Source: Dacryopinax spathularia
Lineage: Eukaryota; Basidiomycota; Dacrymycetes; Dacrymycetales; Dacrymycetaceae
DNA length: 64,000 nt
Direction of reading: 5' to 3'
NCBI GenBank assembly: GCA_037974965.1
Contig: JBBPFI010000004.1
Location: 682,001-746,000 of the forward strand
Shown here: positions 1-64,000 of the stretch, piece after piece
Position numbering within the stretch: the first letter of the stretch is position 1
Layout of the letters: the number at the start of each line of letters is the position of its first letter
Translations under genes and position numbers: made by a program
Notes under the pieces: model-generated
The model's database searches: none
Told to the model about the DNA's origin: nothing
The model's input: the letters and a program-made list of their open reading frames with translations, nothing else

Positions 1-1545
1 CCGGCCTCAGCATAGGAAACTACAGCGACCTCCCCGATTGGCCCACCGTGCCCGCGGACGAGCTGCAGCCCTATATCGACGATGTGATCAACGAGATCCA
101 CTTTATTACCGATCCGGAGGGGGTGAGTCCCTTTTCCAACAAGAGAGGAATGGGCGCTGATAGGGGTGGTGTAGAGCAGCGAATGGGCCAAGCTGAGGGC
201 GGAGTATGGGCATCCAGCGCCGTATAATTTGACTTATATTGAAGTGTGAGTGCATTCCCTCACCTTGTGCAAGATAACGCGCTGACGGGACGATAGTGGC
301 AACGAGGACCAGTTTGCTCCTAGCTCGTAAGCCCTCCCTTGTCCGTCCATGTGCAAATCTAACAGGGATGGTTATGTAGCTACCAAGCCTACCGCTGGCA
401 GATGTTTGTCGAAGGCATCAACTCCTCCTTTCCCCACCTGGGTCTTCAATTCCTCGCCACCACCCCACCCTCGGTCGCGCTCAACCCGCCATATCTGAAG
501 ATCGACTGTTCGTTTCCCCTCATCCCTGATCTTTGCGAAGCTGACGGCCAGTGTAGTCCATCAGTACGCCACCCCAGGCTGGTTCATCAACAACAGCTAT
601 ATGTTCGACGATTACCCGCGGAACGGCACGCAGTGGTTCATGGGCGAGTACGCTGTGACGGGGACGGAGATCGGGTGTGAGCTGGGAGAGCCGAGCTGCG
701 GGAGGCTGCTGTATCCCACTTTGGAGGGAGCTTGTGCAGTACGTTCTTTATCCGAGAAGTTTGGGGAACGGTGTCTGATGAGGGGGTGGCGTAGGAAGCG
801 GCGTTCATGACGGGCATGGAGAGGAACTCGGATGTTGTGTTCGCTTCTGCTTGTAAGCCGTTTCCACCTTCAGGGAGCATCTGCCTGATGGAGCATGTTC
901 AGATGCACCCAGTCTGCAGAACATCAATTCATGGCAATGGACGCCAGAGTATGGCTATGGCCGCTTTGAATGGAGCGTGAACATGACTGACCGTTTGGTA
1001 GCATTATCACCTTCGATGCTGGTCGCATTGTCAAGTCGGTTTCCTATTACAACCAACAAGTGCGTCCATGAGACTGTCTCCGAGACTCCAGCTAACACGC
1101 GCCCAGCTCTTCGCGACCAACCTAGGCACCCACGTCCTCGCCACCTCTCCCGCTCCAAGCCCATCGACAGCCCCCCTCTACTGGGTCGCCTCGCACCACG
1201 CCGAGAACCACCTCGTATTCCTCAAGATGGTCAACACAGGCTCCGCCGACCTCGTCGCCAACCTCTTCTTCGACTTCCCCATCCAAGGCGGGTTCGGCAC
1301 CGCTCAACAACTGTCCGCAGGCGTATACCCTACTCCTGGGGTGTACAACATCAGCAACACGCTGGATGCTCCTAATATGGTCATCCCGGTGGCGAGCAGC
1401 TTTGGTGTTGTGGACGCGACGAGGTTTAATTACGTGAGTGTTTGGTCTGCTTGTTGGGTTTGGTCAGGTCCGCTGACGTTATGTGTTTGTCTAGACGTTC
1501 CCGCAGTCGAGCATCACTGTTATGACTTTCGCTGTTGACTTCTAG
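1..1545 (+). CDS. alpha-L-arabinofuranosidase, GH51 (3' part)
   Basis: This is the C-terminal part of a fungal glycoside hydrolase family 51 alpha-L-arabinofuranosidase, which removes arabinose side chains from arabinoxylan and arabinan; such enzymes are normally secreted. The gene enters from the left edge, so the start and signal peptide are not visible. Several short introns interrupt it. The acid/base motif YIEVGNED is split by an intron near 240-300, and the nucleophile motif WFMGEYAV lies near 634-657. The C-terminal beta domain closes with TFPQSSITVMTF, a typical GH51 ending, followed by TAG at 1543-1545. Both catalytic glutamates are present, so the visible part looks functional. Family assignment is firm; exact exon edges are my reading. 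Confidence 0.88.
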
Positions 1546-1851
1546 CTGCCGTTCAATGCCAGTAGAGTAGATAGTCAAGTGGCCTTCACAAAAGGACAGA
1601 GTGAATGATGATAAACTGTGGCCAAAAAGTGGCAGCCGTGAAATTGCGGCGACCCCGCGAGTGTTCATCAGAAGACCCTGACGACCGCTGACGTCAACCG
1701 AATTCAGCAGAAACCAGAAGCACACCTGAACTGAGCCACTTGCGAACACCCGTGCAGGCAGCCCGATAGTCTTTGATCCCTGAACACAGTACTTTCTCTC
1801 TTCTCCCTTGCTGCTACAGTACGACATTACATCTATTGGGGTGTAGCAAGG
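1546..1851. other. intergenic, no gene seen
   Basis: This spacer lies between the GH51 gene and the PhoD-like gene. It should hold the terminator of the first and the promoter of the second. I see no coding signal or repeat. Confidence 0.5.
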
Positions 1852-4604
1852 ATGGCGGCTGCTCCTCCGCTCTTCGTATCCGTGCCGACATGTATCGTGT
1901 CCACTCTCCTCCGTTTATCGGCATATATCTTCCTCCAACTGGTATGCGCGTTCTTCCTGCCTCGAGAGAGCTATAGCTAACCGCATGCGTTCTAGCTCCC
2001 ACTGCGAGGATTCACAGTTGGCATCCCAGTGCTCTTCGCTACTCACTTGCTGCTCTTCCTTGTGGGAGAGATTACGAAGAAGGAAGTGCCCACACCTGCG
2101 GTTGTGGAGGTTGTGGATAGTGTGACTGTTGCGGAGGTGGAAGTGAAGGATAATGGAGCGGGTGGGGAGAAGAAGCCGCCAAAGACGGAGGAGGTCGTTG
2201 TGGTCGAAGAGACGCAGACGTTGCTCGTACGCTCTACCCATTTCCGCCTCTACGGGCAGAGAGGCTGATAGTGGACAGGTTGACCCAGTCGACGTAACGG
2301 ACAGCGCTCTTACCTTAGCGCTCACGCTCCCCTCACGCCGTTTCCTTCTCCGGCTCAGTGCACTCCTTATCAACGCTCTCCTCACCCTCTTCGCGCTCGA
2401 CTTCGTCTACCGGCCTTTCCTCCAACCCTACTCCTCCCTCGGCTACGCCCGCGTAGGCGCCGTCACACCCCACTCCGCCAAACTCGTCCTCCGCTACCCG
2501 CTCCCGCCTCTCGCAGAAGCCCTAACAGAAGTCGACCAGCTGAACCGCGAGGGGGAGATGGAAGAGGCCGAAAAGCTGCTGAAGCAGGATAGCTGGGAGG
2601 TCAAGCTCTGGTGGCGCGAGGTTGCGGACTTGGCTGGTCTGGCTGGGGAGGGCGAGCCGGTGGAGTTGAGTTGGAATGAGGGCCCGAAGGTCGAGTTGCT
2701 GGAAGAGAATGATTGGGTTGGGGTGGTGCAGCTTGATCGGTTGCTGCCTGCTACGGAGTATGAATGTACGTATTCGTGCTTCTGACCTCGAGGTGTCAGG
2801 GACTGAGTGAAATTCGGCAGACCGCTTCGCCTTTGCCAACTCGACTGTCTTGCCTGTTTCCAAGGGCAAGCTCACTTTCCGTACTTTCCCGGCGGCCAAC
2901 TCGGCACACTTCAAATTCGTCGCCTCGTCCTGCCTAGTAAGTCATTCATCACATACATATATGCGCCCAATCTGATCTGTGGTAGACTCCAAACTTCCCC
3001 TACCGCCCTTCGCTTTGGTCGTCCACGCCGACCATCAAAGGCTTCGACCTTCTCGCGTCGGCGATCGCCAAGGAGCCGAAACGAAGCATCTTAGGTACGG
3101 CACCCGAAGCTGCCTCTCCTGAAGCAGGCAATTCTCCCAAAACGTCCGAAGAAGCTACGCAAGCAACTGCAGACGAACCAACTCCCGAGCCGACAGACAT
3201 CGCCCAGCAAGAAGAAGGTGCCCAAATACCGATCCTTAGCAGCGTATCCTCCGTGATCTCAGCCGCGACTTCCAAGCTGCAAGAAGCGACCGCGACCGGG
3301 CTGCCTGTCCGGCCTACGCTTGCCCTCCCGCCCCTGCCTTCTTTGGACTTCAAGAGCCCCATCAGCCTGTTTAACAGCCTTTTCCCTAAGCGGCCGAAAC
3401 AGCAGGAGGAGCCGGAAAGCGATGCCAATACGGAGTTTGTGCTACTTCTTGGGGACTTCATCTATGCGGATGTGCCGAAGTATGTGGGTGACGATCTGGA
3501 GGGGTATAGGCGGCTTTATAGGCGCGTATATGCTAGTGACAGCTACCGAAAGATCTACGAGCATCTCCGTAAGTGGAAATCTGCCTGATATGTTCCATTT
3601 GCTCATGATTTTCTGCAGCCACGTACCACATCTACGACGACCACGAGATCGGCAACAACTACATCGGTCACGCAAACGACTCCCTCCCTCCCTTCCCGCG
3701 CGCCAACGGAGCCTACGAGGTCTACCAGAACAACGGCAACCCGGCCCCCCTCCGCCCAGGGGCAAACTACTACACATTCGAATACGCCGACAGCGCCTTC
3801 TTCGTCCTCGACTGCAGGCGATACCGGACCGAGCCCGAGCAAGTGATCGGCGAGAAGGCCACCATGCTGGGCGAGCAGCAGCTCACCGACCTATATCACT
3901 GGCTCTCAGCAGTGAACAACACGCATACATTCAAGTTCGTCGTTTCCTCCGTGCCGTTCACGACCCTGTGGTACGGCATCGACGGCCAAACGGACACCTG
4001 GGCAGGGTATAAAACCGAGCGCCACGACGTCCTCCAGCACCTCGCTAGTGTGCCAAACGTCGTGATCATCTCAGGTGACAGGCACGAGTTTGCCGCCGTT
4101 GCGAGCTCGGCCAAGGAGGGAGGAAGCATACTGGAGTTCTCGACGAGTCCGCTGAACCAGTTTTATATTCCTGTTTATAGCAGCTTTGATGCGGAGGGGA
4201 AGACGGCTGCGACATGGACTAGGGAGGTGGAGAGGGTTGTTAAGACTGAGAATGGGACGGAGGAGGTTCAGGTGGTCGAGGAGGTCGTACCGGAGGAGAC
4301 GGTGATCCGATATGTGCGCGAGGGGCAGCATAAATGGCGAGTCAAACATCGTTGCTGCGTGTCTTGAATCCTGTCTAATACCGGATACAGGGGCTCCTTC
4401 GAAGTCGACACCAGGGATGAACAGCATCCGAAGCTTATATTTGAGCTGTTCGTCAACGGGCACCGTGCATGGCGGCTAAAGGTGGAGGGCAAGCCAGTCA
4501 AGAAAACGCCCGCAACCACAGCACTCGGTATGGGGCGCTCCATTGGCGCAAACCTGAAGAACGCTATGGAAGCGCTCGGCCTATGGAAGGCGCTTGGTCT
4601 GTAA
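1852..4604 (+). CDS. PhoD-like phosphatase, membrane-anchored
   Basis: The protein belongs to the PhoD/alkaline phosphatase D metallophosphoesterase group in its fungal membrane-protein form. The start at 1852 opens a hydrophobic N-terminus (MAAAPPLFVSVPTCIVSTLL), and a further hydrophobic stretch follows after the first intron near 2020-2070. An acidic, Pro-rich linker precedes the catalytic domain. Catalytic motifs are LLLGDFIYADVP (metal binding, near 3440-3480), YHIYDDHEIGNNYIGH (near 3628-3670) and the late VVIISGDRHEFAAV (near 4060-4100). These are the Asp, Asn and His ligands expected for the family. The message contains several short introns. The substrate is unknown; phosphodiester or phospholipid-like substrates are the family precedent. 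It is tail to tail with PEX6. Confidence 0.82.
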
Positions 4605-4730
4605 AGGAGATGATTTCAAAGGTATAACAGCTATAAGGTATCATGTGTGCGATGTGACGGACAATTATACCACTACAAGTGATTTCTCTTACGTAACTAA
4701 CGCTTTTGCATCTTTTAATGCCATACATAT

Positions 4731-7700
4731 CTATGCATGGTGCAGCTCGTCGGCGAGGCGTGCTTGCTCGCCGAAGCCGTCGTCCTCGGGAAGATCGATC
4801 GCCTTTGCTTTGCCTTTGCCCTTGCCTTTCTTGTCAATATTGGCCTCGGAGTTGATGGTGTCCCTTGCGAACTTCTTTTGCACCGCGGCATAGTGCTCCA
4901 TTTCACTCGCAGTGACGCTCGGCACAAGCTCAGCCAAGGCCGCTTCGAAGTCGATTTGTGAGACAAGGAACTCTGTCTCCTCAGGTCGTGCAAGCTCCGC
5001 AAGATAATACTGCGGAGTCATGGGATACGGGTGTCCATATCTCGGTCCTGCGCTATTCCACTCGGCAATCTTCGCGTCGATCTCCTCTGCTTTCCGCGTC
5101 ATGGCCTTGAGCATGGCATCCGAACAAAGAGCGTAGAAGTCGGCACCCGTGTAATTGAATGGGCATTGTTGGGCCACCCGCATCAGGTCTAAATTGGGAT
5201 CGAGTCGGAACTTGCGCGTCAATGCTTGTAGGATCTTGAGCTGGGCTTCGTGAGTTGTGCTGACTCCGAGGTAGAGCATGCGATCGAAGCTACGGAGAAT
5301 CAGGTTAGTCTACATCTGCCACAACAGAAGTTGCTATACATACCGGCCTGGCCGCAGCAAAGCTGGGTCGAGAAGATCTGGTCTGTTTGTTGCGCCAATA
5401 ACGAACACTTCAGCACTGTTCGATCCGTCCGACATGCCATCGAGCTCTGCGAGGAGCTGACTGACAATACGGTCCATGACCCCTCCCGAGTCACCGTGGT
5501 TGCCGCGCTTTGGTGCGACGGAGTCCAGTTCGTCAAAGAAGATGACGCATGGTCTAGCGTCCCGCGCTCGCTGAAACACGCGGCGTACGTTCGCTTCAGA
5601 CTCGCCGATGTACATGTTGAGCAGCTCGGGACCTTTAACGGAGAAGAAGTTAAGCGAGCAGGATGTGGCGACGGCTTTCGCAAGTAGGGTCTTGCCTGTT
5701 CCAGGTGGCCCATACAGGAGGATACCCGAGCGCTTCTTCAGCCCTTCAGCAAAGAGCTCGGGATGCTCCAAGGGTAGCTGGATCGTATCCAGTATGTCTG
5801 CCTTGACCTCGGCCAGTCCACCCACGTCGTCCCAGGACACGTTGGGAATCTTGGGTGCACCGATGCTCTCTGAGTAAGAAGCGCGGGACTGTGCAAGAGC
5901 AGCGGTGAAGTCCGCGCCGCTGATGGCAAGACCAGCATCATCGATGTCTTCCGCCCTCGCGTCCATCTCTTGAAGTTCCTTGGTCGCACGCTCTACCGCA
6001 CCTAAGCGTGCTCGTTCGACCAAGTCTACGAGATCCTTTGCGACCAGAGCGGCGCTCTGTGAAGCGACATCACGCAGCGACACATCGGGAGCGAGGTTGT
6101 CCCCCTCCGTCAGAGCCTGCAGGATCTCGAGTCGCTCGGCCTCGGCCGGAGACTCGAACGTGATCTCATGCTTGAAGCATGCCTGGACGGAAAGGGGTAT
6201 CTTGTCCGCTTCTGCGGAGGTAGCGATGAGGATTATTGGGTATTGGCTGGTTCGCCAGGCGGCTTGTAAGTCGGATATACAATCGCGGAGGACCGTAGCG
6301 ATTGCTGGCTCTACAATGAAATAAGTTAGTACGCATAACCTCGAGCTAGTAAGACCTCAGCTCACCTTTCCCCTGCTCGAGGACCTGCGATGTCCTCGCA
6401 AGTGCCTCCAGGTTCCGCAAGATGAAGATACACGGTGCAGAAGCGGCAGCACCCTCAAACCTCGCCCGGAGAGTTCCCTCCGTCTTGGTATCCGACTCTC
6501 CTACAAGATCATAGCAGTTCACCTCCAGTACATGCATTCCCAGCTTGCGCGCGACCGCTACAGCGGTAGTACCTTTCCCGACTCCTCGCTGCCCACGGAG
6601 GAGGACACAGAGTTGGAGTCCGTACTCCATCGCCTGAGGCGACAAGCATGCGGCAGCAAGTCGGAGGAGCTTGCCATACGGCTCGTCTGGCTCTTCTGAG
6701 AGTGCTGGCTTGGGAACGGGGAGGAGGAGGTCGGGCACCAGGGAGTGTTCAAGGCCGGACTGGACCATACGGGTTTTGGAGGGGTCGAACCAGCAGCCCA
6801 GCTCGCCGAGGGCTGCGGCGGCGTAGGTGTCTGTTTGGGGGAGGGGGAAGGCATTGCTTGGAGGTGGGGAGTAGGCGATATGGGTGATCTTAAAGAATAT
6901 TGGCGTGTCGGGTGGAGAGCGGGAAAATGGGTATCTGTAAGAGGACGTGGCTTAGCATATAGCGCACTGAAATTAGGGAGAGGTGTGGGAGGCGACGCAC
7001 TCATAGTCCAGCAGCTCGTCGTCCAGCTCACCCTCGTCGTTCTCCCTCACCAGTGCTCGATCCGCCTCCCTTACCACAACACCCATGATCTCTCCCTCCC
7101 TCACCACCCGCCTTCCACGCTCAAAGTGCTTCCTAAGCGCCCTCAGGAAAAGAGGTTGGAACCGCTTGCTTGTAGATTGAGGAGAGGCGATCCTGGCGAG
7201 AGTTACACTCTGCGCCGTTGGTAGGGGCGGGGGATGCGCTTGAAAGGGCGTCGGGAGGACTTGGAGCAGTGGTGGAGGGTCGAGCGGGTGAGCAGGAGGG
7301 AAAGAGTGTAGTAGTATGGGGCTGGCGAGGAGGGTTGCGAGGCCATGAGAGGGAGGCGGAACTCGGTCTGAAGCGAACGCTCGGGCGAGGCGGGCGGTGC
7401 TTGCTGGACTCGCGGATGAGGCGGAAGTAGCAGAAGCAGGTCGCACGAGCACCCAGTCGCCTGAGAAGATGCCGCACCGCGCTAAGTCGGCAGGACGCAT
7501 ATATATGCGTTCGCTGACCTCGCTGGGCTCCCCTTGGCTGCACGATAAGGTCCATGGGATCGGGAGGGGCTGAAATTCCCTGGGGACGCTCGAAGTGAAA
7601 GAGGCAATGGACGTAATAGACGCCGACAGGGTGAGACGGCCGTCGGGCTGTGGTGGAGGACCAGGTAAAGGCGGAAGCGAGTGTGCAAGGAAAGAGGCAT

Positions 7701-8843
7701 CGATCTCCGGTACATCTTCCTCCTCTGCTTCTCCGTCCTCGTCATCGGTCTTCCCGTTCCAGACCAGATCTCCGTCTGCATGGTGATCGAACCCGTTCAC
7801 TTTCTCCCTCCAGGAGCGAGATGAACTGACACTCGCGGACCTGCTCCCTCGCCCGCTCCTGCTGCTCCCCTCGCTAGGTGTCCGATAGATCGACTGAGTG
7901 GGCGTCTCATCCTCGTCCTCCTCTTCGACCTCGCCTTCCACTTCCTCACCGCCGTCCTCGTCAAGAGGCGGGAGAACGTACAGCTTCGACTGAGGAGTGA
8001 TCAACCCCTGCAGAACCGGCTCTGAAAGAAGCACGCTATATGCATAGCGAAATCCTCGTCCAGCCAGTCGCCCACGCTTCACATCCTCATCACCTCTGCC
8101 GTTCGCTCCGCCCGCATCGCCCACGATACGGTCCACCGAGGGGTGCCCGTTCATCCCCTCCGGCTCTCCATTCCTCGTTGATGAAAGCGCAAAGCTGGCT
8201 TCACCGCCTTGCCTGACCACCTTCCCAGCTTCTGCTAGCCGCTCGAGCACCTCATCTGGCTTAGCTTGTGCTAGCGCATAGGCGGAGGATGACCGAGCAC
8301 GGAGGAAGAGCGTATGCAGCGGGAGAGGATTGGAGGGTCGCAGAAGGAGTCCAGGTTCGATTGAGGGGAGTTCGGGTGAAGATTCAGAGGGTGAGGAGGG
8401 GAAGAGGTGAGGGTATGCGCGGGCGAGTGAGGTGGGAATGGTGATGTTCTGTCGTACGGATCGTGAGCGGATGAGACGACGGACGTAGGTAGGAATAGAC
8501 GTACCATCCCCTGTTCCTCTTCATCATCCTCTTCTACCCTCGCCCAGCATACAACCCTATCCAACTTCGCGACCTTGTCCCTCCCACCTATCCCGTCCAG
8601 GCCGCTCTCAACCTGGTTCGGCGAATAAAGCACCACCCCAACCTTCCTCCGATCCAGCACACTCAACAATCCCTCGTCCTCCTCCCCTCGCGCACGAGCG
8701 ATCCTAGCCCGTGCACGCTCGATCCATTCGCAGACTCGATGGGAGATCAGGATCTCTTCGTCCTCTACCGCGTCAGAGGCTTCGGAGGAGGGTATGATGC
8801 GGTAGGTGACGCGTAATCCGCGTGTTCGGGCAATCGAGGTCAT
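4731..8843 (-). CDS. PEX6: peroxisomal AAA ATPase Pex6
   Basis: This is a type II AAA+ ATPase matching Pex6, which with Pex1 forms the hexameric motor that pulls ubiquitinated Pex5 out of the peroxisomal membrane. It reads leftward from the ATG at 8841-8843. The N-terminal half is long and low in complexity. The first ATPase domain keeps a Walker A-like GQRGVGKGT (near 6570-6600), but its Walker B region reads CIFILRN instead of an acidic DE pair, the usual degenerate D1 of Pex6. The second ATPase domain is canonical: GPPGTGKTLLAKAVA, then CVIFFDELDSVAPKRG, then the arginine-finger region GATNRPDLLDPALLRPGR, all between about 5335 and 5720. Short introns are present (for example near 5290-5340 and 6310-6365). 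A generic Cdc48-like ATPase is the alternative, but the degenerate D1 favours Pex6. Confidence 0.88.
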
Positions 8844-9784
8844 TTTGTCAAGCTCTCACCTCTCCTTTCATCGAAGATATTCAGAATGGGGAGATAGATG
8901 AGTGCTCAGACATAGTTATGGAAAGTAGTTGGAGGGAGGTGAGAATACTAAGGCGGCCGCTGCACGAACTGTTCAGGGATCAGCTGGTCCCTTGCGCTGG
9001 AGCGTGAATAACCGGTTGAGGCATGAATGTCCGACCGGGGACCGAGCGCACCTTGTCCGTCGTTATGAACTTGCATTGGGCTATACTGCAGGATCTGGGC
9101 AAAGTGAGTCGATGGACTCTGCCATAGATGGAAAAGGGCCTGGCAGCTGTATGACATGCAAGCCGGCAGTCGTGGTTCTGATTGTAACTCTGTGGTGCTG
9201 AACCATTCTACATAGCTGCATTCAGGTGACTCTGTTCTCCATTGTTTCAGATTCAAGCATCGAAGTGTCCGTGAATCTTAACACTTTGTTGAGAAGTGTT
9301 GTATGTCAAGGCAGCACATTTACTGCAGAGTCATGTTCCGACTTACTGCTCGTTCTTAACCTGCGCGACCCCACGGACTATCGCTCGCGACTTGTCAGGA
9401 ATTTGATGGAAGGCCGATCCACTTCGGACCCAAAGGTTTGGCTTCGCGATAAAGAAGAGCAAAAAATGGACGGGGGGAAAGATCGATCCTTGCAGCCTTT
9501 TATTGCCACCATTCTATGACTGCGTGGATGGATATTCACGCCAATAACGTGCTTTGTGTGGTGTGTCCTTCACTTTACTTTGCAAAGGATCCGCTCGGAG
9601 AGAGGTAATGAACGGGTGCACGTGAATGATGAACGCATTCGGCGGTAAGTAAGACGAGGAACATGCAGTCCATCCTACCTTCCTCTTCGTCGACTGACAG
9701 ATTCGACAGAACAAGCCCCTAAGCACTTTGATGCTGGCGAACTCACCCTGGCCTGAACAGCGAATGGACATCGGCGGAGTAGGC
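8844..9784. other. intergenic, no gene seen
   Basis: This stretch of about 0.9 kb upstream of PEX6 has only short open frames without family resemblance. It probably includes the PEX6 promoter. I see no repeat or RNA gene. Confidence 0.4.
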
Positions 9785-10020
9785 GGCGCCGGCCGACTTC
9801 GAGGTCCGAGCTGCATTCGTGGATCAGACCGCGGACTTGCTTCTCCAGTCATCCGATGGAGTGCTTTTCAGCTTGAAGTGCACAAGCCGATCCACTCTCC
9901 TGCATCGACCTTCTGGCTGAATATGGTCCTCTATGCTCAGCCCGACGAGGCGGACGGGACCAGCCAGCAGCCGCAGCCCGTCGAATACCTCGGCCTGAGA
10001 CTGATCTCGATCGAAATCTC
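9785..10020 (+). pseudogene. decayed BTB/POZ relic
   Basis: A remnant of the BTB family found intact elsewhere in the window. From about 9795 one frame reads DFEVRAAFVDQTADLLLQSS and then DGVLF, matching the family opening FDVPAAFLDPxADLLLxSSDGVLF. Near 9868-9875 the similarity moves to another frame, which reads EVHKPIHSPASTFWLNMVLY, matching KVHKAILSxxSTFxRDMFL of the intact copies. Similarity fades after about 10000, and the later BTB and C-terminal regions are absent. There is no credible start codon. It is best read as an old partial copy and is unlikely to be expressed as a BTB protein. Confidence 0.72.
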
Positions 10021-10838
10021 AATGACGGTCATGGCCGATAAACGAAGTCCTTGCCCTTGATTCGCCAGACACTAATAATGGATGACTCGCAGGTGTCCAA
10101 TCCAAGATTGACACCATCGACCGTCCAGAAGGTTGGCTGGGCGGAACAACCGGCTCGTCGGCTCCGGCCCAGAGGTGGCAGTGCCCTTACCCGGCTATTC
10201 CCGGAGCTCATCAGCACGATCGAGCCTGATCGGCGGCCACCGTCCTTCCTATCACATTCTCGCGCGAACCCTTGCGGGCCGGCGCCTTCCGTTAATCCGG
10301 GACGCCACCTGTGCCGATGTACGATGAGGCGGGGCCGGGGCGTCATTCAGTCGGTCGCTGTCGGCCGCTCCCAAATGGAATTCTGCAAGGTCCGGGCTAG
10401 ACGCCGGCAGATGAGGCGAGGTCGGCGAGGTGATCGATCATGATCGAACAACCTTGTGGGCCGACGCAAAATCGGCGTATGAGCGAAATCGGACGGCGAG
10501 CTATCTATATACAGCCAGCGTCATCGATCTTTGACTCTTTGCGCTTCGACACTCCGCCCTCCTCTTGCCGTTCCCCTCCTAATTCCCCTCCTGCTTCGTC
10601 TAATCGCTCGAACTTCTCGTGGTTGCTGTAATTGGCAACACCAACAACGCTCATTCGACCCGATCATCCCATAATTCCTGTATACACCTTTTGGCCTTTG
10701 AACCAAAATCCCACTCTATCGCCGCCGCCAGCGAACCCCGCCGCACCTCAGCCTGCAGGCAACCAGCCCAGATCACAACACCTCATAGCAACGTACACCT
10801 TCTCCCCCTCTCCTATATCCCTCAACACCGAGCGAACG
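10021..10838. other. intergenic, probable MFS promoter
   Basis: No gene is supported here. The last 200-300 bases (from about 10560) are C/T-rich, as expected for the promoter and 5' leader of the downstream transporter. An in-frame ATG exists at 10632, but the peptide it would add is low-complexity. Confidence 0.4.
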
Positions 10839-12760
10839 ATGGCCTCCCCACGGCTCTCCTCCTTCCCTTCTTCTCGTATCGACTCCCCGGGCTTCGAGCG
10901 TCATTCTTCCGAAACGATGGTCGATACCCCTCTCCCCTCTGCACGGCATTCCGAGGACGGAGCTCCAGAAAGAGAGAACCGCGTAGCGGGCACGGGATCG
11001 GGTGTGATCGCTGAGGCTGCGGAAAGCGAGAGCAGCTTGGACTTGACTTCGCCTAGTGGGCCTGGAACCCCTGCTGAGCCTGCCGAGCCGAGGAAACCGG
11101 TCGACAGGCCTGACAAGCCTTATTCCAGTACGTCCTTCCTTCCTTTCCATTTTCCTGCAGGATCTGACTCGCACTGGCAGTATTCACCCGGAAAGAGAAA
11201 TGGTTCATCGTATTCATGACCGCCGTCGCGGGCTTCTACTCCCCCCTCTCAGCCAACATCTACTTCCCCGCCATCCCCGTTCTCTCAGAAGCGTTCCACG
11301 AGCCCGTAGAGCTCATCAACGTCACCGTCACGGTCAACATGATCTTCCAGGGCATCTCCCCGATGCTGTGGGGCTCGTTGGCAGATAGCGAGCGGTGTGG
11401 TCGGCGGCCAGTTTACCTCGCTTGCTTGGCCTTGCTCACTTTGTCCTGCGTTGGCTTGGCACTAACGCCGACGAACGCGTACTGGCTGTTGGTGCTGCTC
11501 CGGTGCTTTCAGGCGGCTGGGTCGGCGCCGGTGATCGCCCTGGGCGCAGGGACGATCGTCGACATAGCTACGAGTGCAGAGAGAGGCGGCTTCCTAGGGC
11601 TATTCAACGTCGGCCCCATGATCGGCCCCTGTATCGGCCCCGTTATCGGCGGGCTGCTGGCCGACCAGCTCGGATGGCGGTACGTGCCCCCTCATCCTCT
11701 GCCCTAGTCTCCAGTTCGGAAATGCTGACGCGAGCATGATAGCGCCGTCTTCTGGTTCATGGCCATCGCGTCGGGCGTCGCATTCCTCTTCGAAACCGCC
11801 CTCCTGCCCGAAACGCTCCGAACGATAGTAGGCGACGGCAGTGTCCTCCCACCCCGTATAAACCGCCCCTTAATCCCCATCCTCGGGCGTGGCCGCAAGG
11901 CCCCCGCCGGCAGCGTGCCCGAAAAGTCACAGGGGCATCATACGCCCCTGACGGTGCTCAAGCTTTTCCGCAATAGGGACTTGTGCTTGGTGTTGTTCTC
12001 CAATGCCGTGCCGTACTCCGTGTTCTACGGGGTGATCACCACGATGTCCCCTCTCTTCCTGGCCAACTACCCCTGGTTGACAGAGTCCGATATCGGCCTG
12101 TGTTACTTGGCGAACGGGGGCGGGTGCTTATTGGGGAGTTTCACAGTGGGGAAGATGCTCGATTGGGAATGGCAGCGCGTCAAGCGGCAGGCTACTGCCA
12201 AAGGCCAGCTGGAGGACGGGGGGAGCGGGGCGAAAGGCGGTGTGCCGGTCGAGCACGCAAGACTGCGGACGACGCCTCTCTACTGGGGCGCCGCGGCCGC
12301 TTGTGTGCTGGTGTACGGCTGGCTCACGCATGCCCGAGTGCACATCGCTGTGCTCCTGCTCTTCCAGTTCCTCATCGGGTGGCTGATCACCGCGCTGTTC
12401 AATATCAACCAGACCCTGCTCATGGACCTGTTCCCGGGGCACGGAGCGGGCGTGACGGCGTGCAATAACCTCGTGAGGTGCTTGATGGGCGCGGCGTTCG
12501 TCAGTGTCGAGAACTATATCCTTGATGCCGTCGGGCCAGGGTGGGGGTTCACGATCTTTGCGGGGATGGTGGGGGCTGCGTATCCTGCGTTGGTGGTGGA
12601 GTGGAAGAGGGGGAAGAGATGGAGGAGGGAGAGGGAGGAGAGGGAGGCGAGGAAGATGGTTCTGAGGGAGAAGAAGAGGTTGGAGAAGGAGCGGGAGAGG
12701 GAGAGGAGGGGGGAGGAGATGCGGGCTGCTGGTGCGGAGTCGAAGAAAGCTGGCCAGTAG
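10839..12760 (+). CDS. MFS transporter, DHA1-like drug:H+ antiporter
   Basis: A major facilitator superfamily transporter of about 601 aa in three exons (10839-11127, 11181-11679, 11743-12760); the reading frame joins across both introns. A Ser/Pro/Glu-rich cytosolic N-terminus of about 95 residues precedes the first membrane segment. Motif A reads GSLADSERCGRRP after the second membrane segment. The antiporter motif C appears as GPMIGPCIGPVIGG in the fifth. A long loop lies between the two halves, and the C-terminus is a highly charged Arg/Glu-rich tail. This layout matches fungal DHA1 exporters of the Qdr/Dtr1 type, which move drugs, polyamines or weak acids across the plasma membrane. The substrate cannot be read from the sequence. 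Confidence 0.85.
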
Positions 12761-13337
12761 ACGGTCGCTTCCTCCTTTCTTCTTGCTTCTTGCTTCTTGC
12801 TTTGCTCTCCTCTTTCTCCTGGGATTTGGGTGTTTTGGACTGGTGATTGCACATAGATGAGAGGCCTAGATTGTCTGATTACGCACTTGTAGCATATTCC
12901 GCACGCACTTTTATTCCTCATTAGACGGCATACATATCTGCTTTTTTATGTACCAACGGGTTACAATGAGCTCCCCGGGTGTTTCTGCTGCGTGGTGTAC
13001 AGGAAGACCCTAGATCGACGTCATTAGGATGGTTGAATAGACCAAGTCGGAGTCGAGCGGTGCTTGTCTCCGAGAGAGTTGGTCGGGCTCAAGCACCGCC
13101 TGATGCCTCGAAAGCTGTATGTCCAGGATTGACAGCGCGGGCTGAAGGCGTGGCGGGATCCGAGTTATCGGCAAAAGCTCGTGGCCTGAATCCTGCACGC
13201 CGCGAATAGTGTGTGTCCAGGTAAATATGTCCAGGTAAATGTCGGCGGCTACCCGAATTGTCGGTCGAATGCCCCTCCTGGTAAGGCGCACAAGTGATGG
13301 GGATCAGTCGAAGGAGTTCGTCCTCTGGGCAGACCGG
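12761..13337. other. intergenic between convergent genes; 14-bp direct repeat
   Basis: This is a 3'-3' spacer between the MFS gene and the DUF202 gene. It contains two adjacent copies of TGTCCAGGTAAAT at 13214-13226 and 13228-13240. No coding signal is seen. Confidence 0.45.
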
Positions 13338-14115
13338 TCAGCCCCTTCCAGTCGATAGTTCGTTCCCCGCTTGGATCATGAGCGCAATAGCGGTCGCGAC
13401 GATGAGGGCGATCACGCAGAGCAGGATAGCGCCCATGTACCTATAATTCCAACCATCAATCCACCCAATCCGCGTAGATAGGAAGTAAAGAGCGCACCTG
13501 AAATGGCCCACAAACCCAACCTGTTTCTCCAGTCCAATCCTAACGTCCCGATAGCTCCACCAACCCCCTCCAACAAGCGCCAGAGTGCAGACGAAGTAGA
13601 GTGCACCGAAAGTCATCGATTCGCCCTTGGGGAGACGTTGTTGTTCGTCCTTTTCTTGGGTCGAGTCTGGCGTGGGTAAACGGGTGCGAAGCATAAGCGC
13701 CGCTGCTACGAGTACGAGCAGGAAACAGAGCCGGACGTTGGAGAGCCATGTTCGTTCCAATGCTGTTTTAGCATCAGCCTTCACGTTCTTGTGGGCGAAA
13801 GGGGAAAGGAGATAACGGACCGCAGAAATCCCTCGCCGCGCTCCCTTCGTTCCTCACCAACCCCTCATCCGGCACGTCCAAATCCTCGCTACTCGCATAC
13901 CTGCTCGCTGTCATCTCCTCCCTACTGCTACTCCGCTTGAGCGCAACAAGAGGGATGCTGACCGCCTCCCTAACAGCGTTGAACTTCGCCCTCGCAGTGG
14001 CAGTGACGCCGACGCCATTGGCCGAAGTAGTTGGCTCATTTCTGCCATCGACGACGTGAGTGTGTGAAGAGCTGGGCGATGCCTGTGCGGCAGGGGAAGC
14101 CGATGAGGCGGCCAT
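13338..14115 (-). CDS. DUF202-domain membrane protein
   Basis: A small membrane protein read leftward from the ATG at 14113-14115. The first about 100 residues are Ser/Ala-rich and hydrophilic. After an intron near 13770-13820 comes the DUF202 core, ALERTWLSNVRLCFLLVLVA, with the family's ERTxLxxxR start and first membrane helix. Two further helices follow (FGALYFVCTLALVGGGWW and MGAILLCVIALIVATAIALM), the last in a separate exon after an intron near 13440-13500. DUF202 domains occur alone or fused to vacuolar transporter chaperone proteins. There is no SPX or polyphosphate-polymerase domain here, so this is a stand-alone form of unknown function. Confidence 0.7.
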
Positions 14116-14461
14116 ATTGCGCGACGGTGGGAGGCGATGGCGCGACTCGGAGGTGAGGAGAAGGCGAAGCGTGGGATCGGGCGAAGGAAGTGATCAGGGA
14201 TCGCGCGTTACGTCAGCATTCTTGGCGTTTCTGATGGCATGCTTGCGGCGAGCCATTTTGCCACAATTTTGGGAAGGAACTCATTGTCACCGATTTCCTT
14301 TCAATGAAGTCGGCAAGTTACCATAATCATGGGAGACGTGGACAAGCAGCTCAGAAGTCGCCCCGAAGTAAAGGGGAAGGCGCGATCAGCGCAGCAATCC
14401 ACGAAATGACCATTCTTTTCCTTTCAAATGCTACTGACATATCCACATTCCAATCCCAACC
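14116..14461. other. intergenic, no gene seen
   Basis: This is the spacer upstream of the DUF202 gene and downstream of the DenD-like epimerase gene. It has only short frames without family resemblance. Confidence 0.4.
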
Positions 14462-15941
14462 TCAAGCCTTCTTAGCAGCCAACAACTCCTCCTTAAAGTC
14501 CGCAACAGCACCATCAAACCCTTTCTCCTCATCCGGGTTCTCATACCCCAACGAAAACGCCAGCGAGTTATCGTACGACCCCGCCCACGTACGGCAGATC
14601 GCGTACGTCTGCGGCTCGAATTGGTATTTGACCAGCTTGGTCGCTTCGGGCCCGCCGTATTTCTCGAGCGCGTTCAGGATGTCGCGGGTCGTGATTGTTA
14701 TGCCGGGGATGTTGATCGAGCGGTGGTGCTTGGGGTACTGGCGTGCGTACGGGTCAGTGCCTGGCAAGCGACGGAGGGATTGTGCGGGTGGGGGCGGGAC
14801 GAACCTTCTCGGCGGGGATCGTGATAGTATACACGATATTCCTCACCACAGCCTTCGGACTCCCGACCCAAATCCGCATATTATCGATGATCGGGTCCTT
14901 CGGGTCGTTCGTACTACCCCGGCGCACCCACATGAGCCTCCTTCTTCCCCACTGAACCAGGTGAGCGAAATAATGACTCACATGGGGCAAATGCTCTCCT
15001 TCCCTTGCAGAGGCTCCCTGATCAAGCCCGAGATGAACGAGCTCGCAGCACTGCTCGGCGCTCCCGCGCGGACGGAGACCGTCGGCAAGCGGACGGAGCG
15101 GCCATCGATGAACCCTTTGCGCGTGTAGTCGAACACGAACATCTCCATGATAGCCTTCGCGATCCCATACGATGACTCGGGCGTGATGGGCGTGGAGCTA
15201 CATCGCAGCGAAAAGCATGTGAGCCTCGTGAAGGGGAGATGTAGAGAGGAGAGGGACGCACTCGGGATCCACATGACTCTCCGGCAACGCCTTGGGCCCG
15301 CCATAGACCGCAAGACTGGACGAGAACACATACAGGATCTTGGGCTCGTTCGGGTACTGAGCACCGTGTTGACGCGTCGCTTCGAGCAGATAACGGTGGG
15401 AGTCGATGTTGACTGTTTTACGTGTCAGCTGGCGTAGTACGGGGATATGCAGCTGAGGAGGGGGAGGGGAGGACGCACCTTTGTAGCCGAAATCGAAGTT
15501 CGCTTCGCTGCCGCCGCTCATGATGCCATGCAGCGCGAAGCTGTCCCCGCATCAGCACTCCCACCCCAGCTCTCTACAACAAGGAACGAAAAGGAGACGA
15601 AGGGACCACGTACACGCCGTCAATCCTCCCATGCTCGAAAAGCGTCTTCGCCACCTCCGGCTTGGTCAGGTCCGCCCCGATGGACGTGACCCTCCCTCCT
15701 GGCCGAGCGGCAGGAGCATTGATATCGCACACGATGAGCTTTACATCCGGGTAGTGGTCCAGGAGGTAAGAGACGAGGCGGTCACCCACGAAGCCTGTCG
15801 TTGGGAATCGTCAGCCCCTGCTCAGCCCGTGGTGGAGAGATGGGCGGTGGAGGTGATAGGAATCGGACGGGATGGCGACGCACCTCCTGCTCCAGTGATG
15901 AGGATCGTCTTGAGGTGCTTTGGGAGGGTGGGGACGGACAT
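14462..15941 (-). CDS. extended SDR, D-erythronate dehydrogenase-like epimerase
   Basis: An NAD(P)-dependent extended short-chain dehydrogenase/epimerase in at least five exons, read leftward from the ATG at 15939-15941. The N-terminus carries the nucleotide-binding glycine motif TILITGAGGFVGDRLVSYLL. The next conserved block is ILYVFSSSLAVYGGP, and the catalytic YxxxK is in ESSYGIAKAIMEMFVFDY. The following RLPTVSVRAGAPSSAASSFI resembles DenD-type D-erythronate dehydrogenases and related sugar-acid epimerases. The gene ends with a Lys/Ala-rich tail. Substrate assignment within the group is uncertain. The gene lies head to tail behind another SDR gene, and its own promoter region holds an unusual GC-rich inverted repeat. 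Confidence 0.82.
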
Positions 15942-16366
15942 GGTTGCCAAGGTGAGGGTTCAGGACAAGCGGGTCAGACGAGGGTAGGAGTGTATGTACA
16001 GCACGGCACACGGTGGGCAGATAGGGACGGACGTCGACCAGCTGGCAAAGGCTATATAAGGGACAGACGTGTGCTCGCTGTCGACCGACCTGTTGCTAGT
16101 TATCCCGACCCAGAGTTGGAGGGCTCGGTGGACTCCCCGTCACCTGAAGTATGGGCCGGCCATTGCCCCGCGGGGAGGCGGCGGGTGGACCGCGCCGGCT
16201 TCCCCGCCGCGTCCACCGGGAGGCCCGGAATATCGGCTCACTGCCACCTCCGCTTCTTTAGGCCGATGAGCCCGCCCTTTCGGACTTTCTTCACACCGAT
16301 CACTTTGTTTTAATCTCGATCGTACTACTTATTGAGGCGATCGTTCGCACTTCACAACCGGACATT
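15942..16366. other. promoter region of the DenD-like gene
   Basis: This 425-bp spacer separates two leftward genes and is the likely promoter of the DenD-like gene. It holds a TATATAA-like stretch near 16050 and a very GC-rich inverted repeat at 16184-16217. No coding signal is evident. Confidence 0.45.
16184..16217. promoter_or_regulatory. GC-rich inverted repeat, possible operator
   Basis: GGTGGAC at 16184-16190 is repeated in inverse at 16211-16217 (GTCCACC) with a 20-nt spacer rich in GC. It lies about 245 bp upstream of the DenD-like start. It could be a binding site for a dimeric regulator or simply a local GC hairpin. Role is inferred from position only. Confidence 0.3.
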
Positions 16367-17625
16367 TCAAATCTCAACCGGGTAACCCTTCTCCTTCAGA
16401 ATGGACTCGCTCAGCGACCACAACTTCTTCGCAAGCTCCTCGTTCTTGGCTTGGTCCGTCTCCGTGCCGGTCTTACCGTAGGGCTCCGTGATGTATGCGC
16501 CCTGGTACTCGGAATCCGTACCCTTCTCGCATACTTCAGGCGCGGTACCAGCCCACAGCGAACACTCTGCGCCAACATCGGCAGACTTGAACATCACGGA
16601 GGCCACACCCTTGAGAACCGTGCCCAGCACGCCGTATGCTTGCTCTGCGCCTTCCTGTTGGTCTAGACAAACTATCAGCGCCTGGTAAATACTCGGTGGA
16701 AGCGACTTACCGGTCTTGACGGCGCCCGGGTGCACAGCGACGGCCATGATCTTGTTGCCTTCCGGAGCAAGCACTTTGCGGACGAGCTCTTTGATGAACA
16801 ACCTGACGAGCAAAATCAGCTGGAGGGACAACTACGCGTGACTGATACACTACTCACACATTCATCAGCTTCGAGTTGGAGTACCTGCGGCTTGGTTAGC
16901 TAGCGGTCCAGCTCAAAGGCAACCAACGCTCACAGCCTGTTCGGGTCCCTCTCCTTGTTGACCTCCTCCGCACTCTCAAACTTGAGGTCGCCATTTGCCA
17001 TCCGATGGTTCTCACTGGCAGTACTAACGATCCTGACACTTCCAGGCTTCACATCCTCCCTCTCCGCCGTCTTCCTCAACAACGGCAACAGCTTGTCCGT
17101 CAAGTAAAAGTGGCTCAGATGGTTAACCTGGAAATGGTTGCCCATGCCGTCTTTCGTCAGGCCGTAGGGCGCTACGCCAATGCCGGCATTCCAGAAACAG
17201 AGGTCGAGACGGTCTTCTTTCGAAATGCGCTCAGCGAGGGATTTGACCTCGGAGAGGCTGCCTAGGTCCACGGGGAGGAAATGCGCTTGGCCATGCTTCC
17301 CTTCCTGTGCCTATGCATGTCAGCATCTGTCGCGTCGATTAATGGGAAGAGAGAGCACGCGCCTTCTGGACAGCACTGTTGATATCCGCTACCGCTTGCT
17401 CTCCGTACTCATCAGGAGGCGCAGCAATGAGCACCTTCGCGTTCGCTAGGGCGAGGCCTATGCGTAGAATAAGCATCATCGCGCACAAGCTAGATATATG
17501 CGCATATACTTACCCATCGCGATGTACTTCCCGAGACCGGCTGAGCCACCGGTGACAACGGCGACTCTGCCGGTCAAGTCGGGAATGGCGGAGAAGAGAT
17601 AGCGTTTGGAAAGGTAGTTGGCCAT
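16367..17625 (-). CDS. short-chain dehydrogenase/reductase, retinol-dehydrogenase-like
   Basis: A classical-type SDR in several exons, read leftward from the ATG at 17623-17625. The N-terminus MANYLSKRYLFSAIPDLTGR leads into the Rossmann motif VAVVTGGSAGLGKYIAMGLA. The NAG motif is in LCFWNAGIGVAPYGLT. The active-site YxxxK is in RLYSNSKLMNVLF, and a PGAV motif follows in AVHPGAVKT. The gene ends at 16367-16369 (TGA). The overall length, over 300 aa, and the spaced order fit fungal SDRs related to retinol dehydrogenases and WW-domain oxidoreductases, which act on diverse alcohols and ketones. Substrate is unknown. Confidence 0.82.
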
Positions 17626-18330
17626 GTTGATTCGGTATGATAGTTAAGTTGGTATGAAGACGGTGTGAGAGCAGTTGGTAGAGATGACGGACTTCATGTT
17701 GGTATATATGCACTCGATGAAGCGTGACGTACTGGGCGAGAGCAAGGAGGATGGGGAGGGCATTAGGGATCGGCGATGTCTGACCAGATCGGGCGATAGG
17801 GTTGTGTCCCTCCTTATGTCAGGAAACTGGCGTATGGACTTGGATTGGATCAGGCATGTAAGCACCTGCAAGTGACGAGCGTGTATGCAGCCTAACGAAG
17901 AATGTTCGTCCTACTGGTTCCAACAGCTGCTCTTCACTCAAATCGCACGGGCTTTTAATGGCGGCACGTACTCGCACGACGGCCGACTTCAAGCACCCAG
18001 TGCTGCTCATCGTGACCGGGCTTCAGAGTTTGCTTGATTTCCATCAGGCAAGCAAAGGATAGTTATCTGACAACCCCTTGTTGGCTCCCCAGATCAACGA
18101 AGAGGCGCTTTTGTGAGAAGCGCCGGAAGCCCTACTGTCTTCGCGAATCATGGGTTTCCGAAAGGGCAGGCAGAGTCGTGTCGTCCATGAGGCGTCCTTC
18201 CAACCATTATAACGGTCCGCATGTATGGATCGCTACTCTGTCCCTCCTCTTGTCGTTGTATAGCGGAGTCGAACCCACCAACCTTGGATTGTATGGAAGC
18301 CTACATCGGTGAGCAACTTGATCACGTAGC
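17626..18330. other. intergenic between divergent genes
   Basis: This 0.7-kb region lies between the leftward SDR and the rightward BTB gene and should contain both promoters. A tRNA T-loop-like string (GGAGTCGAACC, 18265-18275) is present, but no full tRNA fold could be built. No other feature is seen. Confidence 0.4.
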
Positions 18331-19233
18331 ATGCGCACGCTGCTGAAAGGAGTGCGCGATGCGAATCACCAACAAGCTCCTCCTGCTAAGATGCTACAGC
18401 CACCTCCGGTGCCATCCGAAGTTCCCGCTGTTTTCCTGGATCCGACTGCGGACCTTCTCCTCAAATCGTCGGATGGCGTGCTCTTCCGGGTGCACAAAGC
18501 GATCGTCTCAGTTGCCTCAACAGTCTGGAGGAATCTACTCCAAGATGCACGTCCAGAGTCCCCGTCTGGCACTGCAGCAGGCACCGAGGAGGAACCGATC
18601 GGCTGGCCCGAGTCGGCACAAACGATCATCGACCTGCTCTACCGCATGTACCCAATTCCCAAACCCGACCTCCCAGGTCTGGAACGAATGTTCGCTATGG
18701 CCGTCGCGGCTGATAAATGGGGGATGGACTGGGTCCTAGAATGGGTCCAAGCAGAGCTGCTCCGACCGGAGAACTTCTGCCAGCGGCCGCTGGGGATTCA
18801 TAATCTCGCCTGCAACCTTCGTCTTACGGAGTTTCAGAAGCAGGCGGCAAGGCAGTTGGTAGAGCTGCACGACCCGAACGATGATTGCCTCAGCGCCGAT
18901 CTGCACGGGCTCACCGCGTGGATGTTCGTCAACCTGTGCAAATTGCGCCGCGAGCGCATCGACTTCTGCCTCGCAGCCGTGGACGAGCTCTTTCCCACTT
19001 TTTGCCCATGCGGTTCGTTAATACGCTATAATGGGGAGAAGACCGGTCTGAAGAAAGAGCTGTCCGCCCATCCCGGCCCCCACGCATTGCCGGTGCTGAG
19101 CCCTCTAGTTGATCTCCGACTTGAGGCCGAATTCAACTGTGCCATAGGTTCTGAGTTCTGCCCCGATGCGCCTGAGTGGCTTCAGACTCAATTCCACACG
19201 CTACGTGGTATGCTTGAGGAGTGGAACATGTAA
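18331..19233 (+). CDS. BTB/POZ domain protein (intact copy)
   Basis: A single-exon BTB protein of up to 300 aa. The family opening PAVFLDPTADLLLKSSDGVL begins near residue 34 and leads into the BTB fold (RVHKAIVSVASTVWRNLL, then QTIIDLLYRMYPIPKPDL). A conserved helical segment follows (AVAADKWGMDWVLEWVQAEL), then a C-terminal region with LVELHDPNDDCLS and a Cys-containing stretch (FPTFCPCGSLI). The start may be at 18331 or at the in-frame ATG at 18391 just before the conserved part. BTB domains mediate dimerisation and can bind Cul3 ubiquitin ligases. The C-terminal part has no known domain that I recognise. Confidence 0.82.
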   Translation: MRTLLKGVRDANHQQAPPAKMLQPPPVPSEVPAVFLDPTADLLLKSSDGVLFRVHKAIVSVASTVWRNLLQDARPESPSGTAAGTEEEPIGWPESAQTIIDLLYRMYPIPKPDLPGLERMFAMAVAADKWGMDWVLEWVQAELLRPENFCQRPLGIHNLACNLRLTEFQKQAARQLVELHDPNDDCLSADLHGLTAWMFVNLCKLRRERIDFCLAAVDELFPTFCPCGSLIRYNGEKTGLKKELSAHPGPHALPVLSPLVDLRLEAEFNCAIGSEFCPDAPEWLQTQFHTLRGMLEEWNM

Positions 19234-19655
19234 ACAGTTGAGGTGAAGCATAAACGACGTAGAACTGTGGCTCATTGGTCTCGCTTCCAATGAGGATGAG
19301 TTCGTGCTTGTTTATTAGTTACGAAACATGCGATTGAGACTTGCAGAGGGTTCCTTGGTGCAGATTGCTATTCCACCCTACACGGCACGCACAAAGAATG
19401 AAGCGTGTATTGTTTTGCCTTGCTTCTGGTCGAAGTCCATATCATGCATTCGGACTCGGCATTGGCGTTGTTAGCTCATCGCCCAACCACAGGCGCAGGG
19501 CAGATCGAGCAATCATGCCTCCCTCGCTTCATCGTGACGCGCACAGGTCTCATGGTAATAGCGAATGGTTGCTGTTCATGAATGGTATGACAACAAGTAC
19601 ATAAAAGTACAATTGCATGCGTACAAAGCTGATCGAGTCCTCCATACAATACATC
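19234..19655. other. intergenic between convergent genes
   Basis: The spacer lies between the 3' ends of the BTB gene and YJU2. No gene, repeat or RNA is evident. Confidence 0.4.
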
Positions 19656-20612
19656 TCAGACCAGGGCCTTAGCCTTCGGCGCGCCAACCTTGATACCCAA
19701 AGCCGCCGCTTTGTTCGCCTTGGGACCAACCTTGATCCCCAGGCTTGCAGCCAGGTCTTTCCGCTTCTTCGCTGGCGGTGGTATAGCCGCCGCGATCGGA
19801 TTGGCAACAATTGCGCGTGTCGATTCTGATAGTAGGTCCTTCAGATCTGGCTGAGCACCGTCCGCTTTCCGTTTGACGGTTATGGTCGATGGTGTTGTCG
19901 GCTCTGCAGAGCTGGACGAGCTGCTCGATCCGCCAGGTGTGGATGTCGATGGACCTGCAACCGCAAGTCCAGGTGGTGGCGCAGGTACTTTGGCGAAGAC
20001 TTGTCGTACGAGCTCTTCGTCTTCCTCGTCCTCCCGTTTTCGCTTCAGGTCCTCCACATCCACCCGATCCTCAATCGCCTTCTCCAGGATCTCCTCCACC
20101 TCTCTCGCGCTGACACGCTCGTTCCTCGCGTTCCTCGCCCGGATGTCTCCCAGCGCATCAAGAATATCCATCTCGCGCTTAGAATCCAGCGTCCTATTCT
20201 CCAGCGCCTTCATAGGGTTATTCTCCTCCTCCTCAAGCTTCGCCAGCTTGTCCTCCTCCTCGATGGCTCTCTCTTCCCTCCACGGCTCAAAATTCCGACT
20301 CGCACCATGCTCAGCCTGATAATCCGTATTCTTCGGGTCAGTCTTGAACGTGATCTCCGCACTACACAGCGGGCACTTGATATAAAACCGGAAGATCTTG
20401 ATCCCGTAGTAGTCTTCCCCTTCGACAGTCTCTTTCCGTGCGTTGAACTTCTTCCCTTTGTAGATGTACTCGCCGCAGGAGTTGCATCGCATTGAGAAGG
20501 GGGTCATGAGACGGACGACTTGCTGGGTGGGCCGCCCGCCCTTCCGCCGCGGGATCTTCGCGGGGTCGAAGTCGGGCGGGTAGTATTTGTTGAGGACCTT
20601 TCGCTCAGACAT
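19656..20612 (-). CDS. YJU2: pre-mRNA splicing factor Yju2 (Cwc16 family)
   Basis: An uninterrupted gene of 318 aa, read leftward. The N-terminus [20 protein letters not shown] is the hallmark of Yju2/CCDC94. It is followed by a zinc-binding pair of CxxC motifs ([20 protein letters not shown] and [16 protein letters not shown]) and the conserved [17 protein letters not shown] long charged helical region and a low-complexity Ser/Pro C-terminus follow. Yju2 associates with the Prp19 complex (NTC) and promotes the first catalytic step of splicing at the branch site. It faces away from SYF2, another Prp19-complex protein, on the far side of the Helitron. Confidence 0.93.
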
Positions 20613-21407
20613 CTCGTTGGGGTGCTACTACGTGGGTGCAAAGGGTGTGAAGGGCGAGCGAAAAGTTGAAGATAGAGAGACGTCGTCGTGCGTGCGCAAG
20701 GAGTGGGCGCTCATCCGACTCACTCAGCAACCAGCAAAGAGCGCCAATTTGATTCCGTCAGTGGCGATACACTTCCTTCCACCTGAGGACGCTCAGGAAT
20801 CCGGGCAACTGTTCTGGATCTGGATCTGGGCGCGCGTCCAGAACCGGACCCTATTTCGGACTTATAACCCAATTAAGATGAGTAATTTTGTTTTATTCCT
20901 CTATTTAAGCGTACATACAAGCTTTAAGTACATAAAAAAGAAAGCTAAGTAATAAAAATCAGTAAAAATTGAAAATTTTGGCAGAGCTTCGCCGTTCGGG
21001 CCCTGCCCGTATTCAAAAATGTGTGCCCGGCCCGACTGAATTGCCCCCTCCTCCTCCATACTCGAGAACGTCCCTGTTGGAAGGGGAATGCGGGGGAGCG
21101 GGTGGGATGCGCTGGACAAGCAGGTACCGTGAACGGTGGCCTGCTTGCCGAAGGTACCGTGAGCGGTGACCTTGACTGTCGAGGCGCCGTGAGCAGCCAC
21201 CTTGCTTGCTGGAAAGCTTGGATAGGCGCCGTGAGCGGCCACCTGTTTTGCTGGAGGAAAGAGGAAGGCACCGAGTACAGCCACCTTTAGAGCATTGTGG
21301 AGGGAAGGGGGAAAAGAGGAGGATAGAGGGAGGGGGGGGTACCGAGCACGGTGACCCCAGTCGGAGTTGAGCAGAGGAAGGAAGACAGTGAGCTCAGCAC
21401 CCACGGT
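20613..21407. other. YJU2 promoter plus repeat-rich, possibly transposon-derived segment
   Basis: The first 250 bases should be the YJU2 promoter. From about 20870 to 21000 the sequence turns sharply AT-rich with A- and T-runs, then GC-rich with GGCCC/CCGGGC-like strings (21000-21040), then enters a degenerate tandem repeat (21123-21356). The abrupt changes look like an older transposon remnant rather than host promoter. The minus strand is open for 236 codons (20901-21611) and the tandem repeat is written in that frame as KVAAHGA-like units, but I see no family resemblance. Confidence 0.45.
21123..21356. repeat. degenerate tandem repeat, six GGYRCCG units
   Basis: Six related units begin at 21123, 21153, 21183, 21225, 21267 and 21338, with a consensus near GGTACCGTGAGCGGTGACC and spacing of 30, 30, 42, 42 and 71 bases. 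GGTACCG and CGGTGACC within a unit are partly self-complementary, so several units can form short imperfect hairpins. It lies just outside the proposed left end of the Helitron. Confidence 0.7.
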
Positions 21408-21430
21408 TCCTGGGACCTTGGGACCAGGTC
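21408..21430 (+). repeat. left imperfect inverted repeat, candidate Helitron end
   Basis: The 23 bases starting TCCTGGGACCTTGGGACC match, in inverse, 41687-41708 with 20 of 23 positions equal, including one single-base gap. The stretch can also fold alone (CCTGG...CCAGG, 10-nt loop). Confidence 0.5.
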
Positions 21431-21573
21431 TGAGGGGCAAAAAGCAACGTGATTTACATCCGTTTGATGTGCACGTGGCCGTTTGTTTCCGTCTGTACTG
21501 TACACGTTGCGTCGCGTTGTGTATTATCTGACTGTTAACGTTCCTCGTTTTGTCCATCGTTCTGAACGAGTAT

Positions 21574-24500
21574 ATGAGTATGTCCGTGTCGCGTTCGTCG
21601 TCCGTCAACAACGATCTATTAGCACCAGTCGGTACGTTCTTTATCTCGTTTGTCGTTGTTGTTTCTGACTGTCATTGTGTCTTTGGCTGATTCTGGCGTT
21701 CGCCTTGTCTGTTGTCTGTTCTGTTGATGTTGCTGTTTACTGTTGGTTGATTAGCCGGTATCCGGCGTGTTTCGTTGGTGAATGGTGATGTCGGCCCGTT
21801 AAGGGAAGAAAATGGCCACTGGCTACTTGGCGCGACTGAGTTACGGATGTGGTACGATTTATTGGGTTGTTTCGTAAGCCCTCAGGATGTGTCTGAAAGT
21901 GTCTTCGACCGTGACGTGCGTGACATTTTATTACAAGGTATGACTGTGAAGGATTTGGTTACTGCGTATCCATATTTTACCAAGTCGGAAATGTCGCGTA
22001 TCAGTAGTATGGGTCATTACCATGACTCGTTCTCTTTATTGATGAAGAAGTCTGATATGTTGAGTCGTTTACAGTCTCGTGCTTGTACTTGTCGTGAATG
22101 CTTTCAGGTTTGTTTCGTTTTCCGGCTCAGGTGGACGCGTCGACGTACTGGCGAGGCATCAGTTCCTATTCCTGCCATTAGTAACGATGGGTTGCCAGAA
22201 AGAGGTCGTTATGTTCCGACTCAGTCGGTGTTTCCTACTCATACTGGACCGTCTATCATGAACGTGGATGCAAAGCGTAAGTTGATTGAGGATACGAGTA
22301 AATTTCTGTCAGTGGATAGTCAGATGCGGTTTCCTTGTGGTACGTGTGGACGTGGTTGCGTAAGGGCTGAACTGGTACAGAGAGATGTTACCGAGATTGA
22401 TCTTTCACTTCTTGTTGATGACAGTATACCTTCGAATTTACTTCCTCTGTCGTATAATGTGTCTGCGTATGGCGGAGCCATCTTACATCCTGATTGTCTG
22501 TCATGTCGAGATCGATGCGAGGGCAATATCCGTCTATGTAAGTCATGTGCGACATCATTAGGTGATGGTCGGGTTCCAGAATTTGCCTTCGCCAACGGGT
22601 ATTATTTCGGTTTGGATCGAGTGCCGCCGTCAGTACAGTCTGCTTTGGACTCTGCGTCCGTGTTTGATCGTTTACTGGTGTCACGGGTTAGGGGTAGTAC
22701 GGTGACTTTCAAGTACAGCGATAAGATGTTTTCAACGGTTCCAGGTGGTCCGCGGTCATCGTCTCAGAGTTATACCAAAGGTAACGTCATGATTTTACCT
22801 CAAGATTTCTTGTCATTAAATAAGGTGTTACCGCCGCCTCCTGACGAGGTCAATAAGTCGGTGGTTGTTCTTTTTAGTCCTTCCCAGTCTCGTACAGAGA
22901 AGACGATAAGGAGCTTTCGTCCTGTTATGGTCACACCGGGTATCGTTCGAGTCTTGATACAGTTTCTTCTTGCATATAACCCAGCTTATTCAATAGACGG
23001 TTATGGTTTTGACGGGCCATGTCAGTTCAGTGAAAGTAATTGGTCTGCTTTATTTCCTTCATCCGTATCTACAGAAAACTACTCTGACTTGCCACCGTCG
23101 GTTTCCGTGGGACACTTACGTGAAACTGACCCGGCCGTGACTGCTGGATCCTCTTATGATGGTCGGGAGTATGTTGTTTCGGATGGGCAGGTATCGAATG
23201 GGATTCTCGTTGATACGGTCGGTTGGACTGAGTCCGATTTGACAAATTCGAATTATGATCGTATGAAGTTATCTGCCTTGTCTTGGTGTTTACAGGGCAA
23301 GCCGTTCATTAGAAATGTACCGGGTACAGTTTCTATAAATGATTTTGACTGTCCCTACCTGTTGACGTGGATGTGGCCACATTTGGATCCTTTTGGTCTT
23401 TTTCGTTTCGGGAAGGATCGGTTTGGAAGATCGGTCGATTTGAGAAAGCAAGTGAAGCATTTATTGTCTCTGTATAAGTCTCCGTTTGCCATTGACCCGA
23501 CCTTTGGTTTCATATGCTATAATATAATCAGGAAGCGAGAAGTTTACCGGACTATACGATTTCGTGTAAAGTCGGTTGAACGTTCGTCTATTTTAAATAG
23601 ATTACAGTCGATTTCGGTGGATGTGTTGACGGCATTTGAGGCAAAGGTCCGCACAAATCCGGCTTATCGTCCAAGTAATGATGGAGAAAGGTCTATTCAA
23701 TCTATCTTGAGACGTTTAAATTTCACCTGTATGTCTCTGCCCGGATCTCCGGCGCATAAGATAAAGTGTCGAAATGAAATGCGTAGTATGTCTTACGTCT
23801 TGTCCACACCGGCTTTGTACATTACGATCAACCCGTTCGATCGCGGTCATCCTCTAGTACGGTTACTGTCTGGGGAGAACCTGTCGATGGACGACGCTCT
23901 TCGTGGTGATATTGAGTTAAACGCGTTCAAACGTGCAGTCCTTGCTGCTAAGAATCCTGTCGCCTGCGCCACGTTCTTTAATACGATCATGACTGCGTTT
24001 ATCGAGCATGTCTTAAGGTACGGTCAGAGTGAACCTGGTCTGTTCGGTAGATGTACAGGTTATTATGGAATGGTTGAAGCACAGGCTCGTGGGACATTAC
24101 ATTGTCATTATATCATATGGTTGGACGGTCATTTGCCGCCTCAAGCTATGAGGGAACGTTTAGGGACAGATGCCGATTATAGACAGACTCTGACATCTTG
24201 GTTGGAAGACATTATCAAGTCGGAGTTACCGTCTACATTGTCGGTCGTGACGGACTCTTCGGTCAAGAAACCTAATTTGTCAGGTAGTGTAGACAGCAGA
24301 ACTCGGTCTGTTCCTCTGATAGATAACCTATCTACGGACCAGTTCGCGTCTTTATTTGCGGAAGAAGTTGAAGCCCTTGCTGTTCAGTGTAATTGGCATG
24401 TACATAGTGCAACGTGTTGGAAGTATTTGTCTCCTTCTGAGAAACGTAGTGATAAGACGTGTCGGATGCGAATGGACGGTACCACCCGTCCGATATCGGT

Positions 24501-27500
24501 CTTCGATCCTGTAACTGGTACCTTGAACCTCCGACGGCTCCATCCTAGGATCTGTAATTATAATGATGTCTGTTTGTTTTTATTTCGGTGTAACATGGAT
24601 ATTAAATTTATTGGATCAGGTCAGGCAGCCAAGGCATTAATGTACTACGTGACCGATTACGTCACGAAGTCGGATCTTCCCGTCTATGAGGGGCTGTCGG
24701 CCCTTGGATACGTCTTAAACTCAATAGGTTGCTTCGATGATCGTCTTCCGGTCGATGATGATCGGTCCTGGAAAGTCGTGACGCGACTTGTAAATGCGAT
24801 TATGTCGCGGAGAGAGGTTTCGCAGGCACAGGTCATGGCGGATTTACTCGGTTACGAAGATCATTATACTAGCGGATCGTTCGCTAACTTGCTGTGGGGA
24901 TCTTTCGATCGTCTTTTTAGTTATCATCTTCGGGAAAGTGAAAATGTGTGTGACACACTGGATGTTGACGTTTTACCTCCTACGCGTCTGTTATGTCGTT
25001 GTTTGTCGACCCAACAGGCAAATGGTCCGGATACTGACGTCTTAGAGCCGGAGGCGACAGAGGATATCGTCATAGCATCTGAAAGTGTTACTGCATCTAA
25101 TCAACAATATGATTATATGTACAGACCGGTTGCGCCCGCGTTTGACGAGTTATCTCTGTGGGATTTTGTCGCTTTGACTGTTAAGGTACCTTTATCGCGC
25201 GACCAACGAAGACTGGAACGCGACACGTCACCATACTCTAACCGTGGTCGTCGCTTACAGGAACGCGGCTTGTTTATGGCTGGTCACAGACAGTCTAGTA
25301 CTCACTTTCTCCGTTTTCGTGAGCGTCCCGTATTTCCGGTCTTGTTGGGTCCGACGATACCACGTCTTGACGGTTCTGTAGAGCAGTATGAAGTCTGGTG
25401 TAGAGTCATGTTAATTCTTTTCAGTCCGTGGAGAAAGCCTTGTGATTTGAAGGACGTAGACGAATCTTGGACTTCCGTATTTGAAATGACTGAATTTCCA
25501 GACCACTTAAAGCAGGTGATGGACAATCTCGTCGTACAGCGTGACTGTCAATCTGTCAGGGACGAGTACCAGGCACGTCGGCGCCGAAATAAACGTACGT
25601 CTGCTTTATACGTGGATCCTTTAAGCGTAGATGACCTGGAGAATGCGGAAACTTTAGAGTCTCTTATTATGACGGATGATAGTTCGGATTCCGGTACGTC
25701 AGAGTCAGCTTCGTCGGTTCCTCCTGAGGTACATGCTGCTGTCTCAGCCGCTAATACAGCGTCTTTGTTCATGGCTTCAGTTTCCGAACCAGGACGATTA
25801 CCGTATGTGACTGGTTGTGTACAAGACGTGACAGGGGAGGACCGCTCGGATATCCTTCAGTTGACCGCTGTCATGGTAAATGCCCGGAAGCGTACGCGGG
25901 AAGACGTTCTAGATGGTACGAGTGATGCCCGACCATCTCGACGGTCGCGATTGACTGTAAATCATCAGGCAATCATAGACGTCACAGTTAGAGAAGACTC
26001 GTCGCGTTCAGGATCGTCATGTTCAGGCATTCCAGTAGTCTTGCGAATTAGTGACGTCGTAGAAGACCTTCTCTCACGAAGGAATATGCTGAACAATCCG
26101 GAACAAGCTAAAGCGGTTCGTTTGATTGGGTCTCATCTGGAACGGGGTGACGAAGATGAACAACTTTTGATGTATATTGGCGGCGTGGCGGGTACTGGTA
26201 AAAGTTATGTGATCGATACTTTAGTGGAACTCTTTACCAGTCTAGGACGACGTTCTAGTTTGATGTTAACAGCCCCTACCGGTATTGCGGCCGTAAATAT
26301 CGGAGGGTTTACGGTTCATTCTGTTACTTGCATCGGAAATAGTACTCGTCAGGGCCATGACCGCGGATCGGCGGGCATGTTACAAACCATGTGGAAAGAC
26401 ATTTCTTACCTTGTTATTGACGAGATATCTATGATAGGTGCCGGCTTGTTAAGTCGTATTTCTCAAAAGTTAAGTATAGCCTGTGGTAGTCGTAACCGTC
26501 ATGGATTGTCGAAACCCTTTGGAGGATTGAATGTGATATTTACTGGTGACTTCGGTCAGTTGCGTCCCGTACGTGCAAAGTCTCTTTTCGATTATAGACT
26601 GGTTCGGGAGATTCCGCAGGTCATTTCAGAGTCCTGGACCGGCCAATCTGATCTTTATGGGGCGTGTTTATGGCGTCAAGTAAGGACCGTTGTCTTACTG
26701 AAGACGAATGTTAGACAGGAAGGTGATCGCCGTTATTGTAACTTGTTGGCTCGTATACGACAAGGTATCGCATGGACGGGTCTCAGTCCGTTGACAGAAG
26801 CTCAAAAAGGTGTGGAAGAGTATGGAAACTATACGTGTTCGGACTATGACGTTTTAAGATCGAGATGTATATCTGTAATAGCTCGGCAACCAAACGGACC
26901 TGACATCTTGAAGGAGTTTAGGGACGTTCCTTTTATAGTCACTACCCGGTCTATTCGCGATGAGCTGAATGTACGAGGGGTAAAGAGGTTTGCCCAAGTA
27001 ACAGGCCAGGAAGTTCATTACTATTATGCACAGGATTATATTGAACAACGCTTACTGAACGGAAAAGTCCAGTCTCATTTACGTAAATTACCTTGTAGTA
27101 TAACTGGGGATGCATTAGGTGCCTTGCCATTGGTGCTAGGTATGCGGGTCATGATCACAGAAAATGTCGCTTTGAGGTATAGAGTCGTGAATGGAGCAGA
27201 AGGTACGGTCCGTGATATCAAGTACGAGACTGTTGATGGCGTTCGAGTAGCAGTTATGGTACTGGTTCACGTGCCGCAATCTAATATGTCTGGTATTGGT
27301 CTACAAGACGATGTTGTACCCATTGTTCCTGTTAAGACGAGTTTTGCATATAAACATCCCGGATCAGATACGCGTTTCACTGTCAAGAGAAGACAACTAC
27401 CTTTACTTCCTTGTTACGCATATACAGACTACAAATCACAAGGACGTTCTCTGTCACGAGCGATTGTCGATCTTAGCGGTTGCGGTTCCTTACAGAGTAT

Positions 27501-27642
27501 GTATGTCATGTTATCCAGAGTCAAGACGTTAAACGGTCTGTTAATTTTACGGGACTTTCGTCCCACAATCTTGTATTCTGCCTTGTCTGGTGAATTACGT
27601 AACGAGTTCGGTCGATTAGCCGAATTGTCTAATCGACCCTAA
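21574..27642 (+). CDS. Helitron replication initiator-helicase (RepHel)
   Basis: The Helitron transposase nicks, transfers and unwinds DNA for rolling-circle transposition. I place a 19-codon first exon at 21574-21631 and a 123-nt intron (GTACGT...TTAG), giving 1,981 aa; the frame joins exactly. Counting from the codon at 21775, a DUF6570-like zinc region (CKSCATSLGDGRVPEFAFAN) lies near residue 255-275. The Rep domain follows: ALYITINPFDRGHP (about 680), the metal-binding HxH in GTLHCHYIIWLDG (about 776), and the two catalytic tyrosines in YYVTDYVTK (about 958 and 962). The SF1/Pif1-like helicase has GGVAGTGKS (about 1469), TAPTGIAAVN, YLVIDEISMIG (about 1548), VIFTGDFGQLRPV and a late AYTDYKSQGRSLSRAIVDLS (about 1881). 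No stop interrupts the frame and all key residues are present, so the enzyme looks whole. Confidence 0.93.
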
Positions 27643-27795
27643 TGGGTCGATGCCTGGGTAAATTTCGGCCCGGAAGTGGCTGTGACGATACCAGTCAGTA
27701 TTCTGAAACTCGTCCCTTGACTGTCTATCCTCTGGGACTTGTCCTGTTCGCATCTGGTTAACGACAGTCTTTTACTTACTGTTACTTTCCTGAAC

Positions 27796-28360
27796 ATGCC
27801 TCCGAGTACGTCTTTCGTTAATCCGTACTCGTCCTGTTGTAACTTTCAGAGCAGTCCGTGCTGTTCTACGTACGCATGTATCTGTAAACGACACCATCGT
27901 CCATATCACACGATACCGGGACTTCTCCGTCTATCGGTCTCGTCGAAACCAGCTGCCTCACTTACCACCGGTTCCCGAATCAAATATACGGCCTTTTCTT
28001 TCGGATCTGTCTATCTTTTACTTCGACGACCTGGACGAGATGGGATCCCATGACTGTTGGTACTGGGATGGGAAAGCCTCGATGTGGGTCAAGGGATACG
28101 AAGGTTTACCGTGTCCTCGTTGGGACGGTTACTATCTATCGACCTGTAAGGTACCGACGTGGGTCAAGGGACAGAAACCGTTAAGGCGTCGCTGGCGAGA
28201 ACAGCAACTCTTATCTCAGGTAATGCGTTTTGACCTGATACGTTGCTCCTGTTCTCATCTTTACTTGATCTAGTCGTCTCAAACTTCCGACAGGGTTGTT
28301 GATGGAGCTGACGCGGTCAGTCCTGCTGATGGTCAATGGTCTGATTACCCGGTATTGTAA
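27796..28360 (+). CDS. small Trp/Cys-rich protein, Helitron gene 2
   Basis: I recognise no family. A four-exon model (27796-27805, 27850-27869, 27953-28219, 28274-28360) gives 127 aa with every splice junction in frame, and the donors are GTACGT, GTACGC and GTAATG. The body is rich in Trp, Cys and basic residues: CWYWDGKASMWVKGYEGLPC and then VPTWVKGQKPLRRRWREQ. WVKG occurs twice, 25 codons apart, which suggests a small internal duplication. It starts about 150 bp after the RepHel stop on the same strand. It may be a small nucleic-acid-binding accessory protein, but that is a guess from composition. The first two tiny exons are the least certain part. Confidence 0.5.
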
Positions 28361-28723
28361 TGGTTCTGTAATGTACAGACTAGTGCTGATTCTTAGTTCA
28401 GGTTCATGTCATGTCGCTTGAGAATAACCGTCAATGCGACGAGCACTCGTTACACGGGAAATCGAACTCGGTTCGTTTACTTGGTTTCACAGTCGAGTCA
28501 TCTTACTGATCAAGCATTTCGGACTTGGATTCTTAGCCTTCTCGTCGTGATATGTATCACTCCTCATGTGCGACCGAGTACTGTGTTGTCAGCGTTCTTC
28601 GATTGCAAGAAATACAAAACGCTCTAGATTCGCTGACTTCAAACCGTAAACGATTCGGTCACCATTAATGAAATTGTTCGGTATCAAATACGTGATCTGT
28701 AAGCTGTAATGGATCTCGATTGG
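28361..28723. other. spacer inside the Helitron
   Basis: Between convergent genes 2 and 3. Only short frames are seen, none with a recognisable family. Confidence 0.4.
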
Positions 28724-29885
28724 TTATTCCTCGTACTCGAATGTAACAGTGGTCGGTTCGTCATCTTCGTTTCCATGCATGTTATCTTGTCTAATACGTG
28801 CTTGTTCTAAAGGCGATTCCTGTTTCATACCGTTAGTGCTTTTCGCATTCGGTGAATGAGTATGACTTACTGGGTGGGTATCAGTCCATGCCCCTAAACG
28901 AAGTACGTGATGTAGTACAAGATTCATAACTGGTCCGCGTTCGAGGTGTAGTAGTTGGACTGTAAACGCGATATCGACAAAGTCTCCTTCTTGGAACGCC
29001 ATCTCGGTCGCTGGTCTCACCGTTCCCGTACTAGTCCGGACTCCTAGTTTGACGGGAATGCCTGGTGTCCACTTGTTCCGAATGCGGCGTGCATCTCCTT
29101 TCGGATCATCTCGAGCTTCAAGTGTCCGTTCATTTCCCGTCAGATTCTCGTTACGTTCAAGTCAGGGCATGTGTGTGTTACTTAACGTTCAGACGTACTT
29201 TGAAAAAAACTAACCGGTAAAACGATAGCGACGACATTGGTGAGTCTGAAAACGGCTTGTTGGTCTGAGCGTTACCGGTAACCGTAAAGAGGTATTGTCG
29301 GATAATGTTGATGTATTTGACCGTCTTCTTCCATACTTCTTCATGACCATATCCGGTAAGAGTCACGAACTGGGTAGCTCTACAGGCATCCTTTTCGAGC
29401 CTTGTTACAGTTATTAGAACGGTCGTCTCAGTGACTAGGTACGGAACTCACCCGTTCCAGTTACCCAGACGTGCCAAGCGACAGGACTTGATATGTCCGT
29501 GAATACGGAAATGCGCCGTCAGGTTAGCTTGATTGCACTTCGAATTCATCTTCCATACTATCTGCCAAGCACGTTTACGACGTAGACGATACTTTTCGAT
29601 TACACGGACATCGAGCTGTTCATCGAGATCTACGGAACCATCGGATATCGTCTTGACATTCGTGTCCATTACGAGCTTCGCTTGCGGATGCTGCCACATA
29701 TCTCTTAACAGTTCATCGCCCTCTGTATGTTAAAGTAAGAGACCGTAACTGGTTCTACTTTAAGGCTTTACATACCCGTAAAAAAGGCCATTCTTCGTAT
29801 CGGTCAAAGACGAGTTAAAGTCTCCTGTACGAGTCGCGGTGAACTGAACCGGTCTTTTCCTTAAAACAGTCTCTCTTACAAGGGC
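28724..29885 (-). CDS. unknown Helitron protein, gene 3 (5' end uncertain)
   Basis: No family recognised. Read leftward, four exons join in frame. The first supported one (about 29885-29776) reads RPVQFTATRTGDFNSSLTDT; the next starts at 29703 with DMWQHPQAKLVMDTNVKTIS and ends at a GTGAGT donor near 29450. The third reads GYGHEEVWKKTVKYINIIRQ and ends at a GTACGT donor near 29185. The last carries FQEGDFVDIAFTVQLLHLER and MNLVLHHVLRLG and stops at 28724-28726. The C-terminus alternates beta-strand-like runs and then turns acidic (NEDDEPTTVTFEYEE). A related pattern occurs at the end of gene 4. Exons further upstream (up to about 30600) are possible, but I could not settle them. Confidence 0.55.
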
Positions 29886-30663
29886 TGACCGTGACTATCT
29901 TAGTAAGTACTTTCCTGGAAGAAGACGTTATCATTTCATCGAGTCCGGAACGAAGCCGACTTTCGATACACAATTATCTCCACACATCACATCTACTTTG
30001 ATCCGCCCGTATCTGACCCATCCGTCTCATCCATTCATCGCCTTAGTCGGTCGGATAACGTGTGCCGGTCCAATAGCAAGTGACTTGTATGTTGTGTGGA
30101 TGAATCGTCAGCCGTGATTGGTTCTGCCACATGAGGAAATATTGACTCCGTTTAGGGACAGAAAAGTAAAAAACGTTCCATAACGTCTCGCGACGATTTT
30201 CACGGCGATCAAACCCCAGCACTGTTTCATGTATATCAACTTCTTCATCCTTGTTCCGTTATCTTTCTGCCAAGTCCTACCGGCTGACCTACCTCCACTC
30301 GGGCGAATCGGACAGTGTGTGTCATGGACCAGACCCGATTCCATTCAGAGATTAATCGAAGGTCATGTCATGCCTCTTCATTCCCATCGTAGTAACTGAA
30401 ACTGGAAATTTTAGGTGCATGGAACCTTCTGGATAAGTTAAAGAAGACGGTAATGTACTTTACGCGGACCGTGGACTGATTCTGGCACGGGCAGAAGCGT
30501 CGCATCGCTCTGCACGCATATGGTAAAGTTTCACTTCCAATACCCTGTCTCGTACTTCCCCGTACTCCTCGGCCAGGCATCGCCGTACTGATGGCATCCC
30601 GTAGAAACCGTGTCCACGTCTATATAAACAACGCACAAATCGTGGAGGGAAAGGGACAGCGGT
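29886..30663. other. possible 5' exons of gene 3 and promoter of gene 4
   Basis: Gene 3 may extend into this region, but no splice model convinced me. The right end holds a TATATAAA box at 30621-30628, 36 bases before the ATG of gene 4. Confidence 0.35.
30621..30628 (+). promoter_or_regulatory. TATA box of Helitron gene 4
   Basis: TATATAAA ends 35 bases before the inferred start codon at 30664. The placement fits a eukaryotic core promoter with a very short leader. The same site sits between two oppositely oriented genes. Confidence 0.45.
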
Positions 30664-32246
30664 ATGAAGCGCAGGTCGTCTACCGTAAAAGACGGTGACG
30701 TTACTGGACGTTCGACGAATAGTAAGCGAACCCGTCGGTAAGTACTGGTCGGGCTACATCGTGAATTAATCTGACATTATCGACAGGGCATTAAGTGTTT
30801 CTCCAACTGAGGTCTCATCAGGTGCACCGTCCGACACCGACATCTTAGGTATCTTGACCGATCTTGCCGACTTGTCGAACGGTGTCGAAGATCGCATACA
30901 AACCGAAAGCCCTTTCGTCGCTCGTCCTCCTACAGATATGGTTGCAGTTCGTACGCCTTCTCCCATAAACAATAACAATATCGCGTCGACTACGCCTCTT
31001 CGACCTGATTCTCAGACCGTAAACGTAAAGGCGGGCACGGAAACCGACGAAGCCCAATCGGTACCGGTACTTGCCCATAACGGTACAACGTCCACCATCT
31101 CTCCGCCTGGCGTACGCGAAAGGGGTTCTAGTCTTGTCCCTTCCCTGAAAGGCAAAGAGTCGAGTTCGGGGTAAGTGCCGGTTCGAGTACGTGTGCGTGA
31201 CTGACTTCAACCTGTAGGGCCGAACCGGTTTATAATGAGCGGGGGCAAGTCGTGGGACCTTTCGTATGTGACATCGTCGCAGTTAGCCTTCAAGAACTAA
31301 CCGTATTTTAGCATGACGAATTTGATATGGACGCGGAATGGGGCTATTCCCCCGATCTGAACCGGTTCGTGCTGTGCTCATAGTGATGGTTTCTGTCTGA
31401 TACTGTTTTAGTCGTATTAGTCAGCTCGTTACGTGGCGTAATCCGCGGACCGCGACGTATTCAATCGCAAATGTCCCGTCCGGTCTATACTGGGCAAGCA
31501 AGCCCTCTTCCAGTTCCGACTTTAACGAGTACCTGTTTGACCCGGACCGTCACGTTCCGGTCACGTTCTGGATCGTCGCCAAGTTGGCTGGTATTTTCTT
31601 ATTGACGAGTACAGGGCAGCCTGAACGTCAGGCTAATGTGCTTTTAAGGCCATTAAGGGATCAGGACTTGGTTGCCGCGAAGGCATTACTGAGAAAGCAC
31701 ACTACCGATAAACGTACGTTCCGGATATGTTCTTCGCGAAGTACCGGTCTCTTACCAGTCCCTATCTGCAACATAGTATACATTCCTGCCGGTGGTCAGG
31801 ACTGTATCAAAGTCGGAAAGTGGATGACGAAACGGGTTCCTCGGGAAGCTGCGGAAACGGTCCGTCCTTTGTACTTCGACCTGTCTTGAATATATACTAA
31901 TGCTTCTTAGGTTGAACCTTTTACAGCTATTTACGATGCTACCGTCGTTTTCCAGGCCAAGTCAAAGATGACGAAGGTTCCGCCTGAGAACCTTGTTCGG
32001 AACGACCTTGTACTGGCCGAAGTCCAGTTAAGCCATTTTCGCGACAAGCTTATAACAGACGACTATTCTTCTCCTTCCAAGCCGAATTCCCGTTACAGTC
32101 GTGGTTCCGCAAGTAAATCGGACATAAAGTGGAGAGCGACTTTTGTTTTGCGTTCACTGAGCGTCTTGCATTCTGCCGAAACAGATGAAGTTGACTCTGC
32201 GAGCGATGCGAACGAACTGTCAGAAGAGGAGACGCACGAAATCTAG
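30664..32246 (+). CDS. unknown nuclear-looking protein, Helitron gene 4
   Basis: I do not recognise the family. A hand-built model starts MKRRSSTVKDGDVTGRSTNS followed by KRTRR, a likely bipartite nuclear localisation signal. Exon 1 is 30664-30737 and exon 2 is 30787-31170. Further exons give HDEFDMDAEWGYSPDLNR, then a long block with HVPVTFWIVAKLAGIFLLTS and CIKVGKWMTKRVPREAAET. The last exon starts about 31912 with VEPFTAIYDATVVFQAKSKM and contains VPPENLVRNDLVLAEVQLSH and WRATFVLRSLSVLHS before an acidic tail. All joins keep frame; the intron before the last exon uses a less usual donor (GTCCGT), so that junction is weaker. The NDLVxxEVQL...FxLxSLSVL pattern resembles the end of gene 3 and could be an OB-like beta barrel; this is inference. 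Confidence 0.6.
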
Positions 32247-32557
32247 TCTATTTCCCTTGCTGTAACGGACCGTTACCAGTATAGTTAATCAATATGTTTG
32301 GAAAGTAAATATATAACGCGGCCAATTCAATGAAATCGCCTAGACAAGTCCATTAACCGTGAGCGAGTCAGTCACGTGATATTATTACCCTCTGTATTAT
32401 TAATAACCGTACCCTGGACGCGTCTCATGTCAGGACATCACTGCCATCTTCTCAGACACCACCGTTTACTTACATCCTCTTAACTGATATCGGTTTCTTT
32501 CTCTTTCTACAACTTACAGCGACGTGTATAGGTCCTTATTCTTACATCAAACTCAAC
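32247..32557. other. promoter region of the F-box gene
   Basis: AT-rich spacer in the Helitron with a short AATATATAA string near 32308-32316. It probably serves as terminator of gene 4 and promoter of the F-box-like gene. No coding signal. Confidence 0.4.
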
Positions 32558-34138
32558 ATGCATCGGATCTTCACTATCGCTGAACTGCAAGACGAAGTCA
32601 CGGGCTATCTCCTGGACGAAAGACAGTTCGGAACAGTGGCTGCACTCGGTATGACATGTCATTCAATGTGTCGCGTACTGTTCCGACTGGAATCCTACAT
32701 GACCGAAAAGGGATTTCGTTCAGCCATACTCGTGGTAAGTCATTTATGCGCACGGTATATAGCATATATCTACCTTTCCGAGCTTATGGAAGTACAGACG
32801 TCACCTGATCGAGTTTACTGGGTCCATAACATTCGCTGTCTCGATCTCGTTCTACGTACGAATCAGGAAGAGTCTCGGTACAACATGTACTGTTCCTGGT
32901 ACTCGACTGAAACACACGGGACGTTTTCACGGCTCAAGACCGTCCGTATACAACACTGTCAAGGTTATATCCTCCCGGCAACTCTATCTTTCCTTCCAAC
33001 GGACCTGGACCTACTGGACATCCGGTCTATAAGTGACGGTTCCTTCCAACTGATTGGACTGGACCGCCTCAACGACTTCTTCCGTCTTTTAACCTCTCGA
33101 AATCGTACAATACGGAAGCTTACTTATATCTTCGCTCTATCCCAAGAGTTACAAGAGCGTTTCAGTACACGGATCGGCTATGCATCGACTACATTGGCTG
33201 TAAACAACTTGACGCTGGACGTTCGCAGCCTATGTTACGCCAGCTTCGTTGACATACTGAGTCGGTCGAGCGTCCGGAACTTGACCCTTACCGGGTCTCT
33301 TCCTCTTGACCGTGTTTTCCATGTCGTGGGACGTGACATGACTGTAACACCTTCTCATACCCTGAAGGAACTGCACATCAGGACGTCGTCTTGGCTCGTT
33401 ACTCGCCTCCTCATGTCCTTCACGTCACAAGTTGAACTCATCGACATCGATTGTTCCTTTACCGATGACAATACCGACACGTTCGCGATGTTCAAGCATA
33501 TAGCTCAGAATCATTCAAATGTCAAAGTACTCGAAGTTTACCTGCACGGTCCTTGTCAACATGTCGCACATCCACTTCCCATGGACTGTATGCGAATCCA
33601 CCTCCCGACCTGCAGACTCCTCCGTACCTTTCACTTACAATACTCGCTCAAAGACTACTTCCCCTTCAACGACGATATTTTCCTTGAGCTGGTCCGCAAC
33701 TGGAACGCCTTGGAAGACATATCAATTAACTGGTTATCTCATCGAGACGACCTTGCAGAAGAACAATGTCTAGGACTGGCTGTTCCAGACGCATTCACTG
33801 TCAACTGCTTACCGAGGCTTTCTACGTCTTGTCCATTACTCCGGACATGCACTTTTTCGTCGATTACGTTTCTAATCCAACCGAAAGAGACATTGTCGCA
33901 TCAGTTTCGACTACACCTCCTCTACATCCCCCCACATGACGAATGTCTGGTATCCGTTACTCAATCGGTTATCTGGCCGATGTTAAAGATAATCATCGAT
34001 TCGACCCGCGATCTCGATCAGCGACGTCGCGTACAAGTACAAACAGCTTACCTGGAAAGTCGTATCAGTCAGAACATTGTCCGTCCTCTCCTGGAACAAT
34101 ACTTTCAGTCTCACACTACTGTCTCCTTTCATACTTAA
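32558..34138 (+). CDS. F-box/LRR-like protein, Helitron gene 5
   Basis: An intronless gene of 526 aa. The N-terminus MHRIFTIAELQDEVTGYLLD and the following TVAALGMTCHSMCRVLFRL have the pattern of the F-box that begins many basidiomycete F-box proteins (hydrophobic-x-x-EL-x-x-x-I/V, then a Leu/Cys helix pair). The remainder is a long series of Leu-rich segments separated by polar loops (for example LNDFFRLLTSRNRTIRKLTY and SVRNLTLTGSLPLDRV), typical of degenerate leucine-rich repeats. F-box proteins connect substrates to SCF ubiquitin ligases through Skp1. Its base composition matches the other genes of the element, so it looks long resident there. It is the only large cargo gene without introns. 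The F-box call is moderate and target proteins are unknown. Confidence 0.65.
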   Translation: MHRIFTIAELQDEVTGYLLDERQFGTVAALGMTCHSMCRVLFRLESYMTEKGFRSAILVVSHLCARYIAYIYLSELMEVQTSPDRVYWVHNIRCLDLVLRTNQEESRYNMYCSWYSTETHGTFSRLKTVRIQHCQGYILPATLSFLPTDLDLLDIRSISDGSFQLIGLDRLNDFFRLLTSRNRTIRKLTYIFALSQELQERFSTRIGYASTTLAVNNLTLDVRSLCYASFVDILSRSSVRNLTLTGSLPLDRVFHVVGRDMTVTPSHTLKELHIRTSSWLVTRLLMSFTSQVELIDIDCSFTDDNTDTFAMFKHIAQNHSNVKVLEVYLHGPCQHVAHPLPMDCMRIHLPTCRLLRTFHLQYSLKDYFPFNDDIFLELVRNWNALEDISINWLSHRDDLAEEQCLGLAVPDAFTVNCLPRLSTSCPLLRTCTFSSITFLIQPKETLSHQFRLHLLYIPPHDECLVSVTQSVIWPMLKIIIDSTRDLDQRRRVQVQTAYLESRISQNIVRPLLEQYFQSHTTVSFHT

Positions 34139-34272
34139 CCAGCACAAAATACCGCTCCAAAATATTACTGGGACTGTTCCGTAAACCAGGCTACGCATAG
34201 TAATAATAACATTTTCATGAAATGCAACTGTACAGGACCTAAGACAAGGAAGCAAACGAGAAAAGAGACTGT

Positions 34273-34964
34273 TTAATGATTGTACATGCTTTGTATCTCA
34301 TCGTAAATATATGCGTTCACTAGGAGTATATGATGATACACCTCCCATGACGATACATTACTCCCGACACGGTATTCTGCGACCGGACTGTCGAGATCGC
34401 TAAATGTCGTGTCCGAGCTCCAACCGTCCTGGCTGTTCACATCGAAGTCGGTCACAACGCTAGATGTCGCGTCAGAATCGTCGGACGTCATTTGAACATC
34501 CTCCTTCAAGACTGATGGCCTATCAAGCGCGTTATCGTCGCAGCCAACGTACTATACACAACGTTAACCATACACGTAAAGACGGAGAACGTTGACGTAC
34601 TACAACGGGGGTATCATTCGAAAACCCTACAGTCCGTGAGATTTCGACCTGATCCTGTCATTGATAGGAACGTACCAGCTTCCTCGAAGCCATCTGCCTT
34701 CCCAGGTCCGCTGAAAAGTTTCTCCACCTCCGCATCATATTGGTCGAACACGACATCTTTGCCATACAGACCCGTCTTCTCGTACAGATAGCGACTGTCG
34801 TATTCAACGAAATCTAGATTCCCTGTCAACCTTTACCGTCCTAAAACTGCCCTGTTAAGAACCATACGCGGTACAGTTACTGTTTGGATCGCGGCTGGGA
34901 GAACGTCAGACATGATGAGATACATCTGAAAGAGGTACGCACTGTAAACGACAGAAGTGGCCAT
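34273..34964 (-). CDS. unknown acidic protein, Helitron gene 6
   Basis: No family recognised. Read leftward from the ATG at 34962-34964: MATSVVYSAYLFQMYLIMSD and then VLPAAIQTVTVPR. A 46-nt intron (donor GTATGG) leads into NLDFVEYDSRYLYEKTGLYG and YDAEVEKLFSGPGKADGFEE. A GTACGT donor near 34670 starts the next intron. The final coding part (34273-34509) is Asp/Ser-rich (TSDDSDATSSVVTDFDVNSQ) and ends HHILLVNAYIYDEIQSMYNH. The junction before this last part is unresolved. The N-terminus is hydrophobic and could be a membrane or signal segment. Confidence 0.45.
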
Positions 34965-35357
34965 TGTGTTCTCGCAATTTGCTGACTGTGATGGTTTGGT
35001 TGAACGCGACAGCACCACGCGTCACGGGTCCCACCGGAAGGTTATATACGCGGAAGCTGTCGGTAAAGATCACGTGTGATACATCTTCAGACACTGGCAA
35101 CGGCCACGTCCTTGTACATGCTCCAGTTTGATGACATTACATGTATTCAACACTTCATAATCGTATACCACCTTACCAACCGACGTCCAGTTCCTATGTT
35201 GTAGGGAAATCGTTATGTTATAGGTCACCTACCCGTTCAGGTAAAAGTCGGGAATCATGCCGATGCATGACCGAAATGCATCCGTTAGAGCCAAGGGATG
35301 GTTCTCGAAATGACTGTATACCTTACTTTCCTTGAATTATCTTCACATCTCACCGTT
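34965..35357. other. divergent promoter region, genes 6 and 7
   Basis: This spacer lies between the leftward acidic gene and the rightward RPA70-like gene. It presumably carries both promoters. Only short frames are present. Confidence 0.4.
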
Positions 35358-37545
35358 ATGTCGGTTAACATGTCGTCTCCGAACCCACTGACTCCCGACA
35401 TCTGCGAACGAATTCTCCAAGGCGAAGACATTACGGAAAACAACCAAGTACAAATCCTCTCCATAACGTCCGCCATCGGTTCTGGCGGAAAGCCGGGACC
35501 AGCGCACTACGTGTACGTAACCCCAACGATTACATGAAGGTACTGACCGACCAGTCCCATTAGTGTAACAATCCATGATGGCATTCACGCCATTCCTGTC
35601 ACTTGCAGTCTTCTTCTAGCAAAGGCGATCACGGATAACCAGCTCCGAGAAAAGGACATTATTCAAGTCAAGGATTACGAGGTATATCTTTATGGTCATT
35701 ACCGGTACGTCTAAACTGCTCGACCGACACCGATCTATCTAATTACATCTCGTAGGGTCGTAATCCTCAAACAGACAACACAACCATATTCGATGGACGT
35801 CATACTCGGACAACCTCGGCGTCTATCGACTGTGACGGTTAACGAGTGGACACGTGTACCTCTACGGATTTTAGACGGTGTCGTCCAACGCGATAAAGAA
35901 AATGTGTCGGTCGATGATCTTCATCTGATTTCGACCGACCACGACCGTACCGTCCAGTCCGCTGGGCCTGCGGTCGAGACATCCCGCGTACCTACAGAAA
36001 CCGATCTTTCGATTACTCGACCGTCACCCTCAGCCGTTCCGCAACACATATCAGGTCCATCATCCAGCAACTTACCCGCCATTATTCGTCCCGGTCCCCC
36101 ACGTCCGAAACGGCCCTACGTAACTCCTCCAGCACCGGAAGGTTACGAACACGTAGATATCTTACGGCTCAGGCCAGGCCTCGAATAGTACGTGCTCTTC
36201 AAGTTCACGTCCTTTCACAGTCTCTGACTGATAGTGTTGAAGTTGGTATATAGTAGGTCGGGTCATCGACAAAATCATACCGGCAACGAGATCCGCTCCT
36301 GTAACCGTAATAATGGTGGATTACTCAGTTTGTCCAGATTCTCTTAATTCATTATGACCGTGACTCATCAATTTCGTAGTCTTTCATACCGATCGTAGCT
36401 TGGAATGAACCGGAACGTACCAGACTGAAGTCATGCGAAGAAGGCAATGTAAGTACGTTTCAAACCCTTACTTTCTTTACTTACATTGAACTAGATATAC
36501 CGTATCTCTCAAGCAATCGTTGAGGTTCCCCCTGATCGTTACAGTTATGGAACTGACCAGTCCATCAAACTTAACGAGTACTCTGACGTCGACTTGGTAC
36601 GACTTGTTCAGTTAAACACCGGTATCCTATCTGACTCGAATTAGATGACCGGTCCGGCTCTGGAAGATTTCGATCCACTTCCTACATCTTCAATAGCTTA
36701 TTCCGCATGGCATTCCTCGAAAAGCACGTATACCATGACGTTACAACAAGTCGCGAATTTCGACCTCAGCACGGGCCCTATCAAAGTCAAGATCGTGGCC
36801 AATATGTCTAGCTTGACGCGTATAAACGTCTTCTACTTTCCCTGTCCTGCACCCCTCTGTACCGGTAATCTGCAACAGAGTCGTGGTTCCAATACTTTTC
36901 GTTGCAAAAAATGCGATCGGAAAGGTCCGCCGACTGATATTCGGTACGCTGGCAATATGACACGTTACTATTGTTTAACTGATCAGAAATAGTTATGTCA
37001 TTCACGGGAACTTGCTGGACCGTCATCATTCACTGCCTTGTGTTTTATGGAACGATGCAGGTCGTCAACTGATCGGCATATCAGCCGCATCCTTATGGGA
37101 AATGAAGGTACTTTAATGTTTATAGTTACGTTTGTTCTTATTAACGGTCTGGTTCAGACATCTCGTCCTCAAGAATATCAAGCCGTTATAGACGCTATAC
37201 CTACGACTCGTCGCACATTTCTCTGTACCATCGTGGCCGGTAAAGTATGCCATACCTCTACTTGTTATCTTCATTCTTCTAACCATTCTGACAGGATGTA
37301 GGACATATAAAGTGTACTGTAAATCGCGTCTTACCCATTGGGCACTGACACCAATCTCAAGTCACGTCTATTACATGTTCCGGAAATATATCATGTCTGT
37401 ATTTGACTTGTACTTCACCTTTACCGGTCTCTATCTTTTTCTTTCATTCTGTATGGTTCCGTTATCACGTCGCGACGATACAAGAGTCCAATATCATACA
37501 TTCCATCGGTCTCGACACACACAGTCAATACAGACACTAGCTTAA
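35358..37545 (+). CDS. RPA70-like ssDNA-binding protein, N-A-C form (Helitron gene 7)
   Basis: A homologue of the large subunit of replication protein A, the eukaryotic ssDNA-binding complex. The start at 35358 gives the RPA70N domain: LTPDICERILQGEDITENNQ, VTIHDGIHAIPVTCS and KDYEVYLYGHYRVVILKQ. A Pro-rich linker follows (near 35960-36150). DNA-binding domain A is seen as GRVIDKIIPATRSAPVTV and AWNEPERTRLKSCEEGN. Domain C follows directly with a zinc ribbon, CPAPLC and CKKCDRKG (near 36840-36925), then LWNDAGRQLIGISAASLWEM and RRTFLCTIVAG. Exons 1-3 (35358-35512, 35564-35704, from 35756) join in frame. Domain B is not found. About eight exons are needed, and the last one (to 37545) and the join into domain A are uncertain. 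It is convergent with gene 8. Confidence 0.82.
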
Positions 37546-37565
37546 TAGAACCCGACCATCCACGA

Positions 37566-40086
37566 CTAAGTCTTGATAACGTCCCCAAACTCGACGACCT
37601 GAGGAAGCGCGTCCGCGCGAGTAATGTTATACACGACCAGGGACGTAGTCTGTCAAGTCCGTTAGTAAATCACGTAAGAGACATGACAGCGACTTACAGA
37701 ACTTGTACGAGCCAGAACAGTAAAAGTATACCATTTCTTTGCCGCCGTGATTGTCTCCTCAAACTGCAAATCTTCGTCGGCCTATACAATTATAAGCCAA
37801 ATAGATAACAATAAACCGTATTCAAGAGACCGACCTTCAACTTTTCCAGTCTAGTAACAGGCATTCCGAGTACGCTTTCTGCAACACGATCAAAGATCGT
37901 CGCACTGATCGTTTCGTTACCGTCGGTAATTTGCACTTCCAGACGATAACTAAATACGTATCAGTCGAGCAACTTGACCATACCACCTTCACGTACCAAT
38001 AACGAGCATCTTCGAAGCTTTTCCCGCAAACCCGACACTCCCACAACTCTTTATTTTCCACCAATGGCTTCTCGTCATCATCCCCGTCTTCACGGTTGAA
38101 ACTTCTCCCAGCACCGCGTAAGACAGGAACTTCCGCCATGAATGCAGTCGCGAGACCGTTACATCCGGGAAGACGACAAGCATTATATGAGACTCTGTCC
38201 GTCCTGATCGAGTGCAAATATGCGCGAGTCTTGAACACGGCCTTCCCTCCGTCAGATCCAATCTCGTTCATGACGGCATCAGTTATGCTCGTAAGTCCTT
38301 CACGTCCAGTCGTCATGTACAGTCGCTGACATGCCGATGCACTAAAGGCAGCATCTGACAACTCGATAAACGTTTCATTACGTCCACCCCGTTCGAACCT
38401 AGAAACGGCGTCAGTCGTCTTATAACCAACTACGATCACTCTTACCAAGCCTGTAACTGCGCTGCCGCAGGTATATCCGGGTCATGAATGATCTTCGCAC
38501 CGGTTTCCACAGACAAGCTAAGTCCTCCAAACTGGCAGATCCTTGCAGCTTGAATGAGAAGAACGTCCCCGACAATAGCATTGAACTTGACGGCATCCTC
38601 TCCCCAAACTACCACGCGACAAGCATGTCCGGATGAGTCGACAACTTGAATCTCGCGCAAGACCGACCCATCATCGACTCGTGTGGTCAGTTCAGACGCA
38701 GGCTGGAACCCTCCAGTTAGGTTCGTAACGATACCAGTCTTGTCCTTGAGATGCATTCGGACCTCTTCTCCGACGAGATTGACGACGACGAGAACATCTA
38801 AAAGACGGTGAGATCCAGTCATCCAACATACTACGTAATACCCACCACAGCTACCCGTCTTGACAGATACAAGGTCTTTCAGCCGGACGAAATCGTAAGT
38901 CATCGCCGGCACCTTCCCGTCTTCCGGCAACTAACAAGCTCATCAGGCATAGACCCCGACAATAAGTGATTAAGCCTACCTCCACGGCCTCAAACCTGGT
39001 CTCGTACTTGATCTGGAAAGGAGAACCGACTGCAAATTGCGACGGGGGCTGAACGACTTGTCCGCCGGTAATAGCATATACCTACTTCACAGTCACTTCT
39101 GTACCTTAAAGACATGTACCATGACTGACCTTGCCAGACAACAGTCGATCCGTCTTACGGATGGCTTCCGGTCTCCAAGCAACAGCACTTATCTTTCCCT
39201 ACCAATATCAGTCCCGTCAGTACCAATCTTACACGTGATAGGCGCATACGTACCGACGCGTCCATGAAGGTCAGGTTGGAGACAAAACAACCAGGCTTCG
39301 ACTTCAACTCCGTAGAACCGGTATTTCGAATGACTCGAACTCGTATTTTAATCCTACCATGTCTGGATAAGTGGTCTTTCCTTGTCTAGAACATCTTACG
39401 TACGCGTTCAAAGCAGGGCGCAAGTCCGCTACGCGATAGTATCCGTCCTCGTCTTTCTGAGGAAACGGTAGCACGCAAGGACGACTCGTCAGCCTTCGTT
39501 GGTGACTATGATTAGATAAAGTCCGAATAGGTCCAATCGAAGACTCCGCCTGTTGCTCGACAGCGACCGGTGAGACAGTCGCAAAGGGTTGGTAACCAGG
39601 AAAGTGCGTAGAAACGTTGTCGACAAGCGCATCGATCGGTACAGGATCTCGTAGCTTCTCTTTACAAGGATGGACAACATCCACGACACACAGTATAGGC
39701 ACGCTAAGACATTTCAATGACCATTCAAACCCAGTATACTCTGACTTACATGTAACCACCAGATATATGACGAACAACCGTCCGGATCTTCACGATGTCA
39801 TATACCGCCATTGCGCCCCCGTCCACTTTACCGTTCTGATAAGTCGACAACATCACAGGAAGTGCATGGGAACCGTCGCTAATAACAAACCTGCTTATCG
39901 TCAGTAACAGGACGACGCATATATGCTTGAAACTACTTACTTGTAACGTCGAGGTTCCAGTTCCCGTCCATGCAATTCGACCTTCTTAATCGCCAACACT
40001 TGTACCATCGCTTCGTCAGGCAGAACGGCATCTGTAAGAAGTCCACGACAATAGTTCCTCGTCAAGCAACTGCTGAGGTCGGTCAT
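37566..40086 (-). CDS. RPA70-like ssDNA-binding protein, full N-A-B-C form (Helitron gene 8)
   Basis: A complete RPA70 homologue, read leftward from the ATG at 40084-40086 to TAG at 37566-37568. RPA70N: TDAVLPDEAMVQVLAIKKVE, RYKFVISDGSHALPVMLSTY and ISGGYIVPILCVVDVVHP. A linker of about 110 residues follows. Domain A: GRVGTYAPITCKIGTDGTDI, ISAVAWRPEAIRKTDRLLSG and YAITGGQVVQPPSQFAVGSP. Domain B: YDFVRLKDLVSVKTDVLVVV, REIQVVDSSGHACRVVVWGE and the family signature DPDIPAAAQLQAWFERGG. Domain C has a four-Cys zinc ribbon (CRLPGC and CRVCGKSF) and then TISATIFDRVAESVLGMPVT and a closing VVYNITRADALPQVVEF. Exon junctions keep frame throughout. Size and domain order equal ordinary cellular RPA70, so it looks functional. 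It differs clearly from gene 7 and so is not a recent duplicate. Confidence 0.9.
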
Positions 40087-40481
40087 GGCTGTTACGAATT
40101 AAGGAGTGATGAGTCTTTCGCGTCAGTCAAGACTTCATATATAAACCGACGCGACGCGCGTCGGAAGCAATGACACGTGAAAATGAGTCAGCCGCGGGAA
40201 CCGACTGAGACGGTCAATGTCAAAAATACACGTGACTCACAGGTCCCCTAACCTGTCGAGGACTTTCGCGGACAGTCGCCTTCCATTACAACACCGCCGT
40301 TCCTTTTTACCATCATCATCTCACGTCAACAACGGTCCTGATCCTGTAAGTGTCCGGTTCGTCCTACTGCTTCAAAGCTTACCCTTACTCACTTACTCAA
40401 TAACGAGAACAGATACGATTGACTATCACGTACGGCCCTTACCGTTCACGTCCGACGCGTCCACCATAACAGCCTCGAACA
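40087..40481. other. divergent promoter region, genes 8 and 9
   Basis: A 395-bp spacer. TATATAAA at 40138-40145 lies about 50 bp upstream of the gene 8 start when read as its complement, and could serve as a core promoter element. No coding signal convinced me. Confidence 0.4.
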
Positions 40482-41545
40482 ATGTCGTGGGAAGACATGG
40501 CGCCCGACCTGATCAACGACGGAGGACGGAGTATACGTATAGTCATGAAGACCTCTTCTGCTACCGTACGGAACGGTACATTTCAATTAAAGTTACCTGT
40601 ACTTACTCCAATCCAGACCGGTAACACGAACACGTCGGCGACAGTCACAGACCTTGGACATAATTTCAATCTGTCGATTACGGTACGCATACATCTACAT
40701 GTTTCTATAATCCCTTACTAATACCTTCACAGACAGAATCGACTACTCCGTCCGGTTCCGAAGTACAGGCGAACAAACCGACCACTTCGATCCCATCCCT
40801 CGGACTGGACGGACATCAACAGGTAGACAAGTCGGTAACCGACAAACCGATCCAGAACAAACCGAATCGTCCCGTACCGCCCATAATTACTCGTCAATCG
40901 GCGACGCCTAAACGTGCACAGTCTTCTATATCAACGGACCTTTATGATCCTGACACGCCTACCGGTATCGACTTACCTCTCCTCGTCTCCGAATGGACGC
41001 AGACGGACCCAAGTCTGTTAAACGAAGCACCGCGTCCGCCCGTCACTACAACCGGTGCCCCGACCATAACTGTCAATCCTCCGACGACTGCGTCCAATAT
41101 TACGAACCGGCTTAAACGTAAAACGCCTCCGGAATCGGAACCGGACTCGACCTCTAATCGTCCGCCCAAATTACGCGTCACCCAAGTCGTCGACGACGAG
41201 ATCCAGATAATGGTACCCGTAACGCCTGAAAAACGTATGACCGCCGAACCTAAACCATCGGAAAAGGCATTAGTACGTGTACAGTTAGATATGCAACGCT
41301 TACTGACTGCTTCTCTTAGGGTAAACGTCCCGAAAAACCGGCTACCGTACGTCAACCGTCCGGCGCAACGTACATCACCGGACCTTACCTCGGATCCGGT
41401 CGTCCTCTACCGTATGACGAGTAAGTACGGAACAAGTCTACCAATGCCAGACACTAACCTATACAACAGAACCAGGATGCTCGCAGATACCTACGCGTTA
41501 CATATGGCTCTGGAAAAATACGAGCCAACGAGTACGACCCACTAG
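40482..41545 (+). CDS. unknown nuclear-looking protein, Helitron gene 9
   Basis: No family recognised. Two exons, 40482-40682 and 40733-41545, separated by a 50-nt intron with a TACTAAT-like branch site, give 337 aa. The N-terminus (MSWEDMAPDLINDGGRSIRI, then MKTSSATVRNGTFQLKLPVL) looks beta-rich. The middle is Pro/Thr-rich and probably disordered, and carries a basic motif, NRLKRKTPPESEPDSTSNRP, that could be a nuclear localisation signal. The C-terminus is more structured: LVRVQLDMQRLLTASLRVNV and RMLADTYALHMALEKYEP. It is the last gene before the right boundary and is divergent from the full RPA70-like gene. It might be a partner of the RPA proteins, but only position suggests that. Confidence 0.6.
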
Positions 41546-41686
41546 TCCTTTCCCTTAGGCGGCGACACTTTAATGAATCATCAGATACCTTTTCTGTAAC
41601 GTTACTATACTAGTTGTACTTTACGGGGAGAATGCATACAGTCTGACCGAGTACCATTCACGCCTATTATGTAATGTCTATTACGT

Positions 41687-41708
41687 GACCAGTCCCAAGG
41701 GCCCAGGA
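41687..41708 (-). repeat. right imperfect inverted repeat, candidate Helitron end
   Basis: GACCAGTCCCAAGGGCCCAG plus GA matches in inverse the left copy at 21408-21430. It also contains its own small hairpin (AGTCC...GGACT, 41691-41710), as 3' ends of Helitrons often do. Confidence 0.5.
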
Positions 41709-41920
41709 CTTGCGCGGAGCGTTTTCCCTATGTTGAAGACGCGTCAAACGGGCTCACGGAAGCAGATAGCCAAGGTCACATGACATGGGAACAAATCTGC
41801 CCCCGGTTCTTTGCACCGCCACGCAGAACACAGAACCCTTGCCCGGAAATCTGTATGTACTGTTCCACCTACTGTTCTCGCGTCTCGTCACCGAGCGACC
41901 ACAGTATACCAACATACAAC
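41709..41920. other. SYF2 promoter
   Basis: Host-like GC content returns here, and only about 210 bp separate the element from the SYF2 start. This is presumably what remains of the SYF2 promoter next to the insertion. Confidence 0.45.
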
Positions 41921-43366
41921 ATGCCACCAAGAAAAAGCAAGGCCGCAGCCGCATCAACCGATGCCCCCAAACGATCAACTCGAGGTCGCAAGAAGGCCGA
42001 CGCCGCCCCCGAACCCGAGCCTGAGCCCGAACCCGTAACAGTCGCCCCCGACGCCCAAGACGACCCTCCAGCAGCGCAAGAAGACTCCATCCCCGTCGAA
42101 GTCGAGGAGGGTATCTCCACCGCCGTCACTACGGAAGAGGTGTTTGAGCAGACGGAGCCGGAACCGGAACCGATGATGCCTGTTGCTGTTGAGGATGTTG
42201 TCAGGGAGGAAGAGGAGAGGGATGAGTTGGCTGCTATGGCGCCTGTTGATGAGCCTGTGAAGGAGGTTGCGCCTCAGGGTGAAGAGGCTGGCGAAGAGGG
42301 AAAGGAAGGTGAAGAGGCTAGGGAGGATCCGGTGGCTAATGTCGAGGTTGCGGCGGCTGAGGCTAAGGAGGCTGAGGCCGAAGAAGCGGCGGCTGAAGCT
42401 GTAGAGGGTTCGGCTCAGCAGGATGGCGCTGTTGAGGAAGCGCACGAGGATGTTGATATGGACCATTCGCATGGTGAAGGCTCATCAAGAGGTACACCAA
42501 CACCCATAAGCCTAGCCGAGCGTATGAAGAAGCTCCAAGAACTCCGGGGCAAGATGGTGTGTGCCCTCTCTCACTTAGTGACACGCGTGCTAACCTCCAT
42601 GACAGCGCGAGACCCTCCAAGCCAACCGCAAAGACCTCGTCGCCGAACACGCCCGGCAAAAGACCTCCGCCCGCGAGCTCCAACGGCTAGAAAAGAAACG
42701 CAAGCTCGCCGAGGTCCTGCGTGAGAAAGCCGATGCGGAGGAAAAGGGCGAGGACGTGGAGCGGAAGAAGAACTGGGAGTGGAGTATTGAGGAGAACGAG
42801 GAGTGGGAGAAGAAGCTGGAGAGGAAGAAGAAGAGGGCTGATTTTACGTTCAACAGTACGTTTATTATCGCTGTCCTGGTTGTGCTTATCCTGACGTGGG
42901 AGTAGATGCGGAAGATCATGCTCGGCGACGATACAAGAAGGATCTGGACTTCATCAAACCCGATCTAGAATCCTACAACCGGCAAAAAGAAGCCGCACTC
43001 GGCCTTGCACCAGGCGCCCTAAAACCCGGCCAGTCAACATCAACGGCCCTGATAGCCGCCGCATCCTCTTCAGGCGCTATGACCGTCGCCCAACGACAAG
43101 CGGCCGAAGACCTCTACCGCGACGCCAACAGCCTCATCTACGCCGATAACAAGCCCTCGGAGGACGCGATCGACCGCGTTGTCTCCAAGCTCAACCAGGA
43201 CATGGACAGACGGAACAAGTTCTCCCGCAAGAGGGTCAACGAGGACGATGGCGACGTTACGTATATCAACGAGCGGAACCGGGTGTTCAACAAGAAGATT
43301 GCGAGGTATTATGATAAGTATACGGCGGAGATCCGGGCGAGCTTCGAGAGAGGGACGGCGCTTTAG
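41921..43366 (+). CDS. SYF2: pre-mRNA splicing factor Syf2
   Basis: Three exons (41921-42556, 42606-42855, 42906-43366) give 448 aa with frame kept. The C-terminal half is the Syf2 domain: ADFTFNNAEDHARRRYKKDL, DFIKPDLESYNRQKEAALGL, KLNQDMDRRNKFSRKRVNED and VTYINERNRVFNKKIARYYD. A charged coiled-coil stretch precedes it. Syf2 is a Prp19-complex (NTC) component involved in spliceosome assembly and cell-cycle progression. The first about 200 residues are an acidic, Glu/Ala/Pro-rich extension not needed for the family fold. The start MPPRKSKAAAASTDAPKRST is basic. Confidence 0.92.
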
Positions 43367-43579
43367 ATGCTTGTATATGCGTTGTTTGGCTACTGGTTTG
43401 TACTCATTGCTGTAATTTAAGCATGCCGCGGTGGGACTTGTTGGATACATGTCATACATGTGTGCATTCCGTCTGTTTAGCGATACAGAACGAAAACGAA
43501 AGTGATCGATGATTGGAAGGCCTAAGGAACGACACCGTTGACCTGCAACCTCTTACCCTCCAACATCTAGCCATCGGCG

Positions 43580-44994
43580 TCAGCATATCCTGTAAAGCAG
43601 CAGGACGCGTTCAGCACTCACAAGCGGGAACATCTTCCTAATCTTCGCAATCTTCATACACTCATTCCGCGCATTATGCGTAATCCCACTGCCCATAATC
43701 GCGCTATCCACATAATGTCTCAAATACCTCTCGCACACCTCCTCCCGAAAGGCCGGGTAGAGCTTCTTGTTCAGCTGCCGCTCGGCCTTGCGCGTGCTCT
43801 CGAGGTATTGGTGCGATTGGTGGATCATGAAGTCGTCTGAGAGGACGTAGAAGGACCGGCCGGAGATGTACATCTCGAACAGGCAGGCGGCTTTGTTCGC
43901 GCCGTAGCCGATGAAGCGCTCGTCGCACCTGTCACCATCATTACACCCCAAGTAACATGTATGCGCGAAGAAGGGACATACCAAGGTGCGTTCTCCCGCC
44001 GGTAGATGACGTACGGCTCGTAAGAGGGGTTGTAGTCCCGAACCTTGTATATTTCCCCAGCCGAAGCGTTCGCAAAACGCGAGTAGTTAGTCGCAGCGTG
44101 GCCAGGCCGCCAAGCCCCATGAAACTGACCAATCTCGCCATTATCCAATAGCGGTAGAAGATCGCGCTTCGTCACCGGGAACAGGGAAGTATACTTCCCT
44201 GCATCTAGGGAGGCGTACTCGAATGCGGGAAGGACGAGCATCGCGTTATCCGCCAGCAGGTTCAGGGCTACTTGGCTCGCTTGTAAGCGCTGGGCGAACT
44301 GCGTGCAGGGGTAAAAGTCCACATCGAGCATTAGAATCGTATCCGTCCGAGCGAACGCGCGGGCAACGTTCCTCCAGGTGTTGAATGCCCGCGGAGGGGA
44401 GTTGAGGATCAGGTGGATGTCCACATGCTCCACGATCGCCGGGTTGGACGTGTAGAACTCGTGCAGCGACGGGAGCGACAGAGGGGACTGAAAGGGCACG
44501 GCGACGGATATGGGACCGTTATAGTGCGACGCAAGGCGCGATAGGACGGGATAGCGAGAAGGAGTGACAAGCGTCGTGATCGTCACCGCTCCTGGATCCG
44601 GTCTCCGAGCAGCGCGATAGTAGAACGGCAGCACCTGGATGGGCTCAGAGCTGTTCTTGTTACTCGGCGCATCGGGGTTGTCCATCGCTACGAGTGACGC
44701 GATTGCCTTCTCGATCGACTCGGTCGAGAGCTCGGTGTACCATGCTGGTGGGGAGAAGGCGGCGTTTCTTGGCCCGGCGGGCAGATTGGGCAGGTCGATC
44801 ACGTCCTCCGCTGCGTATGTATGCAGGTGATGCGGGAGCCTGAGGACATGATGCACGATAGACTGCACTTGAGCTTCAGGGCCAGGATCTTGGATTGCAG
44901 TTATGGCTGGGGATGTACGAGCCGGCGTATGCAGAAGATAGAGAGCAAGGAGGGCGAGAGCAACGAGAGTGTACAACGCATGAGTACGGGCCAT
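43580..44994 (-). CDS. glycosyltransferase family 49 (LARGE/B4GAT1-like)
   Basis: A type II Golgi-style glycosyltransferase. The start at 44992-44994 gives a signal anchor (MARTHALYTLVALALLALYL). The catalytic domain has the GT49 pattern: TLVTPSRYPVLSRLASHYNG, then NTWRNVARAFARTDTILMLD with the DxD-type metal motif in LDVDFYPC. After one intron (near 43930-43980) it continues CDERFIGYGANKAACLFEMY and DDFMIHQSHQYLESTRKAER. GT49 enzymes add glucuronic acid or N-acetylglucosamine-type sugars; the fungal acceptor is not known to me. The gene ends at TGA 43580-43582 and is convergent with SYF2. Confidence 0.82.
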
Positions 44995-45792
44995 GGGGGA
45001 TGGAGGTGGATCGCAAAAAGACCAAATGCGGTAAACCAGAGCAGCATACAAGGAGCTCCATGACCAAGTCAACCAGTGTTTCAGCAAGCAAGGTTATGAT
45101 CGGAGTAGAACAGGGTAAGACAATGTCTTTCTGTTTATGGCCGACGGTCGTGTGATTCGGTGATGGACTGCCTGATCAGGCACACCTTCGCGAACCACAT
45201 TCATCGAGGGTCCTTCCGCTGCTTCTTTTCGGATCAACGCGTCATCATCCGCTGTTTTGATAAAGCCTTTATTATCAGCGCTAACCGCCGCACGTCTTTC
45301 CAGTCAGACGAAGGCCCCCGTCCGTGGTGGAAAAGGCGTGCATGCCATCTACTCGCAACGCTGTTCAGCGCCCATCAACGTCCCTGTGATGGAATGACAT
45401 CGCGCCCCTATTCGGGAATGCAGGCATCACACCCCCGCTTAGGCGCGTCCGCCATGAGGCTGCATGCTACTTATACCTCTAGTCGACTCATTCTTGAAAA
45501 ATGCTGTGGGCTGCTCGTGCTCATCATCATCGTACTTGCTCATGTCGTTGATGTCGAACGGCTCTCCGATGCGTAGGAACAGGCATAAACGTGGGGTAGC
45601 TATACTATTTACTCGTAACGAAGCTGATTTCCTGGGGTAGGAATCCGTTCGAACTCCTTTGGTCGCTCCGCCAGCCCAGCATCCAGCGACCGCTCGGACG
45701 GGGGATATCAAGCCGACTACAGAGATCCCAACCGGCCCGACCCAAGGGAATATGCCCCGCTCAGCCCACCTCGGCGCGTGCTCAGCCAAGCG
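44995..45792. other. divergent intergenic region
   Basis: About 0.8 kb between the GT49 gene and the next BTB gene, probably carrying both promoters. No gene or repeat is recognisable. Confidence 0.4.
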
Positions 45793-47085
45793 ATGGAAAG
45801 CGTCCCAAGCCCGCGCAGTGTCCAGCGAAGCGTACGATCAGGGAGCATCCGTACTGCACGCACCGTGCGCAGCCCTCCTCCCAATCCTGCTGGCCCGTCC
45901 CCAAGCGTACCGACAAGTGCGGCTCACACGGCCCATTCGAGGGCGTCTACTTTCCGGTCTGCGGTGCAGTACAGCCCTCCTGCCAGTCCAACGGGCAGTA
46001 TACGCACCATTCCGCGCGAAGCAAGCCTTCCATTAACCGAAGCGACCGAGCGACCGACGATCCTGTCATCCTGCAACCACTACCAAAATGGCCACCGCAC
46101 GTCCGAAGTCCTCGTAGCGGCCAATGGCAGCCGAGCCGAAAGTCCCGCAAGGACAGAGCCTTACCAGCCTTACCACCCATCACGACCGCTCTCTCAAGCG
46201 AGCCTGCTCAGCCAACAACAACATGAACCGGAAGAACCCTCTCCTCCCGCCTTCGACGTCCCGCCCGTCTTCCTTGATCCGACGGCGGACGTCCTGCTCA
46301 AATCGTCCGACAACGTCTTCTTCCGCGTGCATCGGATCGTGCTCATGCTAGGCTCGACGCACTTCAAGCGCGCCTTGCTTGACCCGCCAGTTTCGGACAA
46401 GCACGTAACTCCTGTGAATTGGGACGAACCGGCCAGTACGGTGTCTGCGCTCTTGTATCGGCTGTATCCGATTGCCAAGCCCGAGATTGACGACCTGGAT
46501 CATCTGATTGCGCTGGCGATCGCGGCGCACAAATGCGGGATGGAAGGGGTCCTAATCGAGCTTGAGGCGATCTTGGTCAAATCGAAGTTCCTTGATGCAC
46601 GACCTCTTGCGGTGTATAACGTTGCCTGTCGCCTGGACCTGACCGACGTGAAAAGACAAGCCGCGCGACGCCTGGTCGAGCTACACGACCCGCTCGACCA
46701 CGTCCTCCGCCCCGACGCAGTCGGCCTCTCCGCACTAGACTTCATAGCCCTCTGCGACCTGCGCAAAAAGCGTATCGCATACTGCATGGACGCGTTCGAC
46801 AACCGGTTCCCCCCCGTCTGCGTCCACCTCCAAGGCCTGTCCTACGGCCCGTGGTACGAGATCGTCCGGTCGAGACTGGCGAGGAATCCGAGCGCGTCGG
46901 TATTGGTGTCGTTGTTGGATTTGTCGGACGCGTTTGAAGAACGCGTGTTTGGCTGTGGGGACGAGGAGTGCAGCAGTTCGTTTAGCTGGTCGCAGGTGTC
47001 GTTGCTGAAGGAAGAGCTTACCGATCCGAATCGCTTTATTGGCAACGGTGTGCAAAATCGAAACTCTCCTCGTGCGTTTTGCTGA
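45793..47085 (+). CDS. BTB/POZ domain protein with long N-terminus
   Basis: A single-exon gene of 430 aa counted from the first ATG in frame at 45793. The first about 150 residues are Ser/Pro/Arg-rich and probably disordered. The BTB part starts AFDVPPVFLDPTADVLLKSS, then NVFFRVHRIVLMLGSTHFKR. The conserved helical part is LIALAIAAHKCGMEGVLIEL followed by ARPLAVYNVACRLDLTDVKR and LVELHDPLDHVLRPDAVGLS. The C-terminal region corresponds to that of the other copies but is divergent. It is a diverged paralogue of the copies at 18.3, 55.2 and 57.0 kb. Confidence 0.82.
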   Translation: MESVPSPRSVQRSVRSGSIRTARTVRSPPPNPAGPSPSVPTSAAHTAHSRASTFRSAVQYSPPASPTGSIRTIPREASLPLTEATERPTILSSCNHYQNGHRTSEVLVAANGSRAESPARTEPYQPYHPSRPLSQASLLSQQQHEPEEPSPPAFDVPPVFLDPTADVLLKSSDNVFFRVHRIVLMLGSTHFKRALLDPPVSDKHVTPVNWDEPASTVSALLYRLYPIAKPEIDDLDHLIALAIAAHKCGMEGVLIELEAILVKSKFLDARPLAVYNVACRLDLTDVKRQAARRLVELHDPLDHVLRPDAVGLSALDFIALCDLRKKRIAYCMDAFDNRFPPVCVHLQGLSYGPWYEIVRSRLARNPSASVLVSLLDLSDAFEERVFGCGDEECSSSFSWSQVSLLKEELTDPNRFIGNGVQNRNSPRAFC

Positions 47086-47536
47086 TTGTTCCCTAGAACC
47101 TTACCTATGAGGTGTCGCAGGATCATACACCTCCCAAAAAGCGCGAAAAGAGGGAACCGAGGTTGCAGGTCAACCTAGTCGGATCCGGTGCATGCACACT
47201 CTTCTCTCCATGCGGGGTCACTTGTTATGTTATTTATCGGTGTGAACCGCTCTTGGGTTGAATTGCAGGGTCTTGACGGATGGCATGTTGCAAAGACACG
47301 CTCCTGTACTCCCTCTTCCGCGTGTGGTCCCTGTTGCGACAAACTCCTTGTCCCTGGATCCGCATCGCCTGGGGTGTAAAGGCAACTCGACATAGATTGT
47401 AAGGAAGGGTTCGGCCGGATGGCCAGATTTGAGACTATACACAAAACGGGATAAACAACGGTAAGAGACCTTATGAAGAACAGTTGGCTCAACTGCTTTG
47501 GAGCCAACTGTGTTTGCGCGATTATGCGGATATTGC
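47086..47536. other. intergenic between convergent genes
   Basis: The spacer lies between the 3' ends of the BTB gene and the ADP/ATP carrier. No coding signal beyond short frames. Confidence 0.4.
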
Positions 47537-48953
47537 TCAGCCAGAGCCTGTTGGAAGAGGTCAGCTTTGCAGGTGAGCATTGACGAGGTGAACATACCGG
47601 CAGAGTAAACCTTGCCGAACATGAGCAACTGGAACTGGTCGTACAGCGGAAGAACCAGTCCTCCAGCGACGGCACGCAAGATATTGGCGCCCTACGTTCT
47701 TGTGAGTCAACAAATCTCGACAAGTTCTGACAATACGTACCGCGCCCTTGAAGAGGGACCTGAATCCCTCTTTCTCGATAATCTGCTTGGCAGCTGCCAA
47801 AGTCGACTTATAGTACACACCCGTTCCGGAGGTCATCATCATGCGACGACGGATGGTGTCGAGAGGGTAAGCGATGAAGCTCGCCACGTTTGTGACGGTC
47901 CAGCCAAGGGCGAAGGACGCCGCGAAGTTGTTCTCGAGAGACCCGGTCAGGATGAGTGGTTTAATCGAATCATAGGCACCGAAGCTGAAGGGCGACAGTC
48001 AGCACTGCACAAATAGGTGCTGCTGGTGACACTCACTAGGCACCGCGGTAGACGATGATACCGGCTAGCGAGGGCATGAAGCCACGGTAGAGACCGACAA
48101 TGCCATCGGTAGCAATCGTCTTGCGGTAGACGTCGAGAAGGCCGTTGAACTGCCTCTGGCCACCCTTGCCGCTCAGCTTGGCGTCGTTCGCGAGACGCGT
48201 ACGAGCATAGTCGAGCGAGTAGACAAAGAGCTGGGAGGTGGCACCGGCCGCTGCACCAGAAGCGACGTTTCCGCCGACCCACTTCCAGAAACCCTCAGAG
48301 CGCTTGTAGTTGAAGAGCGACTTGTAATAGTCCTCTGTGCGTCGCGTCAGAATTGATTTCTAGGTTCTCACGTGACTTTACGTACTGAATGCGAAGTTCA
48401 GGGCCTGGGTGGGGAAGTAACGGATGACGTTCGCGCCATTCCCACGCCAGAAGGCAATGAAGCCTTCTTCGTTGTACGTCCTCATGGTGCAGTCAATGAT
48501 TCCTTTATAAGGCCTGTCCAGGCGGCCTTGTTTAATCTAGCGATTCGTGTGAGCGGGAACGTGTCGTGCAGGTCGGGAGATCATACCATTTCATCTTGAT
48601 TCTGAATCAAGAGCTTGATACGCTCAATAGGAGCTGCGACGGTCTTTCCAATGGCCTGCATGACATTCGTAAGGCGACGACGTTCGCTTTCAGGGACCTG
48701 CACGTACAGCCGCCACACCGCCCATGAGGAAGTCGGCTGTTCAAAAACGCATTCGTCAACAACAGTTTCATTACCCTGCCTTGCGCTGTCACTCACTCGC
48801 AAAGTCCTTGGGCGACTTGGCTCTTTGCTTAATTTCCTTGACTTGTTCCTTAGCCAAGGTTCCGGCCTCCAGGGCCTTGTCCTTAGCAACAGCGGCGGTG
48901 TCAGCCACCGCCTGCTTAGCATCCTTTCCCTTGTCGGGACCGGTAGCGCTCAT
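47537..48953 (-). CDS. mitochondrial ADP/ATP carrier
   Basis: Mitochondrial carrier family protein that exchanges ADP and ATP across the inner membrane. The defining RRRMMM motif is in [20 protein letters not shown]. Other carrier repeats are [36 protein letters not shown] and [20 protein letters not shown]. It reads leftward from the ATG at 48951-48953 through several short introns. I place the last intron at 47548-47597, so the protein ends KVYSAGSG with TGA at 47537-47539; without that splice the frame would run on into unrelated sequence. The N-terminus is Lys/Ala-rich and longer than in yeast carriers. Confidence 0.92.
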
Positions 48954-49732
48954 GCTGGGCAGAAGCAGAAAGTAGAGAAAAAAAAACTGAGTGGTGCGTG
49001 AGTATCTCTTGATGACATGGCCATGCTGGACCCTGCGGCCCTTTTATGTCGACATAGGAGGACCAGCGTGCTCGTTCCAGAAGGTCGACATAGGAGTACC
49101 GGTCGTAGTTGGCCGTGGTACCGCTCAGTTACGGAGAGACAACCCGTGGTATACCGACATTGGATCCGAGCCTTCCCGGCGGGGACCCTGTCCTCTCCGC
49201 GAAAGCATATGACGCTACAAAGAAACACAGCCCCCTCGGGGCCTAATGACGGTGCTTGGAACGCTATCTGAGCCAATAATAACATATCTAGCTCATCGGT
49301 ATCAGATTCGGCCTTCAGAGCTACCGAAATTGAAGTGCTCACTTGTGCTCAGTGTATTAGCTAAGCTCAGCTTGGCTCGTACCACCCTGCAAACCCACGC
49401 GCGACCCTCATTGAGTTCCACGCGCAACTCTAATCTCGGAGCCCCGAGAACTATCCGCGAGGAGCGCGCGCTCCTCAGTAGATACTCGTGCACAACCGCG
49501 ACGGGAGTCGGCGAGGTCCCACTTTGCACGCGTTCTGATATGTTGGAGTTTTGACCAGTGCCTGATCTTGACGGTCCGTGACGGTCCGCCAGCTACTTTT
49601 ACTAAGTAGGTACGTAAGCAGCGCGTTGGAAGAGCCAGAAAATGAAAAGCTCGCACGAAGCTCTTAAGAACGCTCCAACATCAAAGCGAGACTTGCTTGC
49701 GTTCGAAGCCCAACAGCCCGGCAGGAGAAGTC
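48954..49732. other. intergenic, no gene seen
   Basis: Upstream of the carrier and downstream of the cyclase gene. It contains two copies of GTCGACATAGGAG about 36 bp apart (near 49047 and 49083) and a short tandem GACGGTCCG pair near 49571-49588. No gene. Confidence 0.4.
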
Positions 49733-50389
49733 CTACGACCTCCAGGCAAACGCGCGAACAGGAGAACCATCGCAGCCAGACAATCGAAGCGGAACGACAC
49801 TGATAGTCCACTCGCCCTGCTGGATAGCAGCCAGATTATTGAGATTCTCCACGATAACGCCTCCCTGGCCAAGAACCACCTCATGCGCTCCAAAGTCGTG
49901 CGCGCTGCCATCCAGCGCCGTCATATCCGGAGAGAGCGTATCGATTCCTATGACCCTGACTCCTCGGTTCATGATTTCCCTTGCTGCCGCAGCTGAGAGG
50001 TACGGATGGTCGAAGTACGCTTCGCTGCCCCAGTGCTTGGACCAGTCCGTCCGTATAAGAACGATGTTTCCCGGCTTCATCAGATCCTCGAAAATGGCCA
50101 GATCGTCCCACCCAATGATCGCTCTCGCGCCCTTGTAGGACATATCTAGCACCACCGCCTGGCCAATGAACGTCTCGATAGGCAGCTCGTCGATCTTCTT
50201 CCCATTTCCGAAGAAGTGGTAGGGAGCGTCGACATGTGTGCCGGTGTGACTGCCTAGCTGGAGGTGCTGGACGTTGAAGCCGTCTTTGGAGACTTCGGCG
50301 GCTGGGTAGCAGTGGAAGTGCGGGTCGCCGGGGTAGATAGGCATGCCTTCTTCTAAAGGCTGCGAGAGGTCGACGATTTCCTTCATCAT
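49733..50389 (-). CDS. metal-dependent cyclase / kynurenine-formamidase-like hydrolase
   Basis: An uninterrupted gene of 218 aa. It starts MMKEIVDLSQPLEEGMPIYP and has the family metal-binding motif HTGTHVDAPYHF (HxGTHxDxPxH) near residues 47-58. Later conserved parts are GNIVLIRTDWSKHWGSEAYF and VRVIGIDTLSPDMTALDG. A C-terminal Glu-containing segment, AHEVVLGQGGVIVENLNNLA, is also typical. The family hydrolyses amide or ester bonds of cyclic or acyl substrates; bacterial members include N-formylkynurenine formamidase. Substrate here is unknown. Confidence 0.85.
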   Translation of the reverse strand: MMKEIVDLSQPLEEGMPIYPGDPHFHCYPAAEVSKDGFNVQHLQLGSHTGTHVDAPYHFFGNGKKIDELPIETFIGQAVVLDMSYKGARAIIGWDDLAIFEDLMKPGNIVLIRTDWSKHWGSEAYFDHPYLSAAAAREIMNRGVRVIGIDTLSPDMTALDGSAHDFGAHEVVLGQGGVIVENLNNLAAIQQGEWTISVVPLRLSGCDGSPVRAFAWRS

Positions 50390-50632
50390 TCGGCTTCGCA
50401 GAACGGCCGGTCAGGTAACAGCAATAAAATATGTAGCAAAGTGATCGTAGTCCCACTGTCGTACAAGTTATCGTACTGATTGTTAACCCCGGCTCAACAA
50501 CTTCGATGACCGTGGCACATTCATGTCGGAAGCATTTTCCCTAACAAGGCTCCCACTCCGATCCCAGCTGCCCTGCACATCGAGCTCGTCCATCATCTCC
50601 GGATCCTCGCACACCTTGTGCCCAACCTCAGG

Positions 50633-51378
50633 ATGGGAGCCGACCAATCCAAGCCGTCCCCAGAGGACGAAAAGGTCGTCTACGGCGACCAATCATCAAG
50701 CGTAAACGTACGTCTCTCCCCTTCACCTTCTCCCTTTCTCCTCCCCTCGCTCCTGAAACATCGCGGGCTAACGTCCAGACAGTTCTCCGCCGACCTCCTT
50801 TCCCACCTCTCTGATGCCGCCTCATCCCCCACCCCCACACCCGAGCGACAAGAAACGCTCGACGCACACGTTCGTGCCCGCATTTCCGCCGAGCTCCAAC
50901 GACTCCAAGCAGAAGAGGAAGAAGTACGAGCCGAGATCGAGCGCACACTCGAGAAAGAGAACCTTGACCGTGAGGCCGCCGCTTCCTCCTCCGGCGACGG
51001 AGAGACTGGTGAAGGTGTGAGGGGAGTGCACGCGCAGATATTGGAGAGGGATATGGAAGAGCTTAGGAAGAAAGTCGAGAAGTTCGAGAGTGCTAAGGCG
51101 ATGCGTGGGCAAGGGAGGGAGGAGGTGAAGCAGAAACAGGAGGCGCTGGTGGAGTGTTATAGGTGCGTTTCCGTCCGGCTCCGTATATGAGTGCTTAACT
51201 GGGGGGATGCTGACTGGATTTTAGGCATAACCAGACACGACCGTTAGACTGCTGGAGAGAGGTGGACGACTTCAAGGCGTCTGTTGCGCGACTAGAGGAG
51301 GTACGTCTATTATTGCCTACGACATCTGCGTCATGCGCTGACCAGCTTGTGCAGCAATACATCCGATCCTTCCAATAG
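50633..51378 (+). CDS. MIC19: MICOS subunit Mic19
   Basis: Four exons (50633-50707, 50783-51162, 51225-51300, 51355-51378) join in frame. The N-terminus MGADQSKPSPEDEKVVYGDQ carries the Gly-2 of Mic19 proteins, which can be myristoylated. A coiled-coil middle (ERDMEELRKKVEKFESAKAM) follows. The C-terminus contains CYRHNQTRPLDC, a CX10C motif as in yeast Mic19/Aim13, and ends LEEQYIRSFQ. Mic19 is part of the MICOS complex that holds crista junctions. The first intron length is a multiple of three, so retention would also keep the frame open. Confidence 0.82.
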
Positions 51379-52162
51379 TCTGTATATAACCTAGAGCATT
51401 GTACACTGCGGCTTTGTTGGGACCGCATAAAACCCTCGCATACACCCTGCGAGACAAGCTAATGGATCTTATTTCTGATCCTGCCCGTCGGTGACCGCTG
51501 GCCGCATCTGCGCCCCACAACGCACCGTCATGGAATCTTTGGATTCGAGCCAAACTGGCGATTCAGATAAACATTGTTACATCATAACGAGCGGCGAACC
51601 CCCGCCCCTGCATATATCTGCAAAGACAGGGAAAACACGACACGAACGACAACATTCGAAAGCCTCAGCGACAGCAGAGGGTAAGATACATATGTAAATC
51701 ATTGAAAGAAAGGAAAACGAATCGGGCATCTAGCCTGTATCCGGCCCTTGTAGGGGTGAAGAATGGGATATCAACAGTAGGTGGGGTGTACCGTAAGAAT
51801 TGTATATGAAGTTCGAGTGACTGAAGGATAATCGGAAAATCGGAAAAGTTGTCATAACGTGTAGGCAGGCGGAGGGGGATATATCGTCCATGAGAGGGAG
51901 CTTGATCGTTTGATCTCGGTTCTCGGCTTGGAGATGCGAGCAAGGGTTGAGGGTTGAGGAAGGGAGCGAGCGGCGTCTTGGGAAAGGCAGGGAGAGAGGA
52001 GTTCGTCGAGAGCAAGGAAACAGACCGAAAGAGCCAGAGGAGAATAACAACACAACCAGCGAAAAAACAGCCCTTTCCACAGGCGCACTGACTCCTACAC
52101 CTTCCAGAAATCGAGGTCGTCAACCGAGAGACGCAAAGAAAACGAGTCGCGTCTTTGGAGGG
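51379..52162. other. intergenic between convergent genes
   Basis: A 0.8-kb spacer. Only short frames without family resemblance occur on either strand. Confidence 0.35.
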
Positions 52163-53824
52163 CTAGGCGTGCTGGTGCCCTTCCGCATACCCATCATACG
52201 CCAACCCTTCCCCCACACTCCCACTCTCGCTCCCCACCCGACTCCCACGCCAGATCATCTCGTCCTCCCCAACATCCCTCACCTCCCTCGCGTCCCTCGC
52301 AGCTCCCGGCTGCCAGCCCGGTCTGAGCCCACCCGCACCCATCTGGGCAGCTATATGCGCTGGGAACGTGGCAGAGCGAGGTGAGCGAGATGAGCGCGAA
52401 GAACGTTTTGAGTTTGGTGAGGTTGGAGATGTTGGAGAGGCTGGAGATGGGGGCGATACGGGTGCGTAGGGTGAGACGGGTACGGGGTAAGCCTCTGCTT
52501 CCCACCCTTGTTCCTCCCCATCCCTCGGCGAGCTAAGAGAGCCAGGAACACTAACAGCGCTCAACCGATTCACCCGACCCTCCGCCTCCGCTTGTGTGAG
52601 GAGGGAGAGGTTTGGTGTGGGGGTCGTAGCTGCCGCATGGAGCGCTACGAGTGAGGGGGGCACTTTGGTGTTGATTGGTGTTTTGCGCAGGAAGGGAGGG
52701 GTTGGGGGGGATGTGCGGGTTGTTGGGTTTTGAGGAGGGGAGGATGGAGGTGGGGATGTGCGGGAGACGGTGGGAGGGGATGTGGGAGATGTGCGGGAGA
52801 CAGTTGGTGGGGAGGAAGGGCTGCTTCGCGAGCTGGCGGTGGTGGCGCTCTTGCTTAGTTCTGGGGTCCTCACTCCTGCCGCTGCGGCTGCAACAGCAGC
52901 AGGAACGGGAGTCGGAGTCGGAGCAGGGGAAGGTGATGGATCTCTCGAGGCTGTAAAGCTCTCTCCTTGACTCAGCGGGCTGGGTCTATAACTCCCCGAG
53001 CCCGATCCAGAACGCATATGCGTGTGTGAAGCGGCGAGCGCCGCCTCTCGTCTTCTTGAGCTTGCTGGTGCCGGTCGGAAAGGGCTTTTATCCGGTCTAT
53101 CAGGTGAGCGAACGCGCGGTTTCTCTTGCTCTTGCTCCTCCGTAGGTGGGGTAACGACCACAGTCGTCTTCCCCGTCCCGTGGCGCATAGCAGAAGCGGG
53201 AGGAGCGTGTTTCGGCAGAGTTGGGATGCTGTGGGAAGAAGACTTGGGAGAGACGATCTCGAATGATACGGTCTTGCCGTCTCTCGTCAGGAAGGATGAG
53301 CCGGTCGAGGAGGAGATGTGTTTCATTGATGGCCGAGTGGGCTTCTTGGAGGCGCGGTCTTGGGACTGACGCTGTGCAGGCGGGTCAGCATACTTCCTTG
53401 CTTCTGACGGCGAGAGCAACTCGAAGTCACGGGCAAAAAGACGATGGGAAGGTAGGACGTTTTTCACAGGAAGGTGGAAAGAGGGGAATGAATGGGTACA
53501 AAATAATGGGACAGCACGCACCTTCTTCTCCCTTTCGCGTCTCTTGATCGCCCTACCCCACCAGACCCAAGCCACCACTACCAGCACAACAATAGCCATC
53601 CCACCCAACGCCCCACCAACGATAGCCCCGATAGGGATCTGGTTCCCTCCTCCTCCCGAACTACTCGCTGCGCCCGTTGGTCCTATTTGATAGGTGACGG
53701 TGACGACTGATTGCTGTGCCGGCGGGGCTGCCGTCGCGGAGGGATTGGTGAGGAGGGACTGGGAGTCCGTAGGTGAAGAGAGGGAGTCGGTGGCTGTCCC
53801 GCCTACAGAGGCGGGGGCGGACAT
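52163..53824 (-). CDS. single-pass membrane protein with long Ser/Pro-rich tail
   Basis: Read leftward from the ATG at 53824. The N-terminus is Ser/Thr-rich and extracellular-like (MSAPASVGGTATDSLSSPTD). One membrane segment follows, GAIVGGALGGMAIVVLVVVA, closed by the basic stop-transfer RAIKRREREKK. The long cytosolic part is Ser/Pro/Thr-rich, with short repeats of SPPTVSRTSP. The layout resembles Mid2-like surface sensors in basidiomycetes, but no enzyme or sensor domain is recognisable. An intron just after the basic stop-transfer segment (near 53400-53525) is likely, because a GTGCGT donor is present there and the frame between has a different character. Without it the product would be 553 aa. 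Confidence 0.6.
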   Translation of the reverse strand: MSAPASVGGTATDSLSSPTDSQSLLTNPSATAAPPAQQSVVTVTYQIGPTGAASSSGGGGNQIPIGAIVGGALGGMAIVVLVVVAWVWWGRAIKRREREKKVRAVPLFCTHSFPSFHLPVKNVLPSHRLFARDFELLSPSEARKYADPPAQRQSQDRASKKPTRPSMKHISSSTGSSFLTRDGKTVSFEIVSPKSSSHSIPTLPKHAPPASAMRHGTGKTTVVVTPPTEEQEQEKPRVRSPDRPDKSPFRPAPASSRRREAALAASHTHMRSGSGSGSYRPSPLSQGESFTASRDPSPSPAPTPTPVPAAVAAAAAGVRTPELSKSATTASSRSSPSSPPTVSRTSPTSPPTVSRTSPPPSSPPQNPTTRTSPPTPPFLRKTPINTKVPPSLVALHAAATTPTPNLSLLTQAEAEGRVNRLSAVSVPGSLSSPRDGEEQGWEAEAYPVPVSPYAPVSPPSPASPTSPTSPNSKRSSRSSRSPRSATFPAHIAAQMGAGGLRPGWQPGAARDAREVRDVGEDEMIWRGSRVGSESGSVGEGLAYDGYAEGHQHA

Positions 53825-55242
53825 CGTTGTTCACTAGGTTCGGGTATGGGTATAGTGGTCGTACGAGGGAGAGATGGTGAGGGTGGAGGCAAAAGAGTGA
53901 CTAGCAATGAAGGAGCACGAGACGGCGAGGAGTGCGAGAGTAAGCAGGTAAGAGTTGTGGCTGCTGCTGTGGCGAGGCGGGTGGGTGAAACGGCGATGCG
54001 GGCCGCGCTGCGGACGGCGAAGTCGAAATGGGGGACGACCAAACGGGGACACCGGGCAAAGACGACACACGATAACCCTGCAGGCTTGTAGCAAGGGGGA
54101 TAATACACCAGCAGCAAAGGGGTTGGAAGGGGAGGCGAAGGGGGTGTAAGGGCGCACAACGGCCGCACCTCCGAGCGCATCGGCCCCCCTTGCTCCCCTT
54201 CCGTCTGGAATCAATCAATGTTTGGCTCCGATGCACCGCCTCATCCGAAGGAACATTGCGCGCGGCATTTGCGCCTCTTACATGCGGTCGTCGTCGTCGT
54301 CAACATACTCTAACCGGCCAGGGGCGATTATTCCGGCACGGAAGGTGTGGTATGTAGGAAATGGAGAAGTTGCCGTAATGGCATGCAACAAGAATGCTGT
54401 AAGCTGGTCTGCGCACCGTTACGGCTTCAGTATTGGGTCTCACCTCGGTCTGCAGAATAGTGTTACCGCGGAAGATGCCGTGTTGCAGCCACCAACAGCG
54501 TGATGCGCCCGAAGCGTGAAACAAAAGCTGGGTAGGGGATCGACCGCATCATTCCCCTGCTGCTCGTCGCCACAGTACCAACTCACATCGCGACTCCTCA
54601 ACGACGCGCCGAAATGTCTGCATGTTCGTGAGTTAATTGGCGGAGGATGCTCTCTTAACGCTGATGGCAAAAGTAGGCTCACTATTCGTCTGCCCGATAG
54701 GAGGAAACGGCCGATGAGGAACACCGCCACTGATACCCTCGGCCCGACGAGGGGTCTGTCTCGGAGCTTGGTCGATGTTGGCCTCTGCCATCATGCTCCA
54801 ATCCACCATCCGGCTCGAAGCTAAGATGTGGAGGGATCGGGCGCGGTACGTTCTGTGTTGAGAACCGGCCGATATCCGGTCCTTTCTGCGCGAGCGGCAC
54901 TCCCAACATTCACTCGTTTACTCTTCTGAATATTCCTGAGCGAATGGGAAACGAAGCCCTCGGCGGGAGCCCAATTATGATCGAGCATCTTTGGCAGCAA
55001 ACAACTTGCTGTCCATACAACTTGCACGATTCATCTCGACTTCTCGGACGTGAAGAGTGCTGCGAAGAAGAACCCCTTCGCTCTACTTCTCCGTCTTCGC
55101 GAACTCGGCCAGGGGCGCGCCTACCATCTACGGCGCGGTACGCACGAGGCAGTCCGCAACGCATATATCACACCAGCTCAGGACTCGAATCATCCCTCAG
55201 CAACCCTGCCTTATCTCCCTGTCCGTACTTGAGCTGTACGAA
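53825..55242. other. intergenic, no gene seen
   Basis: About 1.4 kb between divergent genes. Several short frames exist on both strands, none with recognisable similarity. This region should hold both promoters. I cannot exclude upstream exons of the following BTB gene. Confidence 0.35.
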
Positions 55243-56452
55243 ATGTCGTGGGCTCGGGCTGAGAGGCCTGCGTGGGAAATACTTGGTGAGTTATGGGTTT
55301 TCCAGTATTACTACATATCAGGTTGGGGTCGTTGGCTTACGATCCGAGCAGGAGAACAGTCGCGGCCGGCGTCCCGTGCGCCAACTATTGTGTCGTCCCG
55401 CCCGGTGTCCCGTGCAGCATCTCGTGCATATGATGCTTCACAACAGTTTTATGAAGAAGCAGAAGAGGTACCTGCGGCTGAGGAACCTAAGGCCGAGGAG
55501 CCTGTCGCTGAGGAGCCTGCGGCTGAGGAACCCGCCGCTGAGGAACCTGCCGCCGAGGAAGCTCCTGCAGTAGCAGGTGTACCGTACCCCGAAACATCCG
55601 AAGAGCCTCGCGCCCTTCTTGCGCCGACGCCACCACCGATACCCACGTTCGACGTCCCCGCGGCCTTTCTTGACCCAGCTGCAGACTTACTCCTAGAGTC
55701 GTCGGATGGGGTGCTGTTCAAAGTGTACAAACCGGTGCTGAGCCTCGCTTCGACCTTCTGGCGCGACCTATTCCTTCACGCTCGACCGGTCCGAGCGGAC
55801 GAAGGCAGGGACGCCCCGGTCCAATGGTCCGAGCCGGCGCAAACGATCACCGACCTGCTATACCGGATCTACCCAATCCCTAAGCCCGAGAAACTCACCA
55901 TCGACCGGCTCATCGCCCTCACGCTCGCTGCCGACAAATGGGGAATGGACGGAGTGCTGGAGTGGGCCCAGGTCGAGCTGCTCAAGCCCGAAAAACTTCG
56001 ACCGTCGTCCCCTGGCGGTGTTCAAGCTCGCATGCCGGCTCCAGCTTTCCGATCTGGAGAAACAAGCTTCTCGTCGGCTTGTGGAGCTGTACGACCCACT
56101 GGATGCCGATCTCCGACAGGACCTGCACGACCTCTCTGCATGGCAGCTCGTAAAACTCTGCGATCTTCGGCGGACCAGATGCTCCCGGTGCAGAGACGCG
56201 GTAGCGCAATGTTTCCCCAGCTATTGCAGGTGCGGCAATTCGATCTCGTACGATTCATGGAAGGACGACCTGGAGAAGGAACTTGTCCAGCACCCGAGCG
56301 CGACGAAGGTCCCTCTGTTTGGGACGATCGGTTCCAGCTTCCATGCCTCGTTCAGCTGCCGCAAAAGTCACCAGAATAATCACTCGTATCTCGTACAGAA
56401 CGGGCTTAGCGAACTGCGCACCATGCTGAATAGGGAATCTACCTGGTCCTAG
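55243..56452 (+). pseudogene. BTB/POZ gene with single-base frameshift
   Basis: A host BTB copy. Exon 1 starts MSWARAERPAWEIL at 55243; a short intron ending near 55352 leads into GEQSRPASRAPTIVSSRP. An Ala/Glu/Pro repeat (EEPAA units, 55480-55570) precedes the BTB part FDVPAAFLDPAADLLLESSD. Similarity runs in one frame to KPEK near 55995, then continues in the next frame as RPLAVFKLACRLQLSDLEKQ through to NRESTWS and TAG at 56452. The shift falls at a run of five A (about 55991-55995). Read with four A, the protein gives PENFDRRPLAV, matching PENFCQRPLGI of the 18.3-kb copy. So either one base is extra in this assembly or the gene broke very recently. Everything else in it is well conserved. 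Confidence 0.75.
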
Positions 56453-57049
56453 GTGCTGCCATTACGTACGGGGGTCTCGCCAAACGCCTATGAGCGTTCA
56501 TAGTGCTGACGTCTCTGTTTAGTGCTATATACGGCATGTTCTGGTGCTAGTAGGGAAGCGCCGTGTCGATGGTGGAAAAACAACGAGGTATCTCGTCGGA
56601 TCCTACCTAGTGTAATCACCATGCATATCATAAGACTGTCGTCTGCACGCCCGCATTTCGGGCGGTGTCGTGCTGCTCGTGCTTGCCAGCGATAGCTCGC
56701 AACTGCAGATCCACCTTATCGGGTCCTTGATGGAGTAGAGAAGCTTCTTTGATGTGAAGAGTGACACCGGAGCCAAATTGTTCCTTCGCGAAGAAAGGAG
56801 CTGAAGGGTGCAGGCAGAGGCATGGCATCAATGAGGCCTATCCACGACCTCTATATCGCCAAGGCTGCACTCCCTGCGTCGGCCTTTGTTTCTTGTCTCC
56901 TGTCGATAACCTGCCACTACAGACTCGCTATGTCCTTCAGTGCGCCGCCTGCTTACTACTCACTCAGAAGACCATATGTTTGACGCATTCATGCAGATGT
57001 CGACGAACACTCCTCGGAAGGGGAAGGCGTTCACGTAGAAGCCACCTCG
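56453..57049. other. intergenic between tandem BTB copies
   Basis: A 0.6-kb spacer that should hold the promoter of the second BTB gene. An upstream exon of that gene could be hidden here. No other signal. Confidence 0.35.
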
Positions 57050-57973
57050 ATGCCTGGCAGCCGACCGCCATCCCGACCGCCATCCATAGGACCACCGTCT
57101 CCGGCTGCCTCTGGAACAGGATCGGCTGCGCCCGCATTCGATGTCCCTGCTGCGTTTCTTGATCCTGGAGCTGACCTCCTCTTGAGGTCGTCCGATGGCG
57201 TTCTCTTCAAGGTGCACAAGGCGATTCTGAGCGCTGGCTCGACTTTCTTCAGAGACATGTTTCTCCACCCGCAGCCCCCTGACAGCGAGCCTGCCATAGA
57301 ATCTCCGCTCCCATGCGACGAGCCTGCGACGACCATCACGGGCTGGCTCTACCATCTGTATCCCATTGTGCCCCCGGAGAATTTTACTGTCGAAGAGCTC
57401 TGCGCCGTCGCAGTAGCTGCCGACAAATGGGGCATGGAAGAAGTCATGAGGCAAGTCTTGGCCAAGCTTACAAGTCCGCAAATCCTGGATTGTCGACCTT
57501 TGATGGTTTACAAGCTTGCCTGTCGCCTGGACAAGAAGGATCTGAAGGATCTATCTGCTACGCGATTGGTTCAGTTGTACGACCCCATGGATGTAGCCCT
57601 TCGCCAAGATCTCGACGGCCTTTCTGCTCGACAGATGGTTTACTTATACGATCTGCGCGTCTCGTGGCTCGTGCACTGCCAACACGCACTGGACGTATGC
57701 TTGCCGATAGAGTGTTCGCATGGCCTGGGCATCGAGTACTTCGACAACTGGCGGGCGAAGCTATCCGACAAGCTGACACATTCCCCGAGAGTAGAGGTGA
57801 TTCCTGACCCAGTGCATTCAATCTTCAACCTTGGTTCCGAGTCTTACTGCGATTGGGCATGTGCACGCTCGATGGGCGGGTTGAGTCAACTTCGAGAGAC
57901 CCTTTCGGTAGGTGACACACTTGACATGTTCAGACCACTCAATATTTTCCAGGCGCCGTGGTCTCTGGAGTGA
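57050..57973 (+). CDS. BTB/POZ domain protein (intact copy, tandem)
   Basis: A single-exon gene of 307 aa. A short Pro/Ser N-terminus (MPGSRPPSRPPSIGPPSPAA) precedes AFDVPAAFLDPGADLLLRSS and KVHKAILSAGSTFFRDMFLH. The family helical part is AVAVAADKWGMEEVMRQVLA, then DCRPLMVYKLACRLDKKDLK and LVQLYDPMDVALRQDLDGLS. The C-terminal part (LDVCLPIECSHGLGIEYFDN) is in the same position as the Cys-containing stretch of the other copies. It follows the frameshifted copy by about 600 bp in the same direction, so the two are a tandem pair. Confidence 0.82.
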   Translation: MPGSRPPSRPPSIGPPSPAASGTGSAAPAFDVPAAFLDPGADLLLRSSDGVLFKVHKAILSAGSTFFRDMFLHPQPPDSEPAIESPLPCDEPATTITGWLYHLYPIVPPENFTVEELCAVAVAADKWGMEEVMRQVLAKLTSPQILDCRPLMVYKLACRLDKKDLKDLSATRLVQLYDPMDVALRQDLDGLSARQMVYLYDLRVSWLVHCQHALDVCLPIECSHGLGIEYFDNWRAKLSDKLTHSPRVEVIPDPVHSIFNLGSESYCDWACARSMGGLSQLRETLSVGDTLDMFRPLNIFQAPWSLE

Positions 57974-58480
57974 CATTGGTCTAGGCTTGCACTGGTTGTG
58001 CTGGGGCCGAAGCATCATCCGCCTCTTTCCGGATTCTCTCAGCGGGTTGTAACCGTGTGGCACCGTCTGCCCTGCTCAACTTGAATTTGGGCTGGCGGTT
58101 CCCTCCGTGTTCTGAACTCACGAAAGATGCTATGATCCTCCGTTCATATCTCTCTTCCGACCCTCCGCCATCAAAGTCCATACCCGTGTAAATCTGAGTT
58201 CTCAGTCTGCGCAGTTCATCAGATAACATTTCCCTGGCCTGCGTCTCATTATTTCGATCTCATGCTTGCACTATGCACTGTGAAGGCTGAACTCTTGGGG
58301 TTCGCATATGTGATGGAAAGAAGGCGAGGTACCCCTTAACTTTTGCAAGCGGTCTTTGGGTCGACAGGACTGGAAACAGAATCTGATTTTTCAGCTTCAG
58401 GATACTTTTACCTGCAGCTGCCACGAGCCAAACGCGTAGCCCTCCAAAAATTGGCTGCTTTACACATTGGCCCTACCTTC
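57974..58480. other. intergenic between convergent genes
   Basis: A 0.5-kb spacer between the BTB gene and the dienelactone hydrolase gene. No coding signal. Confidence 0.4.
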
Positions 58481-59392
58481 CTACTTCAAGAAGCGGTCGA
58501 ACCAGCCTGTGATTCCCCAAGCACTCTGCTCCTTCGCCCAACCTAAAGAGCCCTAGTCAACCAATATACGGGGCTGTGCGAATTGGACATGACTTACGCT
58601 CGTTCTCATTGTTAGGGTCACCACGGATTGCAAACCCATGCGCAACACCGGAGAAGAGCTGGAAGTGATAGTTGAGCTTATTAGCCGCAACAATAGCCTC
58701 TGTTGTAGGGTTGTATAGTCAGCTTCCTACAATCGGGCTGGAATCCGCAATATCGTACCTGCTTTGTGCCGTAACTCAGCAGGGAATGTGTTGTCTGTCT
58801 CTGCGCATGAGAAGAATATGTGACCCTTCTTCATCTCCTCGAAGTCCTTCTCCTTGATGAAGGCAGGATGGACGAGAGCGCCGGCGATAGCGTCGCCATT
58901 CGTCAAAGCGTTGACGACATGGGGGCCGCCGAAGCAGTATCCGATGCAGGCGACTTTTGTCGTGCTGTACTTCTCCTTCATCGCGGCCGTCCATTTCTTG
59001 ACAATAGGAAGCGAGCTCTCGATATGTCGGTCGATCCATGCCCTACGGTCGAAGTCTGGGTTTTTGCCAAGCTCTTCCAGCTTTTCGCCCTGGAAGTAGT
59101 CCGGTGCGACAACCAGATAGCCTTTGGAACGGTTGTCAGCGTGCTAACGTCAGGAGGATTTGTGCGCTTTCGTACCTTGCTCAGCGAAGAAATCGATCAG
59201 AAGCTGGTTGTTCAAGTACCATGGTCCGAAGACATCGCAGAAGAAAAGGATGATCTTGTCTGTCTTTTTGTCCGGTGGATAGCCGACATAGCAGGTAGCG
59301 CCACCGATCTCCTCCGTCACGCCAACGGCCGTACCCTCATGCTTCACAGCTTGGAAGCAGTGATCACCAGAGGGCTTCGCAAGGTACGCCAT
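58481..59392 (-). CDS. dienelactone hydrolase family protein
   Basis: An alpha/beta hydrolase of the dienelactone hydrolase family, read leftward from the ATG at 59390-59392. The N-terminus MAYLAKPSGDHCFQAVKHEG is followed by IILFFCDVFGPWYLNNQLLI. The nucleophile elbow is VACIGYCFGGPHVVNAL, with Cys as nucleophile as in dienelactone hydrolases. The acid/His region includes HIFFSCAETDNTFPAELRHK and later VAHGFAIRGDPNNENE. The last intron has a GTAAGT donor near 58600 and the final exon gives RWAKEQSAWGITGWFDRFLK with TAG at 58481-58483. It probably acts on small lactones or esters; the substrate is unknown. Confidence 0.87.
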
Positions 59393-60017
59393 TGACTGAT
59401 TAAACTGAGGGACGAGCGTGACAAAGTATACGAAGGCAGAGAACGAGCAAGCGGCACTGCAGCTAGCGAGTGAGGGAACGCAGAGTATTTATAGGCGCGA
59501 CCAATCGTCTGCGCAATTCACTCCAGCAGAGCACGACATCGCGCGGGTCGTGGTGATACTGTTGATTGAATAGCGGGCAGACCTCCACCTGCCTGGGATG
59601 TGCCAGACCACGAGACGTCAACGACACGATGGGTCCTCGACCTCATCGAAGCCTGAGGTCCAACAGCCCATTGGCGCTGTCGGCCAGACAGCCTGCGGCA
59701 TATACGACGCAGGCGAATGTCGAGCTGCTGATCCGAGCGGTACTCCTCTTATCCATACACAGTATTCAGTATTATGACTAGCAGGTAGACCAGACAGAGA
59801 GTGCCGTCGGGACGTGGAAACTGAGGCAATCGAGGAACGCCGTGTGCTCGTTGGTCCCTGGAACAGATGATGAGACCGCGCCACAGTCGGCTTGGCATAT
59901 ATCCTCGTGTTCACTCGACCTGCTCTCACCACTTTTGGAAGCCCACGTCTATGCGATCCGCTCGATAATACCTCCTCTCAATCTAGCCCACTTCCAGCTA
60001 CTCCCACGCTAAGGAGC
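59393..60017. other. divergent promoter region
   Basis: The spacer between the dienelactone hydrolase and VPS23 genes. No coding signal. Confidence 0.4.
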
Positions 60018-62214
60018 ATGAACGGAAGGCCATCCGGGTCTGGCGGGAGCTTACAGAACTGGCTGCGCAGCGAGCTGGTCGATTACGCCAGCCGGGACCT
60101 CGCATTCGCACACATCGAAGCTGCTCTAAACGCGTACCATTTGCTGAAGCCGAAGAGGGAGTCCTTCAGTACGCTTCTTATCTAGGATGAATCCTGCGAA
60201 TAATCTCTGAAACCCAATGCAGTCTACGACGATGGCCGGTCGCATCATCTGTTGTCGCTGGCCGGCCTACTACCGATATCCTATCGCGGTGCATCCTACA
60301 ACATACCGATAGCAGTATGGATACCGTTCGATTATCCAAACGAACCGCCCATGGTTTACGTCGTGCCCACAAAAGAGATGGTGGTGAAAGCGGGCAAAGA
60401 TTTGGATCCAAGCGGGAAGTGGACGGGCGACTATCTGAGGAACTGGGGTAGAAAAGGAGAGGTGCGCATATTGTCCTCTCCTTAAACTGCAATCTGATCA
60501 TCACCTTCGCAGGCATGCAATATCCGGGCTCTGCTTGATGCTTTAACCGAGGTATTCAGCAGAGAGCCGCCACTATATCGGAAGGCTAAGGAGGAGCGCG
60601 CCCCGCAGGCGCCCACGCCGCCTGTCCCGTCGCCCGCACCAGCACGTCCGCTATCTAGTGCTTCCTATACCGCTGGTCCAGGCGATCGATCGTCGATGCC
60701 TCCACCACGACCACCGCTACCAGGCACTGTCGAGGGAAGGGCTGGTAGTCCAGGCTGGTCATCGCCGGCTCCACAAGATGTACGTACATTCATGGACTTT
60801 CTCGTCTCGTGCTCACCGAGACATTCTGTAGCCAAGGAATCGACCTCCCCCACCTCTTCCTTCCAACGGCGACCCTCCACAAGCACTGCAGCACTCACAG
60901 TCGTCACCAGGCCGTCCGCTGTCAACAGGCTCACCACCTGTTCCCCCTCATCAGCCATATCACCCATATGCACCGTTGTCGCGTGCTTCACTTCCACCTT
61001 CCGGTACTCCGCCTGTTGCGTACACGCCGAGGCCCGCGAGTGGGCAGTTTGGCCAGATGCCGCCTATTCCTCCCTTGCCGAATCGCGCCCCGATACCCAT
61101 TCAACCACAGCAGACGGGTCCCACACCGCCGTTTTCCCCTGCTCTGCCTGCTCCATCACATCCTACACTGCAGGCGCATCCATCCGTCTCCCAACCACAG
61201 CCCGTACCGGCCCAACCTGGCTATCCTGCGCAACCGCCTCCACCGGGACCTTATCCGCCAGGTCATACCCAGCAGACCCCCGTTCCTTACCCAGCGCAGC
61301 AAGCCCCTGCCGCGCCTGGACAACCTCACGCTGTTCTTGTCCCCCCCATGCATGCTCGAAACGGCTCATGGGTGCCTTCCACGGCACCTACGCCGCAGCA
61401 GCCTGCATATACACCAAGTCCAGCCGTACCAACACCACCTCGGCAGCCTTCCGTCTACCCTGGTCTGCCACTTGGTCCACCAACCACCGTCCAGCAGCCG
61501 CAGCCTCGCCCGCGCATTCCTCAGCCCGACTTCCTCTCCTCCGACCCCGACCCATCACCTCGTTCTGCCTCCCCACCTCCGCCGCTCCCACCAAACCCTC
61601 ATGTCCTGCAGCTCCACACCTCACTCCTATCGCTCGTCCAGCAGCGACTGCAGCAACATCTCGCTGCTGCGCATGCTGAAATGGACCGATTGCAGAAGCT
61701 CAGGGGTGAGCTGGAGCAGGGGCCCGCGAGGATACAGGACGAGATGGCGCGGTTGGCTGCGGTGAGGGATGTATGCCTTGGGGTCGTTTCGCGGCTTGAA
61801 GGGGTTGTACGAGAAGCAGAAGGACGGCTAGCCGACGTGAAAGCGCGGGGTGAGCCGACTGTCGACGAGATCGTGTGTGCGGATACCATTGTGGGAAATC
61901 AGTATGTTTCCCCATCTGTCCTCCGAAGCGCATCTGTTTGCTGACCGGTATGATCAGGTTGATTGACCTCGTGGCGGATGACAATGCGATCGAGGATACG
62001 ATATACCACCTGCACCGAGCCCTTAATTCCGGTCGGATAGACTTGGATAGGTTCATCAAGGTGCGTTCTTCCCTTCTTTCCCTGACACTCTGACTCATCA
62101 TGCGGATTCTGATTGCTATAGACCACTCGCGCTCTTGCGGAAGAACAGTTCATGAAGCGGGCGCTGGTGGAAAAGATATTGAATGGGTTGCCGATGGGCC
62201 TTTGGAGTTCTTAG
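60018..62214 (+). CDS. VPS23: ESCRT-I subunit Vps23 (TSG101 homologue)
   Basis: The start at 60018 (MNGRPSGSGGSLQNWLRSEL) opens a UEV domain: VYDDGRSHHLLSLAGLLPIS, YNIPIAVWIPFDYPNEPPMV and GKWTGDYLRNWGRKGE. UEV domains resemble ubiquitin-conjugating enzymes without the active Cys and bind ubiquitin and PTAP-like motifs. A long Pro-rich middle follows, spread over introns. A coiled coil (QRLQQHLAAAHAEMDRLQKL) precedes the C-terminal steadiness box: IDLVADDNAIEDTIYHLHRA and TTRALAEEQFMKRALVEKIL, ending GLPMGLWSS with TAG at 62212-62214. It acts in endosomal sorting of ubiquitinated membrane proteins. The introns in the Pro-rich part are not all placed. Confidence 0.9.
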
Positions 62215-62680
62215 GACGGACAGGAGTGTATACGATAAACCATGACTACGAATGTTATGAAGATGGCGGGGTGCTTGCCGCTTCCTTCTCCTATTCTTGC
62301 CCGATCTGAGCCGATCTACCTCCGGGCATGATTGAGCAGCGGAAGAAAGGAGAAAAGGGCGATCCCTGAATACGCGTTGCTTGGAATGTTAGCGAATTAT
62401 GACTGTTACTCGGTGCGGCGGAGTTAACGACCGCGTGTACATATAATGGCCTCTCCTTTGCGCACAGACCGCCTCTTCACCGCCTTTCGCCACAAACCAC
62501 CATCATCCTCATCCAACAGCATACATACATAAACACCAACTTGAACGATAACATCCCATCAACCACTTAGTACCTCCTTACGTCTTACCTCCTTCTCTCG
62601 CAACCGGACCGTTAGTCTGTCTTACGCGCTCAACGCGCCGAGTCATCAGGTCTCATATCATCGACTAGTCACCCTCAATC
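62215..62680. other. intergenic, promoter of next gene
   Basis: The last 200 bases before the next start are C/T-rich with CCATCA-like strings, as expected of a leader and promoter. A TATAATGG string lies near 62444. No gene. Confidence 0.4.
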
Positions 62681-64000
62681 ATGGCCGCCGTCGTCCAAGA
62701 CCACTGTTCACAACCTGCGGATCAGACCGAGCAGATTTCATCCGCAGGACCCGCTGCCTCCGCCGCAGCTGCGCCCGCAAATACCTTGCCCGCGTCGACG
62801 ACCGAAGCGCCGCAGTTCAAGTTCCCACCTTTCACCCTTCCGGAAGGAGTAAACGTCGTGTCGTTTGCGGACTTCGAGCCGGGTGGCATTTTGCTTCCTG
62901 CAGCTGCCGCTGGTGATCCTACCGCTGAGGACGACGACGACGTCAAACTTGCGGAGGACGTTGAGGTTGACGTCGCCGGTGTACCTACTGTCCAGCTCCC
63001 AACGAGCCACGAGCCCCTCGAGGTCCCTACCGAAGCCGCAACCAGTACCACCTCTGCAGTAAACGGAGACATGGCTCAAGCTGCGGTCAAAGCGGCGCAT
63101 AAGCGCCGTCGCAATAAGGCGAAGAAGCTGGAGATGCAGGCTGCGGGGTCGGCTATCCTCAATGGGGAGCGTCGTATGACCTGGTGGGAGAAGTGGGAGC
63201 AGGAGGAGCAGAAGAAACGCTCTCAAGGGCCCGTGAAGTACGATCTGTGAGTTTTTAAAAGCGCATATATGCTGCTCTATCCGCGCTAACAGGTTCGCAG
63301 GGGCGAAGATCGCTATGAGCGATTGGATCTGGCAGTCAGAACGTTTAAGAAAGGGCATGCTTTGGAGGCTGGGGTGCAGTCGATCTGGGATAGGGTGAGT
63401 GTTCCCTTTATGCGGATACAGTTTTGTCTTATGCGGTGTATAGTGGCTCGACTTCATTGGTCTCTTGCGGAACGAGAACCAGATCCCTGGCACCTCGAAG
63501 AAGAACTCCAAGGTACCGCGTGGCATCAAGCGCAAGCCGGAAGAGGGCGAGTTCTCGGATGAAGACGACGACGATGTTGACGAACCTCGGTTGACGCCCG
63601 AGGAGCAGTGGGATGAGCGGATGATTGCCTTCCTCGAGGACCCGATGCTCACTCTGAAGCGCTTCTTCAGCAGCCATTATCACGACGAAGGGATGTACTG
63701 GTACGTCCGGCTCAGCTAAGGTGGTAGCATATATACTCATTCATCCGCATAGGAGTGACGCTAAATTGCGGGATGGACCGATCATCGTCTCGTTCTTCTT
63801 GCGCTATCTGATTCAAGACCGAGTCTTCCCCGAGTACGAGAAGAAGATGAAGGACGCATATACCTACCTCGAAGATCACATCCAACACGATTTGACCGCT
63901 ACTCGAGCCTTCAGTATGGCCGCAGAGGATGACTTTTCTGTCGCATGCTGCAATGACTTAGGCACCATGGTTCTGCAGGATGACTCTGGGCACTGGGCCG
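62681..64000 (+). CDS. unknown conserved-looking fungal protein (5' part)
   Basis: The gene starts at 62681 (MAAVVQDHCSQPADQTEQIS) and runs off the right edge. Several exons join in frame. The first about 130 residues are Ala/Thr-rich and acidic. A basic helix follows (AAHKRRRNKAKKLEMQA), then WWEKWEQEEQKKRSQGPVKY. After introns, the text continues IPGTSKKNSKVPRGIKRKPE, an acidic GEFSDEDDDDVDEPRL, and a more structured part: WDERMIAFLEDPMLTLKRFF and DGPIIVSFFLRYLIQDRVFP. I do not recognise a family. The basic and acidic runs suggest a nuclear or nucleic-acid-associated protein. Confidence 0.6.

Follow-up and report, generated by a model that had tools for sequence, protein, structure and literature searches.

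In the source extracts available, Helitrons with RPA are described from plants, zebrafish and sea anemone and, as Helentrons, from Drosophila and mite; RPA next to RepHel is an established feature of Helitrons, gained more than once. The statement in an earlier note on the DNA studied here, that RPA-like genes are best known from plant Helitrons, was right for plants and too narrow with respect to these animal reports. The extract of the plant study places PHRPA in monocots and dicots only (PMC4683698), and that of the Helentron study describes a mite RPA ORF of 358 aa, intronless and comprising DBD-A and DBD-B (PMC4067079). Fungal Helitrons reach up to 14 kb according to a review. FoHeli of Fusarium oxysporum measures about 5-11 kb, and its authors found no RPA-like genes (PMC5148889, in extract). 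The HELPO elements of Pleurotus ostreatus span 1.5-13.7 kb, with passengers capA to capF and no RPA found in the RepHel ORF (PMC4289320, in extract). RepHel paired with RPA has been documented in plants and animals; among the literature matches listed, which were seen in part and came from sources other than subscription journals, Repbase Reports and preprints, none described a fungal Helitron with RPA.

Here we describe a block of about 20.3 kb in a 64,000-nucleotide stretch of Dacryopinax spathularia DNA (the window, to which all positions refer). We consider it probable that the block is a Helitron-superfamily rolling-circle transposon, autonomous and possibly Helitron2-like, inserted between Yju2 and SYF2. 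RepHel and two RPA70 homologues lie in this single compositional unit with paired ends. Judged against the extracts, a separate RPA70-related gene within a Helitron is shared with plant PHRPA elements, but the fungal element has two predicted RPA70 paralogues, one with four OB folds, and six more gene models, one of them doubtful (PMC4683698). Helentrons likewise combine RepHel with a separate RPA70-related ORF, whereas in the present element RepHel lacks an AP endonuclease match and the RPA genes contain many introns (PMC4067079). HELPO1 and HELPO2 share with the element a basidiomycete RepHel, and HELPO1 has downstream passenger genes (PMC4289320). In contrast to FoHeli, the element is about 20.3 kb long and RPA-bearing (PMC5148889). 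Fungal Helitron1 and Helitron2 elements, Agaricus bisporus included, also carry a whole accessory enzyme gene, but there it encodes a TET/JBP dioxygenase, RPA being unmentioned in the extract (PMC12730594).

Composition and ends of the block

The foreign block occupies 21408-41708 and is flanked by the splicing-factor genes Yju2 and SYF2. Its GC content is 0.474 versus 0.568 and 0.562 in the flanks, and its CpG observed/expected ratio is 1.28 versus 0.96 and 1.00. A GC fit over the window, restricted to two breakpoints, put the edges at 21438 and 41683, in agreement with the earlier description of a block set off by composition. The fitted breakpoints fall 30 bp off the start of the left arm and 9 bp off the right arm of a terminal inverted repeat of 17 bp. 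The left arm (21408..21424, plus strand) starts TC and matches the right arm (41692..41708, minus strand) at 16 of 17 positions; the right arm is followed by CTTGCGCGGAGCGTTTT. The ends that had been proposed, 21408 and 41708, proved to be the outer ends of this repeat, and the element would start TCCTGGG at 21408. Near the GC breakpoints, shuffles gave an inverted repeat as good in 0 of 300 cases within 150 bp and in 1 of 300 within either 300 or 500 bp; a 1-kb by 1-kb test equalled the repeat in 1 of 60 shuffles. With as many as 3 mismatches tolerated, the window contained the two arms of the end repeat and no further copy; at 3 mismatches 9 of 100 window shuffles likewise yielded at least two motif matches.

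The base preceding the 5' TC is T, and the right repeat is followed directly by CTTG, then C. CTTG is also the HELPO2 terminus in the extract of that study (PMC4289320). Helitron2 elements, as far as the extracts describe them (PMC3627910; FoHeli, PMC5148889), resemble the block in having inverted repeats at both ends, T at the 5' end and full-length insertions lacking target duplication. Helitron2 terminal inverted repeats have a subterminal 3' arm and hairpins at both ends; the element here has the 17-bp repeat, and its hairpins were not significant. Folding of four end stretches gave z scores against shuffles of -0.04, 0.54, 0.61 and -1.80, none of which clearly stands out, the best being equalled by 11 of 200 shuffles. 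No RNA family reached its gathering score in 20600-42000. If the repeat marks the ends, the 5' TC of Helitron1 is present, the Helitron1 3' CTRR and A/T insertion site are absent, and no hairpin is clear. The real 3' end may lie slightly to the right of 41708, at about 41708-41740. With the left end fixed at 21408, on whose correctness the result depends, 39 right ends (41706-41744) gave no exact 3-9 bp target duplication, in keeping with the Helitron superfamily. We infer the ends and unity of the element from this single copy.

RepHel and the passenger genes

RepHel (21574..27642, plus strand) encodes 1981 aa in two exons, 21574-21631 (hand-placed) and 21755-27642. Its ORF is unbroken over 21751-27642 (1963 aa), and Pfam assigned Helitron_like_N (5.3e-28), PIF1 (2.1e-23) and DUF6570 (1.4e-21) to it. 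Motifs in the spliced protein were HCH at 802, YYVTDYVTK at 983-991, Walker A at 1496, Walker B at 1575 and GDFGQL at 1617. The motif scan also returned two more HxH matches and one more DE[ILV]S match. The earlier identification of RepHel by HxH, two-tyrosine and helicase motifs was thereby confirmed, and the combination that defines the Helitron superfamily, HUH, two tyrosines and a Pif1-type helicase in one protein, is present. No AP endonuclease family matched the 1963-aa ORF at E<=1 in Pfam, and the fusion of that domain to RepHel that characterizes Helentrons was absent at this threshold.

The gene models, those of the RPA genes included, were built from sequence alone with a home-made finder that required GT-AG introns, some of them hand-set. 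Besides the RPA genes, the passenger models are g2 (27796..28360, plus strand; 153 aa, 3 exons, the last hand-placed), g3 (28724..29791, minus; 279 aa, 5 exons), g4 (30664..32246, plus; 443 aa, 6 exons), g5 (32558..34138, plus; 526 aa, single exon), g6 (34273..34964, minus; 179 aa) and g9 (40482..41545, plus; 315 aa, 3 exons). None of the six had a Pfam match at E<=1, and NCBIfam returned nothing useful for g5 or for pieces of g3, g4 and g9. The predicted structures were poor (pLDDT 43.6 for g5, and an unusable 33.4 for one g4 exon). In PDB sequences g5 had no match at E<=10. A fold search with its poor model listed 186 matches at E<=10, of which not one reached E<=0.001 and the best was 5hyw chain A, D3-ASK1 (E 0.043). 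F-box and leucine-rich-repeat proteins appeared amid many unrelated acetyl-CoA carboxylases and acetyltransferases, and because the list is so mixed we regard an F-box/leucine-rich-repeat identity of g5 as only hinted at. The F-box label previously proposed was not confirmed.

Codon usage ties the genes together. It was closer to that of the other element genes than to that of the host in 8 of 9 element models versus 0 of 16 flanking models, two low-scoring antisense flank models being left out of the comparison. The element pattern is shared by seven of the eight passenger models, including g2 and, nearer to element than host, g3 (correlation 0.33 with the element versus 0.03 with the host). 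The exception is g6, a doubtful model with a gene-finder score of 3.7 and a correlation of 0.42 with the host versus -0.08 with the element. Of the nine genes first put forward, g6 was not confirmed, which leaves eight supported models. Intron style, said earlier to be common to RepHel and its passengers along with base composition, did not separate element from host.

We find it unlikely that the block is instead a composite, in which a short RepHel-only Helitron of ~6-7 kb adjoins, or is nested with, another mobile element bearing the RPA genes and those with no Pfam match, both sharing a composition because both are foreign. Fungal RepHel-only elements are known (HELPO2 in Pleurotus, most FoHeli groups), the plus strand is G/T rich in the left part of the block and C/A rich in the right, and the right-part genes point both ways. 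Such an origin is opposed by the codon usage common to element genes, by the lack of a third end repeat in the window and by GC breakpoints of which the outer pair was best, though the fit allowed only two. Moreover, strand bias at four-fold sites mostly tracks coding strand, not position. Summed along the block, GC skew reaches its maximum at 29319, suggesting replication from both ends; we rejected this because the four-fold bias mostly follows the coding strand and g9 breaks the position rule. Non-coding DNA of the right half is C-rich, a weak residue of strand skew.

Two RPA70 homologues

RPA-A (37566..40086, minus strand) encodes 675 aa in 11 exons and RPA-B (35358..37348, plus strand) 512 aa in 10 exons, its last two introns positioned by hand. 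Both read free of stops, after removal of 10 and 9 introns, respectively, with RPA domains in order, and in each of them DBD-C has retained its four cysteines in pattern. RPA-A has four OB folds, in the order RPA-N, DBD-A, DBD-B and C4 DBD-C that defines RPA70. It matched Rep_fac-A_C (4.7e-16), REPA_OB_2 (5.7e-11), Rep-A_N (1e-8) and PDB RPA70 (8.7e-32); its DBD-A fell below the Pfam cut-off, yet aligns with RPA70 chains. DBD-B of RPA-A keeps a W and an F aligned with those of a vertebrate RPA70 chain, which we take to be the DNA-touching residues. RPA-B has three OB folds, namely RPA-N, one middle OB fold and DBD-C, and ends shortly past the last. Its Rep_fac-A_C match (2.3e-15) covers 4-117 of 146 positions; Rep-A_N (3.9e-5) and the middle OB fold were below the Pfam cut-off, and REPA_OB_2 had no Pfam match. 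The earlier claim of two RPA70 homologues stands on Rep_fac-A_C in both proteins and the PDB match of RPA-A, and RPA-B is predicted to be a shortened RPA70 member. The N domains of the two share 28% identity. In a single-sequence test of the nine proteins (36 pairs), RPA-A and RPA-B, which are distant paralogues, were the sole related pair, others being at noise level.

Helitrons do capture genes, and passenger genes of Pleurotus have been described, so the element might have read past its own end and taken neighbouring host genes, RPA1 among them; we judge this distinctly unlikely. DBD-B of RPA-A is not very remote from vertebrate RPA70 (39/93 positions, near the 43/93 between vertebrate and Ustilago). 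However, RPA-A matched Ustilago RPA70 at only 28/93 positions in DBD-B and 16/62 in DBD-A, versus 43/93 and 32/62 for vertebrate against Ustilago. RPA-A shows no particular affinity to Ustilago RPA70, and its DBD-A is distant from those of the core proteins. Neither RPA gene resembles the 16 host models in codon usage, and the identity between their N domains is low; both points also speak against capture, and recent capture of RPA from the host seems unlikely. Shared codon usage, the missing third end repeat and the distance of RPA-A from Ustilago RPA70 together argue that the passengers belong with RepHel. The proposal that they form a replication and host-interaction module, not random host genes, is supported in that respect; host interaction would rest on the unproven F-box.

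An integrated virus- or plasmid-like replicon using RepHel, with the inverted repeat as its genome ends, would fit the size, a gene count of as many as nine with both strands coding, the RPA-like proteins and the foreign composition, CpG included, but is very improbable, as capsid, packaging and polymerase families were absent among Pfam matches and viral contigs, a collection unlikely to contain fungal DNA, yielded no relative by the RepHel protein query and two motif patterns. In prokaryote contigs one motif pattern gave 6 matches, none Helitron-like when read in frame. One of these, from a Ruminococcus MAG (L004), resembled a bacterial rolling-circle Rep on visual inspection.

Proposed mechanism and implications

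For the Helitron-superfamily transposon that we favor, we infer movement as a whole unit, all steps of transposition and, for both RPA proteins, binding to the strand. The HUH/two-tyrosine site of RepHel would nick one strand at an element end and its Pif1-type helicase would unwind the element. RPA70-like proteins encoded by the element would coat the displaced single strand of ~20 kb, replacing or competing with host RPA, and RPA-B, the shorter paralogue, may function without RPA32 and RPA14. The two ends of the coated strand would then be joined, probably giving a circle, and the strand would be copied into a new location, leaving the target unduplicated.

A fungal element with two unbroken RPA70 paralogues would be one more case of the RepHel and RPA pairing. 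Tentatively, and with the balance somewhat against it, the element may represent a distinct lineage of large Helitrons in fungi that has long carried a duplicated RPA70 system, one protein full-size and one shortened and working without the other RPA subunits. If so, this system would let the element cover and protect a single strand of 20 kb without relying on the host, and its size, above the 14 kb given for fungal Helitrons, would then be explained. The locus would offer a natural element for testing whether transposon-owned RPA sets the length of movable DNA or shields the strand from the host.

Boundaries and setting of the foreign block

Chromosomal DNA flanks the putative Helitron on both sides within the window. 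The nearest gene to the left encodes a Saf4/Yju2 splicing factor (19659-20612, minus strand; Pfam 1.1e-82) and the nearest to the right is modeled as the splicing factor SYF2 (41921-43366, plus strand; part 42842-43363, Pfam 7.8e-44). GC content is 0.474 inside the block versus 0.568 and 0.562 outside. A two-breakpoint likelihood fit placed the edges at 21438 and 41683 using GC alone, blind to repeats, with search ranges of 10-30 kb and 33-55 kb. The coordinates proposed in the earlier note, 21408 and 41708, proved to be the outer ends of an inverted repeat whose 17-bp arms (21408-21424 and 41692-41708) differ at one position. An equally good inverted match arose in 0 of 300 shuffles at up to 150 bp from the fitted breakpoints and in 1 of 300 at up to either 300 or 500 bp; an earlier 1-kb by 1-kb test gave 1 in 60. 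At up to three mismatches the repeat motif has just two matches in the window, where shuffles average 0.53 and reach two or more in 9 of 100 cases.

The left arm starts with TC, with a T just before it; after the right arm comes CTTGCGCGGAGCGTTTT. With the left end fixed at 21408, none of 39 candidate right ends gave an exact 3-9 bp target duplication, and local hairpins at the ends did not clearly exceed shuffles (z -0.04, 0.54, 0.61 and -1.80). In Helitron2, the 3' repeat is reported to lie about 20-30 bp inside the element end (PMC3627910). By analogy, the true 3' end may lie slightly past 41708.

Several other features of the region were observed. CpG is over-represented within 21408-41708 (observed/expected 1.28 versus 0.96 and 1.00 outside), also by codon context (1.45, 1.23 and 1.27 versus 1.05, 0.94 and 0.94); methylation-driven decay in an old silenced transposon would be expected to have the opposite effect. 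Across the element's right half (37408-41408), the plus strand of non-coding DNA is C-rich (GC skew -0.24 and -0.23), a bias not readily accounted for by gene direction. The interval that separates Yju2 from the element (20860-21407) holds an AT-rich stretch and then four imperfect 22-bp repeats (spacing 30, 42 and 42 bp), which may be the remnant of another small element adjoining the insertion site. Outside the block, gene models at 18331-19233 and 55243-56153 are alike in sequence (FRVHKAIVSVASTVWRNLL and FKVYKPVLSLASTFWRDLF); the former has a sub-threshold BTB match (0.0024), and both may be members of a BTB family that has expanded.

RepHel and the passenger genes

The replication enzyme gene, RepHel, has an ORF of 1963 open codons (21751-27642) with Helitron_like_N, DUF6570 and PIF1 domains; a hand-placed first exon (21574-21631), joined by a 123-bp intron, gives a predicted model of 1981 aa. 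HCH, two-tyrosine, Walker A, Walker B and GDFGQL motifs were found. Among solved structures, Pif1 helicases match best (7otj, 1.8e-23), and Helraiser also matched (7lcc, 2.5e-6). No endonuclease domain was detected in RepHel at E<=1. Separately, a motif-pattern match in a Ruminococcus MAG contig (L004:3805-3837) has an in-frame reading that carries a GRGAFHCHVIFIF motif and resembles a rolling-circle Rep of bacteria.

Gene models came from a purpose-written splice-aware finder, with the last two introns of RPA-B, the last of g2 and the first of RepHel completed by hand. Among the other element models, g2, g3, g4, g5 and g9 had no Pfam match at E<=1. Their codon usage correlates at 0.33 to 0.75 with other element genes versus 0.02 to 0.24 with the host. 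The pattern is reversed for g6 (-0.08 versus 0.42), which is doubtful as a gene. All 16 flank models used, from 18 after exclusion of two antisense models scoring 14.0, side with the host. Composition and codon usage set the element apart, as the earlier note had held for composition; the "intron style" it also invoked does not, because element and host introns, modeled with one length prior, are alike in kind (medians of 50 bp for 36 introns and 54 bp for 49, respectively).

The structure model of g5 is poor, with a helical N-terminal stretch followed by alternating strands and helices. Its top fold match is the D3-ASK1 complex (5hyw; E 0.043, TM-score 0.16), from a low-confidence model of the sort that yields meaningless matches. 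D3 is an F-box/LRR protein. TLR2 ranked third and the Skp1-Skp2 complex (1fqv) 35th, with many unrelated enzymes among the matches. The model and the fold search together give a hint only that g5 might be an F-box gene.

Two RPA70 homologues

RPA-A (40086 to 37566, minus strand) is predicted to have 11 exons and 675 aa, and RPA-B (35358 to 37348, plus strand) 10 exons and 512 aa. Intron traits of these models are not independent evidence, because the finder demands GT-AG introns and favors lengths near 56 bp; the RPA domain matches are independent. RPA-A contains, in order, Rep-A_N, a tRNA_anti-codon-type OB fold (2.5e-5, below the Pfam cut-off), REPA_OB_2 and Rep_fac-A_C, and matches PDB RPA70 chains at 8.7e-32. 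RPA-B matches Rep-A_N at 24.0 bits (below the 26.7 cut-off), a middle OB fold at 0.0014 (below cut-off) and Rep_fac-A_C at 2.3e-15 over profile positions 4-117 of 146; Pfam found no second middle OB fold. The tail absent from RPA-B is presumably the portion joining RPA32 and RPA14. Both proteins keep the four-cysteine pattern of the OB-fold domain DBD-C. Between them, N-domain identity is 28%, and the pair aligns across 259 columns with a probability of 92%.

We compared RPA-A with what we take to be vertebrate RPA70 (8rk2) and Ustilago RPA70 (4gnx, annotated as a putative uncharacterized protein) over common alignment columns of two further OB folds. In DBD-B, identities out of 93 were 39 for RPA-A and vertebrate, 28 for RPA-A and Ustilago, and 43 for vertebrate and Ustilago; in DBD-A, out of 62, they were 14, 16 and 32. 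These counts therefore indicate, at the level of sequence, no special closeness of RPA-A to basidiomycete RPA70. In DBD-B, RPA-A differs from the vertebrate protein only slightly more than the two core proteins differ from one another, so the argument that RPA-A is distant depends on DBD-A and on its comparison with Ustilago.

Classification and proposed working

The element, examined here as a single copy, is a Helitron by its RepHel and is not a Helentron. If the repeat marks its ends, these do not fit canonical Helitron1; it may belong to Helitron2. RepHel would cut the element and unwind it, RPA-A and RPA-B would cover the long displaced strand, and the ends would join into a circle, as for the Fusarium oxysporum Helitron FoHeli1, for which PCR suggested a circle with joined ends (PMC5148889). 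This proposed working resembles that of RPA-bearing Helitrons of plants and animals.

Helentrons are a further RPA-bearing case (PMC4683698, PMC4067079), RPA is reported absent from the Pleurotus RepHel ORF (PMC4289320) and from F. oxysporum Helitrons (PMC5148889), and whole accessory genes, TET/JBP dioxygenases, are already known in fungal Helitrons (PMC12730594). Animal Helentrons contain deubiquitinase domains (PMC9741609). Among the literature matches listed, seen in part and with subscription journals, Repbase Reports and preprints outside their scope, there was no fungal RPA-bearing Helitron. Together with the accessory genes and RPA known elsewhere, this supports the view that the D. 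spathularia element is a variation on known RPA-bearing Helitrons rather than a separate kind.
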